In this document: piece by piece, positions 1 to 64,000 of the stretch | How positions within the stretch are numbered: position 1 is the stretch's first letter | Layout: every line of letters starts with the position of its first letter | Source: Gossypium raimondii | Taxonomy: Eukaryota; Streptophyta; Magnoliopsida; Malvales; Malvaceae | Assembly (NCBI RefSeq): GCF_025698545.1 | Contig: NC_068571.1 | Location: 47,463,733-47,527,732, forward strand | Reading direction: 5' to 3' | DNA length: 64,000 nt | Translations under genes and position numbers: made by a program | The notes under the pieces: generated by a model | Database searches by the model: none | Told to the model about the DNA's origin: nothing | What the model saw: only the letters and a program-made list of their open reading frames with translations

Positions 1-132
1 CAAAAATCATATGAATTCTGCAATTTTTACAATTTTTTGAACTTTCGCTAAACTTTTCTTTGACGATGTTATCGATTGCTTCATTTGATGAGCTTAATAG
101 AAACTTTGTACTTTTGGAGAGGCAACTCTAGA

Positions 133-504
133 GTAAAAGTGTCATAGAAGCTCTTGTATTAAGAGTCGGCTTGCATTTTATTTCCTCTATTTAAAGCAAA
201 TTAGTCATTGTAAGTTAAATCAAAGAACAAATTGATCATTCTATATATTAAAAATCTCATCCATTTCTACTGTTAAATACTAGTCTCTATATATTAGCAT
301 GAGGTTGACGTGGCACGCCATGTGCAACTATTTGTTTATTCCACCATCGATGCCAGTTTTTAATAATAGAATTGGATGAATTTTTTAATAAAAAGAACCA
401 ATTTACTCTTTAATCTAATGTATAAAGATTAATTTGCCCTTTTTGAGTAAATAAGGCAAAGTACAATCTAATTTTTAGTGTACAAAACTCCATGATACTC
501 TTAC
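133..504. repeat. Palindromic MITE, family M1, copy 1
   Basis: The ends are imperfect inverted repeats: the left end reads gtaaaagtgtcatagaagct, and the right end reads back as gtaagagtatcatggagt. Related copies with the same order of internal motifs lie at 9771-10077 and 35186-35531, with partial copies near 9430-9540 and 52620-52765. It has no coding capacity. The class is not certain and I could not fix a target-site duplication. Confidence 0.6.
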
Positions 505-956
505 TAAATATTTTTGTTTTGTTATTTATAAATGTTTTTTTAATTTGTGCAATTAGGGTTTTTTGCATTGTTGCATAGTTTTTCTTCTTAAGTAACTTTA
601 ATTTTGAGTTTCAATAACTAAAATATTTTCACCATAAAGAAACAAGAAATATTCAATTTCCAAAAAAAAAAACATTTCAATTCCACCATATTTACTGAAA
701 TAAAACTACATTTGCCTACCTTATTGAACCTTTTTAAAACCAGCACTGAAAATGATGATTGATTGTTGACTTATTTAGCAATGGCACTTGTTTTATTTTA
801 TATATAAAAATATTTTATGTTTTATATTTATTTAATTTTAATTTTAGAAATTACATAAAAAATAAATTATATTTATTGAAAATAATGGTAGAAGAAGTGA
901 ATAGGAAAAAACCATATTTTTATTTTTATTTTTTAAGCAAGAATAATTTTTAAAAT
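505..956. other. AT-rich intergenic DNA with a duplicated segment
   Basis: There is no gene here. Positions about 690-800 resemble 1690-1785, the DNA just 3' of malate synthase; both carry the shared strings accttattgaacc and ttatttagcaatggcac. The rest is low-complexity AT-rich sequence. Confidence 0.5.
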
Positions 957-1231
957 CATGTGCCTAATCGAATTGATTGGATCATGTATGAACAAGGTTC
1001 AAATTTATCGATCTGTTAGGATGCTCAACGGCATACATCATTGCACTTCTACTTGGCACCTATCATAATGATAAATGGTTTGTCTTGTCTGACCTTCTCT
1101 TGAATTCTCAAAATTTATGTTACTCGATCCCCGCGGGAATAGAGAACCCCTTGCACTAATCATGGGGTGGGCTTAGTACTTAGATGCTTTTGGCAGTTAT
1201 CTGCTCTGCACTTGGCTACCCAGCGTAAACT
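957..1231 (-). pseudogene. Nuclear plastid insertion: 3' end of 23S rRNA plus 4.5S rRNA
   Basis: Read on the minus strand, this segment matches my memory of the plastid rRNA operon. About 1230-1140 corresponds to the 3' part of 23S rRNA (ctaagtactaagcccacccc). About 1097-997 corresponds to 4.5S rRNA. About 996-957 corresponds to the start of the 4.5S-5S spacer. A part of the 23S 3' end appears deleted near 1140, and there are many transitions. It is therefore an old NUPT and not a working rRNA gene. The lack of surrounding plastid genes and the mutational load argue that this is nuclear DNA. Confidence 0.85.
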
Positions 1232-1239
1232 ACACCTAA

Positions 1240-1680
1240 AGTCACCAAATCACTAAACTATTAGTAAGTTTACACTTTGACTACTCAACTTAAAAAAGTT
1301 ACAAAATAGTTACTAAATTATTCAAAAGTACTTATTTAAGTCATTAGGTTGTTAAGTTTTTTTTTTATGTCTGGCTAGTGAGTTTCAAGATGATTCGATC
1401 ATTGGTACGGTGGATCAATATCCATCGACAAGTAGAATAATATACCTTAAATCAAAGATGATATGAAGGTTAATGTCAGGAATCGAAGAAGAAAGTTGTT
1501 TAAATTTTAATTCGCAGCTTCGTGATGTTTAAAGCTTTTTCATGAAAAAAATTAAGCTGCAGAAGAGAAGGGAAAGAGAACTTTCTATTGGTGCAAGCGG
1601 TGCAAACAGAAAAAGTCAAACAACAACAATTTTATAAGTCTAATGACTTAAATAAAAACTTTCAAATAATACATTAAAAC
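1240..1680. repeat. Dispersed repeat, family M2, copy 1
   Basis: This stretch has the outer motif aaactattagtaagtttac followed by text about tracts at a gene-free core, and ends in taaataaaaactttcaaat. Similar motifs in the same or opposite order recur at about 36010-36350, 62290-62765 and 62825-63135. It is non-coding and probably a non-autonomous transposon. The boundaries are approximate. Confidence 0.5.
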
Positions 1681-1823
1681 CCAACATTGAAATAAAACAT
1701 CATCCATAATACCTTATTGAACCATTTCCCGTAAAACCACGATTATGATTATTTGCTTATTTAGCAATGGCACTATTGTTTTTCACTCAAAACCCATAAT
1801 TCTAAGCTTTCATGGAAGCTTCA

Positions 1824-4800
1824 TCAAAGCTTAGAAGAAACATCCTTTGGATGATGAATGACGATATAATTATAAGCATCAAGTGTCAAAAAATCATCCA
1901 AAGTTGAAGCAGTGCATTGGCGAGTAAAAATCTTGCATGCTTCTTTATACATTCCTTTCTTAAACTTCTCTTTTCCGACCTCACGTTCAGTCCGAGCCAT
2001 TTCTTCTTCAACCACTCGCCCAAACACATGGTTCACTCGAACCCCAAGCCCATCACCGTCTAATTCAACACCATATTTCAACCACTGCCAAATTTGAACC
2101 CTACTGATCTCGGCTGTCGCAGCATCTTCCATTAGGTTATAAAGCGGGACCGAACCTGAACCGGTTAACCAAGCTGCTAAGTATTGGATCCCGACACGAG
2201 TGTTCAAACGGAGGCCTTCCATCGTACGAACACCTCGAGGCCTTTGCAATAAATCATCTTCAGTTAAGTTGGAAGCGTCATCGCGTTTGACGGTTTCGAT
2301 TTGGTTCGGAGTGTTCCCCATGTTGTTGGTGAAAACTTCCATGCATGTTTTGATGAGACCTGGATGAGCTGCCCATGTTCCATCATGCCCTGCTTTAACT
2401 TCTCTTTGTTTATCTTTTCTTACAAGTTCAAAGGCTGCTTCATTTGCCGTTGGATCATCTCTAATGGGAATTTGTGCTGCCTGTTTAAGACAATTGAAAC
2501 CTTCATTAACACATTAAAAACACAAAATTGAATGTAAAATGGTGCGTGTAATAGGCAAGGATGTTTGAACCGGATTAGATTAGCCGGTCAAACTAATTAA
2601 ATTAAAAATCGATTGAGGTATTAATTAAGAAAAAGATTTTGAATAAGTTTGAACAGGAATCAGTACAAACTAATTGAGCAGGGTTTCTAATTTTTTTTAA
2701 ATTTTTAATAATTTTTAATTGTACCGATCTGACCAATAAACCAGTAACTTGACTAGTTTCGACCATTGATTCACCTTCAAAAACATTGGTTATAAGTGGG
2801 ATCAAAACATGTTCAAGATCCGGATTAAGTTACTTTCTCAAAAATGAAAGCTCACTCAATATATGAGAATATTTGAGCAAAAAAGTTTTAGGCATGAAAA
2901 TGAGTTTGGGTCAAAAAAACTACTCATTTAGAATATGAGTCAAATTTAGATTTTTATTTTATAATGTTATTTTATTTTCTTTTTTTATATATTGTATAAC
3001 TAAATATATAATATTATAATAAAAAAATTTAAATTGATTATGCTAACAAATTTGATAAAAAAATAAAAATATTAAATATTAACAAAATAATATTTTTTTT
3101 AAATATGAATTTAGCCGTTTTAAGTACTATTTTCAAAATCAAATCGGTTGGTTGGACTGATAATCAACTGAGGTACCAATTTGGAATAAGAGATCAAACC
3201 GGTTGAACGGGTTTTTCTTAGTATTTTTTTATTTTTTAAATAATTTATTGAAATGAATCAGTTGAATCGAGAATCGATGGTCTACTTTGTTCAACCATCA
3301 ACCCGGTTCTAAAAACTTGGTTTTAAGTTAATCATTTGATTAAAATTTAAGGCTCATATTTCGAACCGGATCGAATTTGGAGAACTATATGTGATGTTAA
3401 TACAATATATGAGTTTAATTCAAATTTGATCCGATCCGATTCATGAACACCTTTATGTTTATGTATTATATGAATTGAAATGTCATAATTATATTCATAC
3501 ATACCATTCCGCCCATGGCATGGACGCCACGTCGATGGCAGGTTCGGATGAGGAGATCGGAGTAACTCCTCATGAAGTGTTGGGTCATACCGACTTGACC
3601 CCGATCTGGCAACAACCGGTCCGGGTGACCTTGGAAGGTCTTAACGTAACTGAAAATATAATCCCATCGGCCACAGTTGAGACCAACAGAGTGATCCCTG
3701 AGCTCATAAAGGATTTCATCCATTTGGAAGACTGCTGGTAGTGTTTCGATTAAAACTGTTGCTCTTATGCTTCCTTTCTCTATGCCTGCCATCTTTTCTG
3801 CCTTCTCAAACACACTATTCCATATCTTTGCTTCCCTGCAAATTCAGGTAAACATAATTTTCATCACTTTGTTGAATATCAACTCTAGATTTTATGACCC
3901 TAAAATGCTATGTTATAACCATCACAATTTTTTGTAGAGTGTTTTTTCTTAATCGGATTCGAAGGTGGGTTGAGTCGATATCTCTCTATTCAAAATTTTA
4001 AGGTTAAATTAAGATAAATTTAAGTAAAATCCGCCTCAAACTCATCCCTATATCTATATCTATACTATATATAAAGATTTGGTTGAGTTGGAATCATCTA
4101 TAATCGGGTCTCAATTGAGTTATTAAATTACTAAAAGACTTTTATTTTAACAAAGTAATAAATGTTAACTCAAGGGTATTTTTATCCTTTTATATAAAAT
4201 ATCAAATCTCAACTCAGTTGTTAAATTACTAAAATGCTCTTATTTTAACAAAGCAATAAATATTAACTCAAGGGTATCTTTATCTTTTACATAAAATCTA
4301 GAAATAAAAAATACATGTTTATAATGAGATTTATAAATTCTTAATAAATACATTATATAATTATTTTTTACCAAGTAAATGTGTCATAATCTAGTATTTA
4401 CTAAAATAATTTTTTTAATTTATAACTATTTTTCAAATTCTTTTGTTATAACATTTTTTAATTTTATAAATTTTATAATCTAGTATTTTCCCCCACACTA
4501 ATGGGGACGGTAATGGAGGCCAAGGCCTTTGCCTCCCTAAAATTTTTGAAATTTTTTATTTAAAAATTTTAATTTGACCCCTAAATTTTTTTAAAATATT
4601 ATTATGACTTTTAATTTCTTTAAAAATTTTAGTTAAGTTTTTCTAATTTTTTTGAAATTCTAATTAATTTCACAAATTTTAAAAATTTTAATTAAATCTC
4701 CAAATTTTTTGAAAAAATCTCATTAAATTCTTAATGCACCACATATCATATTAAGAGTATGTTTAGTATTACTTCTAAGAAGTATTTTGGGACAAAATAT

Positions 4801-6484
4801 TCCTAAACAAACTATTTTTAAGAGAAAAGTACTTCTTCCAATACAAAAAGTGGCCCAAAATCACTTTTTTGAAAATTTTAACTTCTCCCCAAAATTTTTT
4901 TCTCAAAATACTTTTGAAAAATATTACTAAATTAAGCCTAAGTTAACCCGTTGTCAATTAATAAAACGCTGAAGTTAAATATTTTTAATATTAAATGAAT
5001 AATAAATTTGAAAATTTGAGACAGATTAATTACCTTGAATTCTCCATCTTAGGAAGATAAAAGAAGGGTCCAAAGCCTTGACCTTGAGTGTTGCGGAAAG
5101 TGGCATAATTGTGGTAAAAATAAAGGCCAAAATCCACTAGACAACCAGTTGCAGGCTCCCCGTCAATGAAAATATGAGCCTCCGGTAAGTGCCAACCTCG
5201 TGGCCGAACAAATAGCTTTGCTATTTCATTATTCAGCTTGTAAACCCTGTTCCTTGCTTTGTCGTTGAACGTTATTGTCCCTTCCACTGCGTCCTTTAAG
5301 TTTATTTGACCTCTCATAAGATTTTCCCAACTTGGTGACAGTGCATCCTCAAAATCAGCCTGTGAAAGGAAAAGATATAATAACAAATTTAATCTTTAAT
5401 ATTTATATTTTTATCAATTTAGTCCTTTTAAAAGTTAATTTTAATTGTTAACTTTTTCAAAATGAATCAAATTACTTTTTTAACGGAAGGATTAATTAGA
5501 ATATTGTGGCATTTTATGTACACTTCATGTTGACATTATATTTTCTTATCTTATAAACCCGTCAACAAATAATTAAAGATTATAAAATATTCTAACAAAA
5601 AAATTTAATTTCAAAAAAAAGTATAAAGTATACGTAAATTGTCGTATATGCTGTCATGTATAAAAGTTAATGTTTTAGTTAATAATTCTATTGAAAAACA
5701 ACAATTTGACTCTTTTAAAAGATAGTTAAATTCGATCATTTTAGAAAGTTGAGGGCAATGGTGAAACAAATTTTTTCTATATTTTTATAAGAGCTAAAAT
5801 GTAATTTTAACTTTTATTAGCTTAGCTTTATAATTTCTTAAATAAAAAAGTATCATTTTGTGAGGTTAAAATCCAATTTTAACTTGTATTAACTTATAAT
5901 TTTATAAACCTTAAATATGAAATTTACCATTTTAAAGAGGTCGCCTTAGCTGATGGCCAAACTCACCGATCATCAAAAACTTTTGAGTTATATTTATCAG
6001 AATGCCAAAGAAAAGAAAATCCCAAGCTGCGCAATTTATCAAAAAAATGGAAGACGAATTCAGAAGTGACATATAACTAACAAACATCACTCACCATAAA
6101 CACTTTAGCTCCCGAGTTAAGAGCGTTGATGATCATCTTCCTCTCCACCGGCCCTGTAATTTCGACCCTCCGATCAGCCACCGCAGGCGGAAACGGCGCA
6201 CAAGTCCATTTCCCTTCTCTAATATACCTCGTTGCAGGATCGAAACCAGGCAACGCCCCTTCATTGTATCGTCTTTTCGCCTCTTTGCGACATTCCATCG
6301 CATACTTAATATGGTTCCTGAACTCTCTCTGCAAATCAGCGACGAATTGTAAGGCATCCTTTGTTAAAATCTTAGCGAATTCTTCATCGAATCGACCACG
6401 AATATCAACGCCTTGAGGAACATCGTAGGCGTTGATTTTTTTGGAAGATGGTGCTGTGTAACCGTAACTCCCAAGGCCAATCAT
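1824..6484 (-). CDS. MLS: Malate synthase, glyoxysomal (four exons, 567 aa)
   Basis: It condenses acetyl-CoA with glyoxylate to malate in the glyoxylate cycle of peroxisomes/glyoxysomes during seed-oil mobilisation. Exons are 6484-6095, 5359-5034, 3835-3505 and 2480-1824, all with GT-AG introns and phases that join cleanly to 567 codons, the usual plant length. The family signature [17 protein letters not shown] lies at residues 285-301. By family homology R184 (RPRGWH) is the catalytic arginine, E269 and D297 are probable Mg ligands, and D468 ([10 protein letters not shown]) is the probable catalytic base. The C-terminus is SKL, a canonical PTS1 peroxisome signal. The start follows a TATA box by about 80 bases and begins [14 protein letters not shown], as expected for plant enzymes. 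No lesion is seen, so it should be functional. Confidence 0.97.
2484..3504. repeat. Malate synthase intron 3 with CCGGTT-type dispersed repeat
   Basis: The intron holds two blocks (about 2560-2820 and 3140-3320) rich in aaccggttgaa-like and attgattcgatc-like words. These recur at about 6940-7260, 13030-13140, 48610-48850 and 49320-49440. The family is degenerate and non-coding; I cannot name it. Confidence 0.4.
4090..4320. repeat. Two-copy tandem repeat, about 98-bp period, in malate synthase intron 2
   Basis: The words ttaaattactaaaa and taactcaagggtat each occur twice, 98 bases apart (ttaaattact at 4123 and 4221). Confidence 0.65.
4755..4942. repeat. Small fold-back MITE in malate synthase intron 2
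   Basis: The left end, gtttagtattacttctaag, pairs with the right end, which reads back as taggcttaatttagtaatat. In between are paired agtattttggg / ctcaaaatactt arms. It is non-coding. Confidence 0.5.
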
Positions 6485-6560
6485 ATTTGGTTACTAAAAA
6501 CCTCTGGAATTTTGAAAATGGATGCTTGAATGAGTGCTTGTAACGTGTAAAAATGGTGGA

Positions 6561-6570
6561 CTATATATAG
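6561..6570 (-). promoter_or_regulatory. TATA box of malate synthase
   Basis: The sequence ctatatatag lies 77-86 bases upstream of the ATG. That would put transcription start near 6535 and give a 5' leader of about 50 bases. This is based on motif and spacing only. Confidence 0.55.
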
Positions 6571-6599
6571 GGATGGCGATTGGCAAAGGTTGGTAGCTT

Positions 6600-8880
6600 T
6601 TTCAGTCTTGATTTTGTCTTAAAACTCGATTTTATTTCAGATTTTAACATTTAAATTTGATTTTGAAAGAAAAAAATGCTTCTCACACCCGAAATTTTTC
6701 ACATAATATAATTTTTCAGCTCAACTGGCAACTAGATTTATTTTAACATTTGTATTTTTTTATTCATTTTAGAATTTAAACTCGACAATTAGATTTATTT
6801 TAATTTTTGAACTTGAAAAATATAAAAGTTTAATGATATGACACTGTAATACTATGTCACATAATCACTTCAAAATTAAAAAATAATTATATAAATTTTT
6901 AGGTGACTATATGATACAATCTCAGAGTGACACATTGAGTGCTTTAATAATCAGATCAGTGGTTAAATTGGTTCGATCACTAGTTCTTATTCAAGCAGTT
7001 CAATCGATTCGATCGTCTAAGTAATAATAATTAATTAATTACTTAAAAACTCATAAAAATAAAAAAGTAAAAAAAAATCATTAAATTGTTTCAACTATCA
7101 CTTTTTATCTCTCTTAGACTTTTATTAATTTCCAAGTCAATTGATTTAGCCCATTTGTTCGGGCATTATATCAATTAGTTCTCAGTTCATCTGATCTACT
7201 CTTGTTTCAGTAATACTAGTTAGATCATTAAATCTTGACAGAATCAAAATTCAGGATCAAAATGGATCTAATTATCAAATTCAAAAATAATATAAGCAAC
7301 AAAATGAACCTAATTGCTAGGTTTAGGAGCTAATAATTATATTATCCACATCTATATTATAATAACTTCTTTCAATATTAAATATGAGGGTTTTTTATTA
7401 AATTTTAGTTAGAAATATACTTTTGTTATACTTAAAAAATATTTTGATAAATTTGTCAGAAAAGGCCTCATACTGTCTGGAACTTTTTTTAAATAAAAAT
7501 ATGTTATTATCGAGTAAAAGATTGATGAGTATCGAATCTCAATTTAATTATAAAATTTTAAAAGTTTAACTCTTTACAAACTAACAAACATTATTTTGAG
7601 AGTATTTATAATTTACATTATGATAAATTTTAAAAATAGATACATATAATGAGAATCATAAAATTTAAATCAAAATTATTATAATCTTCACTATCTCATC
7701 TTTATTATTTCAACCTAAATTTTATTTAAATTTTATTTTTATAAATTATTACATATTTTCTATCAACATCGTCATTATAAAATTAAAATTAAGTTATATA
7801 TTTTATAATAAAATAAAATATTATTGCTTTAATAATTTATATTATTTTTTAAGGAGATCAATGTGCTTTTACTATTTATTAAATTAAAATATTATAAAAT
7901 TTAAAGGAAAAAAAGAAAGAAAGAAGAAATTTTCCATTTTATAAGATGTCAAGTTCTTCCCCTAGGGTCCCATATATGTGTATATATACTGAAGACGAGA
8001 GAGTAAAGAGGAAGTGGATAACTACACTGAGCGTTATCGGTTTTTTTAGAGGTTCATCTCAGCTTTATCGTTTTGAAATAATTTATTTTACTTGAGCTAA
8101 TTAACTGAGTTTATATTTTATTATTTTCTATAATATCAGAAAAAGTTAAAATTATAGCAAATTTAGAGATTTAATTAAATGAAAAGTAGACAAAAGTTTA
8201 ATATAAACACACCATACTCAAATCAACACGATATTATATAAAAAAAGCTCAACAAGTACAATTTCACCATACTCAAATTTTTGGCACGAGTAAGTATATC
8301 TTTACGATAATATAATTTTATCATTTTAATAATTTATATTTTTATAATTTTAAAGAACCAAATTAACTTTTTATCATTTTAAGAGAGTTAAATATAATTT
8401 TATTATATACTAATTTAAAATTTAATAAATTATAAAAGAATTAAAATTTAAAAATTTAAATTTAAAGGGGTTAGGCGTTGTCACCCCCTAATGTTTAGGG
8501 TGAAGCCAAGGGGTTAGTAAGGCCGCCTCTTAAATTGAAAATGTTATTATTTTATTCCTTTATAATTTATAAAATTTTAAATTAGTATATAGTAATATTA
8601 CACTGTGGCTCTTGAAAAAGATAAAAATTTATTTAACTATTTAAAATTATAAAGATATAGACTATTAAAATAGTGAAATTTTATTTTTATTAATGTAAAA
8701 ATATACAACTTAATTCTATCCTCCTTCGAAATAAATATTTTGACTTTACCCCTACTGACACTATGTCTAATTATTAACCTTAAACTTGATTATTGAGTTA
8801 ATTTGAAATTTAAGTATAATAAAGAACAAACCAACTTAATCAAACTTAAATTTAAAAATAAAGATTTAATATTCCAACTT
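6600..8880. other. AT-rich intergenic DNA
   Basis: I see no gene. It contains a CCGGTT-type dispersed fragment (about 6940-7260) and a short motif about 8460-8535 (aagccaaggggtt... followed by AT-rich sequence). That motif belongs to a degenerate 'aaggccttggcc' family also seen near 4500, 56850, 58490 and 59940. Confidence 0.4.
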
Positions 8881-8884
8881 CACA

Positions 8885-9240
8885 CCTGAGCAGGGATAGC
8901 AACGATGGGCGTTATCGTCAAGAAAGTCATTTGCTAATTGAGTTGAAACTAACCGAGTCAGCAAGCAAGTTAAAAGAGTTAATAATGCCAAAATATTGGA
9001 TTGGTGTTTGAGGCGTGTCCGCCACTATTGGAGTGTTGGAACCACCACCGATAAGGCAGGCAATCATCATCATCATCAAATGAAAGCGTTACTTTGTATG
9101 TTTGCTATTTTTGGAGAGATGCATGGCTTCACCTGCGTAAACTCTGACGCCACCACCTCTTCCTATTTTATTCGAAAGATGGGCAGAGCGTAGGATAAGA
9201 ATAAGTTTTCGAAATGTGTGCCCTCTACCTTGGGATGTGC
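8885..9240. other. Compositionally distinct unique segment, function unknown
   Basis: This segment is clearly more GC-rich and less repetitive than its surroundings. It contains a 65-codon open frame (8996-9193) with a run of four histidines. I recognise no protein, RNA or organelle match. It could be a captured gene fragment, an old exon or a regulatory island. Confidence 0.3.
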
Positions 9241-9770
9241 AGTTTGTTTGGATATTTGGTATATCATACCTCCATTTCTTATCTTAAAACTAGATAGATA
9301 GTGGAATCCTTCGGAATATTGATTTATAGGTTTAATTAATTCGAATAATTTGATTAAATATTCAAATTTTATAAAAATATATAAAATTTACATAATTAAT
9401 AGAATAATAATATAGTAATATTTTTAATAGAATGACTAATTTACTCTTTGATTTAATAAAGAGGAATTAATTTATCTATTTTTAATAGATGAGTCAAAAT
9501 GCAATCCAATTCTTACAATCTTTATGGTATTTTTATCATCAATCTTCGCTTTTGCAACTCCGTTTGTTTTGTCAAATATTTAAATGTTATAAAAGGTGAT
9601 TGTTATATATTTATACTAGTATTTAAGACACTTATAGTGACATTTGAGAGTCAATTTATATTTAATATTTAGAAAATTTAAATTAAAAATCTATAATATA
9701 TTGTTAATATTATTAATTAGTGAAATTTAGATCCTATCTTTAATAAAATTAGTTTCTAATATCATGTGTG

Positions 9771-10077
9771 GTAAAAGTACCATGGAAGTCCCTTCTACTT
9801 AGAAAATGAGTAAATTAGTCCCTATAAGTTATATAAAAGAGCAAACTAATCATTCGGTTAAAATTGGTCACTATACATTAGCATAACGCATACACTTATC
9901 TAGTTATTTTATTAGCCACATTGATTTTAATAGTAAAATGGATGAATTTTTAATAGAAATGATCAATTTGCTCATTGATCTAAAGTATAATGACTATTTT
10001 ACCCGTTTTAACTAAAATAAGCAAAATGCAATCGACTCTTAGTATAAAAACCTATCGATGCTTTTACTTATATGTAT
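9771..10077. repeat. Palindromic MITE, family M1, copy 2
   Basis: It starts gtaaaagtaccatggaagtc and ends gatgcttttac, with the same internal order as the copy at 133-504 (taaattagtc, attagcat, gatgaattttt, aatgcaatcgac). The flanking stretch 9430-9540 carries a partial copy of the right half. Confidence 0.6.
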
Positions 10078-10079
10078 TG

Positions 10080-13000
10080 CACGTGATTTTATATAATTTT
10101 TATTTATTAAATAATATATTTTATAATTTCAAATGCATATTTGTGCTAATTAAATAATTATTATTTTAATTTATATTAAAGTTGAATTAGTTTTGAAATA
10201 GCAAATGAAAGAGTAAAATATTATTTTAAAAACAATAAAATTAAAAATTAAATTGATACATAAAACTATTAAAATAATATATAAATTTAAATCTATATAA
10301 AAAATTAACTATAAAATATAATTACACTAAGTTAATAATCATATTTAAGAATAATTATTAAAAATAATTGTTGAAATTTAAATTCCTTTTCAAAACAAAT
10401 TCACGAAATCTTTTCACCGCACCAATCAAATAATAAATAAATAGATAGACTTAAAGATTGGTTGCTCCGTAAAATATAAACAACTTAAAATATATATAAT
10501 ATCATAATATTGTATTATATCATTATTAATCAAAATAATATTCTATTTCTCTCTGATGCAATTGTTGTTTGAATATATTCAATATTATCTCTTGAAAAAT
10601 CATTACTTTAATGTCCGGTCTTTTTATATAAGTCAAAATTATTATTGCTAACAATCTCTATTTTTTTATCGGTAAATTTTTTTAGATGCTACCGATTGAA
10701 TATACTTAATTACTGAATGCTATTTATAAAGCTAAAGTTAAATTTTAATCGATAAATAACTCTAATACTAATTAAATGATAATTAAGATGCTTAGAGTTC
10801 GTACAATTAATGACATTGTTTTACATGAATAAAAATACCAAAAATTAAAAAAATGTCATTTTATAATAATGTCAAATTCAAATTATAATTTTAACCAATA
10901 ATTGTAAATTATAATTATAATATCACAACATTTTCTTAAATTTTATGCTTAGTTTTATTCAAGTAATAATTTTATTTTAAATTAGCAAAACTTTATTTAC
11001 ATCAAACTTTTTAAACAATAATTATAAATTAAATCATAATTATTTTTAAATGTATAACTATCACAAATTCTATTTAATTCATTTCTTAAACTTAATAATA
11101 CAATTATTTTTAAATTTTAATGTCACAATTGGCTCCTAAATTTTCAGTCAACGAATAAATAAATGTCACATGTATTAGTTTTAGGTTTTGAATATAATTT
11201 TTACAAATTGATTAAATTTGAGATTTTTTTTTCCTTTTATTTCTATTTTCTAAGCAATAAACATAATTAAAAATAATTTAAAAGAAATAAAACTTATTTG
11301 TTGAAAATTGAATGCAAAAAAATATATTTAAAATTCAAAACCAATCATATAACGACATATGGTATTTGTTTATTCGTTGTTTTCAAGTTATTGCGTATAT
11401 TAGACTATGTTAAAGTTTTGGGCCAAAAGCGATCTGTTTAAGTTGGAATGCTATCTATGTTAATGGACAGACCAAGAGGACCTAACTGTAAGAAATAATT
11501 TTGAAAGAGAAAATAATATCAAGTGAAATAATCCCATTCGCATTTTCTAGATAAGTGGAAAATTTTACAATGCGATCCAATTAATAAAACAGAGATTAAA
11601 ATTTCTAATCAAAGCGTTAAGAATTTTAGTACTGATATAAAGTTATAAATTATTGAATATTTTACAAACAAATCAACCTAAATATTTGTTAAAGGACATA
11701 ATTTCAATTGGAAAAAGTTTTTAAAGTGTTTTCTATCGAGCGATTGACCGGACTCTTAAGTTTAAGTGGTACTATGCGTACAAGTATTTGCCTTGTATCT
11801 CTTGGGTTGGAATTTTCCACATAGGTGATTTACATAATTAATGTTATGCACTATATTAACATTTATATTGTGAGCCTTATAGGTCTTATCTTTACTAATC
11901 GAGGTGCTACCCCACTGCAAACCCTTCAAGGCTCGAGGAGGAGGTGGGAGACAAAACCCCATTGGAGACAATACTAACCATTGTTAGGGGTTTGACCAAC
12001 TACGTGGCGAGAGCCTATTTCCCTCAACAAGATGGTAATGAAAGAAACTCGTACATAGGTTTGATTAGATCGAGTTCACTACACGTAGCATGGCCCGAGA
12101 CCCAACTTTGCAAATCCAACCCTACTCACTTCAGTTAATAAATCTACTACTCAAGTTCCGATAACAATAAATTTAGTCTGACTACATCGAGAAACACATA
12201 AAATTCAATGATTAAATACAATTAGAGAAAACAACTGTTGAATGTATCAACCTTATAACACACATGAGATTGGAAAAAGAAAATGATCAAAAGGATGGAG
12301 AAAGCTAAAGGGGAATACCTTATCAGTAGGAAATGTTAATATCCAAGAGCCAAAAGTAGAAATTACAAGGTGAAATATGATGCACTAACCACCCTTATTT
12401 AAAGGTTTAATATAATATTTAGTATTCAAGTTTGACGTTTTTTTAATGTAGTATTTGTATTATTTTTATTATCTAAACGGCATTTGAATTTGATAAAAGT
12501 TATATATTTTGACACCTAGAAATAATTGTATTAACCTTTTAGGGTTGATTTGATAAAATTAATTACTAATATTATTAGATTAGAAATTTCCATGATTTTG
12601 TTAATGAAATAAACTTAGTGTTAATTTTGAACTTGTTTAATTTTGTGTTTAATTTGTCAAATACAATCCAATGGATGTTATTTAATTTGGCTTTTAGAGT
12701 TGTTTTGGTGAAAGTTAATTGCTAATATTATTAGCTAATCATAAACTTTCATTAAATCAAATTCTGATATTCAAACGAAACAATAAAAAGTTAACACCGT
12801 TACATTTGGGTACCAAAATAGATAACTTTTGTCAAATACAATTACCAAAATTAGAAGAAGAAAAAACACAAAACATAGGTACCACATTAGAAAACGTGTC
12901 AAAATGAGGCACTAAATTATGTATTAAGCCTGAAAAAAATAGACCACAACAACAATAGAGGTATTCACTATAGCAACCAAGGCTACGAGTTTAGTGACTA

Positions 13001-14095
13001 TCTTAATGTTATGAATTTTTAATGGAGCTGCTCAAATTAATCAATCGGTTTAATTAATTCGATCACAAATCCAATTTTAAAAAAGTTTAGTTGGATTGAG
13101 AAATCTGATAAACCAATGATCTAACAGGGTTTGACCACTTATTTGAAAAGCTGAAATAACTTTCTTTATATTTCTCAATGTTGTGCTTGTGCACATTAGA
13201 GTTGGGCTCCTCACGGAGGCTAGCCTATGGACAAAAAAAATTGAGTTCATAATCCAAAATTTGGGTTGAGCTTTTAAGGCCCAAATTGGCGAATATGGAT
13301 TGAGTGATGGATAAATTGATTGGGCATAATATATTTTGTTTAAATTAATAAAAAATTAATATCATTTGAATAAATTTTAATATATAAGGACTAATCTAGA
13401 ATAAATTTTAATTGAAGGATTAAAATGAACTTTATATAATAGTATAAAAACTCTTTGTATATTTTGACCTCATTTATCTAGAAATTTTAGGAGCCATGAA
13501 GATGTCCAAAATTTGAGTTTAGAGGTAAAAGGAGTTCTTTGGTCCCTCTCAACTTTAATATTAAGTAAATTGGTTTTACTAAAAGATTAGAGTAATTTAA
13601 TTCTTATCAATTTGAAAATGACCAATTAAGAACAATTAATCGAACAATGTTTTCATCAATTGTACATATTTTTATTGGTATAATAATAAATTTAGCCTCC
13701 AATTTACATATTTTATCAATTTAATATTGATTTAACAAATTTACTGTAACATTTACACATTATGCAATCATTCACATATAATATATAAACATTGAGAGCT
13801 AAAATTGTTATTATATATACTAATTAAAATTATGTAGAATTCACATTAAGATATTAACACTGTAACTAATTATCCTTAGTTATTTACTTTCAAAATCGAC
13901 AAAGAATAAATTGCTTCAAAATTTTTAGAGAGGGTCAATCTGCTAAATTCGAATTTTTTAAGGAAAGGCCCAAATATCCCTATATGAATAAATTGGGGAA
14001 GTTGGATTGAACCGTTAAAAGCCTAGGCCGAGCAATGACCCATTAACAGAATAAACACCGACTTTGAATAAAAATAATCCTTTACCTAACGCGCT
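10080..14095. other. AT-rich intergenic DNA between malate synthase and CDKG1
   Basis: No gene is supported. A less AT-rich patch at about 11760-12140 (shared by two short overlapping open frames) has no recognisable product and may be a decayed retroelement. A CCGGTT-type repeat lies near 13030-13140. The rest is low-complexity AT sequence. Confidence 0.4.
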
Positions 14096-14098
14096 TTT

Positions 14099-14107
14099 CT
14101 ATAAATA
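14099..14107 (+). promoter_or_regulatory. TATA box of CDKG1
   Basis: The sequence ctataaata implies transcription start near 14130-14140 and a 5' leader of about 430 bases. The leader has a CT-rich tract (about 14235-14247) and a strong donor-like site, tttttg|gtaagatc, at 14261. This suggests a 5'-UTR intron ending at one of the ttag sites before the ATG. Confidence 0.55.
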
Positions 14108-14568
14108 GGATCCCTTCGCAACGAAGGCAAAGGTTAGAGGCGGCTAGAAATAGATTGGTTCAATCAACGCGTTTGATTCAACAAGGGTTTCTAGCGATTT
14201 CAAATCTCAATTTTTTATTTTCTGTTTCTTTTCGATCTCTCTCTCTCACATCCCTTTTTGGTAAGATCTTCGTTTGCCTTTGATTTTTTATTGAGGTCAC
14301 GTTAGATACGCCCAGAGAAGCACAAAAATTTCAATTTCTAGGGTTGTTTTTTTGTTTTTTGTTTTACTCTGATTAAATGCCGTATCTGTGATTCTACGGT
14401 GTAATAGTTTGTTTTGATATTTGTTTGTGTTGAATTTGTGAGATTTGTTTCTTTTATTAGGGTTTGTAATTTTTTAGGGGTGTCTTTGATTGTTAGTTTT
14501 GTTTGGTATCTGTTTTTTGAGATCTAGTAAAATTTTATTGAGAAGAGGACCTGTGGTTCTTTATTGAT

Positions 14569-16664
14569 ATGGCGGCAGGGCGAGTTGATGTTCCTAGGAG
14601 AACTGATGTTGGGAATTTGAATTGGGTCGATAAGAATGGTTACGATTACCCATCTACCAGGCGTAATGATGGGTTCAATTTGGGTCCTAGGCGATGTGGG
14701 TTAGAGGATGTTATGAGAGTTAAGAGTGATTTAGCCCCGATGTTGGATGATGGGGTTCAGCAGCCCGCACAGAAAAAGAGGAAGTTTTCCCCGATTGTAT
14801 GGGACGTAGAAGAGAAGGAAGTGAGAATTTCGTCTAGGAATGGAGCCCTAGATGCAGTTAGGGCCCCGCTGTTTGCGAATCTAGTGGAGAATTCGCTTCC
14901 CAAGTCTACGGTGTCTGATTTTAGTTCTGTTTTATCTCCGCTTGTTGGCCAGCAATGTGAGGGTGATGAACAAGAACAAGATATGACGGGAAAAGAGAAA
15001 CGTCTAGGGCCTAACATATTCACATCTCGTTGGGCCTCTGATAGTGATGATGAAGATGATTCTCGAAGCAAGGAAAAGATTAGGAGGAGTTCGAGTCTAG
15101 AGAGTGGAGAGTTTGAAAGAGAGGAATTGGAAGGAGATGGGGTGCTGTCCAACGAAAGAAGTAGCAGTGTATTGTCTGCTTGGAAGGATGAAGATATGGA
15201 ATGCAAGTTGGAATCGGATGGTGTGATGGACATTGATGGAACATTTGGTGAAGATGCTTCTGATGATCAGTCAGATTCAGATGTTGAAGAGTTAGCTGGA
15301 GGTATGAACATGCTTTTGGGTTGCAGAAGTGTGTATGAATATGAAAGATTGAACAAAATAAGTGAAGGTACATATGGTGTTGTTTTTAGAGCTAGGGATA
15401 AGAAGACGGGTGAAATCGTGGCCTTGAAGAAGGTAAAGATTCTAGACAGAAGAGAATTAGAAGAATTCGGTTTCCCTTTGACATCACTGAGGGAAATTAA
15501 CATTCTTGCTTCTTTTAACCACCCTTCAATTGTGAAAGTTAAAGAAGTTGTTGTAGATGACCATGACAATGTTTACATGGTTATGGAGTATATGGAACAT
15601 GACTTGAAGGCTCTAATGGAGTCCATGAAATGGCCCTTTAGTACAAGTGATGTTAAATGTTTGATGCTACAACTATTGGAGGGTGTTAAATATCTTCATG
15701 ATAATTGGGTGCTCCATAGGGATTTGAAAACATCCAATCTTCTCTTGAGCAGCCAAGGGGAACTGAAAATATGTGATTTTGGTATGGCGCGCCAGTATGG
15801 AAGCCCTCAAAAGCCATATACAACTAAAGTGGTTACACAGTGGTATAGGTAAGTAGTCTATGTATTCTTTTATACATTCATATGAAATTTTCTGAGCTTT
15901 TAATTTGATCACCGTTTTTTATGTTCATTTCAGAGCACCTGAACTTTTACTTGGAGCAAAGACGTATTCAACAGCAGTTGACATGTGGTCCGTAGGCTGT
16001 ATAATGGCAGAGATGTTAGCTAAGCAACCCTTATTCAAAGGGACAAGTGAAATTGATCAGCTTCGCAAGGTAATTGTTGTTCCTATTTGAACTTTTGGAT
16101 ATCTTTTATCTTATTTTTTAATTGTTTTCTGATGTTTGGTTGTTATGGTTGGTGGTTGTAGATCTTTGATACTCTTGGTACTCCAAATGAGAAGATTTGG
16201 GCTGGCTTTTCTGAATTACCTGGGTCCAAGGCAAATTATTCTAAGCAACGGTAAGTGCCCTATTGGTCACTCTTATGTTATCATTTGTTATTATATATTA
16301 CGGTGTCTATATGTTTAGTATTTATTCAGTTCAATGAACAGTTGATTTTGTTTTCTTTTTGCAGGTATAATTTGTTGCGTAAAAAGTTCCCTGTGGCATC
16401 TTTCACAGGATCTGCTGTTCTTTCTGATGCTGGATTTGATTTATTAAACAGGCTTCTTACATACGATCCTGAAAAGGTAAATATATAAGTTTTTAACATT
16501 CCAATTTGTTAACCTTAAGCTTATATGTATAGGTCCCAACTAATTGAAGGTTCTTATTTATGCAGAGAATAACAGCTGATGATGCTCTTAAACATGATTG
16601 GTTCCGTGAGCTTCCTCTACCAAAATCTAAAGAATTCTTGCCAACTTTCCGCCCTAAAGTTTGA
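14569..16664 (+). CDS. CDKG1: Cyclin-dependent kinase G (CDKG1-like, PITSLRE class), five exons, 571 aa
   Basis: It is a nuclear Ser/Thr kinase related to animal CDK11; plant CDKGs act in pre-mRNA splicing and meiotic synapsis. Exons are 14569-15848, 15934-16069, 16162-16250, 16365-16476 and 16566-16664, with clean GT-AG junctions. The N-terminal 255 residues are acidic and Ser-rich, with a basic NLS-like QKKRK near 68-72. The kinase domain begins at about 258: glycine loop SEGTYG (265-270), Lys287, the class-defining PLTSLRE at 303-309, HRDLK 383-387, DFG 403-405, T-loop threonines 418/419, then WYRAPE across the exon 1-2 junction. It ends shortly after the kinase domain, like Arabidopsis CDKG1 and unlike CDKG2, which has a C-terminal tail. 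It is intact; calling it G1 rather than G2 also rests on synteny with 4CLL9. Confidence 0.95.
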
Positions 16665-17570
16665 ATCGGTTTGCAGTGATAGTTGTATCTTAGTTTTTGT
16701 GTTGATTTAGAGACATATACAAGGAACCATGATCTGAATGTGATGCAGCTGCAGTGGGGAAAAAATCCCTTTTATACTGTTGTGGGGCTAGCGGATTGGT
16801 GCATAGAGCCACTATGCTATTTTTCATTCTGCTTGTATCTTGGTCCAATGATTAACAAGAGGTTAGTTGCAGAAATTGCTTGTTTTGGTGGCAAAGTATT
16901 GCAAGAAACTTATATCATTGATTGGCAGGCACATAGATGACTTGCTTGTAGAGATTAATTTTTCGAGGTGATTGAGTTACAGCCTTCCTCAATTCACTTA
17001 TTAGGATGATTTTGTGATGAATTGTAATGGTCCTTGGCACCGATTGAAAGGTGAAGGTTATTGACTTTACCTTTTCTTAGTATATTGTATCAGATGCTTG
17101 TGTATATATCTTTAGCCATGTTTAAAAATTTCCTTACTGTCATACTCAAATTATCGCTCACATTGTTTCCTTCAATTTTTCACATTGCTTGCAAGAGTCT
17201 ACTGATGCTTGGAAGCGAACAGCATTGGTCTTTCCTGCTCATAAGCAGTAAGTTGAGTGCTTTGGAAATGAATTAAATCATTAATGAGATGCTGGTTTTG
17301 TTTTCTTGTCTGTTGCAATTGTTGCAGCATTGCGGGAAGGTTTGCAGCTTACACGCATTTATGTTATCCTTTATTGTGCAAGTAAGATGCTTTATGCATT
17401 GCTGGTCTTACCTTATTATCTTTTGATCGAACTGTTAGTATAATTATGACCAAAAGAATTGATGTTATGGAGTAATTGGCTGGATATGATTAACAGATGT
17501 TTCTGATTTAACATATGCAGATGTTACTGATGGAGAAATATAAGATAAAAAGAACTCTTATAAGCGTGTC
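16665..17570 (+). other. CDKG1 3' UTR and adjacent unique sequence
   Basis: This is non-coding. The transcript probably ends in the region near 17000-17060 (gaattgtaatgg). I see no gene in the rest. Confidence 0.35.
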
Positions 17571-17574
17571 ATCT

Positions 17575-18025
17575 CTTACTCTTTCTTTTCTTTTTCCTTT
17601 TCCTTTATTCCTTTGTCCTCATGAATGGATCTTACAGCTTTAACCATCTTCAACTGTAAAAAATGGAACAATTATATGATTCTAGTGGAAGTGATTGAAT
17701 CGAACCAAGTTGAACTCTGCAGACGGTTAAAGTGTATCATGTCTTACCTTTTTCTTTTCCTTCATCCTTTTTCTCCTCATGAATGAATTCTTACAGCTTT
17801 AACCATCATGAACTGTAAAAGTGAAATATACGGTACAAGCGGATGTGATTGAACCAAACCAAGTTGACTCTGAAGATGGATAAAGTTTACTTTTTCTTTT
17901 CATTTATCCTTTTCTCCTCATTAAGGAATTCTTACAGCTTTTACCATCTTGAACTGTAAGAATGAAACAATTGTATGGTACAAGCGGATGTGATTGAACC
18001 AAACCAAGTCGACTCTGAAGGATCA
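17575..18025. repeat. Three-copy tandem repeat (about 140-160 bp units) behind CDKG1
   Basis: The unit contains cttacagctt (starts 17631, 17790 and 17931), then accatcttgaactgtaa, gatgtgattgaaccaa, accaagttgactctg and a CT-rich tract. Spacings are 159 and 141. Units 2 and 3 are more alike than unit 1. It is non-coding. Confidence 0.8.
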
Positions 18026-18029
18026 TCAA

Positions 18030-19440
18030 CTTGAGAGGTATGGTTGTTTATATGAAATGATCATGATGGATGGTTTTCTGGGTTTGCTGTTAAGATATAT
18101 GTGCTAATAATGATTTGAAGGAATTAACTGCCAATTAGAACGCAAGTGAGAGTTAGTAGTGTTAGCTGCTGTTACTTTTCTACATGGGAACGGTTAAAAA
18201 GCAGAACTGATGAGTGGTGCCCCGCCTACTGCTGTAGACCAAAATTTCGTAACTATGAAGCTTCTTGTCGGGATGATGACGACGACGACGTTGAATAAAT
18301 GATATGGCATATGGGGTGGGTGGTGGTTCTACTGCGAAATGGGTGAAAACTATGCACCGGGTGTCTCTGTGCAGTATAAGTGTCTCTTTGATTGCTGAAT
18401 ACTTCAGGAAACATCACAAAATGCTTTACAGACGTTGCTAGATTCATATATATATATGGTATTGAGGTTATTTTGTTATTTTCCATTTCTTTCTCAAGGA
18501 AAAAGCATATGGTAAATGAAGCCTGAATATTCAAAATACATATACTTTTGAATTTTGAATTGATTTAAATATATATAATTAAAATTGTGATCTTTGCTTC
18601 AATGTCTATAATTTTTGTGAATTGAAGTATTGATTTTTATTATGTAAATCTTATTTGTTCATAACGTTATTTTTTGTGAAAAGGGTTGGTATTTGATATG
18701 CTAGCATGGCGATGTTTTAATGAAAATTAGGAAGTAAATTATGTAGAAGTCAGTGGTTCAAGTCTTTATGTCTCAAATTTATGTAAGAATTTTTATGTTA
18801 TTTAATTCAATTATTATTAATTATTAATATAATTCAAACTCCATAAAAATGCAGTAAAACTTGAATAAATATCGGAAGATTTAGAACTTAGAACAAGAAT
18901 TCAAAAAAAGAAGGTTAATTCTAGGAAATTTCTAATAAATCCTTGATTCATATGGTGGCCAATTTACTGACGTGCTTAGTAGGTTGAAATTTTATAGTAT
19001 TAAAAATCTGTAGATTTCACGCCGTATTCTGTAAAAATTTATGATAGATGGGTAATGTGTGTTCGAGCTTGCCCCAGGCTTAAGTTTTCCATATTTCAAG
19101 CTATATATACCTTGACATTGAATATAATTGGTAGAATTTATTTTATTCATGATATTAATTTTGATTATAATATCTGAAATAGAAAGAATATAGCTACATT
19201 CTTTCTTGTGTAAGCCGCGGTTCATGATTTTTTCCATATAAATTTCATGGTATTTTTTAGGATTGGCCACGATTTATAGTTTTTCTATGGCATGTGGGTC
19301 AATCTCTTATGGGGATGCTTTTTTTTCCACCCATAACAAATCTTTTTCTTAATTAAATTACAAATATTTATTTTTTAATATTTTGCTATACTCTTATCGG
19401 GCATGTATTAATCTTTGACTATTTTGAGTAACAGTCTACT
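18030..19440. other. Intergenic DNA between CDKG1 and the 4CLL9 array
   Basis: The first 500 bases are unique and moderately GC-rich, including a gatgatgacgacgacgacg microsatellite near 18270-18290. The remainder is AT-rich. No gene is supported. Confidence 0.35.
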
Positions 19441-19886
19441 AAATATTTTTCTAATATTATTATTTATGTATTTTGTTTTCTTATACTTATTGCACATGAA
19501 TTAATAAACTGATTTTAAAAATATTTTTGGTTTTATTAGTGCAGAACTTACATATATAGTTCTCGTTGATATCTCATTGATAATACACTATAAAGGTACA
19601 TATCTATACTTATATTATGTCATTGAGTTAATGTTAAAGAGTAAACAATTTTGTTAAAAATTATTAAATTTTTATATCCACAGTAAATATACAAAGTAAA
19701 TTGCTTTAACTTTTCTACAGTTCTATATGGTATTAATAAAATAATTTATGGTAAATTTTGAACTCATGATATAATGAAATTTTGATCATTTAGGTAGAAA
19801 GTTTACTTAGCTTTTATATGGGATTCAAATAATTCTATTTGTTGCATAATTAAGTAGGCTTCAATGTTGATTGTTAATATTCGCCG

Positions 19887-22493
19887 CTATAATTTAGATA
19901 AGTCATGAGATATAGAGTGATTAATGAGTTTCCTCCTCCATATCTTCCCTGCCGGAATTTTTGGTATTGAATTTATAAAAGCAACTCGTCGGATTTTCTT
20001 GTATGGTGCGTCAAAAAAGAGGATCCGATTCACAGTTTTGCCTAAAATAAAAGGCAATATATTATTTGTGGTGTTGCTTTAGAAACATGCTTGTTTTGCG
20101 ATGAAATCCATGATTTGTGCCTATGTAATATTACTTCCAGGGTTCTTGACTACATATGCCCTACTTCTTCATCCGGGTACCTGATCAATCGATATGAGAT
20201 TTATGATGGTGAGTTAAAGAACACATGATAATATATATATAAAGAAAGTACGCACGGAATCACCACAGCATCAACGATTTCTGGATGGGAATGAAGTAAA
20301 TGTTCCAATTCAGCTGGAGGGAGCTGCATTTTGATATTCCATACAAGACATTGGTTGTGTTGTCCACAAAGGTTTAGAAACCAACATTGCCAACCAGTTT
20401 CTTCGGCCATGTCATCAATTGAATCAAGAAATATATGTATCAGACACACATACTCAAGTTAGGGGAAGGTAGGAAGGCAAGCATTGGTTCCCCTAGAACG
20501 GAAGTTGCTGCTTTTTATGTCAAAGTTCATGGTGAAATTATAGTTTGACCTCTTAACCATATTAAAATTTTAATTTATTTCTTTTCAAAAACCACAAATA
20601 TCTAATGGTGACATTGCATTTTAACTAACGAAAAAATATATAATTTAATCTCAATTCCTTCAAAAAATAATGACTTGGATTCTAAACTTTAAACCTTAAA
20701 AATCATAAAATCTTAAATTAATATATGACAAAATTATAATTTGATTCTTAAAATATTAGAATTCTAATTTAATTCTTTTCAAATCACAAAGATATAAATT
20801 AATATAAAATAAAATTGTATTTCATTTTTAATAAAATACATAATTGAACCTGGAGCTCCTCTAAATTAATTTCTAGCTTCGCGTTTGAGTTTAAAAAATC
20901 CAAGTTGTAAAGTAAATGATGATTTACCTGGTAAGCTTTGTATTTGATCAATTCCTTCAACCTATCAACAACGAAGAGAAATCATTCATAATCGAAATAA
21001 CAAATGTCACCAGTTTTTAACCACCCTTCTGAGTCCAAGGTTTTTGCTGTTGCCTTCTCATCACTTACATAACCTATATATATATGTATGTATATTCACA
21101 CCATGGAACAATAATAAGCTTCTTGTGAATTTCATGACGAAAAACTAATGATGTGTTTAATTGGTTAAGAAAGTGGAGAGATGAAAAGAGAGTAGAAAAT
21201 AGAAGAAATAAAATAAAATTTTGAGCGTAATTGGTAGTAAAGAAAAGTGATTCATACTAACGCATCAAAATTATCTTTTCAAATTAAAAGATGAGAAAAG
21301 AAAAATAAAAGAGATGCTATATTAATTCAAAATCATGTGTTTTTTAAATATTTTACTTTTTTTTAATTTTACTGAGCAATGGATGAAAGAAAATTATTTT
21401 GTCTTTTAATTTTCCTATCTATACTACCAAACATTTCTATGAGAAAATTATATTTTTTCAATCTTTTCAAATTTCTATGCATTTTACCCTAAAATCTATC
21501 ATTTTACTCATTTATATATGTCTTTGACATATCACATTTATCTTCACCTTTTCTATTTTCAATCAAACTTCCAAAAGGAAACCTTCGACAATTCATTCAT
21601 GTTAATGGAGTGTGAGTTGTATATATATATATATATATATATGTATGACATATTTAATTATTTTATAGACATGAGAAATTCTAGTCAGTACTTATTTTCA
21701 GATATCATGAATGCTTATGCTACAAATTTAGAATAATAATTGGTAATTAATAGGAACGGTAGTAACAAGATATTATTATCATTCGTCCTATTGTTTAGGA
21801 TTAATGAAACAAATTAATGTTGATAAACATTATATTAACATAATTTATATTTATTTAAGTTTGGTATGACTTAAAATACGAGTTTCAATTATGTTAGTAA
21901 ATAATTAATTCAAAACTATTTCAGGTTTTTTCATTTTAAAAAAATATTTTATTTAATATTTAATATTTTTATATATTTTATGCATTAAAATTTGATACAT
22001 AATCATTTTATAATATTTATTTGTTATAAATTACATAATATATAAGAATAACATAATATAAAATATTATTAACTTAGAAAAAGGGTTAAACCGAGCTCGA
22101 GCCTTGAATGTTCTAGCATGAACCCAATCCATATTTTGAACGATTTAATTTTTTTTACTAAAAACTTTTTTTTAGCTTAATATTTTTGTCCAAACGTTCA
22201 CATTTCACACAAACCTCTTTAAATAATCTCTCTTCCCCCTATAAAAAATCTAAATTATTCAGATTTTGTTGTAAGTGTCATATACAAGTGTATTGCCATA
22301 TCCATATGTTTAATATAGATATCGAATAAAAATAAATAAGATAGAACAATACCTTTCATGACTGTTGGCCGTTCTCCTCTCCGCCCAGGAGGCAATGCTT
22401 CACCAGTTTCAGGATCAACTATCTTGCCAACCGAACCGTACCGAGCCCTATTACCCTGGTTGCTCCACTGCCTGTCTCAGTCAGCCCATACCC
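19887..22493 (-). pseudogene. 4CLL9-like pseudogene, exons 2-6 only
   Basis: Remnants of exons 2-6 of a peroxisomal acyl:CoA ligase lie at about 22493-22353, 21073-20928, 20323-20256, about 20188-20095 and about 20010-19887, in the order and phase of the intact copy. Visible lesions: exon 2 is 141 instead of 190 bases; exon 3 has an in-frame TGA where the intact gene has GGG; exon 5 has a 13-base deletion causing a frameshift and an ACA-TAG nonsense change; the exon 6 acceptor AG is lost. Exons 3 and 4 keep their original lengths (146 and 68), and exon 6 still ends in codons for SKL and TAG. No exon 1 is present on this block. It cannot make an active enzyme. Confidence 0.92.
21619..21643. 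repeat. (TA)n microsatellite
   Basis: A run of alternating at, about 24 bases, lies in what was intron 2 of the pseudogene. The matching place in the intact copy (about 28280) has a shorter run. Confidence 0.8.
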
Positions 22494-23439
22494 CTTAACA
22501 CATCAAAATCAACAGTAACAACACTCTTAACATTCACCCAAACAAGATTGTACTGATTTAAATTTGACATCAATCTACTTTTGCACCCAAAAGCCCAGCA
22601 TCTAAAATTTTTTGAACAAAAGTAACATGAAAAACATAGTCAATTACACTCTGATAACTGAATTCGGGTGAATATATACAGAATATGAATATAATCATTA
22701 TTATATATAATTATATATAGGGTTAAATAGTTATTTGAGTCTTGAACTTGACAATTACTCTTATATTGAGGTCTATTTTTTTTATCTTCCTGAACTTGAT
22801 AATTGTTCCTATATTGGGTTGAACTTTTTTTATCCAAATTAATCCTTGAACTTGACAATTGTTCCTATATTAAGGCTTAAACTTTTTTTTCTAAGTTAGT
22901 CCTTGATATTTCCTTGAAAACCCTAAAACTCAGGCCCTAATGTGAGAACAATTGTCTAATTCAGGTCTTAATTTAAAAATACTTACCAAGTTCAAGGACT
23001 AACTTAAAAAAAATTAATCCCAATGTGAGAGTAGTTGAAGGTTAGGCTTCGGTGGTGAATGATGATGAGGAGATGACCAATAAAGTGATTTTAATTTAGT
23101 CCCTATACTTTTATTTCATGAAATTTAATTTTTCTATTTTTAAAATGTTAAAATTCAAATTCTATCGAGTATTTTTTCATTTAAAAATGTCACAACAATA
23201 AATTAATAATTTAACAGTGTTAATAGTTAGACTTGAATTCTAAAATCTGAAAAATAGGACTAAATTTCACTTTGAAAAGTATAATAACGCATATTTTAAC
23301 TTTTAATTTATTATGTTTTTTTTAATACAGGACTGAGGAAATTGAACTTGTTCTCTTTAATTTATCATGTTAAGTCGACAAAGTAGAAAGAGATGTGAAC
23401 AATATTAATGTACTAATGTTCTCTTACTTGAATGTAATA

Positions 23440-23960
23440 TCCGAAAATTACTACAGAAGAGAGTAGGTATACTTGATATAGTAAAATAAGGAAATAAAGT
23501 GACAAAAGGAAAATTTTGATTATGTCAACATTGGGAAGTATATTATGACATATTAATGCAAGAAAGGACTAATTCACAAAAGTGAGAAAAGTTTTGTTGG
23601 CTAAGAGTAAATATTTAAAATTTGAGAGGTTAAAGTGTAAATATGGAAAAATTGAAGGATCAATTGTGCAAATATTTTAAGGGTGGAATGATATAGAAAC
23701 TAAGGAAAATGGATGAATTAGGACCAAATTGAATAAGTGAAGAATTATGAGGGACTAAATCGTAATTTTACCAAATTGAGTGATGACTCAAGGATGGAAT
23801 TTTAAAAGATCATGAAGGGCAAAATAGTCAATTAGAAGGAGAGAGAAATCTAGAAGGCAATGATAATGTTGGAGATATTTTAGATTATTAGTTTATAATA
23901 TTTGATTTGAATTTTTTAATGATATTTTATTATTTTATTTAGTATATATATATACGTGGA
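23440..23960. mobile_element. Probable degenerate LTR-retrotransposon fragment
   Basis: The style (tgtaatatccgaaaattac, aaataaagtgacaaaagg, gcaagaaaggactaa, gagggactaaatcgtaa) resembles LTRs common in cotton genomes as I remember them. It begins just where homology between the two 4CLL9 blocks stops. No internal coding region or second LTR is visible. Confidence 0.4.
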
Positions 23961-25390
23961 AAGAAAGAAAGAAAGAATTTAATATGTATATGTTATTTTT
24001 ATTTTCGTTACTGAAATGTGATGTGTTATTATACTAATATTGCTACCTTAAGGAGGTCAAAGATAAGGAGGATAGTGATTCCAAGGCTAAGGAAATTCCA
24101 ATTGCTGCTGTCGGATGCATCTACACATCAACCTCTACTATTTTTGTGGACCATCAACATATATAATGGATGGAGATTAATTTCTGGAATATACCCATAT
24201 AGTAACCTATTTGAATTTTCCTTCTTTCGTATGTAGTATTGATCTCTGTTTTGGGCTACAATTTTCATCAAAAGAGGTCATGCTCACAACAACCAAGGTT
24301 TGATAGACTAAAACATGACCGAGTCTACACCAATCAAATGCATAATGAAGCCAAACATGCAATTGGGGCGGGTATAGGGAGCGCATATAAGAAAAAAGAA
24401 GCAAGTTTAGGAGATTATAAAATAAAGTGGTTGGAAATTAGACTTAATTTAAATGCGATACAATCATAATTGTGGATTTAAAGTTCAGCACAACTGATGA
24501 TACGATTCCTTTAGCAGATCAAAAGTTTAATATAATCCTACTTCTAGTCGTAGCAACACTTTAGTGATAATTATAAAGACTTACACATGTTTCAAATATT
24601 AGAGATAGGAACCAATATGGCCAACACGTTTATGCCGCATCAATAGAAGAATATTGAATTAAATGTGTTGATGAGAGATATCAACAAAAGAAGAGATAAG
24701 AAAAAGGAGGTAGTGTATCAAAGGAGGCCGATTGTTGTGAAGGTCAAGAGGAAGAGGATGATTGCTGTGAAGGTAACAGAGTATGGGTGTAAAGATTAAG
24801 TGTTTAGGGTTGCTAATGGATGTCATCGTTATGGAGGGTATTTATATGGAAGGCCCTCTTGTTTGGTAGTGGTGATATGGCAAGTTGTTATCATTGGATT
24901 ATCATCATGGAGTGCATGGGAAATGTAATTGGTGAGACTCATTCTCATATTCCTTTCAAACAGTATGAAGTTGTTATGTTTAAGTGGGTTCTAGTGATCC
25001 CTTAAAAAAGTCTTTACATTTGGAGAAATATTTATATTAAAAAGCGGGTGACTTGGAGGATGAGGAGTTGGGATGGTTGTTCATCTAGTGACTAGTTGAA
25101 CGTTGCAAGGTAGGGGAGAATAGCAATTGGGGAAGAACTATATATAGAATTGAAGATGAAGGGGGTTGGTTGGTCGGTTTGAATATTTATCTTGACATTG
25201 ACTAAGTATTGATGCTTGGTTAAAATCCTATAAATTGGATATGATGTTTGGACATAGATAGGATCTTGACATTGGTTGGCATCGAGATCCGATCAAAATA
25301 TCATTACAATAATTTTATTATAATTTAAAAGAACGAATATTTATTTTGCATGTTATTAAGTGTATGTAAAAAAATATTCATATAAATCTA
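23960..25390. other. Unidentified intergenic DNA
   Basis: It contains an (aaag)n microsatellite (23961-23979). The segment about 24030-25110 is less AT-rich and has short open frames with no recognisable product. It might be a decayed transposon. Confidence 0.3.
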
Positions 25391-25399
25391 GATAAAACT

Positions 25400-25800
25400 A
25401 TGTATATTGATGTAATACTTACAATTTTGTTAAAAATACCATAAAATTATATTTTGACGCCTTAAAATATTTATAATTTAATTTGGAACATTAAAAATAT
25501 TTGTTTTCAAATTTATTTATATATTTAATGTGATCTTCAAATTTAATTAAAAAAAGAAAAGAAATTACGCTCAACCTTGATTTAATTTTTATAAAATAAC
25601 ATATACAGCTAATAATTTTAAATTTTAATTATTATTATTAATATTATTTTAGTCCAAACGTAATCTAAATGATTTAATAATTTTCATTTTTAGTAGTTAT
25701 ATTTTTAATCGTTAGATAAAGTGCTACGCAGTGAACATAAAGCCAACAAAATAAATATAAAAAACATAAAAGGTAAAAATATGTTATTAGTCCTTATATT
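25400..25800. repeat. Duplicated block X, 3' of intact 4CLL9 (matches about 37670-37990)
   Basis: Shared text includes tttggaacattaaaa, agtccaa..taatctaaatgatttaataattttc, aatcgttaga.aaagtgctacg and gaacataaagccaa, in the same order in both places. It also includes the left end of a MITE (ggtaaaaatatgttattagtcc). Confidence 0.8.
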
Positions 25801-26549
25801 TGTATGTAATTTGAGATGCTTTCAATATTTCTTCCACAACATTTATTATTATTAATTAGTTCTTTAATTTTAAAAATGCCTTGGCATGGAAATTTGATTA
25901 ATATAATTTTAATATATTAAAAGACATTCGCTTTGGTTTCATCTCATGAACATTTTATTTCTTTCAAAAACATTATTCAAAATTTTAAATAATATTATAG
26001 GTTAATATTTAGTACATCGACAGTATATTTTTTATTCTCTGAATAAATTTTAAAATTGTCATGTATTTTGTTTTTTTTAATATTTATTTTAATAGAAAAT
26101 TTGTGAACTCATTGAACTTTCTCGTTAAATCTAAAAATTTTACAAGCAACGTATATTATTTATATGTTTTGTTTTCTTATATTTATTGCATATGAATCAT
26201 TAAATTTTATGGTTTTAGAAATGTTTTAATTTTATTAGTGCAAAACTTACATATATAGTTCTCATTGGTAATACCTGATAAAATATTTTTATAAAATGTA
26301 TGTTTATACTTATATTAAGTCATTGAGTTAATGTATGAGTCAACAATTTAGTTAAAATATTATTAAAATATTTTTATATAAAAATAAACGAGTTACCATT
26401 AAAGCTTTTTCACGATTTTATAAATAATAAAATAATTCATAATAAAATTTTAACTCATGATAAAATAAATTTTTTATTTAGATAAATCAAAGTCCAGTGT
26501 CAATATTCGCCACTATAATAAGATTATATGTGCTCATATATATATGGTT

Positions 26550-27696
26550 CTATAATTTAGATAAACCATTAGATAGAGAATGATTAACGAGTTCCCTCCT
26601 TAAGATCTTCCCTGCCGGAGTTTTCGGTATTGAATTTATAAAAACAACTCGTCGGATCTTCTTGTGCGGTGCAACCTGCAAATGTTGAAAAATCAGCTCC
26701 GGCATCACAGTTTTGCCTAAAGAAAAAAGAAACATAATATTTGTGGTGGTGTTTTAGAAACATGCTTGTTTTGCAATGAAATCCATGACTTGTGCCTCTG
26801 TAATGTTACTTCCAGGGTTCCTGACTACATATGCCATGGGAATCTGTCCCGCTTCTTCATTCGGGTACCTGATCAATCAATATAAGATTTATGATGTTGA
26901 GTTAAAGAACACATGATAATATATATATATATAAAGTACGTACGGAATCACCGCAGCATCAACGATTTCTGGATGGGAGAGAAGTAAATGTTCCAATTCA
27001 GCTGGAGGGACCTGCATTTTGGTTTTCCATACAATGACGTTGATTGTATTGTCCAAAAAGGTTTAAAAACCAACAAGTCCAACCAATGTCTTTGTCATTT
27101 CTCGTCGGTTTTTAATCAATTGAAGGGAGGAAGGCAAGCACTGACTCCCCTAAAATGGGAGTTGCTATTTTTTATCCCAAAATTCATAAAATCCTAGATG
27201 GTAAAATTATAATTTCATCTTTTAAAAATGCTAAAATTTTAATTCAGGGTAAAATTGTATTTTAACTATTGAAAAAAATGTAATTTAATCTCGAGTCCTT
27301 TGAAAAAAATTAATGAGTCGGACTCTAAACCTTGAGCCCAAAATTCATAAAATCCTAAATTAATATATAGTAAAATTATTATTTTGTCCCTAAAATAATA
27401 AAATTTTGATTTAATCCTTTTCAAAATCATAAATTATAAACAGAAATTGCATTTCAACTTTTAATAAAAAAACCTCGAGCTCTTCTAAATTAATTTCTAG
27501 TTTCCCCCTTGAGGTTAAGTAACCTAAGCTGTAAAGTAAATGATGATTTACCTGATAGGCTTTGTATTTGATCAATTCTTTCAACCTATCAACAACATAG
27601 AGAAACCCTTCAGAATCAAAATAACAAATGTCACCAGTTTTTAACCACCCTTCTGAGTCCAAGGTTTCTGCTGTTGCCTTCTCATCACCTACATAA

Positions 27697-27737
<41 letters not shown>

Positions 27738-30700
27738 AATAATAAGCTTTTATGAATTTCATAAAATGTCGAAGGATTAAGAGTGTGTTTAATTGAGTAA
27801 AAAGTAAAGAGATGAAAGGAGAGAGTGGAAAAGTAGAATAAATAAAATAATTCTGAGTATACTTAGTAGCAAAGAAAAGTGAGAGGAAAATAAATAAGAG
27901 ATACGATTATTTTCCGTCATCTGCATCAAAATTAATTCTTCCAAATTGAAATGACGATAGAAGAAAAATAAAGAAGAATGTTATATTAATTCAAAATCAT
28001 TCATTTGTTATATGCTTTATTTCCTTTACTTTTATTTTTCAAATTTACTGAGTAATAGTTGAAAAGAAAATTATTGTCTTTTAATGTTTTCAATAATTAC
28101 TACCACGCATACTTATGAAAATGGAAAATTATATTTTCAATCTTTTCAATTTTCTATACATTGGTAAAGCCTAAAATCTATGTCATTTTGCTCATTTATA
28201 ATTGGCTTTGACGTATCACATTTATGTTAGCCTTCTTCGACAATTCATTCATGTTAATGGAGTGTGAGTTGTATATTTATATATATATATATGACACATT
28301 TAATTATTTTATAGACATGAGTAATTCTAGTCAGGTACTTATTTTCAAATATCAAGAATGCTTATGCTACAAAATTAGAATAGTTATTCGTAATTAAAAG
28401 GAACGATAGTGACAAGATATTATTATCAATCGTCCTTTAATAGGAAAATTTAGTGCCAACTCAAAATATAAAAGTATTCTTGAGCTGGATTTAAGCATAA
28501 TATTAAAATAATTTATATTTATCTTAAGTCTAGTACGATTCAAAATACAAGCATAAAATTTTATCCAATCCTAATTATATTTGTAAATAATTAAACTAAA
28601 ACTCATTTTAAGTCCCGCCATATTATTTTTTAAAAGATATATTTATATTATTTTTATTTAATATTTAATAATTTTATATATTTTCATGTATTAAAATTTG
28701 ATATATAATCACTTTATAATTTTTATTTGTTATAAATTACATAATATATAAAAATAACATAATATAAAACCTTAAAAATTAAAAAAAAAATGAGTCCAGC
28801 TCGAGTCTTGAATGTTCAAGCTTGATCCTAGTCCATATTTTATAAGATCTAAATTTTTTTGTTAAAACTCAATTTTCAAACTTAATAATTTTACTCAAAT
28901 CTTCTAAATTACGAATGGAACTTTATGCTTGAGAATGAATAAACAGATCTACTCACACACCACAAACAAAACTTAGAATTGATAGGAACAAATTACTGCT
29001 AACTCACATAGCACAAACAAGATTCTCTTTATGATTCAAACCGATCTGAATTTTTGAAGTGAACACCCAATACTAGTAGACCAATGAGGGAAGTTCCTCT
29101 TCAGTCAACTATCAGCCATACATAATTAAATAAACTTATAGGCCAAGGGCCCAAGGCTTTTAAAAAGAAAAAAGAAAACTAACTCCCTATTAGAAGCCGG
29201 TAAATTAATGTGGGTTTCAATTCCCAAGCATACAATTCTGGCAGCACATTTACCTCTTTAAACAATCTCTCTTTCCCCCTATGATAAATCTAAATTATTC
29301 AGATTTTGTTGTAAGTTTCATATACAAGTGTATTGCCATATCCATATATTTAACTAAGACTTTATATAGATATCGAATAAAAATAAATAAGATAGAACGG
29401 TACCTTTCATGACTGTTGGCCCTCTCAACCATAGTTCTCCTCTCCGCCCAGGAGGCAATGCTTCACCAGTTTCAGGATCAACTATCTTGCCTTCCATGTT
29501 TTCAGCAAGGCGGCCAACCGAACCGTACTGAGCTGCCTCCTCAGGCCCTATTACACTGGTTGCTCCGCCACTGGTCTCAGTCAGCCCATACCCCTTAGCA
29601 CATCAAAATTAACAGTAACAATACTCTTTAACATTCACCCAAATAAGATTGTACTGATTTAAATTTGACATCAATCTACTTTTGCACCCAAAAGCCCAAC
29701 ATCTAAAATTTTTTGAACGAAAGTAACATGAAAAGCATAGACAATTACACTCTATTAACTGAATTCGGGTGGATATATACCGAATATGAATATAATCATT
29801 ATTATATATAGTTATATATAGGGTTAAATAGGTATTTGAGTCTGAACTTGACAATTACTTTTATATTGAGGCCTATTTATTTTATCTTCTTGAACTTGAT
29901 AATTATTCCTGTATTGAGTTAAAAAATTTTTGTTCAAATTAATCCCTAAACGACAATTTTTCTTGTATTAAAGCTTGAATTTTTTTTTCTAAATTAATCC
30001 CTAATATTTCCTTAGAAACCGTAAAGCTTAGACGCTAGGGAACACAATTATTTAGTTCAGGCCTTAGTTTAAAAATACCTACCAACTTCAAGGATTAACT
30101 TGAAAAAAATTAACCCCAACGTGAGAGTAGTTTAGGCCTAGATAGCGAATAATATGACGAGGAGATGATCAATTAAGTGATTTTAATTTAGGTTAAAATG
30201 TGGCACTAAGTTCTTTTACTTTTTAAAATTTAGGAATTTAGATCTTATATTATATTTTTATTATATAGAATTCAATTCTTCTAACTTTTAAATTTAAAAT
30301 TAAGATTCAACTATTAAAATTATTAAATTTTTGTTATATGATTATGTGTGTTTTTTCATTTAAAAAATATTACAACAATAAATTTAGCAGACTTAAATTC
30401 TGAAATATAAAGAGTAAGATTAAATTTCATTAGATGGAGTACAGGGAGGTTTAACTTTTTATTTATTATTTTTGAATACAGGACTGAGGAAACTGAAGTT
30501 GGTTCTCTTTAATTTATTATGTTAAGCCGGCAACGTAGAAAGAGATGTGAACAGTAATGCTGTTTCCGCCATGTGAACTTTTTAACTTTTTCAAGTCAAT
30601 GTGATTTGCAGTGAGTTTTAATTAGGCTTTTTTATTATTTTTTTGAACTGCTTTTTCATCAGATTTATCGACGGATTCAATTTCAGGGTTTAATTATCCC

Positions 30701-33301
30701 TTCAGTCCCTGTGCTCTTCAGACTCTTGAAATTTAATCTCTGTATTAATCCCTTTATTTGGTCTGATTTTGAAAAATAAATTTCAGTTGATAACATGTAA
30801 ATAGATTTCTATTAAATGTTAAATTTGAATATGTTGTATTTGATATTCAAATAAATATTTAATTTAAAAATTAAAATTTAATTGATAAGATTATCAATTG
30901 ATTTCTATCAATTTTAAATATATGCTATCAAATAAAGTTTAATTTTTAAATCAAATAATATGCTAATCACTTGAAATTTAATAAAAGATTAACTTTAAAA
31001 CATTTGAAGAGCACATAAATTGAGGGTATAATTAGAACACAATGATGTCTCAATTTTTATCAATCAGAAGGTAAAAGTTTTTGGGAACAAATTTAATTTC
31101 TGTTGAAATGAGACCGACTCTTTATAAAGATGCAAGGCTCAATCCGACAAGGTGCTCACACTTTGTGAATCTTGCTTTTGGCTTAAGCTTTTAACAAAGT
31201 TTAGAGCCAAAATGTGGCTCGACCCGTGGACAATACCGACTTGTTAAGAAGCTCATCGGCTCTGAACATATATACTTGGAAGACTTTTCTGGAAGAAGTC
31301 GGCCTCACCTCAACATTATTAATAAATTATAGTTTATGTACCAAATCAAAACTTTTGAAAAATTGCAAGTGAATTTTAAGATCTAATTTTATTATTTTTA
31401 TTATTTTCATTTTTTGGTATTTTTTATAGCACAGTCAAGCAAATATTTAAAAACCATGCTAATTATTTTGACTGAATCCATTATTAAGTAGCATCAATTT
31501 AATTATAGATTGATAAAAAAACGTTTAAGAAATACTATAAAAATTTAAAATAAAAATATACGAATGTATGCACTTAATAAGTACATATTAAAATATATTC
31601 TCTTTTAACATTTCTCAAAATATTTTTTTATTTAATTTTGTTCTATCCAACTTAACTTCTTTTCATTTTCTATCCGAGCTTTGACCAATACAAAGTATAT
31701 GGCTGAACCTTTATGATTGAATCTTAATTAACATCAATTAAATTAGAAATAAATAAAATATTTCAAATTTACTATTTAATTTTAAATTATAACTATTCAT
31801 TTAAATTTTATCTATTTTTAAGAAATATTTTCACATTTTACAAATTACAACTTTTATTTACATTTTCATGTTCTACTTCTATCATCTTCTAGTTTTTAAA
31901 ATATTTTTGTATATATAAAATAAAAATATAACAATAAATTTATTTCGTTTATAACTTTGTCATTTGCTTTTTATTATTTTTTAGGTAAATTTCACGCTAA
32001 ACTTTTTAAAAGGATTGAGTTATTTTTTTAACAAAAATATTGATTGAATAAATTTTAAACATACGCATGATAATTCACGTGTTTTATTATAAATTTTTTA
32101 ATATTTTTATAAAATTTAAATCTTTTACTATTATATAAATTTTTGTATAAAATTGTTATGAACTTTCATATTGTTTTTTTTTTTTATATATTACCTTAAT
32201 CCTTGGTTAAAAAGAAACCATTACGTGGTAATTATTAAAACATAAACATAAATAATTAGAAAATACCTGGACCAATAACACACCGGGGAACTTCTCATTG
32301 AACCGCATAGCAATGTCCTTCCCAAGCGGCGCGCCGCCGCAGCCAAGCCTTTGAAGCGAACTCAAGTCGTATTTTCTTGTCAAGTCCGATTTAACAAACG
32401 CCACCACAAGCGGCGGCGACACCGGCATGCCTGTAACCTTGTACTTCTCAACTGCTCTTAACATTTCTTCGAAATCAAACCTCTCCACCAAAACGACTGT
32501 ATTACCTAACAGAACCACCGCCAACAACATAAAGAAACCAAACACGTGGAACAAAGGCACCGTGAAAAACGTCACCGACCGCGGCGGCTTCTCGTTACCT
32601 TGGCCTTGGTTCGTATTTAGGTGATGAATCACCGTCATCATTGCGATTAGGTTTCGGTGAGTCATCATCACGCCTTTGACTCGGCCGGTGGTTCCTGAAG
32701 AATACAATATCGCAGCAGTGTCGGACTGGTTAACCTTTACACTTTTAGTGATGCCGTTAACGATATTGGACTGAGTTAACAAGGAGAGAAACTCGGGCGA
32801 GTCGAGGAGAACAGTTCCGTGTTTAAGAGAAGGAATTTTATGAGAGGTTTCTGAAGTAACGAAGGCAACAACTGGTTTACTGAGTTGGATCTGGTGAGCG
32901 ATTTCCGAGTTGGAACTAAGAGGATTTGCAGGAGAAACGACGATTCCTAACGACAACAAAGCGAAGTAAACCACGGGGATATGAATCGATGGCGGTGAGA
33001 GGATGAAAGCGACGTCGTTTTGGGAAAGAGAGTAACGTTGTTGCAGAGAGTAAGTAAGGGAGCGGACTTGAGAAACGAATTGGGAGTAAGATAGCGTTTT
33101 GCCGGTGGTTGTGTTGACGGAGAAAGTGGTGGCGCCGTCGGTGAAAGTACTGTTGAAAATGGAGAAACAAAATTCGGCGGCGGAAAGCGGTTGACTGATT
33201 GGCGGCAAAGGGACAGACGGTCTAAGGCAACTATAAATTCCGGTTTGGCGACAAAATCCGGTTTTCGGATCCATTAAACGGTTTGGATACCTTTCCGCCA
33301 T
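26550..33301 (-). CDS. 4CLL9: 4-coumarate:CoA ligase-like 9, peroxisomal acyl/OPC-8:0-CoA ligase (six exons, 555 aa)
   Basis: It is an ANL-superfamily adenylate-forming enzyme that makes acyl-AMP and then acyl-CoA. The 4CLL9 clade is implicated in activating jasmonate precursors or fatty acids in peroxisomes. Exons are 33301-32267, 29593-29404, 27697-27552, 27011-26944, 26868-26766 and 26675-26550; all phases agree and give 555 codons. Motifs: AMP loop [10 protein letters not shown] 201-210, GYGLTE 346-351, GWLKTGD 425-431, hinge region [10 protein letters not shown] 445-454, catalytic K537 in [10 protein letters not shown]. The C-terminus is SKL (PTS1). Substrate is unproven. Oddities: intron 5 (26765-26676) must use a GC donor (CAA|GCATGT) to stay in frame, and a (TA)n tract abuts the exon 3 acceptor. 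It is the only complete copy of a three-member local array. Confidence 0.94.
27698..27734. repeat. (TA)n microsatellite abutting the 4CLL9 exon 3 acceptor
   Basis: About 17 TA units run straight into the tatag acceptor, in place of a T-rich tract. The pseudogene copy at 21073 has a shorter, interrupted run. Confidence 0.85.
28915..29255. other. Insertion of about 340 bp in 4CLL9 intron 2
   Basis: Comparison with the pseudogene block (about 22195-22225) shows this stretch only in the intact copy. It is less AT-rich, non-coding, and carries repeated words such as ctcacacaccacaaacaa / ctcacatagcacaaacaa. It could be a SINE or other insertion, or a deletion in the other copy. Confidence 0.5.
30560..32266. 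other. Rest of 4CLL9 intron 1
   Basis: AT-rich intron sequence not present in the pseudogene block. I see no gene or clear repeat. Confidence 0.4.
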
Positions 33302-33341
33302 TGAAATTGAAATGAAAGCTGACTCGAAATTCTTTTGGGAG

Positions 33342-33349
33342 ATTTATAT
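33342..33349 (-). promoter_or_regulatory. TATA box of 4CLL9
   Basis: On the minus strand this reads tataaat, about 45 bases before the ATG, so the leader would be short (about 15 bases). The same motif and spacing are kept upstream of the exon-1-only copy (39335-39343). Confidence 0.5.
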
Positions 33350-33518
33350 TAGGATTAAGTGTATGTTGATGCAATGATTTTGAAATAGTACGGATTCAAA
33401 ATTGGCTGAAACAGGCTATTTGTGTTTTGGTTTTAATGTGTTATAATTTTTTATATTTTTCTTATATTTGAAATTTACTTTCTATTTTTATTCTAAGAAA
33501 TTTAGTATTTATTAATTC

Positions 33519-33903
33519 AGGTTCCACGGCAAGCTCATGAGCTTATTATTTTAGATCGGAATAAGTTGATAGGATCTCCTCTTACGCCTTCGAGTCTCTC
33601 CCATGTATCGACATGGGGGCGCAAAAAAGAAAGAGAGGGATGAAGTCTCTCTTGCTTTTGGCATAGCGGGCCCCCAGTGAGTGGCCCGCGTGCCAGGTTA
33701 TTAGTTTAGTGATAAAATGCGTCTCTAATAATTGTGTCATTGTGCCTAGACTGAGGGCTCTCAGCCATATAGATAGTTCAATGTGCTCATCAACGCCTAA
33801 CCTTGAGATGTGAATCATCCAAGGCACATTAGCATGTTGTACTTCTACTGTTCGAACCGGTGTTTAAAATTAAACTTCTCCTCATGAGGATAGATAGGGC
33901 GTT
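33519..33903 (+). pseudogene. Nuclear plastid insertion: rrn16-trnI spacer, trnI-GAU 5' exon and intron start
   Basis: From memory this matches the plastid inverted-repeat region: spacer (caagctcatgagcttatta, acatgggggcg, gcatagcgggcccccagtg), then the 5' half of trnI-GAU at about 33695-33731, then the group II intron start (agggctctcagccatat, gttcaatgtgctcatca, catccaaggcacattagcat). Most differences from the plastid sequence are C-to-T or G-to-A, typical of methylated nuclear plastid DNA. It is not a functional tRNA, since the stem positions are mutated and the 3' exon is absent. Confidence 0.87.
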
Positions 33904-34481
33904 AAAATTATTCTATTAAATTTAAGTTGGTTACAATGTCAATTTTTGTATATGACTACTAGGTAAGTAACTTTTTTTATTTTAAAATGTCACACCAGTA
34001 AATTTAATAGAAGATTTTTAATTGTGTTCACAATTGAACTTAAATTTTAAAATTTAAAAGTTGATAAATTAAATTTCTTAATATAAATGTAAAAATATTA
34101 AATTTTATTTATGAAAAGTAGAAATACTTAAATGAATATTTTAACCTTTATGTTTTTCTTTTGATTTGGGTTTTGATTGCTATTTACCTATGTAATTTGA
34201 TTCTTTCTATACTATTTATTACCAATATTTGAATGTAATTGAGGTGAAAATTATTTAATTAAATTTATTATGGTTTAAGTTAAAATATATTTTAATTATC
34301 ATTTTATTTATTATAATAAATTATTTTGATTATAATTGTACGAATGTATTAATTATAATTTTAATCCGTTTATAATTATAATGATGATGATGATAACTTA
34401 AAAGATAATTTTAGACGTAATACAAAAAAATATATATATTTAGTAATTGTAAGTACCGCAAAAAGGTTCATTTTAATTTTT

Positions 34482-35060
34482 GGGTAAACTATGAAAGTAG
34501 TCAATTTTGTTTTCATCACGTTATATTTAGTCATTTTTGTTTAAAATGTTACGTTTTAGCCACCTGTTATAACATTTTAGTTACTAAGCGTTAATTGCTA
34601 TTAACGGTGTAATGGTAAGCTGACATGGCATGTTAAATCATCATTTCAAACAAAAAATTTTAAGTTAAATTGTACAATTGATCCCCATATTTTTTCGTTT
34701 AGAGCACTTTATTTTTTTCTTTTATGTTATTTTAATTTTTTTCATTATTTTTCATTCTATTCTGCTTTTCCCTCTATTTTCCTTTATTCTTCATCTCTTT
34801 TAACGTAAAAGAAAAAAATAAATTACTTAAAACGAAAAAAAATATAAGGATCAATTGTATAATTCAACTTAAAATTCTCGTTTGAAATGATGAATTAACG
34901 TGCCACATTAGCTTACCGTTACACCGTTAACAACGATTAATGCTCAGTGACAAAAATGTTATAACATGATAACGTAAGTGACTAAAACGTAACATTTCAA
35001 ACATAAGTGACTAAAATGTAACTTGAGAGAAACAAAAGTAACTATTTTAATAGTTTAACC
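34482..35060. repeat. Long-TIR MITE, family M3, copy 1
   Basis: The element is almost fully palindromic. The left arm begins gggtaaactatgaaagtagt, and the right arm reads back as ggttaaactattaaaatagt. Inside are paired motifs around taacggtgtaa.ggtaagct and cgtttgaaatgatga. The second copy is 42607-43222. It is non-coding. Confidence 0.8.
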
Positions 35061-35185
35061 TAATCTTTGATTAAAAAACGTAAATTGATTTAATGTTTCT
35101 AAATAGAAAAAAGGATAAATTAATAAAGATTGATATAAAAAATATGGTTTTGGTTGAAAGGGTAAAGTTGAAATAGTAGATTAGA

Positions 35186-35531
35186 TAAAAGTACTATAAA
35201 GGCCCTTGTACTGAGAGTTTGATTGCATTTTGCCCCCTCTACCCAAAAAAATAGACAAATTAGTCTTTGTACGTTAGATTAAAGAGTAAATTGATTCTTC
35301 CATTAAAAGTTTCATTCATTTTTGCTATTAAAAATTGGTCTCTATATGTCAGCATGAAATACATATGGCATGCCACGTGTCATTATCCGATTATTCTGTC
35401 AACCACATCAATTTTTAACAGTATAAATAGATAAATTTTTTTTTAAAAAAAGAACCAATTTATCGATTTTTTGAATAAGGGGACAAAATACAATTTGACT
35501 CCTAGTACAAAGGCCTCCATGATACTTTTAC
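35186..35531. repeat. Palindromic MITE, family M1, copy 3
   Basis: It starts taaaagtactataaaggccc and ends tccatgatacttttac. Its centre carries a G-box core (gccacgtgtc, about 35372-35381), so copies near genes could bring in a bZIP/bHLH site. Confidence 0.65.
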
Positions 35532-35539
35532 TGTGAAGA

Positions 35540-37965
35540 TTATAATATTTTGGGTTCAAATTTCATAATTTACTTTATAAATATAAATAATATTTGTTAC
35601 TTTATTAAAAAATAGTTTTTAGTAATTTTATAATTGAATTAATTCTAATTAATGTGTAGCACAAATTCAGTCAAACTCTCTAGTATAAATGATATAATTC
35701 AAAAACTAAAATATATTTAGTAATCAAATGAGAAAATGTGATTAAATATATTTTAGTTGTTAGAAATCTACTACTTGGATGAAAAAATGTAAAACATACT
35801 GGATTATGGCAAGACCATGAATTTTTTTATACCAAATATATTTATAGAAAAGTTAAATTAAAAATAAATGTAAGATTGTGATTTTAGACATCATGGTCGC
35901 CTTGTATAAATTTAATCCTAATAATATTTGAACTCAAGTTAATTAAGTGATAAATAATTAACTTTTATCATTGTAACTAAGATAAATAATTAAAATTGCT
36001 GCCATATGACCTTTTATGTTCGCATTGTTTGCACTAATCAAAAACTCTTATTTTGCTTCTTTTCTACAGTTGAGTTTTATTTTTTATGAAATAACTTTGG
36101 ACGTCACGAATATGTGAACTAAAATTAAAATGATTTTTTTTCGATCTCTGACGCTAATTGTCAGATTGACTTGGATCTAAGACATGGCGATGGCTATTGA
36201 CCATCATATTGATTACTAAATCATCGCTTAGAACTTGCTAACCGAATTTAAAAGAAAACCTTAGTTGTTTAACGATTTAAATCAAAGTTTTCAAACAATT
36301 AGATGATTCAAATGAAAATTTTTAAATAATTCAATGGTATTTGATAAATTTTTAAAATTGGATAATAAAACATAAACTTCTTTAGTATCATTTATTTATA
36401 TTAGTACTGACCGTTTCTTTAAATTATTAATTAAGAGGCAAGGGATTGGCCGGTTTTCTGGACGCTAATGCCTGTCATGGTACGTGGGCATGGGAATGGT
36501 CGCATATATATAAGGTGGGTGTAAACGAGAAGCCTACAAACATCCGAATTTTTTTTTGAAAAAAAACAAAAATCCGGACATTTTAATCTAAGAATCTTAT
36601 GGTTCTAATTTATCTGTTTTAATCTTCAACTAGTATAGTTCTGAGTTAATTAGTTTCGGACTAAATTATAAAATTACAATTTAAAATTTACAATATGTTC
36701 TATTTATATATTTAGAATTTAGTTTTTATACTTTTATTCAATTTCAATTATTAACGGTGTTAAAATTTTTCTATTAAATTTATTGGCGTGACATTCTAAA
36801 ATTAAAAAAGAAAACCATAGTCACATGACAAAAAAATAGTATCGTAATGATCCTAAATTAACAGAGAATTTTAATCGTGTTAACGATTCCTAAAATTCGT
36901 GCAAACATTTTAATCAAAATAAAGTATATATGTTAATTAATAATATATATACTCCTTCCCTTTTCGTATTCACTTTTTACCTCTTCCAATACCATAATCC
37001 CCTCAATTACTCTGAAAATTTACCATGACGCTTTGTAAGTATTTATTTTTAAAATTATTTATAAAAGTTGAAAATGTTATTTTCATTTTATTTTATCATG
37101 CATTATACCTTATTTTTATTGTGATTGTTGACATGTTATATGTCAGTGTATTGATTAGGATGTTAAAAAAGTTTATATATATACTTCAGTATTATAGTGA
37201 ATTAGTGTTTTGATTCTACTATGAAATTTTGATGTTGTTATTTTCATTATCAAAATGTTGTAATATGTTGTTTTATTGACATTTTAAAATGTTATGTGTT
37301 ATTATACTAATTATGATGTTAGTATTTTCCTAATATTTTCATTACTTTTTTTTTTGGAACATCAACGTTAATATAATGAATGGAGATTGAGATTCAATCA
37401 AAATTTTCAGGGTAGTTAATTTGCATTTTAAAAGGCACATTTAAGAATTTATTTTCCAATATTTTCATAAAAGAACAATGTTTTAATAAAAATCTCATTG
37501 TAAATAAATATTTAAGAAAGTTATATATATAAGATTTTGTCACTCTCGTGTGAGTCAAATATACTTTATATTATTTTTAAAAATTTATTCAATCATGAAA
37601 TAAATGGAGTGATAATGAATTTGTATTTTAAAATTTTTGAATGATTGGATTCTTGATTTATAATTTATAATTTTTATTTAAAAATATATAAAAATACCAT
37701 TACAATTATATTATTATAATGCTTTAAAATATTTATAGTGTAATTTGGAACATTAAAATTTTTGTTTTAAATTTATTTATTTAATGAGATTGTTAAATTT
37801 AATTTAAAAATAAATTTTAAATTTTAATTATTATGGTTATTATTTTAGTCCAACTTAATCTAAATGATTTAATAATTTTCATTTTTGTTGTTATATTTTT
37901 AATCGTTAGAGAAAGTGCTACGTACTGAACATAAAGCCAATAAATAAACAAACAAGTAAATAAAA
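35540..37965. other. AT-rich intergenic DNA with repeat fragments
   Basis: An M2-family repeat lies at about 36010-36350 (aattgtcagattgacttgga, tcatcgcttagaacttgcta). A decayed 'ttagtcc' MITE lies near 36700-36920. The second copy of block X is at about 37670-37965. No gene is seen. Confidence 0.45.
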
Positions 37966-38249
37966 GGTTAAAATATGTTATTAGTCCTTATATTTGTAAC
38001 AATTTTAATATTTAATTTCTAAACTTTAAATGTTAAAATTCAAAATTTTATTTTTTCAATTCAAAATTTTAGTTTAATTATTATAACCATAGATAATTTC
38101 TATCAAAATTTGTCAATTTATATATGTCGTATCAAATGAGGCAAGCCAATTTTAAAATTGAGAAATTTTGATACAAAGTATTTAAAATTTTAATGATTAG
38201 GTTGACATCTTCAAATAAAAAATAGAAGGACTAAGAGCATATTTTAACC
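37966..38249. mobile_element. MITE with 8-bp target duplication, beside the truncated 4CLL9 copy
   Basis: The ends are inverted: ggttaaaatatg at the left and catattttaacc at the right. Both sides are flanked by aaataaaa (37958-37965 and 38250-38257). An 8-bp duplication suggests a hAT-type element, by convention of that superfamily. Related 'ttaaaatatg...ttagtcc' elements occur elsewhere in the window, for example at 49971-50301. Confidence 0.8.
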
Positions 38250-39297
38250 AAATAAAAGGTAGCTGCGTCAATAGCACATTGGGGAACTTCTTCTTGAATC
38301 GCTGAGCCATTTCCTCTCCAAGCGACGCGCCACCGCAGCCAAGTCTTTGAAGCGAGCTTAAATTGTATTTTTTTGTCAAATCCGATTTAACAAACGCCAC
38401 CACAACCGGCGGCGACACTGGCATGCCTGTAACCTTGTACTTTTCAACTGCTCTTAGCATTTCCTCGAAATCAAATCTCTCTACCAAAACCACTGTACTC
38501 GCTGACAAAACCATCCCCAACAACATAAAGAAACCGAAAACGTGGAACAAAGGCAGCGTGAAAAACGTCACCGGTCGCCGCGGCGGCTTATCGTTATCTT
38601 TGCCTTGATTCATGTTATAGCGATGAATAATCGCCATAATTCCGATTAGGTTTCGGTGAGTCACCATCACGCCTTTAACTCGGCCGGTGGTTCCAGAAGA
38701 ATACAATATCGCTGCCATGTCGGACTGGTTTACCTTCACGCTTTTCATGATGTTATCGACATTGGACTGAGTTAACATGGAGAGAAACTCGGGCGAGTCG
38801 AGGAGTATGTTTCCGTGTTTAAGAGAAGGGATTTTATGGAAGGTTTTTGAAGTAGCGAAGGCAATAACGGATTTACTGAGTTGGATCTGGTGAGCGATTT
38901 CCGAGTTGGAACTGAGTGGATTTGAGGGAGAAACGATGATCCCCAAAGACAGCAAAGCGAAGTAAACAACGGGAATATGAATCGAAGGCGGTGAGACAAC
39001 GAAAGCGACGTCGTTTTGGGAAAGAGAGTAACGCTGCTGTAGAGAATAAGCTAGGGAACGTACTTGAGAAACGAATTGAGAGTAAGATAGCGATTCGCCG
39101 GCGATTTCATTGACGACGAAAGCGGTGGAGCCGTCGGTGGAAGTCCGATATAAAAGGGAGAGACAAAATTCGGCGACGGAAAGCGGTTGATTGATAGGCG
39201 GCAAAGGGAGGGGCGGTCTAAGGCTACTGTAAGTTCCGGTTTGGTGACTGAATCCGGTTTTCGGATCCATTAAACGTTTGGGATCCGTTTCCGCCAT
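38197..39297 (-). pseudogene. 4CLL9-like copy reduced to exon 1
   Basis: Codons 1-345 (39297-38263) align with exon 1 of the intact gene end to end, without any stop. They include the AMP-binding loop [10 protein letters not shown] and the start [15 protein letters not shown]. At the exon end the intact gene has CAG|GTATTT, whereas this copy has CAGCTACC, so the splice donor is gone. The frame runs on for 21 codons through a MITE and stops at 38197. Exons 2-6 are missing; the DNA next to exon 1 is block X, which in the intact copy lies 3' of exon 6, so an internal deletion is likely. It lacks GYGLTE, the hinge, the catalytic Lys and PTS1. The TATA box is kept, so a truncated transcript is possible. 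Confidence 0.88.
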
Positions 39298-39334
39298 GGA
39301 AATTGAGATGTAAGCTGACTGTAACTTTATGGGG

Positions 39335-39343
39335 ATTTATATT
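39335..39343 (-). promoter_or_regulatory. TATA box of the exon-1-only 4CLL9 copy
   Basis: Same motif and distance to ATG as in the intact copy (33342-33349). Confidence 0.45.
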
Positions 39344-39348
39344 AGGAT

Positions 39349-39369
39349 TTGACAGTTGACTGTTGACAG
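39349..39369. promoter_or_regulatory. Three W-box cores at 7-bp spacing
   Basis: TTGAC occurs at 39349, 39356 and 39363 (ttgacag, ttgactg, ttgacag), right upstream of the TATA box of the truncated copy. TTGAC is the core of WRKY sites. The intact copy lacks this array at the same place. Confidence 0.45.
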
Positions 39370-39379
39370 TGACTTTGAT

Positions 39380-40698
39380 GTAATTTATGACGTGCCCTAC
39401 CAATTTTAGATTATTGATTTTAATGTAACGGCGTTGAAAATAGTTTTTCTAGGTTAAATTCTACTTTAGTCCCTGTACTTTGTGAAAGTTATGAATTTAA
39501 TTTTTATACTTTAATTTGATTAATTTAGTCCCTGTACTTTTTGAATTGGTCAATTTTAGTCCCTTTACTTTTGAATTTTAAAATTTTAGCTTCAATTAAT
39601 AGTTATGCATTATATGTACAATTATAGATTTAGTTCATATTCTCCAATTGCATCATTTTAAAATCCTTATATTTTTGAATTTTGAAATTTCAATATTGAT
39701 AGAAATGATAGACATTAATCTATTACATATATGATAATATGTTTATCGTATCAGATTTTAGAAATAGAAGAACTTAACTTAATGGATTTAAGAGTTATCA
39801 TTTGATAGTGATTGTTATTTCAAATTTTAAAAGTACGAACTAATAAAAAATTTAACCTTTTTTATAATATCCTTTTCATTTTGTTCACTAATTTTTATAT
39901 ATATTTAATTTTATCATTAACATTTTCAATTTTGATATTTTGTTCTCTCAATTGCTAAGTCATTAATGAAATTTTCTTTAAGGGTGTAAATCTTTGTCGT
40001 TAATGAATGTTGATATGGCCTTTTTCGATTGGTATAATAATAAATTTGATTTATATATTTTACGCATTTTATTAATTTGATTTTAATTCTAGAAAATCAA
40101 TAAATATTTAAATATTATTAAATATTATAAAAATCATAAAAATGTTATAAAGAATAAGAACCAAATTTTAAAAAAACTATAAAATCATAAAATCATAAAA
40201 TTAAAAGAAATGATAATTCATACATTTGACTATTTTAAAATCAAAATCAAATTGACAAAATATGTAAATTGTGAAGACCAAATCTATGGTTATACTAATA
40301 AAAAAGGACACATTAGCGTTTGATTAACTATTTAATGGACAAGTGACTAAAATATAGAATGTTGAAAATATTAGTGATGAAATTGAAATTTTTGTAATTA
40401 GATGGCCCAAAATAAAAATGCTCTAATAATTAGATAACTACGTTTGTAGACTTTACATTTTTTTATAATTTCTACCTATACTTGTATTAAGTCATTAATT
40501 AAGTTGGTGTCACGAGTCAATTAAATATCAACTCAATTGAGAAATTACTAAAGTACCTTTATACGCAAAGCAAGTTATATTATGAGAACAATGTTTGTCT
40601 AATATATGTATATATATATTTATATAAAAACAATAAAAATTCAATCATATTAAGATTTTGAACTCGTGACACAATGGATTTTAATTATTTAACTTTAT
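39380..40698. other. AT-rich intergenic DNA
   Basis: It contains a decayed repeat of the 'agtccctgtacttt' style (about 39460-39860). I see no gene. Confidence 0.4.
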
Positions 40699-41845
40699 CA
40701 GGATTTTTTACAAAAATATTACAAAAAAATAAAAAAATACCAAAATATAATAAACTTTTTTTTATTTACCAAAATAATACCAAAAAAAGACAGCTAATGG
40801 AGGGCCTGCCACAGACGGCACCCCCCTTTATTCGTATTTCAGCCCTTTGTTCGTTTTTTTTCCTAGATTTTATTACTTTAAAAAAAACACTATTTTCTAA
40901 TTTATTATTTTACATTGTTTTAGTACATTATGCTTGAAATGTATTCATTTAGTGTGTTTTTTATTGAATGTAATAAAATTCGGGGAAAAAATACGAACAA
41001 ATGACCGAAACAATGGTTTTTTAAAATTTATTTAAAACACACACTAAATGAATACATTTCAAACATAATGTACTAAAATAATGTAAAATAATAAAATTAG
41101 AAAATATTATATTTTTAAAAGTAATAAAATCCAGGAAAAAAATACGAATAAAATATTGAAATACGAACACGTTGGTGCCGCCTCTCATGTTGTTAATACG
41201 AGGATAAATGTTCAATTTTGTTTATATTTTAGTTTTTCAAATATGCTTAGAGTCCTAGAGATACGTGCTATTTTATTGCTCTATTATTTGTAGCCTTCAT
41301 TTTCACTACTAATTTAAAATAATTACAAATTTCTTTTATCATTAATATTTATTTTACAATTTATGTTCAAAATTCATAATTATCTCTCTTAATCATATTA
41401 TCTTCAATATTTCAGTGTTGTTTCTCGAAATGTAATTTACTTCAACTAATGCCTTGAATATTTACTATTACTTCATTAAAGGCTTGAAATGTATTCATTT
41501 ATTGTGTTTTTAAATAAATTTAAAAAAACTCTTATTTCGGCCCTTTGTTCGTATTTTTTCCTCAAATTTTATTACTTTCAATAAAAAACACACTAAATGA
41601 ATACATTTCAAGCATAATGTACTAAAATAATATAAAATAATAAATTAGAAAATAGTATTTTTTTAAAAGTAATAAAATCCGGAAAAAAAATACGAACAAA
41701 TGGCTGAAATACGAACAAAGGGGGGTGCCACCTGTGGCAGTGGCACCATTCAGCCGTCTTTTTTTGTATTATTTTGGTAAATAATCTTTTTTGTATATTA
41801 TTTTAGTATTTTTATTTTTTTGTAATATTTTGGTAAAAAACCCTG
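40699..41845. mobile_element. Large fold-back element with inverted arms of 300-400 bp
   Basis: The left end, caggattttttac, pairs with the right end, which reads back as cagggttttttac. The arms stay alignable for more than 300 bases through taccaaaataatac, gacagctaatgg/gacggctgaatgg, cttgaaatgtattcatttag and aaaaatacgaacaaa. A third, inverted copy of part of the arm lies at about 41030-41190. No coding capacity or clear target duplication is seen. Confidence 0.85.
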
Positions 41846-42606
41846 GTGCAACTCTAAAAAATACTATAAATTGTATTTTCGTAAATAATTTATATTATTA
41901 TCTTAATTAAAATTTTTATATTATTATGATAAAACTCTCAAATTTCTTTCACTCAAAAGCATAATATCAAATTAGAATAAAATATAGTGAAAATTTTCAA
42001 AATTTAACTTAAAATATAACGGTAAATTTGCAAACTAACCCTTTTATATTGAATTTTATCTCTAATATTTTATTTTTGATTGAATTTACTATTCAATTCA
42101 ATTTAAAAGATTTCGAGAAAAGTTTAATTAAAAATAATATTATAATTTAAAACTTAAAATAATTAATAAATATGTTATCAACAATAAATAAAAAATTATT
42201 TATAAAAAGTAAACTTAATTTTTTTCATTTTTATTTTCAAGTCATTTTTATTAAATAAAATATATATGTTAATTATTATATTTTAATATTTATGAATTTA
42301 TTTATTATTAACTATTAAAATAAAATATTTGAAAAAATTCTTGTCAAATTTTATTTTCAAATCATCAAAATCAATATTAATGGCAAAATGTATTAAATTT
42401 AATCATATTTTCAATGTATAATGACAATTATTAATCAAAATAAAATATAATGAGAAATTTCAACACTCACTAATAGTATAGTGGGAAATTTTCATTTTAA
42501 TCTAAATATATAATTTTTATCAAATACAAATACTATATTAAATAAAAATCATACAATACTACATTAAAAAAATATCAAATTAAAGTATCAAATGATATAT
42601 TTTTTA
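41846..42606. other. AT-rich intergenic DNA
   Basis: Very AT-rich sequence; I see nothing I can name. Confidence 0.4.
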
Positions 42607-43222
42607 GGGTAAACTACCAAAATAGTCACTTATGTTTGAAGCGATACGTTTTAATCACTTACGTTATAATGTTGCAACATTTTAGTCACTGAGCATTAAT
42701 TGTCGTTAACGGTGTAACGGTGGCACGTTAACATCATTTCAAACAAAAAAATTAGATTAAATTATCTAATTGGTCCCTATATTTTTTCGTTTTAAGCAAT
42801 TTTTTATGTTCTTTGAACTTTCTTTTTTTTTCTTTATTTTCCATTATCTTCCCATTCTCCCTCTATTTTCCTATCTTTTTTTATTTATTTTAACGTAGTT
42901 TTCTATGTTTTCCATTTGTTAAAACTAGCCCTTTTATTTTTTATTTATTTTAACAGAGGGAAGCGGAAGATAATGAAAATAAAGAAAAAAATTAAATTGC
43001 TCAAAATGAAAAAATATAATGACCAATTGTATAAATTTTATTTGAAATGATGATTTAATATGCCACGTCAGCTTACCGTTATATCGTTAACTGTAATTAA
43101 CAGCTTAGTGATTAAAATGTGACAACACGTTAATGTAAATGACTAAAATGTAACATTTCAAATATAAATGACCAAAATATAATTTGAGGTAAATAAAATT
43201 GACTGTTTTAATCATTTATCCC
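42607..43222. repeat. Long-TIR MITE, family M3, copy 2
   Basis: The left end, gggtaaactaccaaaatagt, pairs with the right end, which reads back as gggataaatgattaaaacag. The internal motifs gcattaattg.cgttaacggtgtaacggt and ccctatattttttcgttt match the copy at 34482-35060. Confidence 0.8.
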
Positions 43223-43638
43223 ATTATTTATTTATTTTATCCCTAGAGAGAATGGCTGCCGGCCAACCTAATGTCTCAGTATGTCTTTTTCAGATGTAGA
43301 AATGCAAAAGTCTACATCTTAATCATTTAAAATATGGGTTGAGTGGGGTCAGTCGATTTAGAATTTTAAATTTATTTTTTGAAATTGAGTTTGATTTAAT
43401 TTAAAAAATAAGTTAAAAATTTTATTCAAACTCGATTTATATTAAAAATGTTAAACTTGAGTTCGAGTCGATTTTATTGTAATAAAATAATTTTAAATTA
43501 TTTTTATATAAAAATAAATTTAAAATATAATATATCAAATACACTTAAAAATATTAAAATAAATATTTTCATATAATTTGTGGTAGTAAAAATTTGAATC
43601 ACCCAACTTTTGCGTCAGCAACTTCATTTTTTAATTTT

Positions 43639-43992
43639 GGGTAAATTATAGTAGTAATCACCTAATAATGAAAAGTTATAAAATGATCCTTCTATTATCT
43701 TTTTTTTCTATTTTTGGTCACTCAACTATGAAAAACTACAAATTGATCATTCAACTATGTAATTTTGTTTTTTTGTCACCTAACTATTTTGAATTTTTAG
43801 GTGTTTTGATTTTGTACATTAGCCAACTAGTGACCAAAAAAGAAAAAATTGAATAGTTAGGTGGCTATTTTGTAACTTTTCATAATTGGGTGACCGAAAC
43901 AAAAACAAACATAGTTAGGTGATCATATTGTAACTTTTCATATGTGGGTGACAAAAAAAACATAATTAGACGATTAGTAATGTAATTTACCC
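43639..43992. repeat. Palindromic MITE, family M4
   Basis: It starts gggtaaattatagtagtaat and ends with the inverse (gggtaaattacattactaat read back). Internal arms share ggtcactcaactatgaaaa / gtggctattttgtaacttttc style repeats. The right edge, tttaccctaaaattttctaa, recurs about 50 bases further (44041-44062). Confidence 0.7.
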
Positions 43993-44321
43993 TAAAATTT
44001 TCTAAAACCAAACATAGCATTAGACTTATCTCATAGGCTAATTTACCCTAAAGTTTTCTAAGATTTTTTAAAAATGAAAAGCTTGGAATCAAGAGTTCAC
44101 CTCCACGTTCAAAATAATCAATTTTAGAAAAGTAAAGCATAATGTCAAATAATACTTCAAGTTTTCTTGCTCAAACAAAATTAGGAAATTGAAAACATAA
44201 TTTTTCTTCTACCAAGAACATTACGTCCACATGAATTTATGACTGGCTGATCTATCTTAAGGCTTAAAGCTTCATGATAAACAATCACATCTTATTATTA
44301 TTATTATGCTAAGAATGTATG

Positions 44322-46580
44322 TTAGGTGTTTAGGACCACCACAGGACTTGCAACGATGTGGCTATTCTGATCAACCCACTTTAGATAACCATAGGCCACC
44401 GGAGGAGCTTTTCCATCCATTTGCACACTCACAACAAACTTTTGCTTTTGATATTTATTTGTGAAGGTTAGAGTGGCAGGCTCTACTTTAATCGTCATCC
44501 CATGAGTTGCTTCTACAGTCGCCTGGTAAACTGATTGGTCATCTCCCACGTTTGTCACAACTCTGGTAAAGTTCTTTACATTTGGAGCGCTGGCATTTTT
44601 GCTAAACATGGCAACGAAAGATGGGTAGTTTATGTCAGTTCCGTCTTGGTTGCAAGTCCATTGGCTTTGTCTAAGAATAGCTCTCATCTCAGCATCATCA
44701 TAGCCTAGGCCACATAAGAAATCAACATAACCTTGCCAATCTATATCATATATGAGTCCAGGATCCATTGCTTTGTTCGGATTGATATGACCTGCCCCAT
44801 AATCTAGAGGTGTTCCGGGTAGGTTAGTGTATTGGTTTGTCAAAGTAGTTCTATTGTTGTCAATGGTGTTTGCTGTGGTCATCAAGGCTGATCGGATAGC
44901 TGCTGGGCTCCATTCAGGGTGAATAGCTTTTAGCAAAGCTGTCACTCCAGCAGCATGAGGTGCTGCCATTGATGTGCCTGATAATAATGCGTAATCTGTA
45001 GCTACTCCATAGTTGCCCATTCCTTCAATTGGAATTAATGGTGGGAATGCTGCTAACACTTGGACCCCTGGAGCAATTATATCTGGCTTTAGAATGTTTG
45101 GGTTAATGGGGTCTGGTCCTCTCGAAGAGAAATCAGCCACTTGTGGTGCCGGCTTTGTGCCAAAACTTGTAAGCACGAATCTCATGAATTTTACTCTTGC
45201 CTCTTCAGCTGCCTCTGTAACATACTTTTTTATCAAAGCACCAGAAGAGGATGGTAAAATAAGGCTTGGGATGCTGAGTCCATCAATTCCAAAAGGGGAC
45301 CAATCAACATCTGTAACAAGTATTCCTGCAATTGCATTAACTCTTGCTAGCTCTTCCGCTTGATAAAAGATGTTACTAGTGTTATTGCTATAACAGATGA
45401 CCACCTTTCCGAAGACTTCACTCTCTTTCAATGCTCCATTACTGCATAATGCTTTGTCAGAATCACCTTTTCCATAATACAAAGGTGTATCTATAACTAC
45501 AACACGTTCTGGGAACTCTGATTTTCCTTCAAATATTAGGTCATTCCCTAAAGTCACTGTTGCAGTGAAACTTCGATCAAGTGTCCCAGCCCCAACTGTG
45601 GTAATCCATGGTGCTGCATTGTGTGTACTGTAAGGTGCTCCATCGTTCCCAGCAGCGCAAACAACAGCAATCCCCTTCCCTGTTGCTGAAAGAGAAGCAA
45701 TGGCTATGACATCTTGGAAATAAGGTGTTTGTTCAAAACCTATAGATAGTGACATGATGTCAACACCATCTACAATCGCTTGATCCATAGCAGCAAGAAC
45801 ATCACTTTCAGCAATAAATCCATCAGACGTTACTTTGTACATGGCAACATGTGCACCTGGTGCAATCCCCTGAGCTACCCCTTTTGCATATCCGAATTGA
45901 CTTGCACCTGGTACATGGTTACCCGCGGCGGTTGACGATGTGTGTGTTCCATGTCCGAAGACGTCTCGTGGTGAATCATCTGGTGAGCTTGATTTACCAG
46001 CAGCTTGATTCCCTTTCATAAATACTTGTGCACCAATGAGTTTTCTATTGCAAGGAAAAGGATTAGTTGTACTATTCTGGCACTTGCCCTTCCACCTTGT
46101 AGGAATTGGCGGCATTCCTTTCTCGTTGAAACTTTCACTCTCAGGCCAAACGCCTGTATCAATCAATCCTATTATCACACCTTCACCATATGATGATGCA
46201 TTCCACAACCCAGAAGAATGCCTTAATCCCATAAACTGAGGGGAGTGTGTAGTGAACAATTTGCCAAATTTCTCCTCGTGTATAGCAATATGAGCTGGAG
46301 ATTTCCTGATTTTTGATGCTTGAGATGGTGTGAGCCTAGCACTGAAGCCATGCATGACATGATTGTACGAGTAAAGCAACATCTCTTTGTCTGACTTTGA
46401 CAACGATCGCAGGATGGCTCGGTGCCAAGTCTCATGGGTCAAGAAAGATGAAGGTTTAAGCGAATGATCTATATGGACTATGTATGTCTTGTATTCTTCA
46501 TGTTCTGGCATTGCATTATTGATTCCAAGCAACAAAACCAACAAAAAAGACACAATCAAGGAGTGATTGCATATACTCAT
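44322..46580 (-). CDS. Subtilisin-like serine protease (SBT family), intronless, 752 aa
   Basis: It is a secreted plant subtilase that acts as a serine endopeptidase in the apoplast or cell wall. It has a signal peptide at about 1-23 (hydrophobic SFLLVLLLGI) and an I9 prodomain at about 30-110, with the likely maturation site before THSPQF. The catalytic triad is D141 (DTGVWPES), H210 (GHGTHTSS) and S537 (SGTSMAAPH), with oxyanion N312 (AAGNDG). A PA-domain insertion lies at about 370-465, and the Fn3-like C-terminal domain from about 650. Length is typical (about 750) and no lesion is seen. A single exon is usual for the SBT1/SBT3-like groups. It resembles tomato SBT3 / Arabidopsis SBT1.9-type enzymes, but substrate and exact subgroup cannot be told from sequence alone. 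Confidence 0.95.
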   Translation of the reverse strand: MSICNHSLIVSFLLVLLLGINNAMPEHEEYKTYIVHIDHSLKPSSFLTHETWHRAILRSLSKSDKEMLLYSYNHVMHGFSARLTPSQASKIRKSPAHIAIHEEKFGKLFTTHSPQFMGLRHSSGLWNASSYGEGVIIGLIDTGVWPESESFNEKGMPPIPTRWKGKCQNSTTNPFPCNRKLIGAQVFMKGNQAAGKSSSPDDSPRDVFGHGTHTSSTAAGNHVPGASQFGYAKGVAQGIAPGAHVAMYKVTSDGFIAESDVLAAMDQAIVDGVDIMSLSIGFEQTPYFQDVIAIASLSATGKGIAVVCAAGNDGAPYSTHNAAPWITTVGAGTLDRSFTATVTLGNDLIFEGKSEFPERVVVIDTPLYYGKGDSDKALCSNGALKESEVFGKVVICYSNNTSNIFYQAEELARVNAIAGILVTDVDWSPFGIDGLSIPSLILPSSSGALIKKYVTEAAEEARVKFMRFVLTSFGTKPAPQVADFSSRGPDPINPNILKPDIIAPGVQVLAAFPPLIPIEGMGNYGVATDYALLSGTSMAAPHAAGVTALLKAIHPEWSPAAIRSALMTTANTIDNNRTTLTNQYTNLPGTPLDYGAGHINPNKAMDPGLIYDIDWQGYVDFLCGLGYDDAEMRAILRQSQWTCNQDGTDINYPSFVAMFSKNASAPNVKNFTRVVTNVGDDQSVYQATVEATHGMTIKVEPATLTFTNKYQKQKFVVSVQMDGKAPPVAYGYLKWVDQNSHIVASPVVVLNT

Positions 46581-46654
46581 CTTTAGCAGATGGGCTAATA
46601 GCTAGACTAGGAAGATATATGTGTTTGATAATGGACTATCACTCCCCCTCAGAC

Positions 46655-46665
46655 ACACATATATA
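46655..46665 (-). promoter_or_regulatory. Possible TATA box of the subtilase gene
   Basis: The sequence acatatatata lies about 80 bases upstream of the ATG. The motif is weak because TA-rich runs are common here. Confidence 0.3.
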
Positions 46666-46679
46666 TCTATGTATTGCAG

Positions 46680-49400
46680 ATCACTAAATCCAATTTGGTT
46701 TTGGCTCCATCTTCAATCTTTTATGTGCTGATTTCTCCCAAGTTTTGTTCATCAAGATTGACTTCAACCTTGTACGAGGCCGGCATTTAAACAATGTTAC
46801 ATATATATATATATATAGTGATGTTGATATCTTTGCCTTTATTGACGATATTATCAAACCTCTTTGCCTTTAAACAATTATGGAGAAACCCGTCAGCCCC
46901 AATGAATGAGCTGTTTGCTTTGAGAAGTATTCAAAAGGCAATGGAAGATTGAGTTGTCGACATGAACGCGTGCTTGTTAATATCGTGGTTTTTTTATGTT
47001 AGAAATTGACATCAATGCATATTTTTAGGGCTAATATTATTTTATAAAAGACAATATCTCTATTATATTCATTCGTTATGAGGAGAATTAGTTAATGAAA
47101 GTGTTATTTTCCTTTTACAATTAGCAAGTATAAGCTTATCATTTTTTTTATTGTTCAAACCGAGTCGTTTAGATGTCATACAAAATTGATAGAAATATAT
47201 ACAATACGAATGTTAAGGTTTAGCAACAACCGGTTTATGTATGTTTTCCTTTTAATACAGGCAATGTTTATAAGTTTAAAATGCTCTTAACAAAAAATAT
47301 CAAAATTTCAATTAAGCCTCTCGATTTAATTAGCACTCAATTAAATTTTATGGTTAACCTAAAATATTAATTAAATTCATCTGTTAATGGAAGTCACCTT
47401 TGACTGCATTAATCATTAACATTAGTTGATTTAACACACGAACATATGAGAAAGTAAGAGAGTCAGCATAATTATAATGTTTTTATCAATTTTCTACTTT
47501 TTAATATTTTATAAATTTCTTATTTTATTAAATTTAAATATTATTATAATGACTTGTAATTTTTATAAATTTTATTAAAATGAATGATTAAATTTGTGAT
47601 TACCATGTACCATCATCTCATATGTCTCATTTGTCATGTCAGCTTATTTTAACCATTAATGTAGTTGAAGACAATTTTCGTTAACGGAGGTGTTTAATTA
47701 TTATTTTTAGGTCAACGGTAGAGGCTCAACTGGAAGTGAATTAAGTCAATGAACTTAATTGATTTTTTTTAAAAAAAATACTTTTTACGGGCTTTTTAGA
47801 CCTAAAAACAATGAAAAACACACATACATTAATATTGATGTTTGACCCATTGAGTCACTATTAAAAGTACTCATGGACCAGGTCGAAATCATTTATGTTA
47901 TTAGCGCAATACATAGTTGAATAAGTCTACCCCCAACCAAAAATATGGATATCAAACCCTTTCCACTAGTCCATATTCTTTAAAATAAAAATAACTTTAT
48001 TTTTATTTAATATTTAATAGTTATATATATTTATTTCTTTTACTCCCATTATTTTTAATTTAATTTTTATACATAACGTAATTTTTTAAATATTTATATT
48101 ATAATTTAGTATATATTATTTTAATGAATATATTTGAGAGGTTCTATTATAAAGATCTGATCAAATTAATCCTTTTACTATTAAATGGATTAATTTAGTC
48201 ATTGTACTATTAAAAGAATCAAATAAAACTAAGTTAGAATAGAGTTAACATTTACCGTATAAAAATATCATTTATTGCTTAATAAAATTAATAAAGTTAA
48301 AAAATTTATGATTTTGTAAACAAAATATTTTGTTTAAAATTAATCGATAATTAAAAATATTTTTAAATAATAAATATTAAACTTAGACTTATTTAAATTT
48401 CTTTTAATAATACAATCACTAAATTTATCCCGGCCTTCAACAACTCTTGTCACGGCAAAACACCCTATGTAAAATAATTATCTGCAATCTTAATTTGATT
48501 CCTTTAATTCCCACTCAAGGCAAATTAAGTGATTGGCTTTCTTTTCTTCTTCGGATACAAAGAATAAATCAAATATTAATTAGCTTTATTAAGTTTTCTT
48601 TGGAATTTTATTCAGATTAACCGAGGATATTTAAACCAAACCGAACCAAATCAAACCAACTGATCAGACCAATTAGATAGTAAATCAATTAAAATATCAA
48701 TTCGAAAAATGACTTTGAATCAATTAAACTAAAAACCAATACAAACCAATTAAACCGACTAAAAAATCAATTAAACCTATTTTTTTATTTTTAATAATTT
48801 TCTAATGATATGACTGATTCAATCTGGATTTTAAAAACATGGGGATTAACCATTCACATTGAAGCGATCCTTGATTCCTTGAGCAAATAATCGTCTTCAT
48901 GTTTAGCACTATTTTAGTTTTTGGCCCAAAATCCTTACAACTAGGAAAAACCTATTAGATTCATACTTGCATTCAAAGTGGAAAATCCTAAAGCATCTAG
49001 GCTCAAATAGATTATTTTAAGGTTTGCATTTTGCCCGTTGCACTAGGTTAAAAAAATTTATGATATTAGATATGGCATTTACCATTTTGACCATTTAAGC
49101 ATGAGGTAACCATATTGCCATACTGATTGTGGCTGCTAATTTTCACTGCCATTTCTCTTATATGCAGATGTAAGTCCGAACTAAAACAGCCTACAAAAAG
49201 AAAGAAATCATCTAAAGCAAACAGGGGTAGCAAAAAGAAGGCACCAAAAGAATAGGAGGCAAGTATGAAGTTAAAATCCGAAATAAGAAGCAAAAGTGTA
49301 GAATATGCAAGGCTTTCACAACCGAACTACTGATGGTCAAACCGATCAGACCACAGGTTCTCATTTCAACTGGTTTGTCTAGTTTAATTCAATAATATTA
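46680..49400. other. Intergenic DNA between the subtilase and MPC1
   Basis: It contains a short (TA)n run (46801-46816) and CCGGTT-type dispersed fragments (about 48610-48850, 49320-49440). Open frames near 49066-49293 have no recognisable product. No gene is seen. Confidence 0.4.
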
Positions 49401-49807
49401 AAAAAATTCTTAAAATTTTAAAAAATAGAAAATCGAAATGCTTTGAATTTCAACATGAAATTGTGCTACCCGGAAAGTATCACTAGGATGATGCATCACA
49501 TATAAGACTTTCAATCTACCTCATTGCACATTATACAATTATGGTCAGCTAAATCAAGAAAACGTTTATTGAATCAACAGTGATTGTAGAATTCTAAGCT
49601 GTTTTACCACTCATGCATAATAAGAAAGGCGGCCGATCATGATTCCACTTAACAGTAATCGGCTTACTATGTGCTTAAGCTTCGGCCAGATGAAGGTAGA
49701 ATTAAATCAATTTCTTTATAAAGTAAAGCTCAGAATAGATTCTTACAGGGATCACAAGAAAATAGCAGAATCTCAAAATGGAAAGAAAAGCAGGAAAAAA
49801 GGGTACT

Positions 49808-51262
49808 TTACTGAGATGAGGCTTCCTCTTTCTTCTCAGACAAATACCTAGAGAACATTGGAAAAATTACATTAGATATACTGAAACTTGCCTTTCACCA
49901 CTACAAACAAATATTATTCTCTTATACGGCAGAATTTATGAAATACGTTTACAGTAATTTATAAATATAAGATTAAAATATGCCATAAGTCACAGTACTC
50001 TTCATAAATTTGAAATTTAGTCCTGTACATAGGAATTTAGTTCTACTTTCAGATTTCAAAATTCAGGCCCAACTGTTAACATTGTTAAAATTATTTTGTT
50101 CAATTCAAGTTCATTACGTCATTTCTTTAGTTACATGAATGCCAAGTGAGTATTTTTTTTATTTCAAAATATCGCATTAACAAATTTAACAAAAAAATTT
50201 CAACAATGTTAACAATTGGACCTGAATTTTGATATCTGAGAAGTAGAGGGACTAAATTCTAAATTTGTGAAGAATACTGAGACTTATGGCATATTTTAAC
50301 CTATATTTACTTAACATACTTCTCTAAATTCAAATAAAGCAAAAACCAAATGCCTTTCTCCTATAGTAGCAAAATTACACAGTTGCAAGCACATGCATAT
50401 TATCCCAATTATTTGTTTATTAAGAGAACGTAAGCATTATCTTCAATACTTCATATCAGAAATTTTACTTCGACATTAACAAGCTAAATAAATCCTGCTC
50501 TTGAAATTATCTGAAAGTAAGGTTAGTATATGATTTGGTCATAACCTTGAATATGTGTGCAAATTATGGGAGAAACTCTCCCACAAGCATTTCTAAAGAT
50601 GGCAAGCAGCAATCGATATAAAACAGAGGAAGGACAACATAGTTGGGTAAAACAAGATTGGAAAACACAATGGTAATTGCATAGAAAAGACATCAGCTCA
50701 ACGCGAACTACATGTATACAAACACCATACTTACCCCTGAGCTCTAGCCCAACGTGAAAGTTGATAGAGCTGTACTGTCTCATTTGAAGCATGGCATGCC
50801 AACAGAAGATAGTTTCGTGGCTGTACCATCCATGCAAACCTCATGAACAATGCTGAATAGACACACATTGCTACAAGACCAGAAATGAAGAAAAAAAATT
50901 AGAAACTTGCGTACCAAAGTAAATACAAAGCTTTTTCAAACCATCTTTTATTTTTAACCTGAAGTCATGTTGCCAGAAATCATTTCTGGGGGCTTATTCA
51001 TGTCCACCAGTCCCTAACACAATAACCAATAATGTTCAAACATGAGTCATAAAGCACAAAGTTGAATCTTTCTTAGATGCAGCACAATTTTGCCCAAAGG
51101 GTGAATAACTTAACATATTAAAAACCTATATTTGTATAATCTTAAATTGTTGGTAATTAAGCATACAGCAAGAACAAATCCCCAATTGGCAACAGGTCCC
51201 CAAAAGTGAGTTGTTTTTGGACCAACTGGACTGTTCAAGAATGCTCGGAAGGAAGAAGCCAT
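49808..51262 (-). CDS. MPC1: Mitochondrial pyruvate carrier 1 (MPC1/BRP44L), four coding exons, 108 aa
   Basis: It is a small inner-membrane protein that pairs with MPC2-type subunits to import pyruvate into mitochondria. Coding exons are 51262-51167, 51013-50959, 50870-50735 and 49847-49808; all junctions are GT-AG and the frame closes at 108 codons plus TAA, the usual family length. Family landmarks are [16 protein letters not shown] (residues 8-23), [36 protein letters not shown] and a charged SEKKEEA tail. The start ATG is preceded by a tgcag acceptor-like site at about 51290, so the 5' UTR is probably spliced. Intron 3 (887 bases) carries a MITE. The gene is intact. Confidence 0.94.
49971..50301. 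mobile_element. MITE inside MPC1 intron 3
   Basis: The terminal inverted repeats run over about 50 bases: left attaaaatatgccataagtc and right, read back, gttaaaatatgccataagtc. Internal text (atttagtcc.gtac, gttaac.ttgttaa) is shared with other AT-rich elements in the window. Confidence 0.8.
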
Positions 51263-52365
51263 CTGTGACAAATTCTGCTGAGAGTAGCTCTGCAATCGTA
51301 TAGAACTTAGAAGTCAGATAGGAACTATTACAAATTATCAAATTTCAAAAACAACAAAAGTTCAGCTGCAGAATCAGCAGGTTACAATAATCATTTGAAA
51401 GTACTGCCACGCAAATCACTCTAGAAGTTGGGATAAGTTTTTAAACCATCCTCCCAAACAACAAAAATGCCACCTCCTGAACAATATATTTTACTTATGA
51501 AAAGTCAAATTCTACATATCATTTAAGACTCTTCTTAGTTAAATGATACTACATAAGCACAAAGCTTCGCCACAAGGTCTAAGCCATTAACCCATTCAGT
51601 TGGTGTAACCATCATATATGAATAAAACCTACTCAAAAACCCATAAATTAATAGTTAAGCTTCCTGGTTCTTTATAAACAACAGGTTTTTAACAGGTAGG
51701 CTAGTGAGTGGAATTGGGCAATTGTACAATCACGAAGAACTAGCTAATTACCGATAAATCTAAGTGGAAATCTTTATGCTTAAGTTAAGACCCCAAATCT
51801 CAACATAGCAAATGATAAACAACCAATCAGATTAAAACGCAGTCCCTCTCGCCCTCTCTATCATATAATACTTCGAATTTGCAAAAACTGGAGAGTTTAT
51901 TAGAACAGAAAGCAAACACCTCCGGTTTCTAATATTAACAGAAACCAGAAACATGGTGAAAATATCAGTCATATGTAGATAAAAATCTTGTTAGGGAACT
52001 TGTCAACAAATCCCTTATAAAAACATATGAAGTTCTTATTCAATCAAAATCGAAATAATCATAAAGATATAAAATAAGACAAGCAAAGCATATTTCTCAA
52101 ATGATTTGGATCTAAAAATCCCTAACGCACCGAATCAGCGAATAGGAACTCAGAAAAAGAAAGAAAAAATATAGCAATTCATTGCAACTCATCGCGAAGC
52201 GTCAAAGACTCAAAATTTAAGAGAAAATCAATATAAAAAAAATCTCATAATTAAAAGAAACTGGATCGAAAAGCAAGTAAAAATTTTCAGCTAATTACAG
52301 ATCAGGCGCCGACGATGAAGATGATAGATGTGTGTATGAACGGGTTTTTTAAGTAAAGTCGGTAC

Positions 52366-52470
52366 CTTGACGGGAAAAAATGATATCGCCGGAGAAGTGA
52401 AAGACGGCCGGCGGTTAAAAGGGATGAAGATGGAATAATATTTTTTGGTAGGAGAGAATGTTGGGAGTAA
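52366..52470 (-). other. Probable non-coding leader exon of MPC1
   Basis: On the minus strand a donor gtcaag|gtaccg lies at 52366. The matching acceptor would be just 5' of the ATG (about 51290), giving an intron of roughly 1.1 kb. A TATA-like taatataac lies near 52483-52492. This is inference from splice motifs only. Confidence 0.45.
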
Positions 52471-52484
52471 TTTAATTATTGGTA

Positions 52485-52491
52485 GTTATAT
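52485..52491 (-). promoter_or_regulatory. Possible TATA box of MPC1
   Basis: Minus-strand tataact, with transcription start expected near 52455, ahead of the leader exon. Confidence 0.35.
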
Positions 52492-52619
52492 TAAGCCATT
52501 GGAGTGGATTTCTTTATATTAAGAATTTATTGTATTTAGTTATTTTATTTAAAAATAGATAAATTATTTTTATATTTGAGAAAAATAATATATTTTTTAC
52601 TAAACTAGCAGTTTTGGTA

Positions 52620-52765
52620 TGTTTTTAATTGATGAAATTTTCAATTGAAATTATTAATTTGTTCTTTGATGTCCGGTACATGGATTAATTTGTTCATTTT
52701 TTTAGTAGAAACAATAACATGTAATTTGGTTCTTAATATAAGAGTTTTCGTGATACTTTTATCCT
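52620..52765. repeat. Partial M1-family MITE
   Basis: Only the right half is clear (aattaatttgttca, aatgtaatttggttctt-like, cgtgatacttttatcc). Confidence 0.45.
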
Positions 52766-53949
52766 TGGTGTCTCTAGCCAACCAAGCACAACTCAATTGA
52801 GAAATTACTAAAATATCTTTTCACATACATAATAACAAATATTAATACGGTTGTACTTTTTGCCTTTTCATATTTTTAATAAAATAAAATAATTTAACTA
52901 GAGTTTTAAAATTTTAAGTCAACAATTTCAACCAAAGCTTTATTTAATTTTAATATAAAATTTTTATAAATATATTTTTTACATAGATTTTTCTTATCCA
53001 TATTATGGGTGTTGACACCATTTTTTGGATGAAAACGGGGTCGACTTGGGTTTTGAAAAATGAAACGGGAGTCGCCACCAATCCCTTTTTTATGAGGTGT
53101 GATTGGATCACCTCGGAAAGTGGTTGTTTTTAATAAACAGTTTGATTTTATTAAAACAATGATTTTGGTCCACGAAATTCAGAAAACGGGTTCGGGAATC
53201 GGTTACGCACTAGGAAGGATTAGCACCCTCGATACGCCCAAAATTGGTACCTAGTTGATTACTTAATGTCTTAATGTCGAAAATTGAGAACTTTGAAGAA
53301 TTTTAAAAAAATACGATCCTTGTATTAAAACGTTGAAAACTTTCAGAAAAAGGGGCATATTTTACGTTATTCGAGAAAGAGAATCATATCCAGTAAGTTA
53401 GAATACAATGCCTCAAATTCCCGATACGTGAATGGAAAATGCTTATTTAGAAGATGTTTTTAGCCATCTCGAATTTAAAAATAAAATCATGACCAGTAAG
53501 TTAGGACGCGATTTCTTCTTAGGATCCCGAGATCATTTAAAATTTGAGTTTAAATAGATTGTGCATTTAGATTTATCGTGAAAATCAAAACCCAATAAGT
53601 TAGAGTACGATTTTCTCGAGTCTAAACACGAAATATTATTTATTCAAAACAAACTTGTTATATCGAATGAAATACGAAAATCGTAGTAAAAATATGAAAG
53701 CCAATAAACTTATGATGCACGCAGAAGTAGAAAAATAATACGAACAATAGCAACAATATAAAATAAATAAAATCATACTTACAATCATATAAAAATAACA
53801 ATGTATATAAACAAATAAATTAAAACATTCATTCCAAAATAATAATGAAAATGAAATAAATAAATAGTGAACACAATTAAAAATGAAAAGGGTATATATG
53901 AAAATTGAAATGTATATATATATAGGACATACATAATATAAGGCATAAA

Positions 53950-53954
<5 letters not shown>

Positions 53955-53992
<38 letters not shown>
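53955..53992. repeat. (TA)n microsatellite within the solo LTR
   Basis: About 18 TA units. The surrounding 53880-54180 is also rich in atatatgt-like words. Confidence 0.85.
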
Positions 53993-53995
<3 letters not shown>

Positions 53996-54693
53996 GAAAG
54001 TATATAAATACATAAATATGTACATAAATAATAACAAAGGGATAAATGTAAACTTATATATATCCTAAAATATGTACGTATATATTAAGATAATAAAAAT
54101 GCATGCATATATATTCATAGATTATAAAATATAGATATGTATACATATATATGTATATGTCTTAAAATATGTATGTAATAACAAAATATATTAATAGGTA
54201 TGTAGGATACAACATCTAGAATATAAATATATAATGTTCACACATTCGATTATAATATCGATAATAATATGATAATAATATTGTATAATGACGTTAATAA
54301 TATTAAAACCAATAATTTTAAATAAAATAACCTAAACAACAAAATAGGATTAGATTGGAAACGAAATTAAACTTTGGGCTCGAAATAATAAAAAATGATT
54401 AAATGGAAAGCCGCGCAAAAGAGAAGGGACCAAAAGGGAAATTTCCCCGCGTTGGTCAAACGGTGCCGTTCCAATCCAGTGCATACACATGGTCAGGACC
54501 AAATTAAAACAAAGGAAAAATTATATGGCCAAAATAAAAAATAAAAAAAAACCGCATCGAATACGCAACAAAGGAAGAGGGACCTATGGCGTAAATAACC
54601 CAAGAGTCAAAACACGCGGATCCTCCCCAGGGTCGGGTCACCGCGCAGGTCAGGGCCAAAACGGCGTCGTTTTGGCACCTGACCCCTAAGGGC

Positions 54694-54709
54694 AAAACGG
54701 CGCCGTTTT
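54694..54709. repeat. Perfect 16-bp palindrome in the LTR
   Basis: aaaacggcgccgtttt is fully self-complementary. Imperfect relatives sit at about 54658-54673 (aaaacggcgtcgtttt) and 54459-54474 (aaacggtgccgttcc). Confidence 0.85.
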
Positions 54710-55618
54710 AAAGGTTTATTTAAACCCAATTTTTTTTAAAAAAAATTCATTTTTGTCACTGTTTTAAAACAAAAAAACAGAACCCTTCCTTTTAAAAAAA
54801 AAAAAAAACCTTTCCCCTCCTCCGGCCATGGTCACCACCGGCGAACGGCCGCGCCGCCGCAGGCGGTGGTCGGATCTAGGCAAAGATCGGTCTTTTGGAC
54901 CCCATTTTAGATCTAGATCAGAGGCCCTATTCTCTTGATCGAAAAAGCCAAAAAAAGGAGGGATCTTTCACTTCCTTTTCCGTCCGATTCCAACACCGAA
55001 AGTCTCCGGCGACGGCTTTCGAGACCGGTAAGTGCTTCCTTTCCCTTCTTTTTCCTTTTTGTTAACAAGGTAGAAAACAAACAACAACAAAAATAAAATA
55101 AAATAAACCAAAAATGCAAGAACCGAAAAAAAAATTGGAGTCAACCTTTTTTTGTTTTTATTATTTGCTTCTGTATTGATCTCGTTGAAAAAAAGAAGAA
55201 GCCCCCCCTCTTTTCATTTTTTGCGGCCTTTATAGCCGATTTTACACTTTTTTCTATTTCTATTACTGTTTCTTCCTCTGTTCTTGCTGCTTGTTTCTTC
55301 TTTCGTGTTTGTTTGCAGGTCTTTGGTGAAGGCGGAAGAGTGGCTTGCCGTTTTGGTGCAAGGCTTGGCTGGGGTGCCAGGTAAGCCTCGGGACGAGGCG
55401 CGGATGGTACGCCCGAGGGAGTAGCACATGGGCAGTAGGGGCTACGGCGCGAGAGGGTTAATGAAACCCTAGGTTTTCTCTGATTATGTTTAATTTTTGG
55501 GCTTATCGGGCTTTATTTTTTTGGGTCAGTTGGGCCATTTGTAATGGACTATAATTTTTATTTTTTTTGGCTTGTTATCCTGGTTTGGGCCCGGGCAAAA
55601 TATGGGCTTTACAATGGG

Positions 55619-58600
55619 TGTGTTATAAACTAGTTATATTAGGGGTAGATTGAATTTGTGTCACCCTTCAATCGTGTCTCAACTCAATCAAAAAATACTA
55701 AAAGTCCATTCATAAAGTAACAAATGTTATATTGAGAACATTTATGCCTTTTCGTATTTAATAAATTTAGAAAAATAAATTTACATATTGAAAATTAGAA
55801 ATTCCATCACACGAGTGTGTGTAGAAACCACAAATATAGAACTCAAATGTGTGTTTAAAAATAACATACAATAAATAATGAAATATGTGGCTTGAAACTA
55901 ATTAATAATAACACGTGATATATATACGATATTAAAATTAAAAAATAGATTAAATTGTTTATAAGTTGGTGTCGAGTTAACTTGTGACATCGACTCAATC
56001 AAATACGTTATTAATATTAGAAATCCCATTACATGCGTATGCATATGGAAACCACATATTTGAACACAAATGCATGTTTAAAAGTAACATACAATAAATA
56101 ATGAAATGTATAGTTTAAAACTAATTAATAATAACACATGAAATATATACGATAACAAAATAAAGAGCGCATAATATAATTAAAATGTATAAAAATGTAA
56201 AAGGAAAGCTTTAGTTGAGTAGTACTAGTAAATTAAAAGTTTTACCAATGCAATTGGTTTGAGTTCAAATCTCACCATATGCATATTTTTATTCATTTCT
56301 TAAATAAAAAGATCAAAGTACGTTTATTTTAATTACGGAGGGTGTTTCTGTAATTTTCCTATCCAGTTGAGGAGACACCAACTGAGTCAGACAATTAAAT
56401 AATAATATAGATATACAATTGATGGAAGTAATGAATTTTACATAATACAATTAAAATATATAAAAATATTAAAGTAAAACTTTAGTTGAGTGGTAAATTA
56501 AAGGTTTTACCAATGTAGTTGGTTTGAGTTCAAAGCCCATCATATGCATATTTTTATTGATTTTTAAAATAAAAGACTAAAGTATTCTCAAATAATATAA
56601 CATATTTAAGGACATTTTCATAATTTTCTTAACCGAATTGGTGATCCAGTTGAAGGTGACACCAACTTAGTCAAAAGCTTAAATAATAAGATTTGAATCA
56701 TGATGTAATCCTCATGTTTTTGTCTTTCTTATAAAAAAATATGGGATTTGAACTCAAAATTTCATGTTGCTCACTACATTATCTTTGCTATTTCAACTAA
56801 AATTAAATTTAGTTTTTATATCAAAATTTTCATAAAATTATCATAAGGAAGGGTAGAGCTAGGGGGCTGGCAGGGGCTCCAGTCCTCTCTAAAATAGAAA
56901 ATTTTAAATTAGTAACGATGAAGTTGCACTTTGGCCCCTAAAATGATAAAAAAAAATTGATTTAATCCTTTCAACATTATAAATATATAGACTATTAAAA
57001 TGATGAAATTACATTTTACTATAATAAAAATATATAATTTAACTCGACCCATTTAAAAAAATGATTTCACCCTAATCGTAAATGTGATAAAATTAAATAA
57101 CCATCAATATAAATTTAATGCATTTTTATTTGAGTTTATAAGTTATAATTCAAAGCAACTAAAATCATGTCAAGCATTCACATTGATAAGTAACTTCCCA
57201 CCATTGAAGGATAGTTTGATTCCTTTGAATAACATTATCTAACAAGCATAAGAACCCTTTCAAAAAGTTTCACAACATAGGTATATATATTTTTTATTAA
57301 ATTTGATTCTCGATTTTGTATTGTTTCTTCTAATCACATTTCCTATAAATTTGTTTTAATTTATTACTAAAACCACAACTTAAAATAAATGATTTTGAAA
57401 TACAAATTATAAAACGAAACAGTCACAAAATGTATCGACATCACGATATCTTCAACCAGACAATCACGTATATTGTCAAAGAAACGGAGGTCTCTACAAT
57501 TACTATCGTTTGCTTCTCTTTCAATTCGATTTTTTATCCATATATCGAGATTGGGTGTTTTTGATTGAGCCCTACACTTATTATTATCTATTGAACACTT
57601 GGATTTTGTTAAACGCCTTTGTTGCCTTGTTGGTGTGGCTTTTTCTAGGTTTATGTCACAAAATGTATCGACTCAAGACCTATCTGAAAAGTGGGAGGGT
57701 TTAGACAAAAATAAAGGCCTGAAAAATGAGTTTAAATTTTTGCTCAAGCTCGGCCCGAATAATAGTACTAAAACCTGAGCCCGACCCGACTCATATTAAT
57801 TTTTTTATATTATTATTTTTGTATAAAAATAAATTTAAAAAATAAAATACGTACTTATTTGAAAAATCTAAAGTTTAGGGTCTAATATGAGAACAATTGT
57901 CAAGTTCAATATAAAAGATAGTTCAAGCCCTAATGTAAGAATAATTACCTAGTTTGGGCCCCAATATGAAAATAATTACCAAGTTCAAAGATTAACATGG
58001 ACAAAAAAAAAATAAGTCTCAATATAGGAGTTACTAAATTCAAGCCCCAAATATTGATTTAACCAATTATTTTATTTATAGTTTGAAGGGTTAAGTTTCT
58101 ATTTATTTGTCATGGCCCAACCCGCTAGGTTGTGTTGTTAGTACATAATCTGAAATTGTTCTTTATAGGTACTTCTAAGCCCTCAAGGTCAAGTAGATAC
58201 TCACATGCAAAGGAAGGCATCTACAAAACAGATGACACTTAATCAAGTTACCTTATATGAGAACTCGATAGACGAAACCATCAAAGACTAGAGAAAATAA
58301 GTCACCACAATACTCAGACGTCATGGCAATCACCAGGACACCAAGATATGGCCCAATCCATAGACAAAAAATTATTATTCCGATGGTTTATCCATTTCTA
58401 CCAAAAAAAAAAAAAAAGCCAGAGTCTAGTTTCAAGGACACAACGAGATCTAATAAGTGTATGTAGAGGAGAATCTGAGGAGGGCATGTAAGGCCTTGGA
58501 CCTTGATCCCTTAAAAATGAAAAATTTTTAATTTAGTTTTCTTATAAATAAAAATATTATAAATTAATATATAGTAAAATTGTACTTTGATCTCTTAAAA

Positions 58601-59056
58601 TGAATTCTTTTTCAATTCAATCCTCTTATAAATAAAGAAATTATAAATTAATGTATAGTAAAATTGTACTTTAACCCCCTAAAAATAAAAAAAATTATAT
58701 TTAATCCCTTTAAAAATTATGAAATTATAAATTAATACATATAAACTTATATTTTGATATATGAAAAAATTATAATTAAATTCCGGTGTATGATCAATTG
58801 TTTAACGGTTATACAATCAACCATCATAATGCAACAAAAAAAACCTAGGCTAGAGCTTCAACCATTATCACTTAAGATCTCCAACCGGAGATCCGAGCAG
58901 CCGAAACAAATGTTAAATCGATTAGATATTCGGTTCTCAATTCAAGCCAAAGATATCCGAAAAGGTTGATATAAAATGAGCAAAAGTCAATGTACGTACA
59001 AATGTTTACTTCAAAATCAAAACCTATTATATGTACAAATATGAGTGTGTTTTGTT
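55619..59056. other. Intergenic DNA between the solo LTR and the O-fucosyltransferase gene
   Basis: It contains the tandem repeat described below (56205-56690), 'aaggccttgg' family fragments near 56850 and 58490-58720, and a fragment near 57880-58060 of the 'aataattaccaagttcaa' repeat also seen in the 4CLL9 blocks. Short frames (for example about 57510-57704) are not convincing genes. Confidence 0.4.
56205..56690. repeat. Two-copy tandem repeat of about 250 bp
   Basis: The words ctttagttgagt, aaa.gttttaccaatg, ttggtttgagttcaaa and catatgcatatttttatt occur in the same order in both units, starting near 56210 and 56472. Earlier parts (about 55660-56100) share shorter pieces. Confidence 0.7.
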
Positions 59057-62037
59057 TCAAAAACTACCAGAACCATGTCGACACATACATTCAGCCACTG
59101 GATAAGCAATCACATCGTTGTCTCTTTGTTTCTTCCTAGGTTCAGGTTTCATTGATTTATTATGCAATGATCTTATAATGCTACTGAATTCTTCATCAGA
59201 AATGGATGAATCTTCAAAGAAAGGCAACATTGTTCTTTTGTTTGGTCTTATGCTTTTTCTATGTCCCATGTAAGCACGATGTCCTTGTAAGGCTCGTCCC
59301 ATGTTTCCGCCATGGGAAGGTATAAAGATGTCGCTGTTAAAGGAGACAATGTAATCAATGGCAGATAGAGCGGAGGAGCTGTTGAGGAAAGGAGAGAGTT
59401 CGCCGTCACGGGCCAACATTTCCTTTCGGACCAAGTTTGGGAACACTGCCGCGAGCGGCTCCAATGCTTTGCTGCCACCGAATGGCTCTCCTCCGGCTAT
59501 GTAAAACCGACCACTTTGGGGCGCTCCTAAAGCCTTCAAAAGCCTACAAATATAGACGTCACTATTTTCAGCAATCTCCGCACTCCATACCCAAAATCTG
59601 ATGATATTATTATTTGCTGAAGTTCTACTATTAGCCCTCTTCTTTGCAAAGGTTGTGAATTTAATCCCTGTATACTTTTCAAGTTTTCATATTTCAATAT
59701 TCACCAAACGATGCGTAAAACATATTATCATATCTGTAATATCATGCCAACTTGTTTTTTCCACATATTACTCATTAGGGTAAAGCCAATAAATTATACT
59801 AACTTGTGATTTCCTAAAAACTAAAGGGACTATATAAATATTTTTTTATTTTTAAGAGTTAAAAGTGTAATTTTATCATTATATTAACTTGTGGTTTTTA
59901 AAAATTAAAAAGACTATATAAACAATTTTTCATTTTTTAAGGTGCCCAAGGCCACTGCCTGCCCCCTTCCCTCCTCCCATGTTACTAAAAATCTAGTTAA
60001 TAAATTATTGACAGCCAACCAAATGAATTTATCTGTTATATTAACTATATTACCTTGCCATTTCAAAATAGTGAGACTAATCTATAATTATTGTAAAGTA
60101 TAAGGACTAATAACAGAATTTTAACCTTATTATATTACCTTGCCATTTCAAAAGCATTTAAGGGGCAAAGGCCGGAGAGGCGACGTTGACTATAGCTCAT
60201 GTTGACTCTGCCAGTGAGGTACTGAGGCTGAGTTTTCTGAATTTGGGTAATGATTTGGTCGTATTCAGGACCTAAACCAGTTCGACATCCGGTTCGAACC
60301 CACACATCTTTCTCGAGCCGAAGATGAAGAGAGATATATGGACCTTCAATCCACATTCTTCTTGCTAGCTGGTTCCCAACTTGAAGAATTGGCTTCGAAA
60401 ATCTCAGTGCATGGAATGCTACCTGAAAAAAAATATACTTAAAAACGATATTAGGAATAATTACAAATCCCGAATGTAATTACAAATCACGTCATACGAG
60501 AATAACTTGAATAAATTTTAAAAATTGACAAATTTTGACAAAAAATATTTATTTTTTTAATAATTAAGATTTTAAACCAAAAAACCCTAAATTTTAACTT
60601 TTAAATATATTAATTAAATTTCACAATTTGTCAAAAATATATTTTAACCTAAATAATAATTTAAATATTAAATAAGTGATTTAATACTAAAATATCAGAT
60701 GGTACAAATTTAAGTATAAATGTCTAAATTTTATCTTAATTTCATGAAAAATTAAAAAATAAGTTTAGTTCACAGGGTTATCTTGATCATATATAAATTT
60801 TTAATTCAACTGATTTAATCCATCAACTTACTTAAAAATGGGTGTGTTTAGTTTTTCGAAAATTTCTACTCTTCGATGATAAATATCCAAATATGAGTGG
60901 GATAAACATAGTACCTTACACCTAAGCTTCTGTAAATCAGATGGAAGATTCTTGGAGAGCTTAGAATCTAATCCTTTCAGTACAAGTACCCCTTCCTGAT
61001 TCAGCTGAAACACACACACAAAATATTAATAATCCAATCGATAATTCATGCATTCATATCGTGTTTATATTATTATTTTTCGTACTTGTTTGAAGAACTT
61101 AGCACGGATCCAAAACGGTGAAACACCATAAGGAATTTGAGTTACAATGGTCTGTTTAGCCACCAAATGAGACGATGGCAACGAAGATACAACTCGTACA
61201 TCTGCTCTTAATGTCTTCTTGAAGTGTTCCACATCAAATATATCTGGAAATTCACTGCAATTCCCCACCATGATTTCATGAAACATCAGTCCCGATATAC
61301 AATAAAACGAACATGGAAAATTAAAATCAACAGCCTAAATTGCATGTGATTGAAAACCCCGAAAATGAATAGCAAAACCTTTCATCTTCCCATATCATGT
61401 TGACCTGCAAAACAGGCAAAACCAAAGCAGCTTCAAGTATTCTTGCAATAACAACAGCATCAATGATTTGATTCTTTTGTTGATTCAATCCCCCAGCAGC
61501 AACCACAACCAAGAACCTGTTTTTCTCCTTGGAAATCTTTGCAGATCTTTTACGATACCCAACGGTGGAATCCAAACAAGGACGGTAGCCATTACTATCT
61601 GGTTGTTTCCAGAACTCGGTTTCTTCTTCGGACAAGTTACCAGAAACCAAATGAACTGGTAATGGAACCATTGCAGTGCCGCCAACTCTGGGTTGAATCT
61701 TGTTGTCGGAGTTTATGCCGGAAAGTAAAGATGTTAAGATGATCTGAGAGTAAGAAGATGGTAAAGGATGGGATGAAATAGGGGATGTTGTTGGGGATAT
61801 AATGGAACAATGGATTGAATCTTGGGAGCTAGGGAAGAATCTGAAAATGGAGATTCCCAAGAAAGTGAAGGAAAATAAGAAAGAAAGGATGAAAATGGAG
61901 AGGGATGGGGATGTTTTCTTGGAAGAAAAAAGGGATGTTAATGGTGGTGAAACGGAGAAGAACTGAGTTAGTGATCTTGGACTCGGTGTTAAACTCATGA
62001 ATGGGTTCTTGATTATCCTTCCTGATGGTCTTGCCAT
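59057..62037 (-). CDS. OFUT37: O-fucosyltransferase family protein (DUF246/GT106-like), five exons, 562 aa
   Basis: It is a Golgi type-II membrane protein of the plant O-fucosyltransferase-like family. Exons are 62037-61379, 61254-61086, 61004-60915, 60422-60139 and 59543-59057, all GT-AG with matching phases. A cytosolic Ser/Pro-rich N-terminus precedes a single transmembrane anchor at about 46-68 (SLSIFILSFLFSFTFLGISI), then the lumenal domain. Family motifs are HLRLEKDVW (exon 4), FYIAGGEPFGG, and DYIVSFNSDIFIPSHGGNM (exon 5). The start at MARPSG has a good context (ataATGGC); an in-frame upstream ATG at 62106 would add 23 residues. The acceptor sugar target is unknown. The symbol follows the presumed Arabidopsis counterpart At5g63390 and rests on synteny recalled from memory. 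Confidence 0.9.
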
Positions 62038-62109
62038 TATTGAAGATTCTTTTTCCCAGATTTTCCTGCAGTTTCCCGGAGAAATATTAATGAAAGTGAG
62101 TAACATGAA

Positions 62110-64000
62110 GAATCTAAAGTACCCAATGGTGGTTATTGAGTAGCAGAAACAGTTAATCTTCCCGGCAAAAAATACTTGAATATGACAATTTCATCATAAC
62201 TACTCGTGTAGTTGTTGTATTAATGATAATTAGATGCATTACACTCTATTAGTAATTCAAGTCTCGATTGAGCTATATTTTTATAGGTAAAAATTTATTT
62301 TAATCACTCATTTAAAATGATTATTCAAAATTTTTTTAAGTTATTGGACTGTTAAAATTGTTATTGTATGATCTTTTCTAGATGCATCGCCTCCACCATT
62401 TGAAAGCTCTCCATCTCTTTTTCTACCGTTCAGTTTTTTTTCTTCATAAAACAGTTTTGAACGTCATGAATCTGTGAACCAAAAGACAAACAACTTTCTT
62501 CTTCAACCTTTGACATTGATTGTCAGATCGACTTAGATCTAAGATATGTTCTTTTTCTCATCGATGGGTACTGATCCACCATATCGATCGTCGAATCTTT
62601 TCTTAGAGCTTGCTAATCTAACTTTAAAAAAAAAAAACTTTAATAGTCTAGTGGCTTAAATAAAAACTTTTAAATAGTTCTGTGGCCATTTTGTTACTTT
62701 TTAAAGTTGAGTGACCAAAACGTAAACTTACTAATAGTTTAGTGACCTTGGGTGTTGCTTACTCTAATGATAAATAGATACATCTCTATTAGTAATTGAA
62801 GTCTCGATTGAGCTATCAATTTACACTTAAGGTAATTAAACTATTAGTAAATTTACGTTTTGGTCACTCAACTTTAAAATTTTAAAAAATAGTTATTGAA
62901 TTATTCTAAAGTCAGCTTGAATCTAAAGAATGTTCTTCTACTGGTCATTGGGTACTAATATGTTGTACTACAATCATTAAATCGCCGCTTGGAGTTCTTT
63001 AACTGAACTTAAAAAAAAAATTTAACGACTTAGTGATTTAAATAAAAATTTTAAAATAATTTCATGAGCATTTTGTAGTACAAAAACATAAAATCCCTTA
63101 AAAATTTAGCGACATTTTTGTAATTGGCCCTAATTTTAAATTATATTATGCACGCTCGGCCACCATGATTGAATAATTGCATGGTTTAATAGTAAAACTT
63201 CTGACTTATCTTTTCATATAAGATTCATCAGCGAAGTCCCATCAACTTTTTTGTTAGATTTGGATTTTCATCTTACAATATATGTGGTAATGAAAATTAT
63301 GAAACTTTTGAAATAGTTATAGTATTATACCTTTTAATACGAAATATTGTTATTTATATAATATAATTTTTTAAAATAAAATATTTATAGAAAAAACGAA
63401 TACAATACTGTTTTGAAAGCAAAATCGAATAGAAAATAAAAATATTTTTTAAAATAAAATTTAGAATTTCAAGAGTTTCAATTCTATGCTATCAATACTT
63501 CTCCCCAAAAATTGAAAACATTAAAAGTAAAAATAGTTAAATTTCAGAATTTTTTAAGAACTGATATGATGAAAGATCATCCTTACTAAAGATATTATAT
63601 TGGAATTAACTCTTTAATTTAATTATTTGAGGGTAAACAATCAATGTGTCATCATCAACTTCACATCAGCAACCATGTGGATGACCCAACGGACCTCTCC
63701 TTTCTCTCTCAATATATTTATATTCCGTTAACTGTCTAATTTGTTTACTTTTCCCTTCATTAAGAATATACAATGATCTTGAAATGGTAAGCTAGAAGGT
63801 TTAGTTAATCATATAATAATACTGTTACACCTCGCTATGTTCACTCCGGCGGTGCAAATAGATCCCCAAGAAGACCCTTACGTGACAATCAATACCTATT
63901 CATTAACTTTCACATCAATACTAGGTCCCATTTGAGATGACTTAAAATTTATAGTAACAATACTCTATCTAAACCTATGACACCAAACCACTTGTCTCTG
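62110..64000. other. Upstream intergenic DNA with M2-family repeats
   Basis: Two M2 copies (about 62290-62765 and 62825-63135) share atcg.cttag.gcttgctaa, aataaaaactttta and gtgaccaaaacgtaaa with the copies at 1240 and 36010. The right end (63135-64000) is AT-rich. The last 180 bases are more mixed and unidentified. Confidence 0.45.

Follow-up and report, generated by a model that had tools for sequence, protein, structure and literature searches.

In arrays of the UGT1A type, variable first exons lie upstream of one set of later exons. Other described systems combine a gene with an incomplete relative: AT3-1/AT3-2 in Solanaceae are reported to be a tandem gene and pseudogene with recombination between them (PMC6343889), and HvARM1 is presented as a functional partial duplicate of HvPUB15 (PMC6092874). 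In cotton, two tandem 4CL pairs have been reported from G. hirsutum together with 4CL-like (class III) genes, i.e. members of the enzyme family considered here; in the accessible part of that paper truncated copies are not described, and the word "pseudogene" is absent from its main text (PMC7092558). The name 4CLL9 occurs in a cotton expression study (PMC11774880) and the 4CL family of pear has been described (PMC5083928). None of the titles or abstract beginnings among the matches listed describes the locus analyzed below, although it may have been published elsewhere.

The locus lies in a stretch of 64,000 nucleotides from Gossypium raimondii (the window). Self-comparison, exon mapping and tblastn locate 4CL-type coding sequence at three places only, here termed L, M, and R; tblastn with the M protein (E up to 10) revealed no further 4CL piece in the window. 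The three copies form a tandem duplicate array, all on the minus strand and head-to-tail, with offsets of 6.0 kb (M-R) and 7.1 kb (M-L), extending from the end of the L stop codon (19887) to the start of the R ATG (39297); the flanks, intron segments, repeat block, transposon, and low-divergence tract described below are given on the same strand. The first-pass annotation had proposed an intact gene between an exon-1-only copy and an exons-2-6 copy, and all three methods confirm this layout, with self-comparison recovering L, M, and R at scores far above chance (E=0.0 and 1248 bits for the M-R exon 1 pair; E=0.0 with 1828 and 1062 bits for the two L-M blocks). The array resembles AT3-1/AT3-2 in comprising a tandem acyl-metabolism gene, a pseudogene neighbor, and evidence of exchange (PMC6343889), and differs from it in having two remnants with complementary exons, one of them with a MITE at its broken end. 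R is, like HvARM1, a partial gene copy; however, a function has been reported for HvARM1 (PMC6092874), while R has no splice donor. As in UGT1A-type arrays, two first exons (R and M) lie upstream of one later-exon set, but R carries CT in place of the GT donor of M, and M, with a start of its own, appears complete. We regard the locus as probably a decayed head-to-tail array of 4CL-type acyl-CoA ligase genes, in which the truncations were independent.

M (33301-26550, minus strand) is an intact six-exon 4CL-type gene, whose exons (33301-32267, 29593-29404, 27697-27552, 27011-26944, 26868-26766, and 26675-26550) were placed by exon mapping and tblastn. Spliced, they form an open frame of 556 codons, stop included, encoding 555 aa with a C-terminal SKL; the donors are GT in introns 1-4 and GC in intron 5, and all five acceptors are AG. 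As in 4CL and acyl-CoA synthetases, AMP-binding (280.3 bits, cut-off 29.9) and AMP-binding_C (67.3 bits, cut-off 24.5) are found in one frame, and the closest solved relatives are 4CL2 chains (best E 5.8e-106). Judged by its reading frame, M is the sole copy in the array predicted to encode a whole enzyme. The C-terminal SKL suggests a peroxisomal location of this enzyme and would fit a peroxisomal 4CL-like protein, but does not single out member 9, an orthologue of which would be expected to be nearer to At5g63380 than to other 4CL-like proteins of plants. Upstream of M, a G+C-rich island contains two open frames, neither above the Pfam cut-off.

R (39297-38263, minus strand) consists of exon 1, an open frame of 345 codons with 78.6% protein identity to M in tblastn; exons 2-6 are missing, and the exon ends in CAG|CTACC, with no GT donor, where M has CAG|GTATT. 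Its 5' flank (39298-39528) is homologous to M 33520-33302 (K80 0.54, CI 0.43-0.70). That R is still used as an N-terminal protein, or was until recently a UGT1A-like alternative first exon to M exons 2-6, is in our opinion very unlikely, although several features point that way. The clean frame would survive neutral drift with a simulated P(no stop) of 0.125 at branch length 0.05 and 0.017 at 0.10; changes between M and R avoid sites shared with 4CL2 (10/91 vs 52/215 elsewhere, Fisher p 0.008); and the exon scores 184 bits for Pfam AMP-binding, vs 193 bits for M exon 1. However, the exon end lacks GT, the exon contains neither AMP-binding_C nor the remainder of the AMP-binding domain, pairwise Ka/Ks against M (0.34) matches the 0.35 found for the dead copy L, and L has a similar, non-significant bias at the 4CL2-shared sites (9/100 vs 13/73, p 0.11). 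We infer that R lacks a function.

L (22493-19887, minus strand), delimited by alignment to M, is a pseudogene of exons 2-6 (22493-22353, 21073-20928, 20323-20256, 20180-20091, and 20012-19887, approximate limits read off the alignment); its exon 1 was not found by tblastn in the window. It has two stops (20984-20982 and 20123-20121), frameshifting 13-nt deletions in exons 2 and 5, further 24- and 12-nt deletions in exon 2, and a 12-nt deletion that hits the exon 6 acceptor. The gap-free alignment covers 571 of the 633 positions of M exons 2-6 and shows identity at 134/141 positions for exon 2 and at 389/430 for exons 3-6. Outside the exons, the 3' part of intron 1 (22494-23411) is homologous to M 30563-29594, the homology stopping at 23411, and the 3' flank (19344-19886) to M 26549-26035 (K80 0.41). 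The 2 kb upstream of L contain three open frames, none above the Pfam cut-off. An Rfam search returned MIR7502 matches only. Two stops and two frameshifting deletions in L exons that correspond to 633 nt of M compare with no coding lesion in 1035 nt of R (Poisson split p 0.021), or five lesions with one (p 0.032) when the L acceptor deletion and the missing R donor are counted; these numbers exclude in-frame indels, of which L exon 2 has two and the M-R comparison shows another two. The lesions being unequal, the two remnants did not decay in step.

Comparison of Ks between exon 1 and exons 2-6, which had been suggested as a check, does not cleanly separate the possible histories: M-R is higher, non-significantly so without exon 2. 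NG86 Ks is 0.32 (0.24-0.41) for M-R and 0.216 (0.12-0.35) for M-L exons 3-6, exon 2 being left out. With all exons the excess of M-R has P 0.014, and fourfold sites differ at 26/139 (M-R) vs 4/74 (M-L) (p 0.007); once the low-divergence exon 2 is left out, P(difference<=0) is 0.094 and the fourfold counts are 26/139 vs 3/46 (p 0.061), so that we rejected a clearly older M-R split. Since the point estimates of all four Ks methods and the fourfold sites are higher for M-R, this pair may be somewhat older, and a moderately older split is suggested by these values; because the excess is non-significant without the putative conversion tract, the ages do not decide between the histories. The M-R 5' flank was not used for dating, because the L-M 3' flank shows a high divergence as well. 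The tests of block X (see below) and the fourfold-site result point different ways. The tract in question (28889-29904, minus strand) is a stretch of M around exon 2 that is unusually like L, with 25 differences among 454 compared noncoding positions vs 19% overall, and a segment score of 34.5, whereas the highest among 1000 permutations was 14.3; over the non-coding sequence as a whole L and M diverge by K80 0.251 (CI 0.230-0.275). Its low divergence is likely due to gene conversion. The same values bear on the idea of two separate partial tandem duplications, one of promoter and exon 1 and the other of exons 2-6 and the 3' flank, with never a full second gene. Two such events account for the missing halves of R and L, untraced by tblastn, and a somewhat older M-R split would fit them; however, outside the tract no significant Ks difference separates the two pieces, and the Ka/Ks of 0.31-0.35 of L against M is hard to explain for a copy that lacked a promoter from the outset, barring conversion or constraint on the M lineage. 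We hold this history to be distinctly improbable.

According to the first-pass annotation, the flanking pieces make up exactly one more gene, arisen either by insertion of a whole copy into intron 1 of an older gene or by triplication with opposite losses. The first statement holds for the exons and fails for the nucleotide sequence. L-M homology begins 970 nt (M numbering) upstream of exon 2, while beyond exon 1 no reliable R-M homology was found, direct tests of the adjoining stretch being non-significant. The 5' part of M intron 1 (30564-32266, 1.70 kb), with an inverted-repeat element at 30691-31034, is not convincingly matched by sequence next to R or L. Against the 2 kb upstream of L it scores below the random-segment mean in all four schemes. 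There is one marginal exception on the R side, where the 256 nt following exon 1, of which the MITE makes up 244, match M 31073-30791 (in the four schemes, 0, 2, 0, and 0 among 150 random segments reach this score). Since a permissive alignment extends R-M similarity beyond exon 1 to M 31692, and R and M agree at 18 of the 30 positions directly following exon 1 once the MITE is left out, R may retain part of the intron with a mutated donor. Other candidate matches were rejected. The stretch between R exon 1 and block X, mostly MITE, proved to be within the shuffle range as a remnant of the M 3' flank (1, 32, 0, and 15 of 150 random segments as high in the four schemes); its comparison with the 2 kb upstream of L was left unused (46, 56, 57, and 0 of 150), as was that of the sequence past X on the R side with M intron 1 (3 and 34 of 200). 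In another test of the stretch between R exon 1 and X against the sequence upstream of L, the score exceeded all 100 shuffles.

The MITE (37966-38249, minus strand) lies 13 nt past R exon 1. It is 284 bp long, with 30-bp terminal inverted repeats (27/30 complementary) and an 8-bp direct repeat, TTTTATTT, at 37958-37965 and 38250-38257 as the target site duplication. Its end forms the first 33 nt of the right copy of block X (37689-37998); the left copy (25431-25804) starts with 33 nt matching the MITE end (32/33), followed by nearly the same target bases. The pair is real (E 1e-63 in self-comparison), its borders look sharp, and the copies diverge by K80 0.136 (CI 0.094-0.185), about half the divergence of the gene copies. 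The presence of X next to both M and R had been taken to favor an internal deletion in R. This argument is weak, because X is less diverged than L-M non-coding sequence, both copies share the MITE end, and the L 3' flank has no X (17500-19343 tested). For the same low divergence, and because L has the M 3' flank without X, we discarded the idea that each ancestral copy was followed by X. An origin of X from the start of intron 1 was also dismissed (as high in two schemes: 20 and 31 of 200 random segments for the right copy, 15 and 26 for the left). The best alignments of X to M are found close to the beginning of intron 1, near the expected diagonal. The match of X to the M 3' flank before the left copy was not used, since the schemes disagree (0/200 and 42/200).

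These features bear on the nested alternative, in which a segment with M as a diverged paralogue would have been inserted into intron 1 of a gene O, composed of R exon 1 and L exons 2-6, with X duplicated at the edges. We consider it unlikely, though the most serious competitor. The order E1(R)-X-[M]-X-E2-6(L), with all elements on the same strand, agrees with it, as do the sharp X borders and the position of the best X-to-M alignments close to the intron 1 start; the lower divergence of X relative to M-R and M-L is expected if X dates the insertion, and the overlapping M-R and M-L Ks intervals are expected from one outer gene. Exact exon complementarity of R and L would be a coincidence in a history of independent losses, against which one can also cite the X direct repeats on either side of M, readable as the footprint of an inserted segment, and the intron that R may keep, with its marginal match to M. 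We nevertheless favor independent losses over nesting because of the unmatched 1.70 kb of intron 1, the missing GT donor of R, and the unequal decay of L and R. The lack of significant similarity between X and the start of M intron 1 and the higher M-R point estimates of Ks also speak against nesting, while independent losses agree with the different ends of homology (in R at the final base of exon 1 or close to it, in L 970 nt before exon 2) and with the sharing of about 0.5 kb of M 3' flank by L without the less diverged X. A combined history, in which a diverged paralogue entered intron 1 of a relative at the time dated by X, R with the outer promoter was spliced to M exons 2-6 as a UGT1A-like first exon and selected until donor loss, and L decayed at once, seems to us hardly probable.

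In the favored history of independent truncation, R and L would be remnants of at least one further copy, cut at different ends by separate events, R having lost everything after exon 1, and L its first exon together with the 5' part of intron 1. A MITE would have been inserted beside R, and a short block with the MITE end would have come to sit both there and between M and L. An exchange of sequence between M and L around exon 2 is probable. The order of these events and the independence of the truncations are what we infer from the present anatomy of the locus. Where complementary fragments flank an intact gene, one gene was not necessarily split by another, and nucleotide-level breakpoints, transposon ends, and low-divergence tracts should be read first. 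The nested reading, if true, would exemplify an uncommon way in which plant genes can acquire alternative first exons.

The 4CL-type locus, all parts of which lie on the minus strand of the A+T-rich, plant-like window (A 22534 and T 22612 of 64000), is best read as an ordinary decayed tandem array, and this is probably what it is. In the intact gene M (33301-26550), six exons join into an open frame of 555 residues that ends in SKL and contains the AMP-binding and AMP-binding_C domains; its nearest solved relatives are chains of 4-coumarate-CoA ligase 2 (4CL2). The splice donor is GT in introns 1-4 and GC in intron 5, and AG is found at all five acceptors. A tblastn search of the whole window with M as the query matched only M itself, the exon-1-only copy R (39297-38263) and L, a pseudogene of exons 2-6 (22493-19887). 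A G+C-rich island (33540-33895; up to 57% G+C per 100-nt window, flanks 12-30%) begins about 240 nt upstream of the M ATG, close to the end of the R-M promoter homology (33520). It yields no Pfam match over the cut-off and no Rfam match, and our guess is that it may be foreign DNA, organelle-like or otherwise, that inserted here. Intron 1 of M contains an inverted-repeat element (30691-31034) with 49-nt arms that are 76% complementary.

The first-pass annotation proposed that R and L together make up one more gene. This holds for the exons but not for the nucleotide sequence, in which 1.70 kb of M intron 1 (32266-30564) lacks a convincing match on either side. Homology between L and M spans 23411-19344 in L, corresponding to M 30563 (within intron 1) to 26035, and is broken once, where M has ~350 nt extra. 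The R-M alignment runs from ~220-230 nt upstream of the ATG through the end of exon 1, where M reads CAG/GTATT and R reads CAG/CTACC. Permissive alignment extends it into intron 1, a stretch for which direct tests were not significant; 13 nt beyond R exon 1 lies a 284-bp MITE (37966-38249; 30-bp inverted ends, 8-bp direct repeat either side), and when this element is disregarded R and M agree at 18 of the first 30 nt after the exon. The 1.70 kb found no match in the 2 kb upstream of L, scoring below the random-segment mean in all four schemes (e.g. 89.6 against a mean of 148.7 from 60 such segments). Next to R, a single marginal match to intron 1 (126.4 in one scheme, where the best of 150 random segments reached 105.5; 63, with 2/150 as high, in another) falls far under a positive control of similar length (332), and 244 of its 256 nt in R are within the MITE. 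Nested insertion of M between R and L, the second-best reading and an unlikely one, would require that the counterpart of the 1.70 kb was lost or replaced. Block X, a repeat present at 25431-25804 and 37689-37998, is readable as the direct repeat left by such an insertion.

Block X had also been taken to favor an internal deletion in R. The first 33 nt of its left copy match the end of the MITE beside R (32/33), followed by near-identical target bases at both copies (TTTTATGT versus TTTTATTT), so the two copies most likely descend from one shared MITE insertion and parted afterwards. The 30-nt MITE end (up to 3 mismatches) occurs at three places in the window, namely both MITE ends at R and left X; a shorter pattern gives one further, weaker match (50280-50301). 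K80 between the X copies (0.136, CI 0.094-0.185) is lower than between the genes, and X is absent from the 3' flank of L, where 76, 51, 68 and 92 of 150 random segments scored as high. The argument for an internal deletion is therefore unsupported, while a deletion in R stopping just short of the MITE-bearing block is conceivable.

Rfam MIR7502 matches exceed the gathering score at 246-390 and 35301-35445 on both strands, so the sequence is palindromic, and we guess that this "microRNA" may be a MITE. The name MIR7502 occurs mostly in the cotton literature (7 of 8 titles listed, among 16 papers), and a relative of cotton may thus be the source of the window. The window also contains an inverted-repeat element (34479-35063) with a related copy ~8 kb apart (42623-43229), a long inverted repeat (40699-41062/41484-41845, arms 88% identical), and a subtilase open frame on the minus strand (44325-44999; Pfam Peptidase_S8 and fn3_6).

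Divergence between M and L is uneven. Noncoding K80 is 0.251 (CI 0.230-0.275) outside the exon 2 area and 0.085 inside M 29982-29245; a scan of noncoding positions mapped the low-divergence stretch to M 29904-28889 (score 34.5 versus at most 14.3 in 1000 permutations), which we read as gene conversion. The GC-AG intron 5 is common to M (26754-26765) and L (near 20090), so the donor either predates the M-L split or was passed by conversion. For exons 3-6, M-L Ks is 0.216 by NG86 (CI 0.12-0.35) and 0.15-0.17 by three other methods; for exon 1, M-R Ks is 0.32 (CI 0.24-0.41; Ka 0.11) by NG86 and 0.27 by YN00 and ML. Greatly different ages of the truncated pieces, which the first-pass annotation named as refuting its reading, are not clearly seen: M-R point estimates are higher in all four methods, and the excess of M-R Ks over M-L Ks for exons 3-6 has a CI of -0.05 to 0.25 (P(≤0) 0.094). 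Fourfold sites differ at 26/139 for M-R versus 3/46 for M-L (p 0.061), or 4/74 with exon 2 included (p 0.007).

Decay of the two pieces differs as well. In L, exons 3 and 5 carry a TGA and a TAG, respectively; exons 2 and 5 have each lost 13 nt, exon 2 has two further deletions that keep the frame, and 12 nt are missing at the exon 6 acceptor, whereas the frame of R is open. Over exons equivalent to 633 nt of M, L has four coding lesions that disable it, versus none in the 1035 nt of R (p 0.021); with splice sites the tally is 5 versus 1 (p 0.032). In drift simulations the probability that R stays free of stops is 0.125 for a branch length of 0.05 and 0.017 for one of 0.10. Changes in R are rarer at sites shared with 4CL2 (10/91 versus 52/215, p 0.008), but L has a similar bias (9/100 versus 13/73, p 0.11) and pairwise Ka/Ks is nearly equal (R 0.34, L 0.35). 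Thus the clean frame, while no proof of function, suggests that R died later.
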